A program made the position numbers and the translations under genes. DNA of 64,000 nt from Sphaerolaimus hirsutus (taxonomy: Eukaryota; Nematoda; Chromadorea; Monhysterida; Sphaerolaimidae). Each line of letters starts with the position of its first letter. Positions within the stretch are counted from its first letter, which is position 1. The notes beneath the pieces were generated by a model. The model was not told the DNA's origin. It searched no databases and saw only the letters and a list, made by a program, of their open reading frames with translations. This document shows, in pieces, positions 1 through 64,000 of this stretch. The stretch spans positions 6,324,001-6,388,000 of the forward strand of contig OZ038456.1 of the NCBI GenBank assembly GCA_964036195.1, in the 5' to 3' direction.

Positions 1-1690
1 ATGCCCTATCTCCGGCCGTGGGCAAGGCGGAAAGCTAATAATTGGGTGGTATATAGGTGCAACTCCCCTAGGGTTGGAAAAAAATCAATTTTCTTTAAAC
101 GCCTTGATTAAAAAAAAATCAATTTTTTGAGAGAAAAAAATCAGAATTTTTGAAATCATCCAAAATGGGGTATAGAGAAAAAATATGTGTATGTTAAGTG
201 TGAGACAATGTATTGTTATGTCTATTGTGGTCATATTATGACTGTGGAGTTATGGAATGGCATTATAAGCACTGATTTCTTATTATGTCAACTTATTACG
301 TATATTGCCTTTTGTTGAACATTCATGATTTCAAATGAAGTTCAGCATAGAAAAGTGCTTAAATGAGGTTATAAAAGAAGGCTAATACATTGCCAGTGAT
401 GTCACACACTGTAGTAGTATGTGGGAGCACATTGGCTGGATAATGTATACTACACTAGCATATCACAGATTATTACACGGTAGCATGAATAAATGAAATC
501 TTTTACTCTCAAAATGTCGCAAAATCCATGAAAACACTACCAGTAGTAATATGCATGAGAAATTGTGCGCTTGCGCGTAAAAACATTGTCAAATACCTAG
601 TACAAGTCTACCAAAAATTTTCCACCCTGTGATTTTTTATATAAAAAATCAAGTGCCAACCCTACCCCCCTCACTCTTCATGAATGGAAGGGGCCCTGGC
701 TACCCAGTACAGGGTGGGTTGCCATATATGTCAAAAGAAATTGTGGCATCTTTGCTTTCCCACCCAGGTCCGGCCCCTACTTGATTTCTTATAATATTTA
801 TGGTATGGGAAAGCGGCGCCAGGCGCTGATTGCGCCACAGGCAAAAGGCACCAATGCGTGGCACCCTTTGGCACCCTGAAATGGCCCTGGTGCCATTCCA
901 TCACCAATCTTGAGACCCCCCAATCTAAGCAGCAGACAAAATTTTTTTAGCACATTTTAAAATTCACTTTTAGCTTTTATTTTTTACACACTTGACACGC
1001 TGGTTTAAGAAGAGGAGGGTTAAAGGTTCAAAGTTGTTTAAAAAACATAACCTCTAAAATGCCTCTATTAGAAAATTTACTGAGGGTGAATTTAAAGTTG
1101 TAAATTTTGCCAATTTTGATCAGATCATTATGATGTCATAAGATTCACTCCATGTAAATTTTCTTATGGAGGCATTTTAGAGGTTATGTTTTTTACACAA
1201 CTTTGAACCTTTAACCCTCCTGTATTCTTGACCAGCGTGTCATGTGTGTAAAAAAATAAAAGTGAAAAGTGAATTTTCAAATTTGCAAAATTATATTTTT
1301 TTGTCTGCTGCTCAATGGGAGGCCACAAGATTAGCGATAGAATGGCGCTGGCACTATTTTCAGGGTGCACAAGGGTGTCACGCAATGGTGCCCTGTTCCT
1401 GTGGTGCAATTGGTGCCTGGCGCCCATTTTCCAAACCATAGTATAACAAATAAAGGGGGGGCCGGACCTGGGTGGGACAGCGAAAATGCTACTAATTTTT
1501 TTGACATATATGGTGACCCACCCTGTAGCAAGTCGCCATGGCCCCTTCCGTTCATGAAGAGTAGAGGGGGGTTACACCTATATACCACCCAATTATTAGC
1601 TTTCCACCCTGTCCACAGCTGGAGATGGGCATCCGATATGAAATACAAAATAGGGGGCCGAACTTGGGTGGGCAGGTGTTTACTTGGTAT
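1..1690. repeat. Large foldback (inverted repeat) element, cut by window start
   Basis: Two arms are inverted copies of each other: bases 1-68 plus 665-1081 on the left, and about 1154-1690 on the right, with about 70 bp between them. Matching blocks include the stretch around GCTAATAATTGGGTGGTATA near the outer ends and AACATAACCTCTAAAATGCC near the centre. The left arm is interrupted by a family A transposon (69-664) that the right arm lacks, so the right arm shows the empty site. The outer end runs off the window, so no target duplication can be checked. No coding sequence was recognised; open frames here are repeat translations. Confidence 0.75.
69..664. mobile_element. hAT-like MITE, family A, copy 1
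   Basis: Starts TAGGGTTGG and ends CCAACCCTA, an inverted terminal pair. The interior aligns base for base over hundreds of bases with copies at 2997-3606, 3953-4456 and, inverted, 6871-7508 (for example GTCTATTGTGGTCATATTAT). It sits inside the left arm of the 1-1690 foldback. The flanks are C-rich and the 8-bp duplication is unclear here, unlike other copies. There is no transposase, so it is non-autonomous. Confidence 0.75.
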
Positions 1691-2396
1691 TTGAGTCAGA
1701 GGATTGGCTTTTTCGGGTCGGGATTGGTTTTTGGTATTGGGATTGGTGTTTCGGGACCGGGTAGTTTGGATATTGTTCTGAAAAGACTTTTCTCTGATTT
1801 GCCACAAAAATCGCTTTTCTCTGATTTGCCACAAAAATTGCTTTTCTCTGATTTGCCGCAAAAATCGATTTTCCCACTAAAATGGTTAAAAAATAGTGGC
1901 AAAAATCGGACACTGGATGTTTCCGTTTGCATATTAGTGCAAAAAAAATATTTTAAACACATTTTTCTCATTTCAACCGATTTTTCCGGGATCTGTATTG
2001 GGGTCACAGGATCCGATTGGGATTTTAATATTTTCGGCACTTAAATCGGAATTTGTCTTTTTGATATTACGGGAACGGGACTGCCAAATCCTGACATTTT
2101 TCCGGTTTCGGTTTCGGTATTCCTTGAACCCTACTTGCAAATCCCGCTCCAATCCGCTTGTAGGCTCCCGCCTGGTGGCCGTGAACCGCGAGCCCCGCCA
2201 GTTTCCACTGCCATCGTTACCCGGTGCCTTTTCCCGCGTCTGCATCGGTCAGTGAGTGTTGTCTCTTTAATGGTTGTGGGTATAGTTCCGCCGCCAGTAG
2301 CGTAGTCATGGGGGGGGGGGGTGCCCCCCCCCTTCCAGGGTTTTAGATGGAAAATGTCCAGGGTTTTCGTTTCCCAGAACAGCAGGAGGGGATGAT
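1691..2396. other. Gene-free stretch with GGGATTGG-type simple repeats and a poly-G/C run
   Basis: Bases 1700-1780 and 1990-2130 are degenerate repeats of CGGGATTGG/TTTCGG type, also seen at 4610-4690 and 5230-5330. A run of G then C lies at 2310-2330. I see no gene. The open frames follow the repeat period and have no recognisable domain. Confidence 0.6.
1787..1867. repeat. Three 27-bp tandem repeats
   Basis: Three successive units (1787, 1814, 1841) of CTTTTCTCTGATTTGCC followed by a CAAAAAT tail differ at only a few bases. The unit is a multiple of three, so the overlapping open frames read as repeated peptides, but nothing else suggests coding. Confidence 0.9.
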
Positions 2397-2785
2397 TAGG
2401 GTTCGGACGATATGAATTTTCGATATCGATATTCGATATTTTTTTCTGAAATTTGATACGATACTGACCCTCGATATCGATATTCCAGATTAGAAAAATT
2501 ATATTTCGAATGAAATGCGATATTGATATTTCGATATTTTTGGATAATTCGATATTTTGCTTTTGTATAAATATTTAGGTAGGCATATTTCAAGTGGCAA
2601 ATTGTATTTTCATGTGGTTGCAAACATGGTTGATCATCTCTTTACTGAAATGTGAATGGTACAATACAAGTTATCTAAACAATGTTCACAACAGTCAAAA
2701 TGGAATAATAATGGAATAAAAATAAGATGATTGTATCAAATTGTATCAGGCAAACAATAATTGGTTCGATATCTCTCTCCGATCA
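2397..2785. mobile_element. hAT-like MITE, family B, right-truncated copy
   Basis: Begins TAGGGTTCGGACGATATGAA and then has CGATATCGATATTCGATATT repeats, followed by GGCATATTTCAAGTGGCAAA. This matches the complete family B element at 7900-8671. The right inverted terminus is missing. Confidence 0.7.
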
Positions 2786-2871
2786 AAAGTTATGGCATCA
2801 TTTATCTACGCGCAACACACTCACCCTCACCATTACACAGTACGCGGTAAGTTTCTTTTGGACAACATGAC

Positions 2872-3731
2872 TAGTGATGGAAAAAGTGCCAGGACTTTGG
2901 CGCCAATGCCAAAAGACCCATGACACTTTTCCAAACCCCTGTGCCAAGCACCGGAAGTGCCATGGTGCTTTTTGCATTGGCGCTAGTACCAAGCATCAAT
3001 TTTTTTTATTAAAATCAGATTTTTTTAAAATCGACCAAAATGGGGGTATAGATAAAAAATATGTGTATGTTAGATGTCAGTCAAGTTATTGTTATGTCTA
3101 TTGTGGTCATATTATGACTGTGGAGTCATGGATAGCATTATAAGCAGTAATTTCTTTCAAAAATATAGGTACATTTTTCTGTCAACTTATTGCGAATATC
3201 GCCTTTTGTCGGACGTTCATGACTTCAAGTGAAGTTCAGCATGGAATAGTGCTTTAAAATGTTGTAATAGAAGGCTAATACATTGACAGTGATGTTTCAC
3301 ACTGTAGAAGTATGTGGGAATCATATACTACACTAGCATAGCACGGCTTATAATTGCATGGTAACATGAATAAATGGAAGCTTTTACACTAAAAATGCCC
3401 CAAAACCCATGAACACACCACCAATGCTAATGTGTATGAGAAATTGCGCGCTTGTGCGCAAAAAAATGGCAAAATATCTAGTGCAAACTACCAGAAATTT
3501 TGGCTTTTGATTTTTTTAAATTAAAATCAGTTTACCCCCTTTGATTTAAACAAAAAAAAATCAGATTTTTTTTAAAATCAGTTTAAAAAATCAAGTGCCA
3601 ACCCTACCAAGCGCCATGGCGCATATCATGGGTCTGGCGCCAAGTGCCAATGGCGCCACAGCAAAGTAGCGCCAAGAGGGCCACGGCGTTTTTTCCTTTG
3701 GCGCTAGCGCCATGGCGCTTTTCCATCACTG
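2872..3731. mobile_element. hAT-like MITE, family C (GCGCC type), copy 1
   Basis: Starts TAGTGATGGAAAAAGTGCC and ends GGCGCTTTTCCATCACTG. Flanks AACATGAC (2864-2871) and AAAATGAC (3732-3739) match at 7 of 8 bases, a hAT-type target duplication. Subterminal regions are clusters of GGCGCC and GCGCCATGGCGC palindromes. A family A copy is nested inside (2997-3606). No transposase. Confidence 0.8.
2997..3606. mobile_element. hAT-like MITE, family A, copy 2 (5'-truncated, nested)
   Basis: Aligns with 69-664 throughout and ends CCAACCCTA. The TAGGGTTGG start is lost. Flanks CCAAGCAT and CCAAGCGC agree at 6 of 8 bases and look like an eroded target duplication within the family C element. Confidence 0.7.
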
Positions 3732-3952
3732 AAAATGACCTATAAATGGCACTCATATATTTAGTAATTTTCCTCTATTTCAGAATACACTGTTCCCATA
3801 ATTACCAATTTCAACATAAAGTTTACACAAACTGTGCCACTGTGCCATAGGTGTTGGAATGGGTGTCACAGACCGCTGTATATTTATGTATTTTACATAC
3901 ATAATTATACATGTTTGAAAGCGGGTATGGACACATTTAGGACTGCCGCAAC

Positions 3953-4456
3953 TAGGGTTGGAAAAAAAACGTTTTTTTTAACTCCATGTTTTTTAAAACG
4001 TTTTTTAATAAAAACGTTTTTTTTTAAAGCTCCCAGATATGTCCTAGTGTCAACATATATATGTATATCAGACAGTGGCAATACTCTGTGATGTTATATT
4101 TATATGACCATAAAATGGCTGTGGAGCCATTGGGAATGCATTATAAGTGGTGATTTGTATCAAAAATATTCACATTACCTCAATATTATATACTACAGCA
4201 ACATATGACAGCTTATTAACCCATGGTAGCACAAAGAAATGGATGCTTTGATACTAAAAATGCCACAAAACCAATGAAAACAACCCCCAATGTCAATTTG
4301 TGTGTGAAAATGCGCGCAAAAATTTGCAAAATACCTGCTGCTTAGTACAAAAAAATTCAGCCGATGTTTTTTTAAATAAAAAACATTTCGGACATCATGT
4401 CTTTAAAAAAACAACGTTTTTTTATATAAAAACGTTAAAAAAAATTTCCAACACTA
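3953..4456. mobile_element. hAT-like MITE, family A, copy 3
   Basis: TAGGGTTGGAAAAAAAACG at the left end pairs with TTTCCAACACTA at the right end. Flanking octamers GCCGCAAC (3945-3952) and GTCGCAAC (4457-4464) differ at one base, a target duplication. The interior lacks any open frame of note. Confidence 0.85.
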
Positions 4457-4464
4457 GTCGCAAC

Positions 4465-4694
4465 CGGTGAGATAATAAAAAGCTGTCGCGTGAAGCAAAA
4501 AATGAATTTTAGTAAAGTTTTAGGGTGGGGTCGCCCCCCCCCCGCGTTCTCCCCCGGCTCTATAAATTTACAACCCCCCCCCCCCCCGCTCAAAAATCCT
4601 GGCTTTAGTTTTCGGGATCGGGATCGATGTGTCGGGATCGGCATCCGGCACCGGGATTGTCATTTTTTGGGATCGAAATTGGGATGGGGCAGGC
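4465..4694. other. Poly-C tracts and GGGATCGG simple repeats, no gene
   Basis: C runs lie at 4536-4545 and 4573-4588. Bases 4610-4690 are degenerate GGGATCGG repeats of the type at 1700-1780. No coding signal. Confidence 0.6.
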
Positions 4695-5066
4695 CTGATA
4701 CGCACACGCGCCTGATACGCACATATGCCTGTTTTTTTCACTTGACACTTTTTCAAGTGATTTTCAGATATGAGTAAAGTGAAAAAAAGTTGCGCAATGA
4801 CATTAGTGAACTTTTTTCACTTCACTCATATCTGAAAATCACTTGAAAATGTGTCAAGTGAAAAAAACAGTGAAAAATAGCCATTTTTCACTGTTTTTTT
4901 TTACTTGACAGATTTTCAATGATTTTCAGATATTAGTGAAGTGAAAAAAGTTCACTAATGTCATTGCGCAACTTTTTTTCACTTTAATCATATCTGAAAA
5001 TCACTTGAAAAAGTGTCAAGTGAAAAAAACAGGCATATGTGCGTATCAGGCGCGTGTGCGTATCAG
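4695..5066. repeat. Near-perfect long hairpin (foldback element)
   Basis: The whole 372 bp is one inverted repeat centred near 4883. The outer ends CTGATACGCACACGCGCCTG and its complement are exact, and the arms carry repeated CACTTGACA and TTTTCAGATATGAGT blocks. A single strand would fold end to end. No clear target duplication was found. Confidence 0.9.
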
Positions 5067-6286
5067 TGCACGCCCATTGGGATGTTTGAAAAACTTCTCA
5101 TATTGAAGATTTTTTGCTAATTTAGCACAAAAATGGGTGTAAAAACACATAAATGCCAGAAAAAAGGGCATCGGAAGTTTCTGTTCACATTTCTTTGTCG
5201 ACTTTTTTGATAACGTTTTTGAACTAATACTTCCGGGATCCGGATTGAGGGTCAAAAATTTCGGGATCGTGATTGGGGTTCGTTTTTTTCATATTTCGGG
5301 GTCGGGATTGAGGTTTCGGGATTGGTATCCCATTTGAACCTTAGCCAGAACTCGGTGCGCAATTGAACTCGCTGCACATGTAGACCCGGTGCACATGTTG
5401 ACCCGTTGATCGGGGTGCCAGGGACATATCTAGGATCGATTACGCCGCATTTTGTAGAGCATTGACGGTATGAAGGAGCGATTTACTTTTAAAATATGAG
5501 TGTGATGAAAAAATGCGGAAAATTAAATTTAGCCTACATGTCCACCGGGTTTACATGCGCACCGGCAGAGACCCCTTATACCACCTACATAACCTTTTCC
5601 TGAAGTATATGAATATATTGCATACAAATATTGAGAAGGTGTCATAACTTTGCAGTCCGCCGGTGTCGTGTCTTGACATCGGCCCGGGAATCCTGTTCCG
5701 GTTTTCGGAACTGCTGTCTGGAGCGACGCTTCCTTTGTCTGCCGTCCGTGACACTAGATTTGTTTTGTCGCTCCGCTGCAATTGGTTGGTTGGGTTGATG
5801 TCTGTTATGTATATGTCCCCCGCTTGAATGATCCCCCTTGAATAACTGTAGGCTCGTTGCCCCCTCCTGGCTGGGTGAGGAAAAATCCCCCCCCCCTTCG
5901 AATAAACTACCCCAAAACTACACCTGGTTATTGTGCTTCTGCTTGTGCTGTATTTATAATTATGTACATTTACATAATATCCTGCGGTTTATGGCGCTAG
6001 CTGCTGCGCCAACTGATGGCGCCAGCGCCATAAATAAACGCCCACCCCGCCGCTCAAAAACCCTAGCTAAGTCCCTGATTCTGACAAAAAACTCCTCCCT
6101 CTAACAACTTCCCCTTGAACGCACCCCCCCCCCAAAAAAAAAAGCCTCAGACGAAATAAAAATCTATGCTGGGTTCTTATTTCTCAGCATTGCCAGTGCT
6201 GTGCCCTCTCGCAGTTGGCGGCGGGGCATCAAACGCGTGCTGCGTCTTGGCACGCGTCCAGACTACTACCCGTTTGGCTGGGGACC

Positions 6287-6346
6287 GGTGCGTGTTTTGG
6301 CACTGGTCCATGGCTGAGGTCTGGTGCGTGTTTTGGCACTGGTCCA
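6287..6346. repeat. 24-bp direct repeat
   Basis: GGTGCGTGTTTTGGCACTGG plus TCCA occurs identically at 6287-6310 and 6323-6346, separated by 12 bp. Confidence 0.9.
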
Positions 6347-6445
6347 ATTGTAATCGTCGGTCCGGTTGAGTATTTAGTATTTGCGTAATAACTGCGATGC
6401 TCGCACCCTGTCAAGTGATAAATGTACTTGTATTTATGTAATGAT

Positions 6446-6514
6446 GGCAAAACGTCTGCAAATAGTGGTTAAATTTTTAGGCAAAACGTCTGCAAATAGT
6501 GGTTTAATTTTTAG
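6446..6514. repeat. Two tandem 34-bp units
   Basis: GGCAAAACGTCTGCAAATAG followed by TGGTTTAATTTTTAG-like sequence occurs twice head to tail with one or two differences. Confidence 0.9.
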
Positions 6515-6870
6515 CGTTTTTTCTGAAACAACAAATTTGAACTTTTTTTGAATACCTATTTATTATCCGTTGTCACTTGATTGGAAGTATTTCCGCTCGA
6601 TAGTGGCAACGAGGGTGCCATAAAATTTTATACCGTTGTGATATTCACGTTTTTTTCTTGAGTTTCGATCTTTCCGCAAGTTTCATTTGATCTGGCAAAG
6701 ACCCAAAAATGCAGGTATTGAAAACGGAAAGGTAGAAAAACTTAAGCTGCCGGAAAATAAGGTAAAATTTTTACAGCTGTTGAAAAGTGAAAGTATAAAA
6801 ATTTGTCCTGGGTAACACGGAAACGGATACTAGGGTTGGGAATTTCAAAATTTTCGCTTCTGGTTCTCGG

Positions 6871-7508
6871 TAGGGTTGGCCGATGTTTTTTTAAACGTTT
6901 TTTTTTTAAACATGACGTCCGAAATGATGTTTTTTTAAAAAAAAACATCAGCCGAAATTTTTAGTACTAAGCACTGGGTATTTTGCAAAATTTTTGCGCG
7001 CAAGCGCGCAATTTCATGCACAAATTGACGTGAGTGGTTGTTTTCATTGGTTTTGTGGCATTTTTAGTATCTAAGCATCCATTTCTATGTGCTACCATGG
7101 GTTTAGAAGCCATCATATGTCGCTGTAGTATATAATATTGAGGTAATGTGCTTCCATGTACCCTCACAGTGTGTAAATTCACTCCCAAAATAACAACCTC
7201 CTTTTATAACCTTATTTGATCACTATTCCACATGCCAAACTTCACCTGAAGTCACGAACATTCGACTATAAGGCGATATACAAACATGTCGACAAAAAAT
7301 GGATATTTTTGACACAAATGACCACTTATAATCCTATCCCATGGCTCCACAGCCATTATATGGTCATATATAACATCACAGAGTATTGCCACTGTCTGAT
7401 ATACATATATATATTGACACAAGGTCATATCTGGGAGCTTTAAGAAAAAAAACGTTTGAGATTTTTAAAAAAAACATCGAGTTAAAAAAACGTTTTTTTT
7501 CAAACCTA
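6871..7508. mobile_element. hAT-like MITE, family A, copy 4 (inverted)
   Basis: Reverse orientation relative to copies 1-3. Starts TAGGGTTGG and ends CAAACCTA, with perfect flanking octamers GTTCTCGG at 6863-6870 and 7509-7516. The interior is the complement of 3953-4456. Non-autonomous. Confidence 0.92.
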
Positions 7509-7899
7509 GTTCTCGGTTCCAAAACATTACGGTTCGGATATCGGTTCTCGGTTCCTAAAAAATTTCGGTCCGGTTCTCTGTCCGGTTCTTAATTTCTGTT
7601 CTGGTAGGGGGGGGTTACCCCCCCCCCCCCGATCGCTCCAGCTATCTATCTATCCCGGAGGCCGCTCAGCTATTTATATATCCCGAGGTGAAATTTTTGG
7701 CTACTATGCCCTGAACCCCCCCCCCCCAAAAATCGCCAGCTATCTATCTTTTCTGCACCGATTATTGAGAAATTTTCACTCAAAATCGCTACTTTTCACA
7801 CCTATTAATATTTTCACCATCAAAATCATCGATGTGTATGTCTCTTCGCACATTTTCAGCGTTTTTTGGCTATTTATGTGCTTATGTACCTATTTGTAC

Positions 7900-8671
7900 T
7901 AGGGTTCAAACGATATGACTTTTCGATATCGATATTCGATATTCGATATTTTTTTCTGAAACTCGATATTCGATATCGATACGATATGGAACCTCGATAT
8001 CGATATTCGATATTCGATATTGAAAAATGGTCGATATTCGATATTCGATATTTCGATATTTTCGATATTCGATATTGCGATATGCTTTTGGTATAGCAAG
8101 GCATATTTCAAGTGGCATATTGTATTTTCATGTGGTTGCACACATGTTTAATCATCTCTTTACTGAAATTTGAATGGTACAAGTGACTTTAACAAGCTTT
8201 ACATCACTCAATGGTAGAAAATAGAAGAAAAACATGATGAATCAAAGTGTATCAGACAAATAACCATTGGTAGATATTACAGTTCATCCTTATAACCTAA
8301 TTGCTTAAGGGCATGTTGCAAAAAAAAGTATATCAGCGTTTTCTGGCTTCAAATTTAGCACTCCAAAAAAATGACATTATAAATACTGTACTTTTACTCA
8401 TCAAATACAATACTATAAGCACATCAGATCAACCATAAACATCTCAAAATGAAAATGAAAAGTACATTTGGGGACATAATACAGGTTCGATATATTGAAA
8501 AAATGGTCGATATTCGATATCGATATTCGATATTTTTTCAAAATTTTCGATATCGATATTTGATATTCGATATTTTTTCAAAATTTTCGATATCGATATT
8601 CGATATTCGATATTAAAAAATGGTTGATATCCGATATTCGATATTCGATACGATATATCGTTTGAACCCTA
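7900..8671. mobile_element. hAT-like MITE, family B, complete copy
   Basis: TIRs are TAGGGTTCAAACGATAT at 7900 and ATATCGTTTGAACCCTA ending at 8671. The 8-bp target duplication ATTTGTAC is perfect at 7892-7899 and 8672-8679. Subterminal zones are dense arrays of CGATATTCGATAT. It is inserted in family E copy 1. Open frames here only translate the CGATAT array. Confidence 0.95.
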
Positions 8672-9040
8672 ATTTGTACTACCTAGCTGTTTCACCTATT
8701 TTTTGCGATTTTTTCCCCGTTTTTAGCTTCTAAACCTCAAAATAGCCTATATATTGAACCCCCCCCCCAACTAGGGTGTCAAAAAATTTTTTTACGGAAA
8801 ACGGAAAATGGAAAGGTAAATTTTTTTCACTTTACGGAAAACGGAAAGGTAAAAAAAAAATTTCTGCCGGAAAATGGAAAACGGAAAGGTAAAAAAATTT
8901 CACTCAGCGGAAAACGGAAAACGGAAAGGTAAAAAAAAATTGTCGGTTGGAAAACGGAAAACGGAAAAATGAAATGCCGGAAAACGGAAAACGGAAAGCA
9001 AAATTTTCACGGAAACGGAAAAAAATAAAGTGAAATTAGC

Positions 9041-9229
9041 ATGGTAATAGACAAATTTGCAGAAGGAAAACCTGCATGCAGGTTTGCCTGTTTTGCTTTG
9101 ATTGTGGTAGCTGTACATTCTGCAACTATGGATCATGCCTGTAACTTCACTTGTAGTTCAAGCTTAACTGAACCAACAGAAAATCATCAAAAAGTAGCCA
9201 TAGTGGCCATAGGAAAGGAAACACTATGA
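9041..9229 (+). other. Short open frame, 62 codons, conserved in both family F copies
   Basis: Begins with ATG and encodes a hydrophobic, signal-peptide-like stretch (FALIVVAVHSA) followed by NFTCSSSLTEP. Family F copy 2 has the corresponding frame at 14674-14862, also 62 codons, with most residues the same. The similarity could simply reflect recent common origin. It may be a remnant of the captured retroelement. No homologue is recognised in the intact BEL element of this window. Confidence 0.4.
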
Positions 9230-9241
9230 CAATTTCACAGT

Positions 9242-10480
9242 CTAGAAGCAGTGGGAATCACTGATGACCCCTGTGCAATTGATGACAACATTGCAGAGGA
9301 GATGATAATAAATAGCATAAAATTCAATGACAACAACAAACGATACTATATTGACTGGCCGTATAAAGAGAGTATCAGTGACCTGCCCACGGGAAAAGCA
9401 GAAGCCTTGGTGCAGTTTAAATCACTGATAAGAAGATTCAACAAAGATCCAAACTTATTCAAACAATACCGGAAAGTTTTGGATGACCAACTAGAAAAGG
9501 GAATAATTGAGATCTGTGATGACAAAACAGACAACAAGGGGATTCATTACCTGCCACACCAGCCAGTAATCACGCCGGGCAAATCGACATCATGCAGAAT
9601 CGTCTACAATGGGTCGGCAGGTAAGCCCAGTTTCAACGAGTGCTTTTTGAGAGGGCCAATTACAACACCATTAGCACTGGGCCTACTCCTGAGGTTCAGG
9701 GCAGGCAATCTAGCATTAATTGCCAATATTGAAAAAACATTTTTGCAAATAGGATTGCATGACCAAGCTAGAGACTACACACAATTTTTCTGGCTGAAAG
9801 TTGCCTCAAAACCAGTAACTGAAAATAACTTAATAGTACTTTGTTTTAAACGCGTACTGTTTGGACTTGTCTGCAGCCCAGCAATTTTGGGAGCAGTAAT
9901 AAAATACCATTTAAATGTGACAATAAACAACATGAATGAATATGAAGAAAATGAAGATGAACGAAACCAGTTGGCGATGATAATAAACAACATTTATGTC
10001 AATAACTTCATCATGAGTGTCACGAATGAAGTTGAAGCTTTAGAACTATATTACAAAGTCAAAGCTTTATTTAACCAATGTTCTATGAACATGAGGTAAT
10101 GGCTGTCAAACTCCAGATCAGTCATGAATGAAATAGCAGAAAACGACAGGAGTCCAAAGGTGAATAAAATTGTCGCAGTAATGGGCATGAAATAAAATCA
10201 CCAAATGGACATGCTGGCAATATCAACACCAAAATTGCAAATTGACAGCATCACAACACCAACCAAATGAAACTTGAATAAATTATTGGTGTCAGCATAT
10301 GACCCAATTGGGTTCACAGCACCTGTTTCACTGACCCTGAAATCCCAGTTGTCAATGCTGCTCCAAGAGACAAAAACAACACAATGGGATGAGCCAATTG
10401 AAGATAAATACAGATTGGAAAAACAATGGAAAAATGCCAGAAAACTGAAAATTGAGCCAGAAAATGGAAAAATGGCCTGG
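9242..10480 (+). pseudogene. Dead BEL/Pao reverse transcriptase fragment inside a DNA transposon
   Basis: The frame starting LEAVGITDDP aligns along its length with residues of the intact BEL polyprotein (about 820-1220), sharing HYLPHQPVITPG, SPAILGAVIKYHLN and SAYDPIGFTAPVSL-type blocks. It is a fragment: gag, protease, RNase H and integrase are absent. Catalytic residues are lost. The first RT aspartate reads NIEKTF instead of DIEKAF, and the YVDN block reads YVNN. Three in-frame stops (10100-10102, about 10193 and 10268) interrupt one otherwise unshifted frame running to about 10480, where it passes into the terminal GGAAAACGG repeats of family F. It cannot encode an active enzyme. The source was a BEL/Pao element different from the intact one here. 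Confidence 0.9.
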
Positions 10481-11124
10481 TAAAACGGAAACGGAAAGGT
10501 AAATATTTTTCAGCTGGAAAACCGAAAAATGGGCCGGAAAAACGGAAACGGAAAGGTAAAAAAATTTCAGCTGCCGGAAAACGGAAAACGGAAAGGTAAA
10601 AATTTTTCGGCTGCCGGAAAACGGAAAACGGAAAGGTAAAAATTTTTCAGCTGCCGGAAAACGGAAAACGGAAAGGTAAAAAATTTTTCTGCAGAAAGGC
10701 GGAAACGGAAAACGGAAACGGAAATTTGACACCCTACCCCCAACCCCCCCCCCCAACCCCCCCCCCCAAATTTTTTTCAGCTATCTATCCCTCCGGAGGA
10801 GTGATTTACTATCTATCTGAACCCCCGCGGGGGTCCAAATCTACAAGACCCCTGCCGGTTCGGTTCCAAAATGTCCAAAATTTTGGTTCCGAGTCATAAA
10901 ATGTTCAGGTGTCAGGTAATAATTGGCTGAAAAATGAAAAACAATGATGTAATGTAGCAAACACCTGGTGCTAAGTCGTCAGCAAACCAAGCAGCTCTGA
11001 CAATCTTCTTGTTTCTTAGGGATGGTATAGGGAGTCGATAGGAAATAGATATTTTTGACAGAAACTAGCCCTTGTAATGTGGTCCCATGTGCCCTGGCTT
11101 CAATTGCATGGGAATAAATGGCGA

Positions 11125-11510
11125 AAACTCCCAGCGCAAGTAAACTCCCAGCGCAAGTAAGCTCCCAGCACAAGTAAGCTACTCCCAGCACAAGTAAGCT
11201 CCCAGCACAAGTAAGCTACTCCCAGCGCAAGTAAGCTCCCAGCACAAGTAAGCTACTCCCAGCGCAAGTAAGCTCCCAGCACAAGTAAGCTACTCCCAGC
11301 ACAAGTAAGCTTCCAGCACAAGTAAGCTACTCCCAGCACAAGTAAGCTACTCCCAGCGCAAGTAAGCTCCCAGCACAAGTAAGCTACTCCCAGCACAAGT
11401 AAGCTTCCAGCACAAGTAAGCTACTCCCAGCACAAGTAAGCTCCCAGCACAAGTAAGCTACTCCCAGCGCAAGTCAACTCCCGGCACAAGTATACTCCCA
11501 GCGCAAGTGT
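11125..11510. repeat. Minisatellite of AGTAAGCTCCCAGCAC type units
   Basis: About 20 short units alternate as AAGTAAGCTCCCAGCAC and AAGTAAGCTACTCCCAGCGC, with occasional variants. Units of about 17 and 20 bp pair into a higher-order unit of about 37 bp. There are no unique spacers, so this is not a CRISPR array. Confidence 0.95.
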
Positions 11511-11786
11511 GCACCGTCAACGCTCATGTACGGTGCAACACGGCCACAACTCCCCCCCATTTCTGATTTGCATGTAAATAAATGAGTATTTACAAACATC
11601 GAAATTGCAATTTTCTTGTCAATTGCCACTTGAGAGTATTTCTTTCCAACACCAGTTGGAAATTACAACTGGTGTTTGTAAATATATCTGTTTACATGCA
11701 AATTGGAATTTTTTATTTGTTTGTCTAAATATTTTTTTAAATATTTTTTGTTCAAAAATAAAATTGCTCAAATGTGTTCTAATGGC

Positions 11787-12025
11787 CCTACACACACTAT
11801 TTTTCACCGTGACCGATGGGAAAACTGAAATGGTGACATGGCGACATCCAGCCTACTCTGTTTGTATGCTTTATGTGTTTTAGTAGTCAAATTTTTAAAT
11901 TTTAACTTTCATTGATTTAAATTCCAATTAAAATTGAATAAAATCATTCAACCGCATTCATTAATTTGCATTTGAAAAAATTTCAGTTTTCACGCGAAGT
12001 CATGGTGAAAACTAGTGTGTGTAGG
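11787..12025. repeat. Inverted-repeat element, family G (CCTACACACACTA ends)
   Basis: CCTACACACACTATTTTTCACC on the left faces GGTGAAAACTAGTGTGTGTAGG on the right. Related ends occur at 17793-17830 and 28540-28565. AT-rich interior, no coding sequence, no clear target duplication. Confidence 0.65.
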
Positions 12026-12415
12026 CACATTGTTGCTGTTGTTTAATAAATATTTTGGGTTTTTTTAAACAATTTTATTTCTTCTTTTTCAAATATTTTC
12101 AAATATTTTTTAAATAATATTTTTTAATTAACAAAAATATGTACAGAAGCAAATAAAAAATTCTGAAATTTCCGCGGTACACGGAACAAGCATATCTTTG
12201 CTGCCGCGGCTGTGCTTGCATAGGAGTGCTGTTTTTTTTTCTGCAGCTGGCTGCACCGCGGTGCAAAGTGGGGGGGGGGGTTACAGTCGCGCCGTACAGG
12301 AGCGTTGACGGTGCATACTAGTGCTGGGTGTTTACTTGCGCTGGGAGCTTAATTGCGCTGAAAGTAGCTTACTTGCGCTGGGAGCTTACTTGTGCTGGGA
12401 GTTTACTTGCGCTGA

Positions 12416-13200
12416 GGCACACTGCCGGTATATACAACATTAGAAAGTACTGCCACTTGCATGATATATCTGTATATATTTACTCATAAGTGACATAAAA
12501 AGCACCAGGACTGTGACGGTGTGACGCCAAATGCCAAAAGCGCCATGGTGCTTATTCGACCCATGTTAAATAAAATTACAAAACATAGTTAAATTTTTAC
12601 TTTTTCTTCAGTAGATATGAGTAAATTTCATTTTTCCCAGAAAATGTGTATGTGTGTATCTTTGTTAAATGTTGCTGCAATTATCACTCAAAATCATCAA
12701 TTTTTATGAATTTTTGCCCATTTTTGCCTTCAAATTTGTGTGCTATTGCCTACTTTCCGCTATTTTTGACTACATTTGTGCTAAACCATTTTTGGCTAAA
12801 CACCCCATTTTTGTTGTCTTTTTGCCCTCTTTTTTCTTGAAAAAGCCCATATAAAAGTTTCAAAAGCCTATATAAAAGCCTATCTGCTATATATACATTT
12901 TCTGTACTCAAGAGATTTCAAAATGTATAGGTAAAAGCGAGTACTGATACTTTTGTCAGAGGAGATTCAAAAAGGTTTAAACTATGAATGGCGCTTTTTA
13001 CTTTGGCGCCAGCACCATGGCGCTTTACACCACTACACAAAACCACATTTGGGGATTTTAAAAGGGGGTCATTAAACAATGGTTTTTCAATCCCTATTGT
13101 TGCTGAACAAAAAAAATGTGACTGCTGAACAGTCCAATAAAAACAAAAGATACCACATCTGAATAAATATTTATTAGGTAACCTAATCACTGCTATTTAT
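12416..13200. other. Gene-free stretch with a family C-like element (about 12498-13033)
   Basis: The left block AAAAGCACCAGGACTGTGACG with AAAAGCGCCATGGTGCTT faces the right block GGCGCCAGCACCATGGCGCT. This resembles the GCGCC-rich ends of family C, but degraded. The interior is AT-rich. No gene seen. Confidence 0.45.
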
Positions 13201-14407
13201 CACTAGTATATTGCAGGAGGACCGCTGCATTTTGATGAAGTAATTTTTAAAAAAATTTTTTCGGTTCTTTCGGGTATTCGGTTCGGTTCCGGGTATAAGT
13301 GCCGGTTCTCGGTTCCGGTTTGGGTATTTTTTTCGATTCCGGTTCTCGATTCTCGGTTCCAAAATATGCTTGGAACCGCGGTTAGGGTCGGTTCGGGGTC
13401 CCAACCGTAATGGACACCCTGGTGGCCATGCACACTAGTCCACCGTCAAAATTTTAGCACATTGAGTTTATGAGAATGCATGAATTTCGCCATGAACTGT
13501 ATGCTTCCTCACTCTGGTAAACTCGAAAGGTTTCAAAGAATTTCAAGTTTCCCAAATTTTGTCGGTGTACGAGACTAGTGTGCCATTAGGTGTGAAATTC
13601 TCGTTGCTGCGGTGGTCGTTGTTGTATTCACGTTTTTTCTTGATTTTCAACCTTTTCACAAGTTATCGAAATGTTTCACTATTTTTAGGGGCATCAGCCA
13701 CCATGGTGTGATTGTATCCCACAACAAATGGGGTTATGTTTTATATCACAATTCAATAGTCATACTTTTTTCTTGAGCAAGATTTTTTTGGGAATAACTG
13801 TTGCGTCTCCATGTGTATTTGCATTTAGTTATACACCTTGTGATAGATGCTGTATTTTTGTTGTTCAATTCAATACCAGATGATTTTATTACCTGATACC
13901 CAACAATTGTATTACCCGATACCTGACAATTCTATTGCCCAATACCCAACATTTTGACTTTGATACCCAAACCTGAACCCAATACCTGCAAAAATTTTGG
14001 AACCGATACCCGGACCGCAATTTTTAGGACCCGATACCCAAACTTGAAAATTTGAAATGCTAACCCTACTGGATGGTGCTTATTTATGTATTATTTCCCC
14101 TTGTGTATGCCACTTGTTATTTCAAGGCATTTGAAGGAGTTGATTTTTTATCCCCTAGAAGCTAACATGTTTAATAGTGATTTGCTAGCCATTTTTCAAT
14201 TTGTGTCTACGCAGTACGAATTCAATTCGAATGTGATATTGTTTGTTTTGTTAATTTATTTCATCCGCTTACTTTTCGAAATTGTGATTTGTGGTAAACA
14301 ACGGTACGGTAAATTGTCCATATTCCGGTAAACGGTATGCGGGGTTTCAGGATCTTGTTTCCCGATTTTTATTTTTCATCGTCAGCATCGAATGCAATTT
14401 CTTTATA
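13201..14407. other. Gene-free stretch with degenerate CGGTTC and GATACCC repeats
   Basis: Bases 13260-13400 are CGGTTCCGGTT-type repeats. Bases 13880-14060 are GATACCCAA-type repeats in the complementary sense. These look like subterminal zones of the putative family Q. Nothing coding is recognised. Confidence 0.5.
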
Positions 14408-15869
14408 CCGTATTTCCTCGAAATACCACACCTTGAAACCTAGGGTGTCAAAAAAACTTTTTTTACGGAAAACGAAAAGGTTAAAAAATTTCACTTTACG
14501 GAAAATGGACAGGTAAAAAAAAATTTCTGCCTGAAAACGGAAAGGTAAACAAATTTCACCCAACGGAAAATGGAAAGGTAAAAAAATTATCAGCCGGAAA
14601 ACGGAAAGTGGAAAAAATGAAATGCCGGTAAGCGAAATTTTCACGGAGACCAGAAAAATAAAGTGAAATTTGCATGGAAATGGGCAAATTTGCAGAAGGA
14701 AAAAATGCATGCATGTTTGCCTGTTTGGCTTTGATTGTGGTAGCTGTACATTCTGCAACTATGGATCATGCCAGTAACTTCACTTGTAGTTCAAGCTTAA
14801 CTGAACCAACAAAAAATCATCAAAAGGTAGCAAAAGTATACTACAACAACAATCAGAATTGAGCAAAAGTGAGCTTTGATGTAACTGAACAGTAAAAAGT
14901 ATACTCAGCTGTCTGCAAAGTATGTGTCCAAAATTACTTTGTGTTTTTTACAGATTTGGATACAGATAAATATTATGAATGACACAAGAACCTGGTAGTT
15001 AAAAACACAATAGTGGAAAAAGATAAATACAGATTGGAAAAATAATGGAAAAATGCCAGAAAACTGAAAATCGAACCAGAAAATGGAAAAATGGCCTGGG
15101 AAAATGGAAACAGAAAGGTAAAACAATTTTCAGCCGGAAAAACGGAAATGGAGAGGTAAAAAATTTTCAGCTGCCAGAAAACGGAAAGGTAAAAAATTTT
15201 CAGCTGCCGGAAAATGGAAAGGTAAAAAAATTTTCCTGCGGAAATGGAGAATGGAAATTTGACACCCTATTGAAACCCACCCCCTGCTATAAGTCTACTG
15301 GGAGTTCAAGCAAATTCTGGGGAAATTTTACCCCCCCCCCTCGAAATACAGAGGGTCAGCGATTGTTACGTATACTTCCCCCCAATTGAATTAAAAAAAT
15401 CTAAAAGTTCCAATTTCCCTGTCCGTCCAGGGATTATCGTTATAAATGCTACAATTACAGCTCGATGTAAAATTCCAGCATAAAATTTCATTGCAAAATT
15501 TATTACATGAAAGTGGATGATGATACAGGTCTGCAATTTTTCATGGACAATATGTTTATCAATAGCTTCATTGTGACCAAGGGTCATCGTCCACGGTCAC
15601 TTCTGTTTGATTCTGAAAATTCAAAAATTTCGATTTTACGTTGAAATTTTATGCCAGCCTTTATGCTAGTCTTATATTTACATGGCGGTTTTGTTGCATT
15701 TTTCGACGTCTGTGTACGTATTTACGTACAAACAACAATTCAATACTGGGATTTCAAAAAATTTCTGGCGAAATGATAACACCCCTCGAAATATCCCCAC
15801 TGTTTAACCCCCCCTCAAAATTTCAACTCTGAAAAAATCAACCCCAAGGGTTAATTTGAGGAAATACGG
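14408..15869. mobile_element. Foldback-type element, family H, copy 1, with family F nested
   Basis: Ends CCGTATTTCCTCGAAATA and GAGGAAATACGG are inverted and flanked on both sides by TA, compatible with a TA duplication. Family F copy 2 is inserted near its left end. The remaining interior (15270-15860) has C runs and no gene. The same TATTTCCTCGAA end recurs at 28048 and, degenerate, at 25167, 26669 and 32225. Confidence 0.7.
14441..15269. mobile_element. hAT-like element, family F, copy 2 (internally deleted)
   Basis: TAGGGTGTCAAAAAAAC to TTTGACACCCTA, with a perfect 8-bp target duplication TTGAAACC at 14433-14440 and 15270-15277. It shares with copy 1 the GGAAAACGGAAAGGTAAA termini, the 62-codon frame (14674-14862) and the junction region AAATACAGATTGGAAAAA near 15026, but lacks most of the RT fragment. 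Confidence 0.95.
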
Positions 15870-16027
15870 TACCTATATTTTTACCTACTTTTCTACATAC
15901 ATTTCCTCTATTTTCTTCCATTTACACCTTGAAAAAGCCTTATTGAACACCCCCTTAACCGTCGCCCCCCAAATATCTATCTGTCTAAGATCTCCCACCC
16001 CCCTACTCGCCGTCCAAGGCTCCGAAG

Positions 16028-17394
16028 TAGTGATGTGAAAAGCGCCAGACTTTTAGCGCCAAGCACCAAAAGCGCCATGGCGCTTTTGCATCGATGGCGC
16101 CAAGCGCCAATGGCGCCAGAGAAAAATGGCGCCAAGCGCCATGGCGCTTTTCTGGACATGAGCGCCAAGCGCCAATGGCGCCAGGAGGTTATAGCGCCAA
16201 GCGCCAATGGCACCAGCGCCAATAAGATTTTCTGTCAATTACGCAGACATGATACACCGTAATTTTATTTATCGCTATCTATTACTTCTACTATGTCCCA
16301 AAACATAAAAAATAGCCAAATGAAAGCCAAAAAGCTTTCTTACTAAACAATATGGGTAGGAATGACACCTGGAAGCGGTTCCACCAGAAGAAATTATTAA
16401 CAGTTTACTCTATAGGTAACAGAAAATCGCAAAATCCAGTGTTTGCAACTTTTTGCAAGCCCACTCTTTTGCATTTGATACCAGGGTTGTCTTCATTTAT
16501 TTGTCGCAGAATCCACAATTTCATTTTTGAACAACTATCGGTGGACAAATAATTTCATCGGTAAAGCCGGAATTACAGCTTAGCGGCGTTTGACGTGAAA
16601 TGATGACGTCGTAAAATTGATTACATCAAAATAGGCAAAGGTACAGCATTGAAATTTCAGAATTAGATAGTTCTAGTAATTGTGTGTAATGTCCCAACAA
16701 TTTTTTACCAAATAATCATTATTTAAGTAGTTATTAATTTAACGTCAAAATTTTTTGGTGACGTAAAATGTTTGACGTGAAATGTTGACGTAGAATGTGT
16801 AAATAATAATTATTAATTAATTAATTAATAATTAAACTTATTAAATAATAATTATTTTCTTAATTTTTTAGGACATTACACACAATTACTAGAACTATCA
16901 AATTCTGAAATTTCAAGGCTGTATCTATGTCTATTTTGATGTGATCAATTTTACGACGTCATCATTTCACGTCAAACGCCGTTGAGCTGTAATTCCGGCT
17001 TAATGCTCACTTTAATTTTGACTTTATTTGCTTTATATTTTTTTCTTTCATCGGTTGAAATGATTAGTGATGGTGTGTGCAAAATAACATCATGCACACT
17101 TCATTGGACTGTCATAAGAAAAAATAAGTCTGTAGTAAAAAAGCTACCAAGTTTACGTGAAATTGTTGATTCTCTGGCGCTTTTTTGGCGCTTTCAAAAA
17201 TGCTAGCGCCAAGCGCCAATGGCGCCATCGGAAAATAGCGCCAAGCGCCAAAAGCGCCATGGCGCTTTTCGGAAGCACGGCGCCAAGCGCCAATGGCGCC
17301 AGAGCATTTTAGCGCCAAGCGCCAAAAGCGCCATGGCGCTTTTTGCTTTGGCGCTAGCGCCAGGCGCCAGCGCCATGGCGCTTTTACATCACTA
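16028..17394. mobile_element. hAT-like MITE, family C, copy 3, with a nested palindrome
   Basis: TAGTGATGTGAAAAGCGCC on the left faces GGCGCTTTTACATCACTA on the right. Flanks CTCCGAAG (16020-16027) and CTCCCAAG (17395-17402) match at 7 of 8. Both ends are packed with GCGCCAAGCGCC and GGCGCCATGGCGC modules (16050-16230 and 17175-17385). Apparent open frames over these modules are repeat translations. A second element is nested at 16565-17000. Confidence 0.9.
16565..17000. mobile_element. Palindromic MITE, family D, TAA-flanked (PIF/Harbinger- or mariner-like)
   Basis: The element is inverted end to end: AGCCGGAATTACAGCTTAGC faces GAGCTGTAATTCCGGCT. The arms continue through TTTGACGTGAAATGATGACG and TTCAGAATTAGATAGTTCTA and their complements. 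TAA lies on both sides (16562-16564, 17001-17003). A 3-bp TAA suggests PIF/Harbinger, but a TA duplication cannot be excluded. No transposase. Confidence 0.8.
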
Positions 17395-17402
17395 CTCCCA
17401 AG

Positions 17403-18028
17403 TCACCGCGATGGCTTACTTCGAGGCCGATCTGTTGTCGCCGGTCGTGCAGCAGCGCCGACGACACGAGCGCCTGCGACGCCCTGTTCGAGCTGTTCGA
17501 CGTTGTTGGGTGGGGCTGTGTGGCGGATTGACATGGCTTGGGGCAGGGTTCGTTTTTGGTGGTTGCTGGGATGTGTTTGGAGGTTTGGCCGGGTGTTTTG
17601 TTTCCCTGATCTCAGGTTTTGACATTTTAAGATATTTTTGACAATAGTCGCTATGCGCAGTTGATATTGGGTATTTACTTTTACTCAAAAATATGTGTAA
17701 AACACCATACTGAGTAAATACCCATGGGTAGTGGGTACAATACTTCAATTGTACCAGTACCCATTGTAACCAGTATTTTTTCACAAGTACTGGATACTTT
17801 GTGCCTACACACTAGTTTTCCACGTGACGCTTGTGAAAACTCAAATGGCAACATGTCGCCATTAAGTTTTCCGATCTTGCATGACATAAAATTTAGAGGT
17901 GAACAAAAATTTGTGTTGGTATTGGCAAGTCACAATTTTTCCCAACATGAATGCAATAGTGGAAAACTGAATGGAAAATGTTGCCATGTGGTATGGGGAC
18001 ACTTATTGAATGTCGCCATGTCGCCATT
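17403..18028. other. Gene-free stretch
   Basis: The relatively GC-rich piece 17403-17620 has open frames on both strands but no recognisable domain. Bases 17793-18000 hold family G-like blocks (CTACACACTAGTTTTCCACG). No gene can be supported. Confidence 0.4.
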
Positions 18029-18190
18029 GGGCCCACACACGCTAGTTGACATCGACACTAAATGTCAACTGGTGCCGGTCCCGATTCAAAGTTTGCTGAC
18101 GAGCCGACGAACGACGTTCAGACGCATGCTTTGCATTGGGGACTGAACCAGTGGACATTTGGTGTCGATGTCAACTAGCGTGTGGGGGGC
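18029..18190. repeat. Short foldback with long inverted ends
   Basis: GCCCACACACGCTAGTTGAC and the following ATCGACACTAAATGTC are mirrored by GACATTTGGTGTCGATGTCA and ACTAGCGTGTGGGGGGC. A GCCATTG heptamer flanks both sides and may be a target duplication. Confidence 0.8.
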
Positions 18191-18352
18191 CATTGTCGCC
18201 ATGGACAACTAAAATTTAAAACTACATTTAAGTATTACAAACTAACCAATGTTTTTATAAAAAAAATTTATGTTGCTGATATTCAAAAAGTATTTAAAAA
18301 AGGACAAAAGTAACTGGAAGCACAAAAATGTACATATATATACAGTTTCACA

Positions 18353-18845
18353 TAGTGATGGAATGGCGCCATGGCGCTGGCGCCATTCCATCACTATATA
18401 CGTGCTAAAAAAGTGACTTTAATCATTGGCGCCTGGCGCCATTTTTTCAGATGTACCTTATTCCATTTGGAGGTGCCTGTTTCGAGGGGGTATTTTTTAC
18501 TCAGCTCGAAAACACCTGGGGGTATTTTGAGGCGGGGTTAATTCTAGGGGAGTATTTCAAGGAAGCTCGAAAACACCTGGGGGTATTTTGAGGCGGGGTT
18601 AATTCTAGGGGAGTATTTCAAGGAAATTTCAAGGAGTGTGAACAATCTACAATGAAATGTCCAAAAATTTCCTAATGTCCTATTTGGTCACATTTATTCG
18701 CGAAATTTTGGCACCATTTCTGGCGCCATCCAAAACAATGGCGCCAAGCGCCAAGGGCGCCATGGCGCCATTCTAAATAATGGCGCCAGGCGCCAGATGG
18801 CGCCACAGAAAAGGGCGCCAGCGCCATGGCGCCATTCCATCACTA
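18353..18845. mobile_element. Family C-like element, copy 4
   Basis: TAGTGATGGAATGGCGCC at 18353 faces GGCGCCATTCCATCACTA ending at 18845. A complete miniature version of both ends also lies back to back at 18353-18396. No target duplication is evident. It contains a 61-bp tandem duplication. Confidence 0.65.
18503..18624. repeat. 61-bp tandem duplication
   Basis: AGCTCGAAAACACCTGGGGG and the following TATTTTGAGGCGGGGTTAAT occur twice, at 18503-18563 and 18564-18624, apparently without differences. Confidence 0.95.
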
Positions 18846-19075
18846 GTCGGGAGGGATTTTACTCCCGAAAAGAAACAGAAAAATCGGAGATACATCTTAT
18901 GACAACTTGGCAGCCTGCCAATAATTTCGAAATCGCCATAAATTTTTAAAATAGGTATAAAACCATGTATAGAGATAAAAATAGCGATTATGTAGGTCAA
19001 AGTTTTCAAAATGGAGCGATATTGAGCGGTTTTAGGCAAAAAAGGTGCGGGCAAGTGGGCGCGGGCATGCCTGGC

Positions 19076-20331
19076 CCCCTGGGACCAGATTTAATTGGGC
19101 AGAGTTTTTGAGGGGATAGTTATTCAAGGGGAGGGGTTATTTTTTTCCCAGAAACTTGGACTAAATTCAAGGTATGAATGCATTCTGTCAACTCATGTAA
19201 TCCAGGTATTTAACATTACAACGACAACAAAAACGTGTTTATACACTGCGTTTACACTTTATGTATCTGCTGTCGCTGCCGTACGTTGACTTTTTTATTT
19301 TCATCAATAATTTTTGTAAATTTTACAGCAGGTTTTTCACCCAGAGGGGGAAGTCATTCGAGGGGGTAGTTATAATTCCGTCAGTGGCGCGCCAGCTTTA
19401 TCCCTCGCTGCCGAGGGAGGGCGCAAGCGACCCACCCATAATATGGTCAGACACACCAAAATGCGGAAATCGCAAATTTAAAATCGCAATAACTTCGGAA
19501 CGCAATGCGCTAGTGCAGAACCGACTAAACCATTCAAAAGCCCGTATCGAAAAGTACCACCATGCAAATTTTCAGATCCAACGGTTGAGTTCGGAGGAAG
19601 TTATTACGGATTTTCTTTTTCAAGTAGTGTTGTTGTTGTTATTGTTCTTCTTGTTCTCCCGACAATCTTCAATCTGCAATTGAAACTTCCTTGAAACACA
19701 ACCGATTTTCATGGTCGATGGCTCATATGAAAGAGCATATGATGCCATTTCTTTTTTTCGGGAATTTTTTTTACAGGCTCCGCCCACTTTGGGACGGTAT
19801 CTGTTTGAAATTGTCAAACCTCAATAAATTGAAAATTTGAATACTTTTTTAGTTATAAACAGTAAAAATATGCATTTGCAGTGAAGATCGCGATTTTTAC
19901 CGTTTTGCATGACATGGCACTTTACAGGGGCTTTGACATGACATTTGACATATTACAGGGTCTTTGAAGTGAATGATACTTCATATATATTGAACATTCA
20001 ATATAAAATATCATAAAACATAAAAAAAACCACCTGCCCTGCATCCCTGAGGGTGCAGGGCAGAATATTCTTTTTCTTTTTTTGATTTGTCTGATTTAGC
20101 CCGAGTTGCCCTCACAATTAAATCTCGTTTGCTTTTTTCCGGCAAATCGGGCACAAGTGAGGGCGTGCCAGGCAGGCGCGACGGGCGTCTCAACTCTAAA
20201 TCGCCTGGCGCGCAGGGCGCAATTGAATCTCGTTTCATGACATTTTGCCTGGCGTGCATGACGGGCGTGTCAGGCGCCGGGCAGGTAGGCAAGAAATCTG
20301 CCTGCCCAATTAAATCTGGGGCCTGGGGTCT
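19076..20331. mobile_element. Inverted-end element, family L
   Basis: Left GGACCAGATTTAATTGGGCAG faces right CTGCCTGCCCAATTAAATCT, followed by GGGGCC. The interior has no recognised protein. Bases 20040-20290 hold a run of short blocks AATTAAATCTCGTTT, GGCAGGCGCGACGGGCGT and GGCGTGCATGACGGGCGT that repeat with variation. The long frames there on both strands follow these repeats. Confidence 0.55.
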
Positions 20332-20351
20332 TATTCTAGGATTTACGGTAG

Positions 20352-20873
20352 TTGTTAAAACGTATATACTTTTACTCAAACAGTAGGTATACTTGAGTAC
20401 TGAGTCAATATGTTTACTTATACTTTGACAAAAGTACCTGTACTAGCTTTTATGTATACTTTTGAAAGTACTCCAGTACAGGAAACGTATTTCAGATATG
20501 CTTTTTTAGGCTTTTTCAAGGCATAATAAGGAACAAATGGAGAGAAAAAGCTAAAAATGTGAAAACAATTGCCAAAAATAACTGAAATTGGGCAAATAAC
20601 ACATGAACTAGTGAATTTGAAGGTTAAAATGGATAGAAAGGTTCAAAAAGTAAAGATTTTTGGTGAAAATTGTGGCAAATTTCCTAAAAATACACATGTT
20701 TACATTTTCTGGGGGAAAAGTATTTTACTCATGTTTACTCAATTTACTCAGTATTTTACTTATGTTTACTCAAATAAACTTTACATTTTCTGTACTCAGG
20801 GGGTAAGTAAAAAATAAATACTTTACGTTTAAGTATACTTTGAAAAATGTTCAGTACTTTGACCAACTCTGTT
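20352..20873. mobile_element. hAT-like element, family M, copy 1 (degraded)
   Basis: Starts TAGTTGTTAAAACGTATATA and ends CCAACTCTG. Throughout it has GTATACTT, TTTACTCA and TACTTTTACTC repeats typical of the family M copy at 30634-31131. Flanking duplication is not clear. Confidence 0.6.
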
Positions 20874-20973
20874 ATGACATTGATATATTGCCAATTTTCA
20901 GTGTGCGGTGCAGCACATAATCCCAGCTATCCCATGGCTCGACAGTCTACGGTCATTCTATGGCTACAAATAC

Positions 20974-21365
20974 CAGGGGTCTCCTGGGGGGCCTGGGGGG
21001 GCTGCCAAAAGACCCCCCAAATCGCTCAGCTATCTATCTATTTATCTGGAGTGGTTTTTGAGAAATTTTGCCCCAATTTTCGCACCTTTTTATAGTTTTT
21101 CACCTTCAAAATCGTGCTTTCCGGCTATATACGTGGTTATATACCTATTTCGAGCCATCTTAAAGCTACTTTTGGCTACTTTTAACTTATTATTAGCGAT
21201 TTTTTCCCCCTTCTGCCTTCTTAACCTTGAAAAAGCCATATTGTGCCCCCGCCAGCCCCCCCCAAGCCCCCCCCCCCCAGAAAAATTTTCAGCTATCTAT
21301 CCCTCCGGAGGAGCGATTCGCTATCTATCCAGCCCCCGCGATGGCCAAAATCTTGGAGACCCCTG
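20974..21365. mobile_element. hAT-like MITE, family E, copy 2
   Basis: CAGGGGTCTCC at the left faces GGAGACCCCTG at the right. Flanks ACAAATAC (20966-20973) and ACAAATAT (21366-21373) agree at 7 of 8. The interior has the family hallmarks TCAGCTATCTATC and CCTCCGGAGGAGCGATT. Non-coding. Confidence 0.9.
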
Positions 21366-21377
21366 ACAAATATACTA

Positions 21378-22628
21378 CCGTGCATAATAGTTGAGACTTT
21401 TTTTGCTGCATGACTAACATTGCCACAATTTCAAAATGATGAATGTACAAAACATTTGAATACCATAGGTGGATACCCTTGGGGGTTGGCTACAAGTGCC
21501 CGGGATGACCACCCCTTGAGTTCACAGATGCATATATTCTTGGTTCTGTAGCATAATCACTCAGTTTTTTTGTGTTTCAGAATAGTTGAGACTTCTCTCG
21601 TTTTGGGCAGTAGTAGGCCAATCTCTAATTTTTTAGTATGTATCCAATACCTATTTTCTTTTTTAAACAAGATTATGATTTGGCATATACCCACCTGTGC
21701 TGCTGCACTGAATGCACAGCAATAAACATTATAAGCATGAACAGCACATAATTATGCATATGTGGGATTATGTGATGTATTTTTTTCAGCTGCAGTTTTG
21801 CATCTATTGCCAGCCACTCAGAAATGGGGGTAGGCATACTATTTGGTGGGGCTATTTAGTGTGTAAATTTGAGGTATCCACTTTGCTCTTTTGGGGAGAA
21901 ATGTTGGCCTGACTGTCAATATGTAATGTGCAAGTTTTTTGTATGGAAAGAAGATGAAAGTTTGAAGTGCTATCACTTTTGATTGGAAAGTTATATTGAA
22001 ACGTTTTTTTTACCATATGAATTCTATCTACCTGGAGTATTTTACAGCATGTTCAGAGACAAAATTTTCATGCTGAAACCCCTAGTCAAATCAGCATAAA
22101 GAATGTAGACACCACTGATAAGTTTGAAGTGCTATAACTTTTGATTAGTATGAGATATTGAACTAATTTTTTTTGGTATATGAGTTCTCGCTGTCTAAAG
22201 TATATGTGAGCATGTCCAGAAAAATTTAATTGTTGTGTTGTAAAACCAGCTTAAATCAGCATACGCAGTTCAGACATCACTATTCCGACCAAAAAAATGG
22301 AATTTTCAGAGTGTTCGATCATTTTAAATGTTGAACGATCCAAATCTGCCCAGAAATGGTTGAGTTATTAAGCTTCAAATTCAATCTATCCTAATCAGCC
22401 ATTTTTTTTTTTTTATCAACCACCTTTAAATAGACCCCCCTTATCTCGGGCATGGGGGATTATTCAAGCAAACAAAAAAATTCAGTTGAAGCCCAGACCT
22501 CAAACCCCAACATAGTCGAATGGCACCAAAATTGGGCAAAGGACAAGGAACGGGGAAGCAACAAAATTGTGGTGGACCCCCAGCCTACTGTTTCTCTATG
22601 GTCAAAAAGTCTCAACTATTCTGCACGG
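21378..22628. mobile_element. TA-flanked element, family O
   Basis: CCGTGCATAATAGTTGAGAC with following TTTTT faces AAAAAGTCTCAACTATTCTG ending GCACGG, with TA on both sides (21376-21377, 22629-22630). This is the layout of Tc1/mariner-type elements. Two copies of a TTTGAAGTGCTATAACTTTT block lie inside (about 21962 and 22123). No transposase could be recognised, so it is treated as non-autonomous. Confidence 0.75.
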
Positions 22629-22674
22629 TAGAGTATATCAGCTCACAGAGATCACACTCGTTTAACATACATAC

Positions 22675-22913
22675 CTGGGGGCAGTTCCGCAGATTGCAAA
22701 GTGAGAAGTGAAATGGCAAATGCGAAGTGAAATAATAAGTAAAATGGCAAAAGCGAAGTGAAATGATAAGTAAAATGGCAAAAGCGAAGAGAAATGACTT
22801 TTTATTGTTATTTTTTTCTTCACTTTTGCCAATTTACTTGCCATTTCACTTCGCACTTCTCATTTTACTTCGCTTTTGCCATTTCACTTCTCAATTTTTG
22901 TAACTGGCACCTG
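22675..22913. repeat. Foldback hairpin, family R, copy 1
   Basis: CCTGGGGGCAGTTCC at the left faces GTAACTGGCACCTG at the right. The arms are complementary GTGAAATGGCAAAAGCGAAG-type repeats. Confidence 0.75.
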
Positions 22914-23370
22914 TATGTTGACTCGTAACAATATATGGGAACTTTTGAAGAAAATACGGTTATCATAAACGATGTGTTTTTTAAACAAACAGAGTCGCTG
23001 AAAAAAAATCTTTTTCCACCCTTATCATACCTGATTTTCAGGATTTTCAGTCGCGCAACAGAACCGGTTTTTTCTGATTTTCAGGGTGAATATTTCACCG
23101 ATCCGCGGGGGTTGCCGCATAAAAGGCGGGCGCCCACGGCTGTCGACGTCACAAAACGAATTTCGTCTCCGGGCAGCTCTAACCGCACTTCTGAATCTCG
23201 CCGTATCTACGCCTATTTGTTCCACCTCCGTTTCTGAAGCGGGTTTGTCGCATTTGATTTTTTATCTACATGCCACCAATTTTGTTGGGTTGACCGATTC
23301 CAAGCCTTGTCGAGTGCCATTTTCTGTTCTCGAACTGGGGATGGTTGTCTAGAGTGAATGACCTATTGCA
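22914..23370. other. Gene-free stretch, moderately GC-rich part
   Basis: Bases 23040-23350 have open frames on both strands, but none shows a recognisable domain or a start with supporting context. No feature can be supported. Confidence 0.3.
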
Positions 23371-23629
23371 TCGGGGTCTCCAGTAGGGGGGGGGTGCTGG
23401 GGGTAACCCCCACCCCCAAACTGCCCATCTGTCTATCCTGCAGCTGTAGGCTACTCAGCTGGCAAATTTTTTGGCTACTATCCCGTGAACCCCCACCCCA
23501 AGTTATCAGCTATTTATCTAACTAGAAGTTTTACCCAAAGTTTTGCTGAAAATTGCGGAAATTTATTCAGCTTAGCAACACTATGTTATCCGCCCAACCC
23601 CCGGAGAGTCAAAATCTAGAATACCCCTA
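23371..23629. mobile_element. hAT-like MITE, family E, copy 3 (degraded)
   Basis: GGGGTCTCCAGTAGGGGG at the left and TCAAAATCTAGAATACCCCT at the right match family E ends. It contains the TATCAGCTATTTATC and GGCTACTATCCCGTGAACCC blocks. No clear duplication. Confidence 0.7.
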
Positions 23630-23728
23630 TAGATTCCATTTTATTCTCGTAAATATCCCACATTTCGCCAATTTCTCTCAGTTGAAACTTCGGCCCGGAC
23701 GAGATGCTGCCGGCGGTGTTCGCGTTCT

Positions 23729-23892
23729 GGTGCCACTCCCGGACCCTGTAAAATGTAAAATGTCATGCAAAGTGTCAAAAGTTGTGGAAAATGCCCCGCA
23801 AAATGGCAAACGTACGTTTGCCATTTTGAAGGCCATTTTCCGTGACTTTTGACACTTTGCATTCCACATTTGACAGGGTGCGGGAGTGCCCC
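23729..23892. repeat. Hairpin element, family J, copy 1
   Basis: GGTGCCACTCCCGGACCCTG faces GGGTGCGGGAGTGCCCCC. The arms hold AATGTCATGCAAAGTGTCAA and its complement, and the centre is the palindrome GGCAAACGTACGTTTGCC. Confidence 0.85.
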
Positions 23893-24112
23893 CTGCGCGC
23901 TGTTGTTGGGCGCCCAGGTGAGCGACGCGTGCTTTCCTTGCAGCAACCCGTCCGACTGCAACTCGTTCGGCACGCCCCCGTCCACTAGGTGCACCGACGG
24001 GTGCTGCGAGTGCGCCAGGCCCGGTTAGCCCTTTTGTTGGGGGAGGGGGGGGGTTCCACTTATCATGTCGAGTCGAGGGGTGTTTTCCACTTATCATGTC
24101 GACTCAGAGAGT

Positions 24113-24558
24113 CAGGGGTCTTGTAAGTTTGGACCCCCGCGGGGGTTCAGATAGATAGTAAATCGCTCCTCCGGATGGATAGATAGCTGAAAAAAATTTA
24201 GGGGGGTCGATATATAGGCTATTTTGAGGTTTAGAAGCTAAAAAAAGGAAAAAATAGATGAAACATGGCTAAAAATAGCTGAAAATGTGCGATAAGACAT
24301 ACACATTGATGATTTTGATGGTGAAAATATATAAATAGCTATGAAAACTAGCGATTTTCACTCAAAGAGTAAAAATTAGGGTAAATTTCTTAAAAATCGC
24401 TCCAGGATAGATACCTAGCTGGCGATTTGGGGGGAGGGGGTTCAGGGGATAGTAGTCAAAAATTTTGCCTCGGGATAGGGACATAGATAGCTGAGTGGCC
24501 TCCGGGATCGATAGATAGCTGGAGTGTTTGGGGGGGATGACCCCCTACCAGACCCCTG
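24113..24558. mobile_element. hAT-like MITE, family E, copy 4 (complete)
   Basis: CAGGGGTCTTG at 24113 faces CAGACCCCTG ending at 24558. The octamers CAGAGAGT (24105-24112) and CAGAGGGT (24559-24566) differ at one base. This is the best reference copy of the family, about 446 bp and non-coding. Confidence 0.93.
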
Positions 24559-24689
24559 CAGAGGGTGTTTTCCACTTATTATGACCGAGTCAGAGGGTGC
24601 TTTGTTTCCACTCTCACCAGTCGTTTTTCATCGTCCATTTCTGTCGTATGCTGGCTGATTTTGATTCTGCTTGAGTATGTTGGCGTTTG

Positions 24690-24943
24690 GGATCGGGGGT
24701 GTTACTTATTTTGGGAGGCAAAATTTTGGGCTACTCCCCCCTTAAGCCCCCCCCCCCAAACGCTCAGTTAGCTACCTTTCCGGAGCGATTTTTTGAGACT
24801 ATACCCCAATTTTCGCTCAAAATCGCAATTTTTTATGCCTTTTATTGTTTTTCACCTCCAAAATCATGTTCCTATTTGCCTATTTTCAGCTATTTTTGAT
24901 ATTATATGTACTACCCGGAGGGTCAAAATCTAGGAGACCCCTG
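24690..24943. mobile_element. hAT-like MITE, family E, copy 5 (partial)
   Basis: It ends AGGAGACCCCTG and includes AAACGCTCAGTTAGCTACCT and TTTTTCACCTCCAAAATCAT, as in other copies. The left end is not intact. Confidence 0.65.
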
Positions 24944-24956
24944 GAGTAAATCTAAC

Positions 24957-25115
24957 AAATTATATTAACCGTTCTATAGAACAACCGTATTTCTTCTAAT
25001 AGAATGGCGCCGTTCTATTTTTGCCAACTCTTTTGCCTGCCGTTCTATTGGGGGCTGCCGTTCTATTGGAAGTATGCCGTTCTGTTGGAGGTATGCCATT
25101 CTATAAGAAGAAAAA
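24957..25115. repeat. Cluster of GCCGTTCTATTGG repeats (family N)
   Basis: Five or so spaced units of GCCGTTCTATTGG type lie between ATTTCTTCTAATAGAATGGC and TATAAGAAGAAA. A related block is at 32960-33015. Confidence 0.7.
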
Positions 25116-25256
25116 GGGTAAATAATAGTCTGTAATAGGTTGGAAACAAATAATAAAAATTATAATACCATATTTACTCGAATATATTCCCTTCGGGTTA
25201 TTTTTTCGTTAGACATTTTTGAGGGGTAATAGTTTTGAGGGGTATACTCGGAGGGG

Positions 25257-25446
25257 TATACTCGGCGGACCGCAAAGTATGTGCAGAACCCTACCATAAT
25301 TTTATGAATAAAATCTCTGATAAATTTTGTAATAAATTATTCGATAGTGAAAACGAAATATTATGAAGAAAAAGTGTTATTTTTGGTTCATTATTCAGAC
25401 GGGTTATGGTAGGTTTCCATACTAAGTGTGATGTCCGCCGAGTATA
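25257..25446. repeat. Inverted-end element, family I, copy 1
   Basis: TATACTCGGCGGAC at 25257 and its exact complement at 25433-25446 bound AT-rich DNA with CCTACCATAATT. A related interior occurs at 31160-31303, where other elements interrupt it. Confidence 0.75.
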
Positions 25447-25704
25447 ACAAATATTATTATGATTATTTTGGGGATACGGTGGATACAATGTAACCCAAAT
25501 TGCAGGCTACACACTTATTTACGCCGCTACCGTCGGCCTGGAATGCGTCTATCGACAGCTTCCTCGAGTGTTCTTTTGCACCTTTAAGGACTATCCCTGC
25601 ATCCCCGCGCCAGCGGGAGCACCGGCGGTCGCTTTCGCTTGCTGTCAGGTTCCGGCCATGTGATCGTTTTACATAGATAGGCACATTGGTATTTTACTTA
25701 GTTT

Positions 25705-25983
25705 CAGGGGCCAGTTCCGCTAGTGGAGAAACCACTTTTGAAGGGAGAAGTAAAATGACGGGTGAAATGTCAAAAGCTAGGTAAAATTAGAAGTGGTCAG
25801 TGAAATATCAAGTAGAGTGGAAACAAATGGCAAGTAACTGTAACATGGTTGGAGAATGCCATTTCACTTATCGTTTTACTTTGCTTCATTTTACTTGAAT
25901 GCTTCATTTTACTTGATATTTCACGTTGTTTTGCCATTTTACTTCTCAAATTCTGACCTCCCCAATTGTGGAACTGGCACCAG
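25705..25983. repeat. Foldback hairpin, family R, copy 2
   Basis: CAGGGGCCAGTTCC faces GGAACTGGCACCAG. The arms carry AAGTAAAATGACGGGTGAAA-type repeats and complements, as in 22675-22913. Family J copy 2 abuts it. Confidence 0.75.
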
Positions 25984-26100
25984 GGGGCAGTCCCAAGCCC
26001 TGTAAGTCAGGTGCAAAGTAAAGTGTCAATCAAAACGAAAAGAAAAGACTTATTACTGAACATGACAATTGACAGTTTACTTACTTGGGACTGCCACCAC
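25984..26100. repeat. Hairpin element, family J, copy 2
   Basis: GGGGCAGTCCCAAGCCCTGT faces TTACTTGGGACTGCCACC. The arms share AAGTAAAGTGTCAAT and its degraded complement. Confidence 0.65.
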
Positions 26101-26286
26101 ACCAGGTACCGTAAGATATCATTTTTTGTACCGTTTTTTTGCTGGTTTGTGTGTCTGTCTTTTTCCGGTTACCTTTTCGAATGCCTATATTTTTGCATTG
26201 TTGGAATAAAAATTTGTGATGCTCTTTTTTGTTTCATCTCCTGTTCTGCTGTTTTACTGTGTGTCATATTTTCATATTTATATCTT

Positions 26287-26392
26287 CATCTTTGAATTAA
26301 ATGGCAGTGAACAAAAAAACACATCTTTGAATTTAATGGCAGTGAAAAAAACACATCTTTGAATTTAATGGCAGTGAAAAAAAAAACATAAA
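26287..26392. repeat. Three tandem units of about 35 bp
   Basis: CATCTTTGAATTTAATGGCA followed by GTGAAAAAAACA occurs three times in a row with small length changes in the A run. Confidence 0.9.
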
Positions 26393-27089
26393 TGTCGGTG
26401 TAGAGTATTGGTTTGAAAAATCTCACGCTAGGTTGCATATACATACCTATGTTTTTGGAAATCCCAATTCCTCTAACATGATACCGCTATTCCGGTAACA
26501 TTTGGCAGAACGGTGTGTATTATGTCCACAAGATCAGAGATTTGTGATCATTTATGGCTTGATCGAGCTTGGAAGCTAATAGCTTGAAATAATAGCGCTA
26601 GGCGCCATGGCACAGGAGGATACTTCCTCGTACATTTACCGTAAGCAAATACTTATGCAAAAAGTGAATACCGTATTTCCTCAAAATACCCCCCTCAAAA
26701 TAGACACAATGAACTTATTAACCCCCACTGGCGCCCTTTTTTCTGGCGCTTTTCCATCACTTATCTGTACACAAATGAGCGTATAAGTGTAGCTGCAACG
26801 AAAATCAGTATACTCCGGTTACTTAACACCTTGCACGCGTGGTTCCCGCCGGAAGTGTGCCAATGATGGTTAACGCGTGCGAGGTTCATAAAAAGATGAC
26901 CAAGTTGATTCTTGTTATAATGTTATTCATTAACATATTCACATAAATGAATTTTTTCATCTTTTTTACGGAAATCGCATGATTTAATAATCATTGGCAC
27001 ACTTCCAACACGAGACATAAATCAGTGCGAGGGCAGAGTATCATGTACGCCGAGTATAGTAATAAATACATGTACATTGCATACATGAT
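26393..27089. other. Gene-free stretch
   Basis: It holds a single family H-like end (TACCGTATTTCCTCAAAATA near 26669), two GGCGCC palindromes (26595, 26730) and AT-rich DNA. No gene. Confidence 0.4.
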
Positions 27090-28877
27090 CAGCATTCGAA
27101 AAAATCACCGATTTTTTGGAAAATATATATAAATATATCACTCCAATATTGGAAAAAATATAAATATATATAAATTACTCTAGGTCTCCAGAAAATATAA
27201 TTAAATTACTGAAAAAATAACTCTAAGCTCGAAAAAAATCTCAAAAAATCACTTGCGCTTTATTTCAATTTCAAGCAATATTCTGGGCTTTATTTACCAT
27301 TTGCAAGCACAAAAACTGTACTCTAAGATACCACAGTCCATTTATTATCATTCCACAAGCAGTATTCATTTATACAGTATTTTACAAGTGTACATCAAGC
27401 AAATATCACAGAAAAATTCAACCTTCAGTTCAACCTCAATGAAAACTTCAAAAATATTTTGCACTGCAAATATTTAGCTCTCAACCTATAGCGCCTGGTT
27501 GTCGCAATGGACGTTTGACTAAATAGGTGCTCATGCTCAGCACTTTTTCATTGGTGATGTGCTGTGAAAACTCATTTTTGGGCACATGGCTATGTTTTGG
27601 CAACATTGTGATGACACTCGTGACTCTGGTGACACCATGGTGACAGTTTTCCACAGTTGTTCCCAATATTTGACAACAGCCAACATTGTTGCATGTCACC
27701 AAGCATCGTCAGTTTTCAAAAATGGTAAACTGAGCTTGCAATCACTGTAGAAAAATTTTGATCATATCAAATTGGTATTTTTTTGATTTAAAGTCATGTT
27801 TTATTTCAGAAAAGTATGTAAAAAGATAGAGAGGTGCTTTATACCTAAAACATAACCATAGAATTCATAGCAGGATGACATAAATAAAAAGTTACTAAAA
27901 CAGTTAACATTTTTGTCACATACAAAATGAAAACTTATTGATAGTCATGTCACCATTTGCCATCATTTGAGTTTGAGTTGTGATCAGACTAGTGATTTGC
28001 CAACACCACCCCACCAAAATTCATGCCATTTGTGAAAACTGAACATACTGTATTTCCTCGAATTACCCCCTGGGGGTTTATTTTTTCAGAGTGGAAATTT
28101 TGAGGGGGGTCAAATGAGGGGGGGGGGTTATCATTTTGCCAGAAATTTTTCAAATCCCATTACTAAATTGTTGTTTGAAATGTACACAAACATCGAAAAA
28201 TGCAACAAAAACCGCCATTTATAACACTCTATGGACTTATATATGTATGTAGACAGAATATAACCAGTTCTAACATCACACAGTCATTGTTTTTAACATG
28301 TGTTCTGCATTTCCTGGATCACAAACCGCATTATGTTCTCTATTCAGTAAATTGGGGTGGGGTATTTCGAGGGGGGGGGGGTTATAAGTTCATAGTGCCC
28401 ATTTTGAGGGGGGTATTTCTCAACAGGGGGGATTTTGAGGGGGGGGGGGTATTTTGAGTAAATATGGTATATAGCATTCAGTAGTGGAAAACTTGATGGA
28501 AACATGTCACCATTTTTGGCCATTTCAGTTTTCAAAAAAGTCAGGGTGAAAACTAGTGTGTGTAGGCTAACAATATTTACCTGCTTCAGATATAATTTCA
28601 ACCCAACTATGCTCCACATGAACAGAGAGATTTTCTGGAGAAAATCCCTGCAAATTTCTCTTGCACATATTGCATGTTTTAGTCATAAAGCGCAATCATT
28701 GCACCACAATGTATAAAGTATGAGTGATTTTCTCAGTGATTTTTTTTCAAATTTAAAAAATATATATAAATATATCACTCAGAATTTGGAAAAAATATAA
28801 ATATACATAAATCACAGGTTATTTATATTTATTGTGATTTTCAAAAATATAAATCACGGGTTATTTTTCGAATGCTA
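27090..28877. mobile_element. hAT-like element, family P, 1.8 kb
   Basis: CAGCATTCGAAAAA at the left and TTTTTCGAATGCTA at the right are inverted, and the octamer TACATGAT is perfect on both sides (27082-27089, 28878-28885). Both ends have AAATATATATAAATATATCA blocks with ATCAC motifs. A family H element (28048-28467) is nested. No transposase is recognisable in the remaining interior. Confidence 0.88.
28048..28467. mobile_element. Family H element, copy 2, nested in family P
   Basis: CTGTATTTCCTCGAATTACC at the left faces TATTTTGAGTAAATATGG at the right, with TA on both sides. The interior has runs of G and GAGGGGGGTATTT blocks. Non-coding. Confidence 0.7.
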
Positions 28878-28885
28878 TACATGAT

Positions 28886-29345
28886 GTACATCATTGAAAT
28901 ACCTCCCCTCCTCAATGATGTACATCATTTCGAGGGGGGTATATCATTTCCTCAGCCCATTTTAAAGGGGGGTTAATTGGAGCATATAAGTCAAGGGTTT
29001 TACTATAAGTCAAAGGTCAGGGGGTTAATTCAAGGGGAGATAATCACAGGTAATATGGTAGGTATCTGTGCGGTTTTACACTTCTGAAGTTTTTCTGTTT
29101 CCAGCAAAGTTTCTGCAAATTTTTTTTTCCCATCAAAACTATTTTCCATTTCTACTTCCTTTTGCAAATTTTTTCTATCACCCATGCTAGAAATAAATGG
29201 AAATATTGGCAGTTTTTGCTTGACCAATTAATTACCATAGAGCAGACTTTGATTGACCAAACTTCGCACCTCGCACACAATCAAATCAAAATGCTGATGA
29301 AAAGTAACCACCCCCGATTTCCGATAGCGATAAAATAACTCTTGG
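28886..29345. other. Gene-free stretch
   Basis: A duplicated ATGATGTACATCATT palindrome (28876-28930) is followed by GAGGGGGGTATAT sequence like family H interiors, then AT-rich DNA. No gene seen. Confidence 0.4.
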
Positions 29346-29512
29346 TGCCAGTCGCAGACGCCGTAAAATCCTCTGTAAAATGTCATGCAAAGTGACAAAG
29401 TCATGTAAAATCCCTGGTAAAATGGCAAACGTACGTTTGCCATTTTTCGGGGCACTTCACATGACACTTTGCATGACATTTTACATTTTAAAGGGTCTGG
29501 AACAGCCCCCTG
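29346..29512. repeat. Hairpin element, family J, copy 3
   Basis: GGTGCCAGTCGCAGACGCCG faces GGGTCTGGAACAGCCCCC. The centre is ATGGCAAACGTACGTTTGCC, with flanking AATGTCATGCAAAGTGACAA and its complement. Confidence 0.85.
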
Positions 29513-29514
29513 GG

Positions 29515-30556
29515 GTCAGATTTAATTCTCCCTACAGATTTGTAGGGTACGGCGTACGCCCGATAGATTCTTTAAAGTTCAGCCGCATCGACGCACATGC
29601 ACCGAGAGCAAGGCGGTTTGTAAAATATACGAAACCATCCCTTAAGGTCGCCGATATTACAATATGACGTATATTGCTTCGATTTTGGCCCGGAAATCAC
29701 TATTTCGTCATTTCTTGGCAGTCTGCCAATTCGCTTTTTATTTTATTTTGTCGGGCGGGTTACTCGCATAAGTCGCGCTTTTGTACACTCGTGCATGCAT
29801 TTCTTTCTTGTCGCTGCCCTCATGGTTTTGGTTGCAGACAGTGAACACTAAAAAAGTGACCACCTGACTACACAAAAGCGCGACTTATGTGAGTACCTGC
29901 CCGATAAAATAAAATAAAAAACAAATTGGCCGACGGCCAAGAAATGACGAAATCATGATTTCCGTGCCAAAATCGAAGCGATATACGTCATATTGTAATA
30001 TCGGCGACCTTATGGATGGTTTCGTATATATACGAAACCATCCCTTAAGGTCGCCGATATTGCAATATGACGTATATCGCTTCGATTTTGGCCCGGAAAT
30101 CACTATTTCGTCATTTCTTGGCCGTCTGCCAATTCGTTTTTTATTTTATTTTGTTGGGCGGGTTACTCGCATAAGTCGCGCTTTTGTACACTCGTGCATG
30201 CATTTCTTTCTTGTCGCTGCCCTCATGGTTTTGGTTGCAGACAGTGAACACTAAAAAAGTGACCACCTGACTACACAAAAGCGCAACTTATGCGAGTACC
30301 CGCCCGATAAAATAAAATAAAAAAACGAATTGGCCGACGGCCAAGAAATGACGAAATCATGATTTCCGTGCCAAAATCGAAGCGATATACGTCATATTGT
30401 AATATCGGCGACCTTATGGATGGTTTCGTATATTTTACAAACCGCCTTGCTCTCGGTGCATGTGCGTCGATGCGGCTGAAGTTTAAAAAATCTATCGGGC
30501 ATACGCCCTACCCTACAAATCTGTAGGGAGAATTAAATATGGCCCCTGGGGCCAGT
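29515..30556. repeat. Large palindrome with an internal duplicated foldback, family K
   Basis: The outer arms 29515-29627 and about 30430-30556 are inverted (TCAGATTTAATTCTCCCTAC, CGATAGATTC, GCACATGCACCGAGAGCAAG). Between them are two head-to-tail copies (about 29628-30028 and 30029-30430) of a 400-bp unit that is itself a foldback: ATTTCGTCATTTCTTGGCAG faces GGCCAAGAAATGACGAAATC. The copies differ at only a few bases, so the duplication is recent. Non-coding. Confidence 0.88.
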
Positions 30557-30633
30557 TTGACGAAATACAGTCAATTTTCAACAGTCAAAAATATTCTGCA
30601 AAAGTAAGCTCGAAACCATTCGTTATTGCACAG

Positions 30634-31131
30634 CAGAGTTGTTAAAAGTATCTAACTTTTTTCAAAGTATACGTAAGCGTAAAGTATTGATTTTTTACTC
30701 ACCCCTGAGTACAGAAAACGTAAAGTAATTTTTTTTACTTTTACTCACGAGTAAACGAGAGTAAACGTACTTTTGCTCCCAGAGAACGTAAACGTGAGTA
30801 TTTTTGAGAAATGTTACCCCAATTTTTGCTCAAAATCACTTATTTCCATAACTTTTTGACTGTTTTAAGCAATTTTCGGATGTGTATGTGCGTGTAGACA
30901 CATTTCCGACTGTTTTCCCTATTTTTAGCATATTCTTTCCCCTTTTCCATTATATTCCTTCAAAAAGTCCATGTAAAACACTGACCAGAAATACACGTTT
31001 TCTGCACTCGAATACTTTCAAAAAGTATACGTAAAAGCAAGTACAGGAACTTTTTTCAGAGGAAACGTAAACGTATTTACTCTGTACTGGAGTATACGTA
31101 TTATACGAAAGTAAATACGTTTTAACAACTG
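30634..31131. mobile_element. hAT-like element, family M, copy 2 (complete)
   Basis: CAGAGTTGTTAAAA at the left faces TTTTAACAACTG at the right, with perfect octamers TTGCACAG at 30626-30633 and 31132-31139. Both ends have AAAGTATACGTAA and TTTACTC repeats. Family I-like DNA resumes to the right (31160-31303). No transposase. Confidence 0.92.
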
Positions 31132-31305
31132 TTGCACAGTAACGATCTCGCGTATACGCGGCTGACCGCAAAGTGTGCCCAGAATCCTACCATAATTGAA
31201 TGAATAAAATCTTGTGATAGCAAAGAAATGCTAATTACAAAATCTATGATTGCTTTGATTGATTGGTAACTTTGCTTCATTATTCCGATGTAGGCTTTCA
31301 TTCTA

Positions 31306-31492
31306 GGAGCCAGTCCCAGACCCTCGTATCGTAAGTGGCCCTGTAAAATGTCATGCAGTGTCAAACGTCGTGTAAAATGCCCGGTAAAATGCTGAACACG
31401 TTTGCCATTTTACCAGGCACTTTTCATGTCTTTTGACACTTCGCAAGACATTTGACATTTGACATTTTACAGGGTCTGAGACTGCCCCCAGG
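31306..31492. repeat. Hairpin element, family J, copy 4
   Basis: GAGCCAGTCCCAGACCCT faces GGGTCTGAGACTGCCCCCAG. The centre has AAAATG...CACGTTTGCCATTTTACC. It interrupts a family I copy: TAGGCTTTCATTCTAG before it and AAGTGTGATGTCC after it are contiguous in 25257-25446. Confidence 0.8.
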
Positions 31493-32359
31493 TAAGTGTG
31501 ATGTCCTTGAGTCCTACATTGGCTTAGGTAGTTTCCACAAAACTACCTATGATTTTTCTAGTTGGTTTGTTCAGGAAAGTCAAATAGTTGCAGTTGCGTT
31601 CATTTATTCACGGAATAAAAATCACACGATCACAGGACAAAATAAGGTAAAAATATGAAGGCAATCGAATGAAAACTGAACGATGAAACGAAGGAAAAAG
31701 ACCAGCCATTTGCCAGAGGCCATTTCCGCAAGTGGTCAAGTGAAAGGAAGTGTAAAAAGTGGCAATTTAAACACCAACTATTGAAACGCTTTCAACCGGA
31801 GACTTCTCCGTCACGTTTCCCACATGCGGAATCGACCCGGGTTGCTTAAAACCGACCAAAACGAACTTCACTATAAAAATTGACAGTAAAATTGACAAAA
31901 AAAATTGACAAAACACCAATTATTTTACATCTTCGCGGGTTCACAACAATAATACTCGCTCTCATCGGAACCGAAACACTGCAATTCCCGCTTGAGATCG
32001 CCCGTGTCTGGTTCGAATTCGAGGCACCGCTTGGATGGGGGGTCGGAATCTTTTACATCCTCACATTCGAGCGAGGCACGCAGACAGGCGCTTTGGGCTG
32101 GGGGGGGGGGTACTTAAGTGGGTTTGGGTGGTATTTAAGTGGGTTTGAAGTTCATGGTGATACGATTTTTTAAGCGTCAGCCGACGCGTTTCCCGACACG
32201 GAAAACTATTGAGCATTTTACAGTTACCGAATATCCTCGAATATACCCCCCTCGAAAAACCCCGGTTACCGAATATCCTCGAATAAGCCCCCTTGAAAAA
32301 ACCCCACTTCCAACAAGCCCCCCCCCCAAGTCTCGGATTTACTGTTACCTGGGGAATGA
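31493..32359. other. Gene-free stretch
   Basis: It includes a duplicated GGGTTTGGGTGGTATTTAAG-like piece near 32115-32145, family H-like CCGAATATCCTCGAATA blocks (32226, 32268) and C runs. The 97-codon frame at 31880 crosses a G run and has no recognisable domain. No gene can be supported. Confidence 0.4.
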
Positions 32360-32592
32360 GTTCCAGGTGTTCCAGTTACAAAAGTGCCCTGTAAAGGACA
32401 AGTGTTATAATGTCATGCAAAGTGTCAATAAAAATATATATTTTATAACTTAACTTTGCTTGACAATTGACACCTTGCAAACACTTTTCATAACAAGTGA
32501 TTTGCATGACATTCTACATGACAAATGTGAAAAAAACACGAACTATTACATGACATTTGAAACATCACAGGGTGCGGGACTGCCACCAGATA
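32360..32592. repeat. Hairpin element, family J, copy 5 (degraded)
   Basis: GTTCCAGTTACAAAAGTGCC with CCTGTAAAGGACAAG faces CACAGGGTGCGGGACTGCCA. AATGTCATGCAAAGTGTCAA and GACAATTGACACCTTGCAAA lie in the arms. Confidence 0.65.
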
Positions 32593-32871
32593 ATCACCCC
32601 TGGACACAACAAAAAAAAAACAAAACCCCAAACCATGAACCAACTGTAAGGACACTTGCAGCAAACCCCCTGCGGGTCCTCTTCAGGCGCCAACTCTAGG
32701 GCGCACACGGGAAAATCGCTGGATTCAGACTCGCAAAACGAATTCTCCGTGCACAGCGCCGCGTTGCACTGCTGCACGTCCGGGGCCCTGATCCAATTGG
32801 AAGGTAGGGTTAAGGAAGTTAGGGTGCAATAAGGCGCGTATAAGGCGCGCATTATACGTATTTAAATTAAG
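32593..32871. other. Stretch without a supported gene
   Basis: The minus-strand frame over 32565-32852 has several cysteines but no domain I recognise, and it starts inside a family J end. Left uncalled. Confidence 0.3.
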
Positions 32872-33312
32872 TGCCACCCCCACTCCAGACACCGTAAATG
32901 TCGAACCTCAATGTCAAAAGTCATGGAAAATGTCAGTAAAGTTACTTAACGTTTTTACCGTATTTCTAATAGAACGGCGGGTCTCCAATAGAAGGGCGTT
33001 TCCATAGAAGGTACACTTTTTGGACTATTTGAGAGACGAAATAGATAGAAGGGCTGGAATTGAAACACCGCTGGAATTGTGCCAAATAAGGAATAAAATG
33101 TCGTGGACGCTATTATTTAGTGCTATTTTAAACGGAAATTTTGAATTACGAATCGTCGTTCTGTTAAAATAAGTCTGATGTAACACTTTGAGAAAACAGC
33201 AAAACTTAAAATGGGCTGAAAAATGGGGTAGCTTCCTAGGGCGGGTAGAATAATAGAACTTCTGACATTTTGCATGACATTCGACAGGGTCCGGGAGTAC
33301 CCACAGAACCAT
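32872..33312. mobile_element. Family J, copy 6, split by an insertion
   Basis: The left half CCACTCCAGACACCGTAAAT with AATGTCAAAAGTCATGGAAA is separated from the right half ATTTTGCATGACATTCGACA plus GGGTCCGGGAGTACCCAC by about 300 bp containing family N blocks (32960-33015). Confidence 0.6.
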
Positions 33313-33619
33313 ATAGTTGTTAAAACGTATTTACGTATAAAACGTATTTTATATAGGCATTTTCCTGCCATAAAGGGAGAAAAAGGTTATAAAAATGCGG
33401 AAAATAGCTAGAATATAAAAAAATTAGGCAGAAAACACATTTACGGTTGTGAATTTGTGGTGAAAATAGCAAACAAATAGCAAACAAATTTGACAATGTG
33501 ATTCTGAGTGAAAACCGGCGCTAAATTCTCAAAAATACACTACTTTAGACCCCGAAAACGTAGGTAAAGGTATTTACTCACGAGCAAAAGTAAAAACTGG
33601 GTACTCTACATATTCTGTA
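33312..33619. mobile_element. hAT-like element, family M, copy 3, interrupted by the LTR element
   Basis: TAGTTGTTAAAACGTATTTA at the left, then family M interior. It stops exactly where the Ty3/gypsy-like LTR begins (33620). The missing right half is expected beyond base 64000. Confidence 0.7.
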
Positions 33620-36107
33620 TGTCATGAATTTTCACCGGCTGCTTTTTACTCAACCAAATTCCACTATGGCAAACTGCCAAGTTTTACCGATCTCACACCT
33701 ACTCGTTGGATGAGCGACAAAGTAAGGCAACGGAAAAGCAACTACCGATTGAATTCGCAACGCACAATGGTGAATTCACCGAAGTGAATGTCACAGGTGT
33801 ACGCTACGTCAATTAAGTTAGCTTTTTAGCGAATGGCGTTTTTATCAACGCACTAGTAATTAGTTGAATGTCTAATTTACACCAAGGGGTCCGAAGTTTT
33901 TAGAAGAGATTTTATTTTAGGCGATTTTTAGACTCAGAATTCACACATTCAGATAGAACACAGGGAACACACTGAGAGCGAGTTTCTAACCAGCGGCACA
34001 AAACCTTCGAAAATACTCCAAAAAATAATTCGAAGCAATTTCGACTGAATCGACCCCTACGCTAAATTACGGTACGCTTTTATACGCAACAACATAAGCC
34101 AAGTCCAGACAACACTTCCACATACCACAAGAAGCATGCTTACAAACGATTTGACGAACACACGGAATTTGAAAACGGGCATACCTAAAATTATTCACGG
34201 CATCAGTTTACAGGATACGTCGATCAACTACACAAAAACACAAAGAATTCACGCGCCAAAAATCGGGTTGGGAACAAGAGCGAGTACAAAAATAGAAGAA
34301 TGAGAAAATGAACGAATGCGACAAGAATAAAAAGAACAGGAAAAACACACGAGATACTGTAAGAACTTGTTTTAGCGCGAAAAAAATGGCGGGCGATTCA
34401 AAATTTACTCAGCGAACTCTACCGAAAATCCAAAACCACCTCCACGAACGGGGAAACACACAGCAATTAGCGAAACAAATAGACACGCGAACAACAATCC
34501 CATCAGCAGAAATAACGTATAGTAAACGAAAATGACGTTGATATCCAAAGCGTAAGAAGCACACGTGTTATTAATGCACAACGAAAAAATGTCGTAAGTA
34601 GGATAATCCATGATGAGATTAGGATACCGGTAAGGCGAACGGAATTAACTTTCACACTGACTGTCAGGGAAAAAATAAATTACGGTACCGTTTTAAAGCC
34701 GCTTAGCGGAAATTCCACCAGAGTGATAAAATACGCACTCAAATCAGATCACATTTACACTTATCAAAATATTCGGGGAAAAAACAGGAAAAACAAGTGG
34801 CTTATTATTTCATCTCTTTGTATAATAAAGATCAACCACGAAATTTGCATAAATTCCTAAATATCCAAATGTCAAGTTATCAGCTTTCTAGGGGAAAAGG
34901 AAATACTCAAAAAAAACAACAATCAATCCAGGATTAGGTAGACAAAAAATAGCGAAGTTGCAAACGTAAAAATCAGATAAAAATTAACATACGCGAGTTT
35001 TACCTATTCCCTACCAAACCTAAAGTTAAAATGAATATGAAATCGGTATAACACTTAATAAAAATACGAACGCAAATGATTGGCAACTTAAAAGTTTATA
35101 AATTTCAATCTTTTTAGCTCAAATGCATGTTTAGCTTGCATGACTTTTTTTAGAAGTTCGAAACTGAACAAACACTAAGTGAATCCACTGCCACATGCCG
35201 AAACGCAACAGCCATTAACTACCGAAGACACTTATCTTTAGAAAATGACCACTCTCGCTGCTACACCACTCATTCTGCTACCAGAATGTTAATTAGTTAA
35301 CCACGGCTTTTGATCCCATACGCACTGTGCAAAAACCACACCCCGAAAATACCGAACTGCTCAATTCACTCAAAAATAAGTACACTTGTCACTGTATGGG
35401 TGCTTGTTTCGATGAGATCGGCGGACTGGGCTGTTCTCACAACAAGCCGAGGGAGTAGGCATTTAGACATGCGATCATGCCTGTCGAGTTAGACTCGATT
35501 CTTTTAATTACCTCTCATTTTCAACACCAATCATCACCGCACCTCTATAATCAGTGTACTTTTGTAAAATCGCTTGCAAATTAACTTTTGTTTCTTAATT
35601 CGGAAATGCAGGAATGCACAGTACATACTAGATCAATAGCCACGGCCCTCACTTCAAAAAATGCAGCGAAAGTTAGTCAAAATTCAACCTATGTGCCCTC
35701 AGTTATCACTGACCATTCACGCACTACGACACATAACTGCAGCGTCACTCTTTTTACTTAGAGAAAATAAATGAAACTTTGTTATGCAATCTAAACTGCT
35801 AATAGAAATAGAAAAAATACTTTTAAATCAAACTGTCACAACTAAAATTGTTGCCAACTCACTTGTCTCACTTTCTTAAAAAAAACTACCTAATTAACTA
35901 AAAAAAATTCTAAACAAATAAAAACAATTATTTACATCACAGCGTCAACTTTGTGTCAGATCCTCAATACCTCCAATCCTTTCCTTGGCCAAAAGAACAC
36001 ACATAACACAATGGGGCACCGGAAAAACGGAAATGCACGTTGCCACGTTGCCAACGTAGCGCAGCAATGTAGTCGAAAACGTCAACGCCACGTTCGCCCA
36101 CCGAATC
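33620..36107 (-). repeat. 3' LTR of the Ty3/gypsy-like element (at least this much)
   Basis: Starts TGTCATGAATTTTCACCGGC and is a direct repeat of 61512-64000. Identity is very high: I count about ten scattered substitutions plus one clustered difference near 34022-34036. The repeat still matches at 36107, where the other copy hits the window edge, so the full LTR is longer than 2.48 kb. It holds no recognised gene; short frames repeated in both copies reflect the duplication. Confidence 0.9.
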
Positions 36108-36583
36108 GCCCAAAACCAACGTCGAAGTAGAACTGAAATGTTTAAATTATTGTAAGCTCGGAAGTGTAAACAACCCTCTACATAAATTCATTAAGTGAAC
36201 TACATATACATTTACGTTTAAAATTTTTGAAATTTTACAATTTTTGGACACCCACTTTTGCTCACAAACTCCACCAGCCATACATTTTACCTCCCGGCTA
36301 AAATAGAAACACAGCAAAACTATTAAAAATGAAATTAAAATAAATTCCCGGGTTTTTTTTTAAGAACTATTTAAACCAATTTTAAATTTATCAACAAAAA
36401 CTACTCACTTTTTCATACTTTATTGAGAACACACAAAAAAAACTTTTGAACCGGTAAAACTCAATGAAAGTTCAATTTTTAATTCAACCGAAACTCGACT
36501 CTACTGGTAAAAGTTTTCTCAACAAAAACGACTAAAAACAAAAACAAAAACAAAAAAAAGATTCCTGTACACCTAAATTACCA
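36108..36583. other. Junction of LTR and 3' untranslated region of the helicase gene
   Basis: AT-rich, non-coding. The inner edge of the LTR must lie here but cannot be placed because the partner copy runs off the window. On the minus strand an A-rich tract followed by CCCGGG (36345-36362) is one possible polypurine-like site; this is a guess. Confidence 0.35.
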
Positions 36584-38286
36584 TTACTCCGCTTCCATCT
36601 CCTCCTCTGGCTCCAAACCTGCCAAAGTTGGAGTCACTGGCGGGGGCGGACTCTGTTCCTCTTGCTCTTGCGGTGGCGGCGACGCTCCAACTACAACAAC
36701 CTGAACAGGTTGCTGCAGCTGCTGTGCGACCACTTCCTCAGGCTGCTCCTGTTCCTGCTCATCTTCTTGCATGGGCTCAACGTCATTGGCCTCTTCCTGG
36801 ATGGCGTCCATTTGTCTTAGCATCTGCCGGTCTGGATTCATGGACTGTTGCTGTCGCTCGGCGTCCAGCTCGGTGTTCAATTCGCCCGCCATTTGAATTA
36901 ACTCATCCAATTTTTCTCCAATGATTGCATTGTTGGCCTCTTCAGTATCTGGCTCTGATTCTTGCCGTTGGCCTTCCATCGCTGGTTCCTGCTGTTGAGC
37001 ACCTTGTTCACTTTGCTCCTGTTCCACCTCCATCACTTCCTCCTCCGGAAGCAGTTTCTGTTTATGTGCTGGCACGGGCGGCGCGCGTTCAGTCTCCGGA
37101 GCCGAATCGGTTTCACTCGATCCCGACTTTGACGAACCCGACGAAGAACTAGAGGAAGAGGAAGAACTCGATGAGGGAGAGCGACGGCGACCGCAATACC
37201 GATGCCGAGACCGAGAACAACTTGCTTTTTCATCCGCGCGCGGCTGAACTTTCTCTGACTCCTCCTCCTGCTCATCTGGCGGCAACATTTGCACGTCTGG
37301 GGAATCGGGAGCGGGAGCGACGACATTAGCATCGGGCTGAGGGGACGCTCGCTGTTCACTCACATCCACCTCCTGAACTTCTTCCGGCGGCGGCGGAACC
37401 TCATTTTCTTCTTCTTGCACTGGCGGAGCGGGTTCTTGCAGATCGACCGGGGCACTTCTCCAGTGGCCCAGAAACCTAGCCAACGGGTCACTCTCCCACA
37501 AATGTCGCTCGTGGTACGCAAAAACGCGTCCCCTTCCTAATTCCACCGCCACAAAGCGCCAGAAAAATTCAGAATGCAGCACGGTAGCGGCGTTCATGAT
37601 CACGACTCTGGCCGTTTTGGCGCGAGACGTGGCCACGTTGCACCGCTCCGGCATCGCCAAAAAGCCAATTCTGTCCATCACATCGCGCTCGCGCTGCGAT
37701 GGGTGCCCAGTAGCGTCCACTCGCGGCGCGCTACCCCTCACACATGACACAATCACCACGTGCGCTTCACGAGCTTGCGCTCGATCAGCAGTGATGACTT
37801 TTTTCCGCCAAAACGCTGGGGTCGCTAAATAGCCAGGGAACCCCTCACCCCCTAATAACTGCGCCCAGCTCAATCGCACCAATTCGTCAATCACTCTTCT
37901 CTCCTGCGCTGAATAGAAACACACAACCAGCAGCGAATCAGCGCTTTCTAAATCACTCCACGGAACGACATTCTCGCCCTCGCTGTTCAGCGCCAAAATG
38001 ACAAATTGCTGCACAACGCGCACCACAATGTCCACTTCCGCCAAATTCTTAACAGACACGCCCTCGCTCATTTCGAAACCCATGTGCACGATCACAGAAG
38101 ACAAAGGCACCTGATCGGCACCGCAAGCCATGAGCGGCAAAGTATCTCGCCACTGACTGTAATCGTGGAACGCGCGCAATTGGCCATCGTACACAGCGAC
38201 AGAATTCGCTTGAATCAGTGCGTCGTGGCCGCGGAAAACAGTCTCGAGCTTCAGAATTGGGCACAGCACACCTTCCACCAACCTGT
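36584..38286 (-). pseudogene. UPF1-like SF1 helicase, 3' part (split by BEL insertion)
   Basis: This is the C-terminal portion of the helicase whose first part is 50865-53720; the 5-bp TSD marks the join. About 567 codons are host-derived; the upstream 33 codons of the open frame lie in the BEL LTR. Recognisable superfamily 1 motifs are a motif IV-like LLVVCFYSAQERRV, a motif V-like block AHVVIVSCVRG and motif VI PERCNVATSRAK, which carries the arginine finger position of UPF1/DNA2-type helicases (AAA_12 region). After about codon 310 it becomes a tail rich in Glu, Gln and Pro, with a Ser run and an RRSPSS patch, ending at TAA. The family unwinds RNA or DNA using ATP. Role in the retroelement is unknown. 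Confidence 0.85.
38282..38286. repeat. Target-site duplication of the BEL element, left copy
   Basis: CCTGT immediately before the 5' LTR equals CCTGT at 50865-50869 immediately after the 3' LTR. Five bases is the usual length for BEL/Pao elements. Removing the element and one copy restores a continuous helicase frame. Confidence 0.93.
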
Positions 38287-39579
38287 TGTGCTGACCGTAG
38301 CAAAATGAATGGATAAAGAAATACAGAGAATTGATAATTAGGCTCATATTCGCACATTTATTTATTTGCACTATTTTATTTTTCATGCACTATATTTATT
38401 TACCACGCAAATTGTATTTCCTATACTTATTACGTATCCATGGAAAATATTCGATTAGGAAAGTGTTCTATAAGTTATTGATAAGTTTATGTGAAATGTT
38501 TAGGTTAAAAGGTCAAATATGTTATTATTAGGTGTATTAATATAATGTTAGGCTCATTCAACTCGCCGTAATTTTCTGATCATGATTATATATACATTTG
38601 CATAGTTTACTTACAATTTGGAAAAGTCAAATCTTGTAATTATTTATGTGCTGCGTAATTATCTAGGCCAGCGTCCTAATAGAGAAATAGTGCCCTGTAT
38701 GCAACTAGCATTTACTGTACAAAGCCCTTCGCATAGGCATAATTGTCATAACCCTGCTCACAACTATTTATATTTACTTAATAATTATAATACCCCGCTC
38801 AATCAAATATATTATGGACCCTGCTCAATTAATATATCCATTTACCTCGAATAAGTCCCAATTTACCAATTATGAAATATACGTTTCCAGGAAGTGATTA
38901 TTATTATATCAAGTATACCCTGCTCTATTTACGTCATTAGGAACATTTGCACTACTATTTACAGTTTTCAAACCCTATTATATTAGTTCCAATGTGCGTC
39001 AATGTTTTCTGACAAATTGAAGCAAATTAGTAAATCGGCCGAGTTTGCCGACTTCGCGCCTCTCAAGATTAATAGTTTTCCATTAGCCCAATTTGTACCT
39101 GGTATTTCTTTACCATAATTATTTGAATGTATGCACGCGTAAAATAAGCCAACTGTTTCGGTCAAATGTGTCTTATTATTATATTTGTGGTTTATTTGTG
39201 CATTTGTATTAGGAAATTACTGTAACTGTTTTTCTATACATGATTTCCGTGTCTTAGCTACTTTGAAAGTTTTTACTTGAGTCTGCAGTCTGCGGACCCA
39301 CCCCAAGTGAACAAAATAAGCTAGCGATAGAAACTTCGACTAGGAAGCTCGCTAGACTTTGCGCTTTTGTAACACGCTGTATCTGATCGAAATAAAGTAC
39401 CTAAAACAATTCGAACCCCCTTTTCAACACGTAATCACGACATAAACTCAACTTGGCTGTCGACAAGTGGACGTTCGGCAACAACGGGAAATCAACCACT
39501 CTAAAGGCCGTTTCTCACTACGGTCTTGAAGCAGCCGGATTCGGTGGTAGAAGACGCTGACTTCGGTGGCTTCATCACA
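38287..39579 (+). repeat. 5' LTR of the BEL element
   Basis: TG...CA bounded, 1293 bp, the partner of 49572-50864. AATAAA at 39391-39396 is a likely polyadenylation signal, placing the R-U5 part in the last 180 bp. On its minus strand the helicase fragment frames run a short way into it, which is incidental. Confidence 0.96.
39391..39396 (+). promoter_or_regulatory. Polyadenylation signal in the BEL LTR
   Basis: AATAAA within GATCGAAATAAAGTACC; the equivalent in the 3' LTR is 50676-50681, where it would act to end the transcript. Confidence 0.55.
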
Positions 39580-39597
39580 TGGCGCAGCGAGCAGGGT
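39580..39597 (+). promoter_or_regulatory. Primer binding site of the BEL element
   Basis: TGGCGCAGCGAGCAGGGT starts directly after the LTR. TGG is the complement of the tRNA CCA end, and the position is right for minus-strand priming. I could not identify the tRNA from the sequence alone. Confidence 0.65.
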
Positions 39598-40826
39598 GAT
39601 TGCATGACATTGTGCTATCACCAAGCCGGAACGAACATTGTGCGGCAGTTGGCAGAACTTCAAAAGTCCTGCTGAACATCAATTTGGCCTTGGCTGAGCG
39701 TTGGCTGTTGATTTGCAGACAGCATTGTGCCAAAGTCACGGCACTCCTGTCTACATCCTGGGAGCGGTTCTACGCTCACGCGCGGAGGACACTGGAGTTC
39801 TGACAAGCCTGTCAGGATTTCAGGCAGCTTTCACCAGTGTTCTGGCAAGGTGCTAGACGCTGGGCGGCACCGGCATTTGACAAGGAGTCATTGTCGGACG
39901 GTGGTCAAACTTTCGCTGGACGTTCCTGGACATCTGGACGCCAGTGACCGCTCGCACGTCCTTCCTATGCCAAGGGAGGGTGACCTGACAGAGACAGGAT
40001 CGCCACAGTGCCACGCTAGTCAAAGGGCTGTTTTTTGGGCATTCGCGGAGGTCCCTCGCTCCACTGGGTAAGAGTGGACTCATACCTCGGAAGTGCAAAA
40101 GTAGGGGTATCAGTGTACAAAGGGCTGTAGCTGACAGAGGGCTGTAGCTGACAGAGGGCTGTAGCTGACAGAGAGTGGATTTGAAAACCAAGTATTAGGA
40201 TACTTGGTAGCGTGTAGGGGCTTTGCGGAGCTCCCATCAAATATACACGCTGTGCCTGCTCGGTACCATCAGATCAGACAGCACAAAAGTGCCAGAAATT
40301 CTGCATTGCACAGGCGCAATTGCAGAGCAGTGTACAGAAACACTGCCCAGAATTGGAAAGTGCACCAGAGTGCACAGAAACATGTCACAGGCGACACGGC
40401 AAGCGCAGCACTGCGCACAGCGGCACAGGAGTCGCTCAGGAAAGCAAGTGGCCGGCGTGGTCACAAGGCACACAGGCGTGCCAGAAAGAGCGCCAGAGCG
40501 CTCAGAAAGAGTGTGTACGGACCCTCTTTGGGCGCACACTGCTGGGCAAATAAATTGTTTATTGTCCAGGTGGATTTGACCGGTGTGTTGAAGTCAACGC
40601 GTGTAAACAATCACGTCAGGGGCTTTAGGAACACACCTGGTGCCAGTGCAGTAAAGGTCAACGCGTGAGAACACGTCAGGGGCCTGTAGGACTGCATTGG
40701 TATTGTGCGTGGCACAACAAATCCGTAGTGCACAGAGCACTACACAGAAAGACGCAGAGAAGCGTCACAAGCGTCACAGGCGACGCACTATAAAGAGAAT
40801 CAGTGAAGGAAAATTCATCAGCAAAA
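39598..40826 (+). other. Leader of the BEL element, with triplicated 17-bp repeat
   Basis: A 1.2-kb untranslated stretch between the primer site and the gag start. It holds three tandem GGGCTGTAGCTGACAGA units (about 40123-40172) and, from 40260 to 40560, many short GCACAGAAACA/CAGAGTGCAC-type repeats. AACGCGTG blocks recur near 40596 and 40660. The frames here are short and show no domain. It may hold packaging or translation signals, which is inference. Confidence 0.55.
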
Positions 40827-43800
40827 ATGGTTTCACCAACGGGTCACATCAGAAAGACCCTGGGGCCGGCAAAGCACAGGGTGGACAACAGATTGGCAAG
40901 AGAATATGCCAAATATGACCCAGAGTTATTTGCGGGAGCAACAAAGGAAGAGAAGAGAACAGAAATGAGAAGAGTGATTGCATCTGTCAAACAGGAGGGT
41001 GCAAAATTGGAAAGTGCAATGACTGCAGTGAGAACTCAATTTGACGCATGGAGGGATGTTGTCAAGGACATTGACGAACCCGACCAGATGGAACAAGAAC
41101 AAAAGATATACCAAGACTCATATGAGGAATACGCAAATATGTCAGACTTGGTGACACAGAAAGTTGCAGCCATGAATGTATACATCGAAGAGTTGCAAGA
41201 CATGATCCAGCAACTGAGCGGAAGTACCATGTATGAAGTCAACACAGCATTCATACAGCAGATGGCTGCACAGATGGCTTTGACAGCTCAGGGAGCTGCT
41301 CCGGGGGCCAGTTCAACCAATGCAACCACAGCAAAGAGCGTCAAATTACAGAAACTGGAAGTGGAACAGTTTACTGGGGAAATTGTCAAATTTCGATCAT
41401 GGTGGCAAATGTTCGAATCCCACATCCACAATCGGACAGATTTGGAGGACATTTCCAAGTTCTCATACTTGAGGAGTTTGCTGAAAGGCTCAGCATTTGG
41501 CATGATCAGTGGATTGAGTGTGACCGCAGAGAATTATGCACCCGCAATTGCAATGCTCAAGAAAAGATATGACCAGCCAGTTGTGGTCAGAAACACGCTG
41601 ATGAGTAATATCATGAAGCTGCGACAGGCCAGGAATACCTGTCAGGATATGAGAATTTTGTTTGATGCAATTGAAAGGCTGCTCCAGCAGTTGGAGTCAC
41701 TGGGCGAATCAGTGGAACATCCAATGCTGTTGAGCCAGCTGCAACAGAAAGTGCCACCCGAGGTTCTCAGAGAAATCCAGAAGGAACAGGGAACTGAGGA
41801 AGCCTTGACGGTGGAAAAGTTCAGAAAGCTGTTTGGCCAGCAGCTAGCGCTCAGTGAGGCTGTCCAGCACGCACAGCAAACTGAGGCTCCAGTGCAGCAA
41901 TCGCACCAAGGATTTGGAAATAATCCCCGCGCACAGCAATTCAATAATCGGTTCCAAGGCAATGGGAATCGATTCAGAGGGCCAGAGAACCCAAGGACCA
42001 GCACAGGGAGCATGTCTGTGATCCAGAATGGTCAGAGTGCACCACAGGCTGGATTCATGAATCCTGGGAGGCCGTGTGTGTTCTGCAATGACACACAGCA
42101 ATTACACTTTAATGATAAGTGTCCAAAGTTCAAAACTGCCAGAGAAAGGAGAGTGGTTTTGTCAAAGGCAGAGCGATGCCTGAGATGCCTACAGAAAGGG
42201 CATTACATGAATCAATGTCAATTTACGAGAAGTTGCTTCTATTGCAAGTCCAATAGGCACCACACTGCGGTGTGCCCAGAGAAATTTGGTGATAATGGCA
42301 GAGGAAACGCTGGACGGCAAATTCCAGCGTTTAGAGCGAATGGTCAACAGAATGGCCAGCAATCAGCAAACAATGGCAGGAAATCTGTGCCGACGGCCAG
42401 TCGACCAGCACAGAACCAACAGAGAAAGGCCACAGTGAATTGTGTCACTGTGGAAGAAGCTGGACCAGAAATGGTAGAGACAGAGACCATATCCAGCACA
42501 GTGGTTACAGAACCAAATACAAAGCAACAAAATACGTCAGTGAACCTGTCAGTAAACAGGAATATGTCAATGTTGATGACAGCCAGAACCGTGATTGAGG
42601 CTTCAGAAATGGATACAGAGATGGAGCCTGAACAGCCACCACTACAGATTCAAGCGTTCCTGGACACAGGATCCCAGGGAACGTACATGTCAGAGAAAGT
42701 GGCCAAGAAACTCAATTTGAAGAGTATAGGTGAACACCACATCCAGGTGTACACATTCGGAAATGAAAAGCCGCACTATAAAGTGGTACAGCAAGTGGAA
42801 TTCAGAATGCGGCTCAGAAATGGCCAGAAAGTTGATATGGTGGCAGATGTGGTCCCGACGTTGACCACAGAACAAGTCAAAGTGCCTGTGTCAGAACAGG
42901 ACGAAAAGTACCTGCAGAAGTACTTCCCAGATGAGAGTTACTTTGCAGACAGAATTCCCAAGGAAAAAGGGACAGAGTGCAAGTTCAAGCCAGACATTAT
43001 AGTAGGCTTGAATTATTTCTGGGACTTGATGTCCAGAAACACCAGCACCACCAGACTTCCGTCAGGATTGTATGTCATTCCATCAGAATTGGGATTGCTG
43101 ATGGGAGGTGGGCAGCTGACGAGCAACAGAAACCAATGGACCACGGATGGCGCATATCCAGTGGTGGTCAACACAATTGTGCATCAAATTCAGAGAGAAA
43201 AGTGGTACGAGGAAGCACCGTTGTCAATTGCTCCTGTACCAAATGTCAAAGATATGGACAGACTGGATACCATTGGCATAATGGACCAGCCAGACCTCGT
43301 CGAGGATGATGAGGCCATCAAGCAATTCAATGAGAGTGTACAGAGAAACCCAGATGGACGGTACTCTGTAAAATTCATGTACAAACCGAATTTGCATGAA
43401 CTCCCAGACAATAAAGCAATGGCGTTCAAGAGGTTCAGGTACCTCACCAACAGGCTCAAGAGAGACCCAGAATTATTGGAGAAAATTCAGACAATCATGA
43501 AAGCACAAGAGGAGCAAGGAGTGATTGAGAAAGTGCAAGAGGATATTATGGATGGCAGAAAGTTCCATATTTTGCCTCATCAACCAGTGATAACGCCAGA
43601 GAAAACTACCACAAAGGTCAGAGAGGTATATGATGCCTCAGCGAAACCGCCAGGCATGCCAAGCTTGAATGAGTGCATGTACCGCGGTCCAGTAATACTA
43701 CCACAGCTGGTAGGAATGCTGATGCGATTCCGGTTGCATGGAATCGCCCTGGTCGCAGACATAGAGAAAGCGTTTCTGCAGATTAGTCTGCAGGACAGTG

Positions 43801-46800
43801 ACAGAGATGTGACAAGATTTCTGTGGTACAAGGATCCCACGAAACCATCCATGGAGGACAACATTCAGATTTACAGATTTGCCAGAGTGCCATTTGGCAT
43901 AATCTGCAGCCCAGCGTTGCTGGCGCTGACAGTCAGATACCACCTGAATCAAGCTGGCACAGAGAATGCAAAGTTGATCGATGAAAATCTGTATGTGGAT
44001 AATTTGATCCTCAGTGTGGACACAGAGCAGAAAGCAATCGAATTGTACCAGGAATCCAAAGTGCTGTTCACAGAGGCACAAATGAATCTGAGAGAATGGA
44101 ACAGCAACAATAAGAGTTTTACTTGGCAATTGGCAGAGTCAGATGTGGCCAAGGAAATTGTCACAACAGTCCTAGGAATGAAATGGGACACAGAGAGCGA
44201 CCAGATGTGGCTAAAGACGCCAAAGACAGTTCAGCAATCACAGTTATCAGGAACTGACCAGAAAATCAAACTTCCCACGAAAAGGACAGTTGCAAAGGTG
44301 ACTGCGGGATGTTTTGATCCAATGGGACTCGTCAGTCCTGTTCTACTGCCAGCAAAGAGATTTTTGCAAACATTATGGCATTCGGGACCGAGTGCCAAAG
44401 AATGGGACACACCCCTGTCTGAGGAACAGACAGCAATTTGGCAGCAATTGGAGACAGAATTGCTCAAAGTTGGACAGATCAAGTTCAACAGAAATCTGAA
44501 TTATCAGAGTGGTGCAGATGCACAACTGCACATTTTCGTCGATGCCTCAGCAATGGCATACAGCGCAGCGGCATACATATGCCAGAAAACAGAGAATGAC
44601 AGCAGCACGTCAAGCCTGCTGTACTCCAGATTGAGACTAGCTCCAAAGAAACCAGAAGTGACAATTCCACGGCTGGAATTGTTAGCAATGTTGATTGGCA
44701 GCAGAATGTCAAAGTTTATTCACAAAGAGCTCAAGGACGTCAAATTCAGTCAGACAGTTGTATGGTCAGATTCAACTTGTTGTCTGAAGTGGCTAACAAC
44801 CGCGAAGCCACTAGCATGTTTTGTCAAGAACAGATTGGATGAAATCAGGAAAATTCAGAGTGAGACAGAGAACATGCACATCAGACACATCGCAGGACTG
44901 GAGAACCCAGCTGACATGGCCACAAGAGGCATGAATATGTCAGAGTTGGAGGGCAGTAACCTGTGGTGGAAAGGGCCAGAATGGCTGATGACTGGAGAGT
45001 GGCCAGAGCCGAAAGTGGAGCCAGTCACGCCAGAGGTAATGTCAGAAATCAAGAAAGAAGAGCTCAAGTTCCCAAAAGCCAGTCCAATTTACCTGGGCGC
45101 CACACAGCAAGTGGTCAGTGACCCAGATGCCAGCAATGTGCAAGTTGATGAAAGCAAGCAAAGCAACCCATTGGGAATTGAGATTCAAAGATTTTCATCA
45201 CTGACAAAGTTACTGGATGCAACAGTATACGTGATGAGATTTGTGCGACAGATGCACAAAAAGCGCAGTAGAAATGGCAGTCAGAGTGGACTGTCAGAAA
45301 TCATGGAAGGTATCTGTGGTACAATGAAACCACAAGGAATTATCAGCATTGAAGAAAGAGAGATTGCGTTGAAATACTGGATCAAAGTGACGCAACAGAA
45401 TCATTACAAAAGAGTGGCAGAGATTTTGGCAACAGGCCACAGTAAAGGCAACCAGAATGGCAAGAAAATAGCTGCAGACCAGCAGTTAATCAAATGGCTC
45501 AATGTGCAAATGCATCAGGATGGAATCCTGAAGTGCCACGGCCGAATGGAGCATGCTGACCCACAGGAGGTCACAGTGCCACTTATACTGTTGCCAGCAA
45601 CGGCTACAGTGACTCAGCTGATCGTCAGAGACCAGCATGAGAAGTTGATGCACGCAGGAGTGCAACACACATTGGCAGCGATCAGACAAAAGTACTGGAT
45701 TACACAGGGCAGACGGGTGATCTATAATGTGACCAGAACCTGCCCAACCTGTAAGAAATTGGGAGCGAAGCCGTACCAGCTTCCACCAATGCCAGATTTA
45801 CCAGAAACCAGAGTTCAGAAAGCCAGACCGTTCCAGTACACGGGCTTGGATTATCTGGGACCAGTTTGGTACAAAGTGGACAAAGATCACAGAAAAATGT
45901 GGATCCGTTTGTTCACATGCATGGTGACACGTGCAGTTCACCTGGAAAGTGTGCTGGACATGACAGCACAGGAATTCCTGAACGCAGTCAGGAGATTCAT
46001 CGCCAGGCGTGGAAAGCCTGAAGCAGTGATTTCAGACAATGCAACGCAATTCAAATTGACAGAGAAAGTGCTCAGCACAAGCACTGACAAGGCCATTAAT
46101 ACTGGAAAGGAATGGTCAGAAATGGTCAAAAGTGGAGCAGTACAGACTTACTGTTCACAGCAACAAATCCAGTGGAACATGACGACTCCCATGGCACCAT
46201 GGCAGGGAGGAGTCTATGAGAGAATGGTGGGTATCACCAAGAAACATTTCAAGGCAGCTGTGGGGCACAGAATGTTAACCCTGCAAGAATTGTTGACACT
46301 TCTGCCAGAAGTCGAGGCAGTAATCAACAGCAGACCAATCTCTTACATCTATGGTGATGTAAAGAGCCTCAGAGTGCTGACGCCAAAAGACTTCCTGACA
46401 GGGGAAGGTCAGATTGGAGCACCACAGTTTGACGCAGACAAAGATGGAGAATTTGTGCCCAGAATGGATAACGCAGCGAAACTGCAGAAATATTGGGAGA
46501 CAACCCAGCAAACTTTGGATAAGTTCTGGGACTTGTGGCATCAAGAGTATATTCCGAGCTTGAGGGAAAGAACTCAGGTGATGCACAAACATGGCAGATT
46601 GACAGCGACTCAAGAACCCAAAGTGAATGAAATTGTGCTGATTTATGAAGAAAACATGCCCAGAGGTGCATGGAAGATGGGTCGCATCGAGCAATTAGAG
46701 CCCAGCAAAGATGGACAGATTCGCTCAGCAAAAGTCAGAACTGCCAACAGAAATGTGGTCAGCAGGCCTCTCAATCAATTGTATCCGCTGGAAATCAATT

Positions 46801-49529
46801 CAAAGACAATGGATATCCCAGAGACAGCAGTGACAGTCAAAGTGGATTTACTGGACCCAGCAATTGTCCAGAAACATGTCAGAAATCAGAGCTCGAACAG
46901 AGACTCTGTACCAAACCCTGCTCAGAGGAACTCAGCATCAGATAGAGTCCTGAGGAGTGCGACAGGGAAAGCCACAGCAACCACCAGCAGTCTGATGATT
47001 GGAATGCTGTGCATGGTATTGATGCTGACAGGCATGTCAGAGTCAGCAACGCTGAGAGAAGCCGGCAAAGCTTACAGCGAAGTATTTTCCAGAACATACG
47101 TTCTAGAAACCTCGACAGTGAGGCCACCATCATTGGCAGCGCATCATGGATTGCCGCCTTTGCCTTCAGAATGGCCACAAAAATCTGTCAGAGAAATGCA
47201 GACTTATGAGAGATTCAAGGATGCAATTAAGGATCATCCTGTGGAACAGGTGATCAGTTCACAAAGCCAGAAGTATCAGATTTGCACCAGTGGAAGACAT
47301 GGACATGCGCTTACAGTTCCTGAAGAAGTGCAGTGCCATATCCCACCAAGGAATTTTGTCAAGGCAATGAAAGTTACACTTTACGCACAGAGACAGATTC
47401 CACAAAAGGAGAAAGCATATAGATGCTATATCAGAATCAAAGAGATCATCACACACACCAGTTTCTGGGGAGCAAAAGGCATTACAGGCAATTTTGAGAA
47501 ATACCAGCAAGTTGGCGTGGTAGCCTGTAACTATGCAAGAATTCACAAGATGTTCAGAGGAACACCTTTGGTGGAAATGGAGCCCAGAGTGTGGACAACC
47601 AATCAAACCTTGAATGTGGAATATTCATGGTGTTGCCATGACAAAGAGAATGTCGTCAGTAACTTCTACATGGAAGAAGGAACCGTGGCTTCACTCGATG
47701 GAAAGACTGTAATCAGCGACTTGCAAGATTTCAGCCAGTGCAGAGCCATGATGGGACATTGCAGAGACCACAATTATGGAATCACAGTGTGGGATACAGA
47801 GAACTTCAAGCATCAATGTGCATACGAGAGAATTGGCAGATTCAAATCAGAGATATCTGGCCAGACAATTATTGTGTCAAAATTGCAAGCAGCATACTCC
47901 CACAGCAACAAGACAAAGAGGCCAGTTGGCTCAGAATGTGTTCCGCGAGACACATACTACACCGATCAAGGAGGTGTATTCATCCAATTTGACAGAAGAG
48001 AAGATGTGCCTGTGGAATGGGCAATGCCAGGAAAGATAGTGGAGGCTAGAGAGTCGACAATCAGTGGAACATTGTATGCCAGATTGGACGACAGAAACTC
48101 CAAGTTTCAATTCCTGCAACATGTAGTCAGAGAAATGACTCAGGCACAATTTGCGATTGTATGGCATCAGCTATGTCAACTTCGCAAGAACCAGCTGGAC
48201 ATGTTGACTCAGCTTTTCCGCATCGATCCAACATTGGGGATTCGAGCCATGCTGGGAAGACAGGATGTTCATGCAGAATGGGCTGGAGAAGCAATTATGT
48301 TTTGGGAATGCAAGGAAGTGCAGCCATACATAATTTATCAAACAGGAAAAGTGGGAGAGACATGCTACAAATACACACCAATGAGATTGGACAAAGACGG
48401 GCCCTTGTGGTTCAAGAGCCCAGGCAGCAGAGACTTGGTGGAGAAATCACCAGAAGAGGATTGCAGCCACACCACACCGCACCTGTATAGAAATAAACAT
48501 GGACAGTGGAAGTCCGCACATGGAATGGTGCATGTCACAGAGACGCCAATTGAAATGACATGGAAAGGACAATGGCAGGCATTCACGTTTGACGCGCCTC
48601 ACCTGTTCACTAACATTGTCAACAGAGCGACCAATTTCATGGATGTCAGAGGCCAGATTCAGAGACTACAGAATTTGGAGCATGTACAGAACCAGTTGAT
48701 CGATTACACAGCAGATATGTCATTGGATCCTAGAGTGATCAGAAATTCAATAGAAGGCATTGGAGCTGGAATTGGACAGACAGCAGCAGGAATCGGCAAA
48801 GCATATGGTCACTATATATCTGGAGTGTCAAAAGGGTACACTAACTTTATGGGAGGAATGCTAAAAGGACCCTTTCAAGTGATCATCAACACAATCGCAA
48901 TGCTGCTGGGAATCACAATTCTGATAGCTGGAATCGTAGCTGCAGGATACCTATGGTACAATTGGAGAATTGCCACAGGGAAGCCAGTGATTCCACCATG
49001 TGCATACACATGCATATGGAAATGCATAGTGTGTCCATTCAAATGCATATGGCTATGCTTCAGAGCCATCAGATATACTATCAAGAAATCAACTCAGAAA
49101 GAGACCAATTATCCACAGAGGAAAGTGCGCAAGACAGAGTTGAGACCAGCAATCAAGAGGAGAGCCAGATCCAACTCAACACAATCCGTCAGATTTGCCA
49201 GGAGAGCAGAAACAGAGGACAGAATGGCAAAGTCACTATCAGCATACGTTCAGCCAGATGAAAGCTCAGCTGATGAGGGACAAGTCAGAGCCAGGAACAG
49301 AGATAGTGTTCACATGCCTGATATCCGCAAATTCACCACACGCGAACGCGCAGGAAGCGACACGGGCAACTATCTGCTTCATCATCAGGCTAGGTCGGCG
49401 TTGGCATCACCAGCAACCGGACCTGCAACCTCACGCACACCCACGACTTCGCGCACGACCACGTTCACCACAGAGGCGACTGTGGAAACGCCACTCATCA
49501 CGTTGGCGCCCACCACCACCAGCATGTGA
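40827..49529 (+). CDS. BEL/Pao gag-pol-env-like polyprotein
   Basis: One frame, 2900 codons from the first ATG (40827); it stays open upstream to a GTG at 40803. Residues below count from 40803. Gag capsid lies at about 180-350, with three zinc knuckles at 425-440, 459-472 and 478-491. Aspartic protease has DTGS at 621. RT has VADIEKAF (D986) and YVDN (1064-1067). RNase H has FVDASA (D1247) and WSDST. Integrase has an HHCC zinc site from about 1612 and catalytic D1683, D1745 and E1806, followed by a basic tail. From about 2062 a signal-peptide-like helix opens an 850-residue, cysteine-rich region with a membrane segment near 2695-2722 and a cysteine-rich cytoplasmic tail: an envelope-like glycoprotein. 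It makes the proteins for reverse transcription and integration, probably released by proteolysis. No frameshift separates the parts. Gag-pol assignment is firm; env origin is not settled. Confidence 0.96.
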   Translation: MVSPTGHIRKTLGPAKHRVDNRLAREYAKYDPELFAGATKEEKRTEMRRVIASVKQEGAKLESAMTAVRTQFDAWRDVVKDIDEPDQMEQEQKIYQDSYEEYANMSDLVTQKVAAMNVYIEELQDMIQQLSGSTMYEVNTAFIQQMAAQMALTAQGAAPGASSTNATTAKSVKLQKLEVEQFTGEIVKFRSWWQMFESHIHNRTDLEDISKFSYLRSLLKGSAFGMISGLSVTAENYAPAIAMLKKRYDQPVVVRNTLMSNIMKLRQARNTCQDMRILFDAIERLLQQLESLGESVEHPMLLSQLQQKVPPEVLREIQKEQGTEEALTVEKFRKLFGQQLALSEAVQHAQQTEAPVQQSHQGFGNNPRAQQFNNRFQGNGNRFRGPENPRTSTGSMSVIQNGQSAPQAGFMNPGRPCVFCNDTQQLHFNDKCPKFKTARERRVVLSKAERCLRCLQKGHYMNQCQFTRSCFYCKSNRHHTAVCPEKFGDNGRGNAGRQIPAFRANGQQNGQQSANNGRKSVPTASRPAQNQQRKATVNCVTVEEAGPEMVETETISSTVVTEPNTKQQNTSVNLSVNRNMSMLMTARTVIEASEMDTEMEPEQPPLQIQAFLDTGSQGTYMSEKVAKKLNLKSIGEHHIQVYTFGNEKPHYKVVQQVEFRMRLRNGQKVDMVADVVPTLTTEQVKVPVSEQDEKYLQKYFPDESYFADRIPKEKGTECKFKPDIIVGLNYFWDLMSRNTSTTRLPSGLYVIPSELGLLMGGGQLTSNRNQWTTDGAYPVVVNTIVHQIQREKWYEEAPLSIAPVPNVKDMDRLDTIGIMDQPDLVEDDEAIKQFNESVQRNPDGRYSVKFMYKPNLHELPDNKAMAFKRFRYLTNRLKRDPELLEKIQTIMKAQEEQGVIEKVQEDIMDGRKFHILPHQPVITPEKTTTKVREVYDASAKPPGMPSLNECMYRGPVILPQLVGMLMRFRLHGIALVADIEKAFLQISLQDSDRDVTRFLWYKDPTKPSMEDNIQIYRFARVPFGIICSPALLALTVRYHLNQAGTENAKLIDENLYVDNLILSVDTEQKAIELYQESKVLFTEAQMNLREWNSNNKSFTWQLAESDVAKEIVTTVLGMKWDTESDQMWLKTPKTVQQSQLSGTDQKIKLPTKRTVAKVTAGCFDPMGLVSPVLLPAKRFLQTLWHSGPSAKEWDTPLSEEQTAIWQQLETELLKVGQIKFNRNLNYQSGADAQLHIFVDASAMAYSAAAYICQKTENDSSTSSLLYSRLRLAPKKPEVTIPRLELLAMLIGSRMSKFIHKELKDVKFSQTVVWSDSTCCLKWLTTAKPLACFVKNRLDEIRKIQSETENMHIRHIAGLENPADMATRGMNMSELEGSNLWWKGPEWLMTGEWPEPKVEPVTPEVMSEIKKEELKFPKASPIYLGATQQVVSDPDASNVQVDESKQSNPLGIEIQRFSSLTKLLDATVYVMRFVRQMHKKRSRNGSQSGLSEIMEGICGTMKPQGIISIEEREIALKYWIKVTQQNHYKRVAEILATGHSKGNQNGKKIAADQQLIKWLNVQMHQDGILKCHGRMEHADPQEVTVPLILLPATATVTQLIVRDQHEKLMHAGVQHTLAAIRQKYWITQGRRVIYNVTRTCPTCKKLGAKPYQLPPMPDLPETRVQKARPFQYTGLDYLGPVWYKVDKDHRKMWIRLFTCMVTRAVHLESVLDMTAQEFLNAVRRFIARRGKPEAVISDNATQFKLTEKVLSTSTDKAINTGKEWSEMVKSGAVQTYCSQQQIQWNMTTPMAPWQGGVYERMVGITKKHFKAAVGHRMLTLQELLTLLPEVEAVINSRPISYIYGDVKSLRVLTPKDFLTGEGQIGAPQFDADKDGEFVPRMDNAAKLQKYWETTQQTLDKFWDLWHQEYIPSLRERTQVMHKHGRLTATQEPKVNEIVLIYEENMPRGAWKMGRIEQLEPSKDGQIRSAKVRTANRNVVSRPLNQLYPLEINSKTMDIPETAVTVKVDLLDPAIVQKHVRNQSSNRDSVPNPAQRNSASDRVLRSATGKATATTSSLMIGMLCMVLMLTGMSESATLREAGKAYSEVFSRTYVLETSTVRPPSLAAHHGLPPLPSEWPQKSVREMQTYERFKDAIKDHPVEQVISSQSQKYQICTSGRHGHALTVPEEVQCHIPPRNFVKAMKVTLYAQRQIPQKEKAYRCYIRIKEIITHTSFWGAKGITGNFEKYQQVGVVACNYARIHKMFRGTPLVEMEPRVWTTNQTLNVEYSWCCHDKENVVSNFYMEEGTVASLDGKTVISDLQDFSQCRAMMGHCRDHNYGITVWDTENFKHQCAYERIGRFKSEISGQTIIVSKLQAAYSHSNKTKRPVGSECVPRDTYYTDQGGVFIQFDRREDVPVEWAMPGKIVEARESTISGTLYARLDDRNSKFQFLQHVVREMTQAQFAIVWHQLCQLRKNQLDMLTQLFRIDPTLGIRAMLGRQDVHAEWAGEAIMFWECKEVQPYIIYQTGKVGETCYKYTPMRLDKDGPLWFKSPGSRDLVEKSPEEDCSHTTPHLYRNKHGQWKSAHGMVHVTETPIEMTWKGQWQAFTFDAPHLFTNIVNRATNFMDVRGQIQRLQNLEHVQNQLIDYTADMSLDPRVIRNSIEGIGAGIGQTAAGIGKAYGHYISGVSKGYTNFMGGMLKGPFQVIINTIAMLLGITILIAGIVAAGYLWYNWRIATGKPVIPPCAYTCIWKCIVCPFKCIWLCFRAIRYTIKKSTQKETNYPQRKVRKTELRPAIKRRARSNSTQSVRFARRAETEDRMAKSLSAYVQPDESSADEGQVRARNRDSVHMPDIRKFTTRERAGSDTGNYLLHHQARSALASPATGPATSRTPTTSRTTTFTTEATVETPLITLAPTTTSM

Positions 49530-49571
49530 CGTTGCTGCAACAACGGAGTGCAGCAACTCTTCCGCCCGGAG

Positions 49572-50864
49572 TGTGCTGACCGTAGCAAAATGAATGGATA
49601 AAGAAATACAGAGAATTGATAATTAGGCTCATATTCGCACATTTATTTATTTGCACTATTTTATTTTTCATGCACTATATTTATTTACCACGCAAATTGT
49701 ATTTCCTATACTTATTACGTATCCATGGAAAATATTCGATTAGGAAAGTGTTCTATAAGTTATTGATAAGTTTATGTGAAATGTTTAGGTTAAAAGGTCA
49801 AATATGTTATTATTAGGTGTATTAATATAATGTTAGGCTCATTCAACTCGCCGTAATTTTCTGATCATGATTATATATACATTTGCATAGTTTACTTACA
49901 ATTTGGAAAAGTCAAATCTTGTAATTATTTATGTGCTGCGTAATTATCTAGGCCAGCGTCCTAATAGAGAAATAGTGCCCTGTATGCAACTAGCATTTAC
50001 TGTACAAAGCCCTTCGCATAGGCATAATTGTCATAACCCTGCTCACAACTATTTATATTTACTTAATAATTATAATACCCCGCTCAATCAAATATATTAT
50101 GGACCCTGCTCAATTAATATATCCATTTACCTCGAATAAGTCCCAATTTACCAATTATGAAATATACGTTTCCAGGAAGTGATTATTATTATATCGAGTA
50201 TACCCTGCTCTATTTACGTCATTAGGAACATTTGCACTACTATTTACAGTTTTCAAACCCTATTATATTAGTTCCAATGTGCGTCAATGTTTTCTGACAA
50301 ATTGAAGCAAATTAGTAAATCGGCCGAGTTTGCCGACTTCGCGCCTCTCAAGATTAATAGTTTTCCATTAGCCCAATTTGTACCTGGTATTTCTTTACCA
50401 TAATTATTTGAATGTATGCACGCGTAAAATAAGCCAACTGTTTCGGTCAAATGTGTCTTATTATTATATTTGTGGTTTATTTGTGCATTTGTATTAGGAA
50501 ATTACTGTAACTGTTTTTCTATACATGATTTCCGTGTCTTAGCTACTTTGAAAGTTTTTACTTGAGTCTGCAGTCTGCGGACCCACCCCAAGTGAACAAA
50601 ATAAGCTAGCGATAGAAACTTCGACTAGGAAGCTCGCTAGACTTTGCGCTTTTGTAACACGCTGTATCTGATCGAAATAAAGTACCTAAAACAATTCGAA
50701 CCCCCTTTTCAACACGTAATCACGACATAAACTCAACTTGGCTGTCGACAAGTGGACGTTTGGCAACAACGGGAAATCAACCACTCTAAAGGCCGTTTCT
50801 CACTACGGTCTTGAAGCAGCCGGATTCGGTGGTAGAAGACGCTGACTTCGGTGGCTTCATCACA
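49572..50864 (+). repeat. 3' LTR of the BEL element
   Basis: Direct copy of 38287-39579 with two differences. It starts 42 bp after the stop codon of the polyprotein. The sequence just upstream (GCAGCAACTCTTCCGCCCGG) has no obvious polypurine tract, which is odd for an otherwise intact element. Confidence 0.96.
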
Positions 50865-50869
50865 CCTGT
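50865..50869. repeat. Target-site duplication of the BEL element, right copy
   Basis: CCTGT, identical to 38282-38286. Confidence 0.93.
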
Positions 50870-53720
50870 TGATCAGCGATGGATCAGGTTTCAGGATCGG
50901 AGCAATCCAGGAATGCGGCCTGACCATTCGGGTCAACTGCTTGCTATCGCCAAACAAAAGCACCAAGCCATTGTGGGGGAGTCGAGCGTTTGAAACAGCG
51001 CCAAAAATGGCAGTTTCATCCGCCAGAGACGCCTCGTCCACAAACACCGCGGCATATTTCAAAACTTGCAGTCGCTTGTCGCGCGATGAATCCAAGGTCA
51101 CATGGACTTGGCCGGGCTGCAGCACATTCAACACCACCTTATGCAACCTAGTAGCCACCCTAACGAGGCGTCGCATTTCGCGCTTGTAAATTTTGCCCCA
51201 CGTCTGGTTGTCATCGACAAAACCAGCCGCGGCCCCCCACGCCTGCACGCCTTCCTCTTGGCCATCGTCCAGCGGCACCAAATCATCCTCGTCGTCTTCG
51301 TCGATGGACAAACGAACCAAAGGCAACTGCGACCAAATGGCTTCGAAAATGTCGGCGGGATGCTGATTGTTCGCGATGATCTCGTTCAAAGTGTCACAAA
51401 TATGGCGTTGAGCGGTAAAGCGTTCATAAGCAGTTAGCCAGTGGTCATTCAATCGAATCACATGCACAGGCATATTTTGCGCGATCAAATTCAGCAGCGG
51501 CAATTGCTGGAGCGTCATATCGACGTAGCGATCGTCAACTTCCAACAACGGACTCAGCACGCGAACCGCGAAAGCAGCGCGCACCTGACAAAAACGCGCA
51601 TAGCCAGGTGTTTGGAAATTCGGCTTGTCATCCATCACAGTCCACCTCTCCCTACTACGCAGCAAAACTTCCACGACCGTTTCCAAATTAGGCAGACCAA
51701 TGTTTGCCAAACTTTGCAACGATCGTCTAGCAGACTCATCAGCGGCCGAATTCACACTGCAGGTAATCATTGTGGAGTGGTAAAGCGCATTGTTGTTTGC
51801 ATCAGAGGGCAATTCCCTCTTCAGCGGGTTTGGCGGGCCATTTTTCTCAGTAAACTTAAACGCAACCGCGTACGCACACTGACTTTGCACAGTCGTTTTA
51901 CCGGAACCGAATGGTGAATCACACATCAGCAATAGCGGCGCAGTTTTTCGCACAGACTTGATAACTGACGCAATCACACGCCCCTGCCCCTCCTGCGGCC
52001 GAAAATCACCCTGCTGCGCTTGCAATAAATCTTCGCATGTGCCTCTGCGCACCTCCGCATACAATCCATCAGATTCAATTTTTTCGAGCGTGCGCTGCCA
52101 ATCAGTCTCAACTTGGTTCAACTGCTTGTGCAGCACTACCGCCATTTTGACCTGGTCTTCCACAGCGAGCAGTCCGGTGTTGCTCTCGGTTGGCCGGTAA
52201 CCACTAGGGCCCATTATGCACAACCGCTCCAAAATTTCCATGCGGCCATTGTAGCTAGGCGACAAAGCGGAACCGCGCACCATATAATCGCAATTAGGCA
52301 TTAAATGCGGCGACAGCGCCTGCGGCACCAACACATCCGGTTTGGCAACTAGCTGCACCGCCTCGGCAGTGATGTCGGCGCTGACCGTGCGTAAACTTAT
52401 TTGCGGGCGGCCAGTCAGAGCACGCTCTTCCCCCCGGGGATCAGCTTCGACGATTTGTATCGACGACATAGGTGAAGTGAAATTCAACATGTAGCCCTGC
52501 GCCTTATTCCTGTGCCACTCGGCCGTGTCGCGCATCGCAGCGGCTGGATTTAAATGCACGCGTTCCCACCTAATTATCGCAATTAATCCCCGCGGACCAT
52601 TTTGCCAAGTCACCTGTGCACGCACAGCTTTCGCCCTAGTCGCAGTGTATCGCAAATGCGCTTCGTGACACACGTTAGCAGCGGCCAAAAAGATGGAACG
52701 GAGCTGCAGCTGAGAAGTGAGGTAATTTCTATTCATTTCACCCTTCCACTCCATACCAGCCTCAATTTGCCGCGCCAAAAAAATACGCACGCCATACGCA
52801 TGACCCCAATAAAAGTTGTTAACTTTGCCGGCGTCGTCAAAAGCGTGATACTCTACATGCGCCACACCTAATTGTCCGGCGTGCGGGTGTATATCACTTT
52901 CCATGACATTTTCGCTGTGTGCAAAAATCAACTTTTCAGGGCCCGGATCCCGCTCGTCGGCGCCTTTGAAGGGGGGTGCACTAATATACCGCGAAGGGGT
53001 GAACGCTGCCCTCAAACGTAAATATCTCCACTTGGCCGGATAAGGATGATATCCTTCGCGATTTTCCTGTCCTCTCTGTGAAATTTCCGACGCTGGCTCA
53101 TCGACGGAGAGGTCAACCTGTCCTTGCGAAACAATGACAACAGGGCGGCCCAAAAACAATGGCATTTGAGCGTCATTTTTCATAATAGTGACGCCTCGCA
53201 ATTCCCAATACTTTGGATCGGCGCTAACCCTACTGATGCCAGTCGCGACAAAATGCACGCCGTGGCGGACAAGCGGCAAAAACATGTCGTAAGCTTCGTT
53301 AGCCTCGCGATATTCCCTCAAAATTTTCTGTACCGACCGCTCGCGAGCGCGCTCCGCCTTGTTGACCGAATAAGTGAAAAATGGATAAGCCCTTTCCGCT
53401 TCCGACCACTCCGGATAACTTTCCAAAAGCGCCTGCGCATCGCCGTCGAAACGAATGTGACATTGATAACTGGTAGGACGCTGCTCGTGGCCGACGTGGA
53501 CTCGATCCACTATTCCCGACAACTTTTTGTTGATGACAAATTCAGGACAAATCGATCAAGCGTTTCGAGGGGGATTATAGGGCAGCGGCGGAATAGTATC
53601 ACCGCCCTGTTTTCCATGAGAAGTCCACGATTTGAGCGGCGCCTTAGCTATGCGCCCGCCACGGTACGAACTGGAACTCGCTCCATACCCACCCATGGGT
53701 ACGCCACCCGAACTAGTCAT
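50865..53720 (-). pseudogene. UPF1-like SF1 helicase, 5' part (broken by TGA and by BEL insertion)
   Basis: The likely ATG is at 53718-53720, opening a Gly/Ser-rich leader of 54 codons. An in-frame TGA at 53556-53558 then interrupts, and the frame continues unshifted to the BEL insertion at 50865. Counting from the TTG at 53522, Walker A GSGKTT is at 539-544, the Walker B-type VDEAS at 828-832 and the motif III-type GDSKQL at 858-863. These are hallmarks of UPF1/DNA2-type superfamily 1 helicases (AAA_11 region). The first 480 residues match nothing I recognise. The BEL element sits between motif III and the motif IV-VI half at 36584-38286. It lies 546 bp downstream of the integrase end, same strand, inside the LTRs, so it belongs to the retroelement, where env usually sits. 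Replication-related, RNA-processing or host-defence roles are all speculative. Confidence 0.88.
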
Positions 53721-54266
53721 CTTTCACACTTCAAAGTAGAGCACCGGAAAACACAACTTATTGCTACTTAGAATGCGCCACCCAGAATGTCGGCACCGAA
53801 ATGCACGAAGGTCTGAGCGACACCCTAATCGAAAAGTTGCGAATTATTTTCAACGCACTACGTTGAACGTATTGTGCCAAAAATAATTTTTATTTTGTTG
53901 CGAAATGGGCGAAAATGAGAATGAAATTAAAGAACGAATTTAGAACGAAATAAATGCGATGGTATGAATAACTAGTGAATTAAACTGCGACGATAATTAG
54001 AAACGAACAACTAATAACACTTATAAACTCTTATAAAATTTTCACGCTTTACCTTTTACATAAAAAAACAACAACTTTTCACTTCAAAATTACCTCGCAC
54101 ACAACCAAAAATACAAAAAATTGCAACCCCGAACTCACCACGAACTGACGGCCAGAATTAAACGCGAATAATCCAAATAAAAATGAAAATAAATTTTAAT
54201 TGAATTTTTGAACGAAATAATTGACTTGAAGCACTTTAGGTTGAAGAGCAGAAAATCTCAGGGTTT
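53721..54266. other. Spacer between integrase and helicase genes
   Basis: AT-rich, non-coding. It may carry a splice acceptor or promoter for the helicase message, but nothing specific is visible. Confidence 0.4.
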
Positions 54267-56357
54267 TTAACCGAAAATCTGCGAATAGGTGGGATTAACT
54301 GGTTCATTTGTCAATTTAACGCGATCAGCATGAACGGTATAAGTTTTCTTAGACAACCTATTAAACACGGTCACAATGGGATGCACATAATCTAAGCATT
54401 CATACGGGCCAATATAATGATGCGTGAACTTCTTAACGCGGCCTAACTTTCGAAGAATTCGGGGCGAATAAACACGAACTGATTGACCGGGCTTCAAATT
54501 CAAGCGACGCGCACTGCGATTTGCATAAAAACATTCTTTTTCTTGCGCGCGTTGTAAAGCCGAATGCGCGGCCGTGCGGACGTCCGAAAGTCGCGCGTCT
54601 AAATTTGACACAAAGGGACTGTACGCCGTCGGTTTATCGGTCTTATCGGTGCCATTTCCCGTCGGCTCGATCATACGCTCCCAAAGTGACGGAGAATTTG
54701 ATCCAAATAGCAACGCATATGGCGTCACTTTCATAGAGGGGTGCTTAGACGTATTATACGCATAGACAGCGGCACCTAAGTGCTTGTCCCAATCCGAGTG
54801 CGAACTATTCACATAATGCGAAATTATTTCCATTAAGACGCCATTCCTGCGCTCAACCAAGCCATTTCCTTTCGGCGTATAGTTGAAACACTTATGCTGT
54901 ACCGTGTTTAGATAACGCAGCAATTCCGCAAAAATGCCGCCAATGAAGCTTGGTGCATTGTCGGATAAGATTACAGCGGGCGCGCCAAAAATCGGTAACA
55001 CATGTTGCAAAAACGCAATAGCCACAGTATCTTGTTTCAAATTAGGAACGGGCACTGCTAAACCAAAACGCGTACATTGATCCACAAATACCAATACATG
55101 CACATTCCTTTTTTCGGTAATTGGCAATGGCCCTACTGCATCAATCGCAATAAAATCACCGGGAAACTTAGCAATTTTCCGGCTCTGAATTTGAGTTTTC
55201 ATCGAGCGACGCAATCCTTTCTTCGCGTTGCACGAAGGGCAAGTAGAAACCCATCTAGCACATTCTGGACGCATATTTGTAAACCAAGCAAATTCGCGCA
55301 ATCTTTCAAACGTTTTCATCACACCTAAATGCCCAGCAGTGGGATGATTATGAGCCAATTCTAACACAGTGACAACTAGTGACTGGGGAATGCACGCAGG
55401 GTCGTATTTCCTTTCACCCACTAATATTGACGGATCCGCATCACGCCTAACCACATCAAATTGATCAATGAAAAATGGTGGGGCCCTACGCAAAGTAGAT
55501 TCCTCGCACATGCGTCGAATTGTAATTATATACGGCTCTTCCTTTTGCAAACGAGACAACTCTTCAATTGGAGTGATGGGAGGAGGTAAAGCATCGAGTT
55601 TTTCCGGTTTCTTAATTAATTGAGCGGAACGGCGGCCACCAGCCATTAATTTAGGCGCATCGTCACTTTTTGGCGGCGATTTCAAAGCACTTTCAGAATT
55701 GGACTCCGCCTTCGGTTTACTTCGCACACGCATAGTCATTGGATGTGGCGCACGCACAGTAGCAACACTTGCCACTGGCGGTTCAGCAGCTACCGTAACT
55801 GACGGTTCCAAAGACTTCATTTTCGCATGTTTCAGCCAATTCTGAGCAGCAGCCAATCGCGCCATGGCCTTAGCTACTGCTTGATAAGCTAAGTGTTCTT
55901 CAGATGTCAACAGCGCCATTTCCTCAGTCAAAATTCGCGCCAATTTATCAGCAGGTATATCAAACGCATATTCTTCAAAAGCTTCATCCAAATTAACACG
56001 CTCATCAAATTCAACAGGTGCATCACACCGGCGCGACAAAGCATCAGCCAACTCGTTACTTTTCCCGCGCAAATGCTTAAAAATAACTTGATATGATTGA
56101 ATAGCTAGCGCAAATCGGTGCAAGCCCGTATGGGGATGGGTTTCCAAATTTGGATTTTTTACCCATGATATACTTTTCGCATCAGTCCACACTTCAAACG
56201 GCCGGCCCGCTAAATAACAATGCCAATTGCGAATGCTCTCAAAAATAGCACATGCTTCTTGCGTAATGGCAGGCCATCGGGATTGCGCTTCAGAAAGTTT
56301 TCGACTATAAAATGAACACGCATGCAAAGCGGCGGCAGGTTCAGCGCGCTGTACTAA
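54267..56357 (-). pseudogene. Ty3/gypsy pol, part 3: RNase H end and integrase
   Basis: The open frame (686 codons from the TTG at 56327, a little more upstream) holds the rest of RNase H (VWTDAKSI at 46-53, LADALSRR near 93-100), then a 220-residue linker. Integrase has an HHCC zinc site (H326 or H328, H333, C363, C366) and catalytic D396, D456 and E492. The last two are separated by 35 residues, the DD35E spacing. A chromodomain was not seen, but a GPY-type module (IGPYECL) is present near 639. It joins cDNA to the genome. It is continuous with the RT part except for a frame change near 56354-56360. The long linker between RNase H and integrase is unusual. Confidence 0.92.
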
Positions 56358-57056
56358 AATGCAACTTTAGAAGCATCGGTAATAATTATGAACGGTTTAC
56401 TGGGATCAGGATACTGTATACAGGGACTCTCGGCCACCATCACCTTCAACTTATTAAAAGCTTCCAAAGCGGCGGGGTTCGCATTTAAATCTACGGGGGT
56501 ACTTCCGCTATACTTTTCAGTTCCTAATTCAGTTTTTGTTCGAGTTAAATTAGACAAGGGAGCGGCATATTCAGCACATTTATGAATTAACCTCCGGAAA
56601 AATCCAACGGCACCTAAAAACGCTTTAACTTCACGCACACACACAGGTAGCGGCCAATCACTCAAATACTTCCGCTTATCATCCGGTATACAAATCCCTT
56701 CACGCCCTACCATATAACCCAGGAATTTAACAGCAGTGGTGCGCGCGAAAAAACACTTTTTCGGGTGTATTTTAAAACTGCTACTTATCAAACGCGACAA
56801 AACCTGACTTATATCACTCAAATGATCTTCCCATGATCTACTGTAAATGAGCAAATCATCTATATATACCAACACATTCCGGTGCAATAATCCAGCCATT
56901 GTAACTTCAAAGCAGCGCTGCGCTAAAGCCGGGGAACACTTTAATCCCATCGGCAAGCGTTTCATTTGAAATTGACCAAAACAATTACGAAACGACGTAA
57001 TATGTCTATCATCCGGATGCAGCGCAATGTTGTAAAACGCTTGATTGATATCGACA
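56354..57056 (-). pseudogene. Ty3/gypsy pol, part 2: reverse transcriptase core
   Basis: Carries the RT catalytic box YIDDLLIYS (YIDD at about 56866-56855), the MKRLPMGLKCSPA block before it, the FLGYMVGREGI block and the start of RNase H (IITDAS, about 56370). The frame reads back beyond the first ATG (56965) to about 57056, where it meets the upstream frame at a short T run: a one-base difference shifts frame. A second shift ends it at 56354. The YIDD is intact, so the enzyme was recently functional. The frame breaks could be real mutations or sequencing slips in homopolymers. Confidence 0.9.
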
Positions 57057-57059
57057 CTG

Positions 57060-60000
57060 CTAAAAATACTTGCAACTGTGCAATGACTCTATTGTATCGT
57101 CTAATCTGGGCAGCGGAAATTGGGGAGCGTGAACTACTGCATTTAATCGCCGATAATCTATCACCATGCGCTTGGCACCATCCGGCTTAGTAACAACTAA
57201 TGTCGGCGCGCAGTACGGACTCGTACTGTGCTCAATGACGTCATGCTCAAGCAAACAACTTAAATGCTTTTCTAAGTACTGCTGGTCATCCAAACTCAAC
57301 CTATACATTCGACACGCGACCGGAATTTTACTAGTCAATTGAAGTCGATAATCAACCAATTCACTGTATCCCAAATCATACTTATCTCTGGCAAAAGCAT
57401 CCTGATGAGTTAAAATCAACTCTTTTAATTGCTGGCGCTTAATTTCGTCCAATTCAACCGGTACCTCAAAATCCATTTCCCTCCCATCAGCACAGACCAC
57501 TTTCATAGTTGTATTCGCTGCTTTAGAAGGTACAGTGCCCTCCGTCGGTACTTTTTTCTCACTAGTTTCAAGTATAGTATCGGTAAAACTCATATCGCGC
57601 TCGCGACATTCTCGCACCCACTCAGCAGGCGGATCACCTCGACGCACTTGTACAACACACTCCACTGGCTCTACGATGGCAATTTTCTGGCCCACTTGCA
57701 ACTTTACCGGCACTTCAGTCACATTAACACACCTAACCGGAAACAATTCACTCGCGCTTTCATAAACAGCATTAGCTGCAAACACACCCGTTTTCACATG
57801 AAATTCATTCAAAGGCTCAATCGCAAATGTCAATTCATCAATTGGTTCAGATAACTTTGCACTAATTATCGTTTCATGCCGCGGCTTAATTTCAGTCGGT
57901 TCAGTCACAACTGCATAAACATGCCGTTCTTGCACTACAGGCGGCGGGTTGTCAAAAGGCACAGTCAACTTTTTACGCGCATCGCCACTCTCAATTCGCA
58001 ACTCACGCGCAGGCATGTCAATAACCATATGCCTCAACACATCAGCGCCCAATAAAATGTCATCCGACAAACCGCTAATCACCTGAAACACAATAGAAAA
58101 CGCTTTCCCGGTAATCATCACTTGAAGTTCCAGCTGACCCTCAATTTGCAATTTGCATTGAGACGCGCTTTGCAATCCCCCCACAGGAGTGACTTCATCA
58201 AACGCTATGCAATTATTTCGATGCCTAGCCAACACCAGCGGGCTGCACAATGACCTCATCGCACCTGTGTCCAACAGACACCTTTTGTATTCATTCCCCT
58301 CAATTTCTACCGTAATCGACGGACTATAGTAAATTGGCACGAGTTCTTTACGCTTAGCCGTAATACTTTTGATGTTCGCAATTTCTTCACTGGTCAGCGT
58401 GACTACATTCACCTTTTCCATGACGGCAGAACCTTTAGGAACGCGCAGCGGCGGCAAACGCTTAAATCTACTCACTGGCGTTTCTTCAACATCGGCGCTA
58501 TACCCTGAACTGTCAGCGCTAATTGGATTTAACTTTTGCGGCGGTGTCACGGGGGTCGCACCCCTTGCAGGATTGCGCCTATTTTCTATCGTTTGCATGC
58601 GATTTAATTGAAACCGCAACACTCTCAATTTTATCCAATCACACACTACGCACACCAAATACAACACCAGTTCACACAAAGCGGGCAGAATAAATCTCAG
58701 AAACACGAAAGTACACATTCCAGCGATAAATCCCTCAAGAAAATTTCGCACGGTCAAAATCCACTCATCTGACACTCCTTTTTTCTTAACAACGCCACCA
58801 CTTGGAACACCCAGGGCGTCAGCACTTGCAAAAAACGTAAATAGACAGCACAGGAAAAACACACGGTTCAACACACTGGGCAACATACTCGGTTCCGACC
58901 ACGTTCGGTACAAAGTTGGCACGCTCGCTTCACAATAATCAGACAACACATGCAGCTCAGAGTCAGATGACGTTCGCGACAAACTAAGGTCCGGCGGTTC
59001 ACACCTAAACGTGTGCATGGTTAATTCTAGCAGCGCTTCTAACTTGACGTACGTCAACGTGTCCTCAGGATCGTCATGCGGATGCTCATCAGCATGCTCA
59101 CAGAACCCACTAATATTCAACCCCTGCAAACCCATGTGTTGCAATTGAGCCCACCACTTTGTTCGAAAAATCATGCTATCTAACGAACGCGCATAAACCC
59201 AAGGCATAATCCAAGCCTCTCTTTCGAGCATGAATTGATGTTCTTGCGGCGTTATTTCAGGCGGATTGCATGGATCCTCTGATTCCTCATCTGAACTTTC
59301 AAGACCCGGTAAAACCCTAATCATGCGCACATATTCCTTACTTTCCTGCACGCTGCGTGCATGATTCACTGAGTTCGCAGACACGCGCGTCGGATTTAAC
59401 GCAGTCAATTCAGTTGACGGAGGGGCTGCAATGGCCATTTGCGATGATTGAACTTGTTGCACTGGAGACCAACTAGTGGTTGACACTTGCGCGGGAGGGG
59501 GATAATACAGGTAAGGCGCCGCTTGCATGGGATATACAGGTTGCTGTGCAGAGCGCATCATATTCGCTGGACCTCTGAAGTTATTCATTGGTCGCTGCGG
59601 CGGCCCGCGCCGAAAATTTCTAAAGCGCGCTCTTTCCTCTTCTGTCAATTTAGGACAATCAGAGCGAAAGTGATCATCTGCCCCACATTCATAACAGCCC
59701 TCATCAAATTTACGCGGCCTAAATTTGGAAACTGGTTTTGCAGCATTGTTACCTATCAATTGCTTTTCCAAATCAACTAAACGCTTATCCTTATCCTCTA
59801 ATTGCCTAGAAAGTTCTTCCAATTTCACTCGCTGTTCCTCAAACTTTGGATTTTCCGCCGCCGCCGAAACGGGCGGGGAATTTCCAAAAGCTCCCGCACC
59901 CCCTAAAGCAAAAATTCGCTCGATTACCGAATTGGTGGCTTCTGAAACTAATTCAGCGTTGGATTTTGACTTTTTCTTACCACCCACTTTGTCCTTATCA

Positions 60001-61451
60001 ATTTCCAGAAAACTTTCTTGCGTGCGCGCATTGTTGACTACGTCTTGAAACTTAGCCCCAGCAGTAATAGATACATTCCTACGAATGTCAGGATACAATC
60101 CACTAACAAATTTCGCCACTGCCATCTTTTCGCGTTCAATTTTTGAAAGTTTCGGAAAAGCGCGTTTTATAATTTTCTCCAGCCGCACTGACCAATTTAA
60201 CACATCTTCATCTTCGCCCTGCTCGCTACTAATTACTTCCCTTTGCGCATGATGCTCCGAAATGGGGTTAGTATAATAACGTTCCAAAGCGTCCATGAAC
60301 TCCTCATAATCCAAATTAATCAATTCACTCTTATGCGACATGTAAATCGAACGCGCGCTGTCACGCAGATAAACCGGAAGCAGCGATTTTCGCTCATCCG
60401 TCGGAATTTGCAACGCTTCACAAACTGCATCCCAATTTTTACGCCAATCAGCAAATTTATCATCAGCGCGCCCCTTAAATGGTATCACCTGTCCAGTAAG
60501 CGCAGTCATGGCAGCAGCATAACCCTCCCTACTAGTAGCAACCATACTCACGGCAGGTATAGGCGGTGTGGTAGCGGTAGAGCACCCTCCCGAATTAGAA
60601 ACAGCGCTAATTATGGAATTAATCGCTTGCATGTCAGGCTTTTCTAAATGAATGTACTCAGCAAATGCATTAATCGCGTCCGCAATTTGACTCACATCAT
60701 TTCGCAAATTATAGCAGTCAACACCTAACTTTACTAATGACACTAATTTTTCGTCATTATCACTCGTGTTCCCATTTTCCAAAGAACTCATGGGTCGCTG
60801 ATTATACAAATAAGCGGCAATACTCACCGTTTGAGTCACAACCTGACTAAGGTTCCATTCTGACCCCTGAACCGAATTCCCCACTATCGACGAATTAATT
60901 TGATTCAAAGTCAAATTTTTCGCTTGAATCAACAATTGCACCACATCGGGACCCGTATTCACACCACTACCGCTCGCATGCGCCATACTCAAATTAGAAT
61001 ACCGGAAAAGCACACACTCACTCGACGACTGGGTACTCGCGCTTCGGTACCCGGCACTCGCGCTTCGGTGCCCTAACTTACTTTGCCCTGCGGTCGGGAA
61101 TGGCACCTCCGCACCCGCACTTGGCTTGCCTCGCTCACAGGTCGGGAATGACTCCTCCGCACCTCTTTCAGGGACCGGTCCTTCCGTGTCCACCCAGCAG
61201 TTGACGTCAAAGTCGTTAGGTTCGTCACTCAACTCAGCGGTTCCCGGTTCAGAACAGTGCGCGTCCGTACTGAACTGAACCGATTTCGATTTTTTCTTAC
61301 TTTTCCGTTTTTCCCTTTTTTGCCCACTAAGAATTTTGTCAGTTTCACGTCCCAATACAAAAATGTCCGCACTTATCGGTTGCGTCGATCGGGTAGCCTT
61401 CCGTTCCTCCAGCCGGGCGGTGGTTCGTTTGTTCTCACCAGCGATTGTCAA
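57060..61451 (-). pseudogene. Ty3/gypsy gag, hydrophobic segment, protease and start of RT
   Basis: Open frame of 1463 codons; the interval given is the open frame, which starts without ATG. The first ATG is at 60986 and is the likely gag start (1308 codons). Numbering from 61451: capsid-like gag at about 320-490, a coiled coil near 540-565, one zinc knuckle CYECGADDHFRSDC at 586-599, two hydrophobic stretches at 863-878 and 904-938, protease with LLDTGA at 1060-1065 and ILLGAD near 1131, and the N-terminal RT fingers (VIDYRRLNAVV near 1430). It stops at TAG in a T-run frameshift. It supplies the particle and protease of the retroelement. The hydrophobic part between zinc knuckle and protease is unusual. 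The 155 codons before the ATG are lysine- and serine-rich and may be untranslated leader. Confidence 0.9.
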
Positions 61452-61493
61452 ACGGTGATCAGTCGCCTGAACTCACTGGGAATATTAAACAAA

Positions 61494-61509
61494 CCACTCG
61501 CTGCTACCA
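61494..61509 (-). promoter_or_regulatory. Primer binding site of the Ty3/gypsy-like element
   Basis: Two bases inside the 5' LTR edge (61512), the minus strand reads TGGTAGCAGCGAGTGG. This starts with the CCA complement, as expected for a tRNA primer site. The tRNA is not identified. Confidence 0.6.
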
Positions 61510-61511
61510 GT

Positions 61512-64000
61512 TGTCATGAATTTTCACCGGCTGCTTTTTACTCAACCAAATTCCACTATGGCAAACTGCCAAGTTTTACCGATCTCACACCTACTCGTTG
61601 GATGAGCGACAAAGTAAGGCAACGGAAAAGCAACTACCGATTGAATTCGCAACGCACAATGGTGAATTCACCGAAGTGAATGTCACAGGTGTACGCTACG
61701 TCAATTAAGTTAGCTTTTTAGCGAATGGCGTTTTTATCAACGCACTAGTAATTAGTTGAATGTCTAATTTACACCAAGGGGTCCGAAGTTTTTAGAAGAG
61801 ATTTTATTTTAGGCGATTTTTAGACTCAGAATTCACACATTCAGATAGAACACAGGGAACACACTGAGAGCGAGTTTCTAACCAGCGGCACAAAACCTTC
61901 GAAAATACTCCAAGAAATAAAACCGAAGCAATTTCGACTGAATCGACCCCTACGCTAAATTACGGTACGCTTTTATACGCAACAACATAAGCCAAGTCCA
62001 GACAACACTTCCACATACCACGAGAAGCATGCTTACAAACGATTTGACGGACACACGGAATTTGAAAACGGGCATACCTAAAATTATTCACGGCATCAGT
62101 TTACAGGATACGTCGATCAACTACACAAAAACACAAAGAATTCACGCGCCAAAAATCGGGTTGGGAACAAGAGCGAGTACAAAAATAGAAGAATGAGAAA
62201 ATGAACGAATGCGACAAGAATAAAAAGAACAGGAAAAACACACGAGATACTGTAAGAACTTGTTTTAGCGCGAAAAAAGTGGCGGGCGATTCAAAATTTA
62301 CTCAGCGAACTCTACCGAAAATCCAAAACCACCTCCACGAACGGGGAAACACACAGCAATTAGCGAAACAAATAGACACGCGAACAACAATCCCATCAGC
62401 AGAAATAACGTATAGTAAACGAAAATGACGTTGATATCCAAAGCGTAAGAAGCACACGTGTTATTAATGCACAACGAAAAAATGTCGTAAGTAGGATAAT
62501 CTATGATGAGATTAGGATACCGGTAAGGCGAACGGAATTAACTTTCACACTGACTGTCAGGGAAAAAATAAATTACGGTACCATTTTAAAGCCGCTTAGC
62601 GGAAATTCCACCAGAGTGATAAAATACGCACTCAAATCAGATCACATTTACACTTATCAAAATATTCGGGGAAAAAACAGGAAAAACAAGCGGCTTATTA
62701 TTTCATCTCTTTGTATAATAAAGATCAACCACGAAATTTGCATAAATTCCTAAATATCCAAATGTCAAGTTATCAGCTTTCTAGGGGAAAAGGAAATACT
62801 CAAAAAAAACAACAATCAATCCAGGATTAGGTAGACAAAAAATAGCGAAGTTGCAAACGTAAAAATCAGATAAAAATTAACATACGCGAGTTTTACCTAT
62901 TCCCTACCAAACCTAAAGTTAAAATGAATATGAAATCGGTATAACACTCAATAAAAATACGAACGCAAATGATTGGCAACTTAAAAGTTTATAAATTTCA
63001 ATCTTTTTAGCTCAAATGCATGTTTAGCTTGCATGACTTTTTTTAGAAGTTCGAAACTGAACAAACACTAAGTGAATCCACTGCCACATGCCGAAACGCA
63101 ACAGCCATTAACTACCGAAGACACTTATCTTTAGAAAATGACCACTCTCGCTGCTACACCACTCATTCTGCTACCAGAATGTTAATTAGTTAACCACGGC
63201 TTTTGATCCCATACGCACTGTGCAAAAACCACACCCCGAAAATACCGAACTGCTCAATTCACTCAAAAATAAGTACACTTGTCACTGTATGGGTGCTTGT
63301 TTCGATGAGATCGGCGGACTGGGCTGTTCTCACAACAAGCCGAGGGAGTAGGCATTTAGACATGCGATCATGCCTGTCGAGTTAGACTCGATTCTTTTAA
63401 TTACCTCTCATTTTCAACACCAATCATCACCGCACCTCTATAATCAGTGTACTTTTGTAAAATCGCTTGCAAATTAACTTTTGTTTCTTAATTCGGAAAT
63501 GCAGGAATGCACAGTACATACTAGATCAATAGCCACGGCCCTCACTTCAAAAAATGCAGCGAAAGTTAGTCAAAATTCAACCTATGTGCCCTCAGTTATC
63601 ACTGACCATTCACGCACTACGACACATAACTGCAGCGTCACTCTTTTTACTTAGAGAAAATAAATGAAACTTTGTTATGCAATCTAAACTGCTAATAGAA
63701 ATAGAAAAAATACTTTTAAATCAAACTGTCACAACTAAAATTGTTGCCAACTCACTTGTCTCACTTTCTTAAAAAAAACTACCTGATTAACTAAAAAAAA
63801 TTCTAAACAAATAAAAACAATTATTTACATCACAGCGTCAACTTTGTGTCAGATCCTCAATACCTCCAATCCTTTCCTTGGCCAAAAGGACACACATAAC
63901 ACAATGGGGCACCGGAAAAACGGAAATGCACGTTGCCACGTTGCCAACGTAGCGCAGCGATGTAGTCGAAAACGTCAACGCCACGTTCGCCCACCGAATC
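61512..64000 (-). repeat. 5' LTR of the Ty3/gypsy-like element, cut by window end
   Basis: Direct repeat of 33620-36107; begins TGTCATGAATTTTCACCGGC. It is upstream of gag in the element's orientation, so it holds the promoter. No TATA box or start site could be assigned with confidence. Confidence 0.9.

What the first reader, a model, noticed from the sequence alone, without database searches (positions are those of the whole stretch)
36584..53720. LTR retrotransposon carrying a UPF1-like superfamily 1 helicase in the env position
Seen: minus-strand helicase motifs (GSGKTT, VDEAS, GDSKQL, then LLVVCFYSAQ, AHVVIVSCVRG, PERCNVATSRAK) lie between integrase and the 3' LTR, on the same strand as gag-pol. 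Known: Ty3/gypsy elements may carry env after pol; a UPF1/DNA2-type helicase there is not a standard component. Inference: the helicase is a cargo or functional gene of a giant element, perhaps helping reverse transcription, RNA export or escape from RNA decay.
Basis: partly seen in the sequence, partly recalled or inferred. Interest (0 to 1): 0.92.

Follow-up and report, generated by a model that had tools for sequence, protein, structure and literature searches.

The report
Retrotransposon with its own helicase gene
In this genome, retrovirus-like jumping genes carry a UPF1/Sen1-type helicase gene where retroviruses carry the envelope gene; it sits in the same place in copy after copy of one family and in the copies checked of two related families, its sequence shows the mark of protein-level selection, and it likely helps the element copy its unusually long RNA.

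Summary
A minus-strand Ty3/gypsy element (33620 to 159 bases past the window end; 2.65-kb LTRs; 4-bp target repeat) has, between integrase and 3' LTR, a helicase ORF with the SF1 motifs (AAA_12 E 2.5e-19; AAA_11 just below cut-off). This copy is broken: a younger BEL/Pao element (38287-50864) splits the helicase, a stop codon lies near its start, and pol has two frame breaks.

The window's own assembly decides. The helicase, unsplit and open over 1,516-1,521 codons, follows integrase in 19 of 19 other copies read. Of 64 integrase-selected copies, 59 have it within 5 kb, one is the window, one keeps a fragment, two end at contig ends and one has lost it. Two further gypsy families (helicase 39-51% identical) carry it in the same place (4 of 4 and 3 of 3 copies checked). 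dN/dS is about 0.08 (0.09-0.11 in copies chosen by integrase DNA; integrase 0.055). Three helicase-bearing copies have near-identical LTRs and their own target repeats, so the gene moves with the element.

It is a standing, selected gene of a gypsy lineage, not a single capture. Its biochemical job (replication helper, or antagonist of RNA decay or silencing) is inferred, not tested.

The parts
33616..33619 (.). TGTA, one side of the 4-bp target-site duplication of the gypsy element (the other side lies just past the window, after base 159 of L025)
33620..36266 (-). 3' LTR of the Ty3/gypsy element (2647 bp)
   Evidence: 99.4% identical to 61512-64000 over 2489 bases, 13 substitutions and 1 gap; the further 159 bases match L025 1-159 at 100%
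36584..38281 (-). Helicase ORF, C part with stop codon: motifs IV-VI (AAA_12), then a 295-residue tail rich in E, P, Q and S
   Evidence: AAA_12 2.5e-19; motif places and tail composition
38282..38286 (.). CCTGT, one copy of the 5-bp target repeat of the nested BEL/Pao element
38287..50864 (+). Nested BEL/Pao element that splits the helicase gene in this copy; LTRs 38287-39579 and 49572-50864; one open frame 40794-49529 (gag, protease, RT, integrase, env-like glycoprotein)
   Evidence: absent from 19 of 19 other copies read
50865..53555 (-). Helicase ORF, N part: about 540 residues without a Pfam match, then motifs I, II, III (RecA1 half)
   Evidence: AAA_11 sub-threshold 2.4e-5; motif places; 97-98% identical open copies elsewhere; 39-40% identical to family B over nearly its whole length
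53556..53720 (-). Start of the helicase ORF: ATG and 53 further codons, ending in an in-frame stop in this copy
   Evidence: open in other copies
53721..54266 (-). Non-coding spacer between integrase and helicase
   Evidence: 89.0-91.0% identical to 19 other copies
54267..56366 (-). RNase H and integrase, end of pol
   Evidence: RT_RNaseH 5.1e-17, Integrase_H2C2 8.1e-16, rve 2.2e-9
56354..57088 (-). Reverse transcriptase, in another frame than its neighbours in this copy
   Evidence: RVT_1 2.5e-26; most other scored copies have a 943-aa open frame here
57060..61472 (-). Gag-protease ORF and start of RT
   Evidence: PNMA-type gag 1.4e-5, 25.1 bits against cut-off 25; zinc knuckle and aspartyl protease below cut-off
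61486..61511 (-). Primer-binding-site-like sequence ACTGGTAGCAGCGAGTGG... directly inside the 5' LTR (assignment by eye)
61512..64000 (-). 5' LTR (first 2489 bases; 159 more lie past the window end)

Best explanation
The helicase is a standing gene of a multi-copy Ty3/gypsy retrotransposon lineage, lies after integrase in the env position, moves with the element and shows the mark of protein-level selection, and it likely works as an ATP-driven motor that unwinds the element's own long RNA or RNA-DNA hybrids during its replication. Shown here: its place, its copy number, its presence in three families, the conserved helicase motifs, low dN/dS, and recent movement of copies that carry it. Inferred: that it is translated from its own ATG after pol, that it hydrolyses ATP and unwinds nucleic acid, and that it helps an element of about 18 kb (17,957 bases by arithmetic without the BEL insertion) to be reverse transcribed. 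The copy in the window is dead: helicase split and stopped, pol with two frame breaks.
For: Place: helicase lies between integrase and 3' LTR inside one LTR pair with a 4-bp target repeat. Copies: integrase end, helicase N part and C part follow each other without a gap in 19 of 19 loci L029-L047; 49 of 51 scored N-part matches have open frames of 1516-1521 aa, the other two being the window (940) and one of 1069. Tally from integrase: 59 of 64 within 5 kb, plus the window. Three families: family B (frame about 1332 aa) 4 of 4 and family C (frame about 1337 aa) 3 of 3 copies checked have integrase upstream. Selection: helN, 20 copies, 190 pairs, dN/dS 0.077; helC core 0.082; integrase C-term 0.055; copies chosen by integrase DNA, not by helicase, 0.092-0.110. 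Movement: LTR pairs of three other copies differ at one position in about 2,640 and carry target repeats GTTG, TAAG, CCAG. Enzyme: P-loop GxGKT, DEA, Q of motif III, the motif IV arginine and RCNVATSRAK align with a bacterial UPF1/Dna2-type helicase (that protein hits UPF1 structures at 2e-31). The family B helicase matches the solved '5'-3' RNA helicase-like protein' 8ftm at 1.1e-6, ahead of UPF1 at 0.02; I recall 8ftm as a fungal Sen1/senataxin, a helicase of RNA-DNA hybrids.
Against: No expression, protein or activity was measured. AAA_11 is below its cut-off in both families tested and motifs IV and V depart from the usual letters (VFRGH, QAREA). One copy with open integrase has lost at least most of the helicase, so deletion derivatives exist; whether they moved without it is unknown. 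Copies used for dN/dS were picked by protein score, which favours low dN. The non-coding spacer differs by only 26-37 mismatches in about 545 bases, less than dS (0.149, window against others), so dN/dS may look too low; dN (0.0105) is still well below the spacer. Helicase GC3 (0.57) differs from pol (0.40-0.45). No purifying-selection test separates a replication role from an anti-host role.
Confidence: 0.5

Rival explanations
1. The helicase is a counter-defence gene: it likely binds or unwinds element RNA so that host RNA silencing or nonsense-mediated decay does not destroy it (the 3' ORF after a long pol frame would look like a decay target). It would be selected just as strongly.
For: Fold of the UPF1/Sen1/MOV10 kind, host relatives of which act in RNA decay and silencing (general knowledge; PMC3475670, PMC3213143 seen as listings only). 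Virus-derived SF1 helicases of TRAS LINEs show weak silencing suppression in plants (passages of PMC5563155, PMC6338049). Same genomic data as the best explanation.
Against: Nothing in the sequence points to a host partner; no UPF1-type CH domain or other Pfam domain was found in the N-terminal half.
Confidence: 0.33
2. Cargo or scaffold: the protein has a structural or particle role (for example in packaging), the ATPase being incidental.
For: Large N-terminal region without known domain is conserved between families (39-40% over aa 11-897); acidic E/P/Q/S-rich tail.
Against: Motif residues needed for ATP binding and hydrolysis are kept in two families.
Confidence: 0.12
3. A single-copy host helicase gene was caught once, or gypsy inserted beside a host gene.
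For: In the window alone the gene looks separate from pol by a 0.5-kb spacer and differs in GC3.
Against: High-copy, same place in 19 of 19 loci read and in three families; no poly-A on the sense side after the stop; the two other UPF1-like places of the genome that were cut out (L008, L009) are only about 30% identical over 80-92 aa.
Confidence: 0.02

Closest known systems
Insect TRAS (LINE) and Jockey elements with virus-derived SF1 helicase; SF1 helicase domains fused to LTR-retrotransposon proteins in Diptera and Hymenoptera (PMC5563155 abstract, one section and passages; PMC6338049 passages)
   Same: Retrotransposons that carry a superfamily 1 helicase with a full motif set.
   Different: Those helicases are of the alphavirus-like kind (Viral_helicase1, PF01443), fused into or next to LINE or LTR proteins; here PF01443 is absent in family A and only 0.058 in family B, the best match is AAA_12, and the gene is a separate ORF of about 1,500 codons after integrase.
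Bdelloid rotifer LTR retrotransposons with enzymatic ORF3 (GDSL esterase, DEDDy exonuclease) (PMC5408684 abstract and passages)
   Same: Non-envelope enzyme gene in the env position, spread over several families.
   Different: No helicase ORF3 is described in the passages I saw.
Giant gypsy elements: Burro of planarians, Ogre of plants (PMC6431247 passages)
   Same: Very long gypsy elements with long LTRs and extra domains.
   Different: Extra domains named there are MATH, BIR, ankyrin, midasin-like and an env-like part; no UPF1/Sen1-type helicase in the passages seen.
UPF1 / Sen1 / IGHMBP2 / Dna2 helicases of cells
   Same: SF1 core with AAA_12 and the motif order I-VI; the family B copy matches 8ftm and UPF1 structures.
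   Different: Distant (E 1e-6 at best); N-terminal half has no match; encoded by a retrotransposon.

Membership tests
Ty3/gypsy LTR retrotransposon | LTR pair beginning TG, ending CA, with a short target repeat | tested here: met
   Window: (TGTA). Three other copies.
Ty3/gypsy LTR retrotransposon | pol order RT, RNase H, integrase | tested here: met
   family B.
Ty3/gypsy LTR retrotransposon | gag with zinc knuckle and aspartyl protease | tested here: inconclusive
   PNMA-type gag at its cut-off (25.1/25 bits); zinc knuckle and protease below cut-off.
Ty3/gypsy LTR retrotransposon | RT groups with Ty3/gypsy in a tree | not tested
   Only Pfam domains and a homology list with gypsy-type domain sets.
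UPF1/Sen1-type SF1 helicase | C-terminal RecA domain AAA_12 over cut-off | tested here: met
   70 bits against 27; family B 92.9 bits.
UPF1/Sen1-type SF1 helicase | N-terminal RecA domain AAA_11 over cut-off | tested here: not met
   24.7 and 19.6 bits against 27; motifs I, II, III are present.
UPF1/Sen1-type SF1 helicase | Residues of motifs I, II, III, IV and VI | tested here: met
   Alignment with a bacterial relative.
UPF1 orthologue | CH zinc domain before the helicase core | tested here: not met
   No Pfam match in the N-terminal half at E up to 10.
UPF1/Sen1-type SF1 helicase | ATPase and 5'-3' unwinding | not testable with these tools
   Needs protein.
Virus-derived SF1H retrotransposons (TRAS/Jockey kind) | PF01443 Viral_helicase1 domain | tested here: not met
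   Absent; 0.058, 13.6 of 21 bits, in family B.
BEL/Pao element (nested) | Pao peptidase A17, BEL integrase C-terminal domain, LTRs, 5-bp target repeat | tested here: met
   PF05380 2e-46, DUF5641 2.1e-21.

The most novel reading that the evidence does not exclude
A lineage of very long gypsy retroelements has made a UPF1/Sen1-type helicase part of its replication machinery, so that an LTR element replicates with a polymerase and its own helicase, as large RNA viruses do, and has thereby outgrown the usual size of LTR retrotransposons.
Probability: 0.35. Interest if true: 0.92.

Novelty: new variant of a known kind. Interest (0 to 1): 0.8.

Why it matters
LTR retrotransposons and retroviruses are not known to encode a helicase of this kind as a regular gene; they are thought to rely on RT strand displacement and host helicases (general knowledge). 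A lineage in which such a gene has been kept through at least three families, at dN/dS near that of integrase, makes a testable case that long retroelement genomes gain from a helicase, or that they need a tool against RNA decay or silencing. Host relatives (UPF1, MOV10, senataxin) are mostly discussed as restrictors or regulators of retroelements, so a retroelement-owned relative would turn that around.

Tried and rejected
Led nowhere: protein database searches with the N part and the C part gave no hit at E <= 0.001 among 7995 and 7991 scored candidates (the method needs shared 5-residue words, so this is not proof of absence). PDB searches with the window's two parts gave nothing. Viral-contig scans with N part, C part and integrase and motif patterns gave nothing. 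The motif pattern in prokaryote genomes gave 7 loci, of which one (L005) encodes a real relative (tblastn E 2e-7); the other six I take as chance. Two structure predictions failed (mean pLDDT 33.5 and 34.9), so no fold search was made. PHROGs: none; PADLOC: MkoA at 3.4e-13 on the C part only, which I read as the shared AAA_12 domain; NCBIfam IGHMBP2 7.4e-4, far below its cut-off. No tRNA (bacterial code) or Rfam hit at the gathering score. The host was not identified: the assembly is unnamed; an animal is likely because BEL/Pao elements are known from animals (recalled).

Rejected: one-off capture of a host gene; helicase as part of the BEL element (opposite strand, lies outside its LTRs, absent insertion in 19 of 19 copies); virus-type SF1H as in TRAS; retrocopy with poly-A.

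Rows dropped before counts: L037 from the integrase dN/dS; L054 (gap) and L057, L059 (no helicase match at that stretch) from the integrase-selected dN/dS, which rests on 3 of the 6 stretches fetched. Loci with a stop codon (L056, L058) were kept, the stop codon itself skipped. Capped lists: one search scored 150 of 454, 51 of 569, 40 of 318, 150 of 438, 64 of 2775 candidates; copy numbers are lower bounds and tallies refer to scored rows.
Full report
What is in the window. On the minus strand lies a Ty3/gypsy element: 5' LTR 61512-64000 plus 159 bases past the window, gag-protease 61472-57060, RT 57088-56354, RNase H and integrase 56366-54267, a 546-base spacer, a helicase ORF, and 3' LTR 36266-33620. 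The LTRs differ by 13 substitutions and one gap in 2489 aligned bases; the remaining 159 are identical. The flanking bases TGTA form a 4-bp target repeat. Its helicase ORF starts at the ATG 53718-53720 and ends at 36584.

The window copy is broken in four ways: an in-frame stop at 53556-53558; a BEL/Pao element on the plus strand at 38287-50864 with 1293-bp LTRs that differ at 2 positions and a CCTGT target repeat; and two frame changes in pol, near 57,060-57,088 and 56,354-56,366. The two helicase parts are in the same frame by arithmetic. Other copies are open at all these places: 49 of 51 scored helicase matches have frames of 1516-1521 aa, and 61 of 64 scored integrase matches have a 943-aa frame (the exceptions are the window, 699, and frames of 748 and 729), although 6 of the 64 rows list stop codons inside the match.

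The helicase. C part: AAA_12 at 2.5e-19. N part: AAA_11 at 2.4e-5, below cut-off. A bacterial helicase found by motif pattern (L005) aligns through motifs I, II, III and IV to VI; by itself it matches UPF1, Dna2, SMUBP-2 and Sen1 structures. A profile of the two C-terminal domains ranks UPF1 first (4.4e-17), but that profile leans on L005. The open family B protein, taken alone, matches 8ftm ('5'-3' RNA helicase-like protein') at 1.1e-6 and UPF1 at 0.02. I recall 8ftm as a Chaetomium Sen1/senataxin; the call does not say so. So the subfamily is open between Sen1 and UPF1. The first 540 or so residues have no match but are conserved: 39-40% identity between families A and B over aa 11-897, as in the aligned pair.

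Other copies in the same genome (G000, 348,482,957 bases, 762 contigs). Family A is the window's own: the C-part search scored 150 of 438 candidates, 116 of them family A (73-100% identical, five of these rows partial or degraded) and 34 a second group with 50-51% identity and mostly 1337-aa frames, family C (counted again). The AAA_12 search scored 150 of 454 candidates; apart from L008 and L009 its rows have near-identical scores and frames of up to 1400, often 1332 aa: family B, 43% identical to the window over aa 402-897 and 6-274 in the loci L010-L015.

Same place in every family. In 19 of 19 family A loci, integrase end, helicase N and helicase C follow each other with no gap between N and C. 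In family B, gag-protease, RT, integrase and helicase are collinear on one strand in 4 of 4 copies looked at (on C7, C9, C6 and C2). In family C, integrase lies where expected upstream in 3 of 3 (54% identical).

Is it ever missing? Taking integrase DNA as bait, 40 places were scored of 318 candidates: 33 have the helicase within 5 kb on the same strand, 2 at 10.8 and 16.8 kb (the second is the window), 5 were not in my helicase lists. Reading short stretches, 3 of these 5 hold pieces of the helicase (C2:10517781, C15:1865943, C13:1529096), one ends at a contig end and was not read (C140), and one (C4:21283849) has LTR sequence where the helicase should be. With integrase protein as bait, 59 of 64 have it within 5 kb, one is the window, one is the C2 fragment, two are at contig ends (C140, C52), and one is the same C4 copy. 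So one deletion derivative is known, with integrase open.

Selection. Nei-Gojobori with Jukes-Cantor correction: helicase N part, 20 copies, dS 0.0367, dN 0.0028, ratio 0.077; window against 19 others 0.070; helicase C core 0.082 (window against others 0.13); integrase C-terminal part, 19 copies, 0.055. These copies were ranked by protein score. Three copies taken by integrase DNA instead give 0.092-0.110 against the 19, and 0.112 among themselves with the window, although two of the three carry a stop codon in the stretch. The spacer is 89.0-91.0% identical with 26-37 mismatches, so non-coding divergence is about 0.05-0.07, below dS of 0.149; against the spacer, dN of 0.0105 is still about five- to six-fold lower.

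Movement. LTR pairs of three copies with open helicase frames (C2, C15, C1; 1517, 1519 and 1521 aa) differ at one position each, with target repeats GTTG, TAAG and CCAG. These copies moved recently and carried the gene along.

Mechanism. Shown: anatomy, copy number, co-inheritance in three families, low dN/dS. Inferred: translation from its own ATG, ATPase and unwinding activity, and a role in copying an RNA of an element of about 18 kb. The alternative, protection of element RNA from decay or silencing, fits the sequence data equally well; I favour the replication role because the nearest solved relative is a Sen1-type helicase (recalled identity) and because large RNA genomes generally come with a helicase (general knowledge).

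Literature. Ten full-text searches over open-access PMC papers listed no paper that I could recognise as describing a UPF1/Sen1-type helicase gene in an LTR retrotransposon; subscription papers and preprints are largely outside that library. Closest: insect LINEs with virus-type SF1 helicase, with a remark that such domains are also fused to LTR-retrotransposon proteins in Diptera and Hymenoptera (PMC5563155: abstract, section 6 and passages; PMC6338049: passages), enzymatic ORF3s of rotifers (PMC5408684: abstract and passages) and giant gypsy elements (PMC6431247: passages). PMC3286476 was seen as passages and is not relevant.

Noticed in passing
38287-50864 (+): A young BEL/Pao element with one continuous frame through gag, pol and an env-like region that matches the Monjiviricetes (chuvirus-type) fusion glycoprotein PF24664 at 4.6e-17.
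   Followed up: partly
58614-58886 (-): Hydrophobic, membrane-like segments inside the gypsy gag-protease ORF, between the zinc knuckle and the protease; unusual place for a membrane stretch.
   Followed up: no
34516-34860 and 62409-62753 (+): A 114-aa frame on the strand opposite to the element, present in both LTRs; no Pfam match.
   Followed up: no
G000:C4:21279680-21283849: A gypsy copy with open integrase but LTR sequence where the helicase should be: a natural deletion derivative.
   Followed up: partly
53721-54266 (-): The spacer before the helicase is less diverged between copies (26-37 mismatches in about 545) than synonymous sites (dS 0.149): possible regulatory constraint, or a bias of the dS estimate.
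   Followed up: no
9230-10099 (+): A 289-aa frame that reads like an old BEL-type reverse transcriptase fragment (by eye).
   Followed up: no
11088-11566 and 16134-17333: A short-period tandem array and repeated GCGCCAATGGCGCCA-rich units.
   Followed up: no
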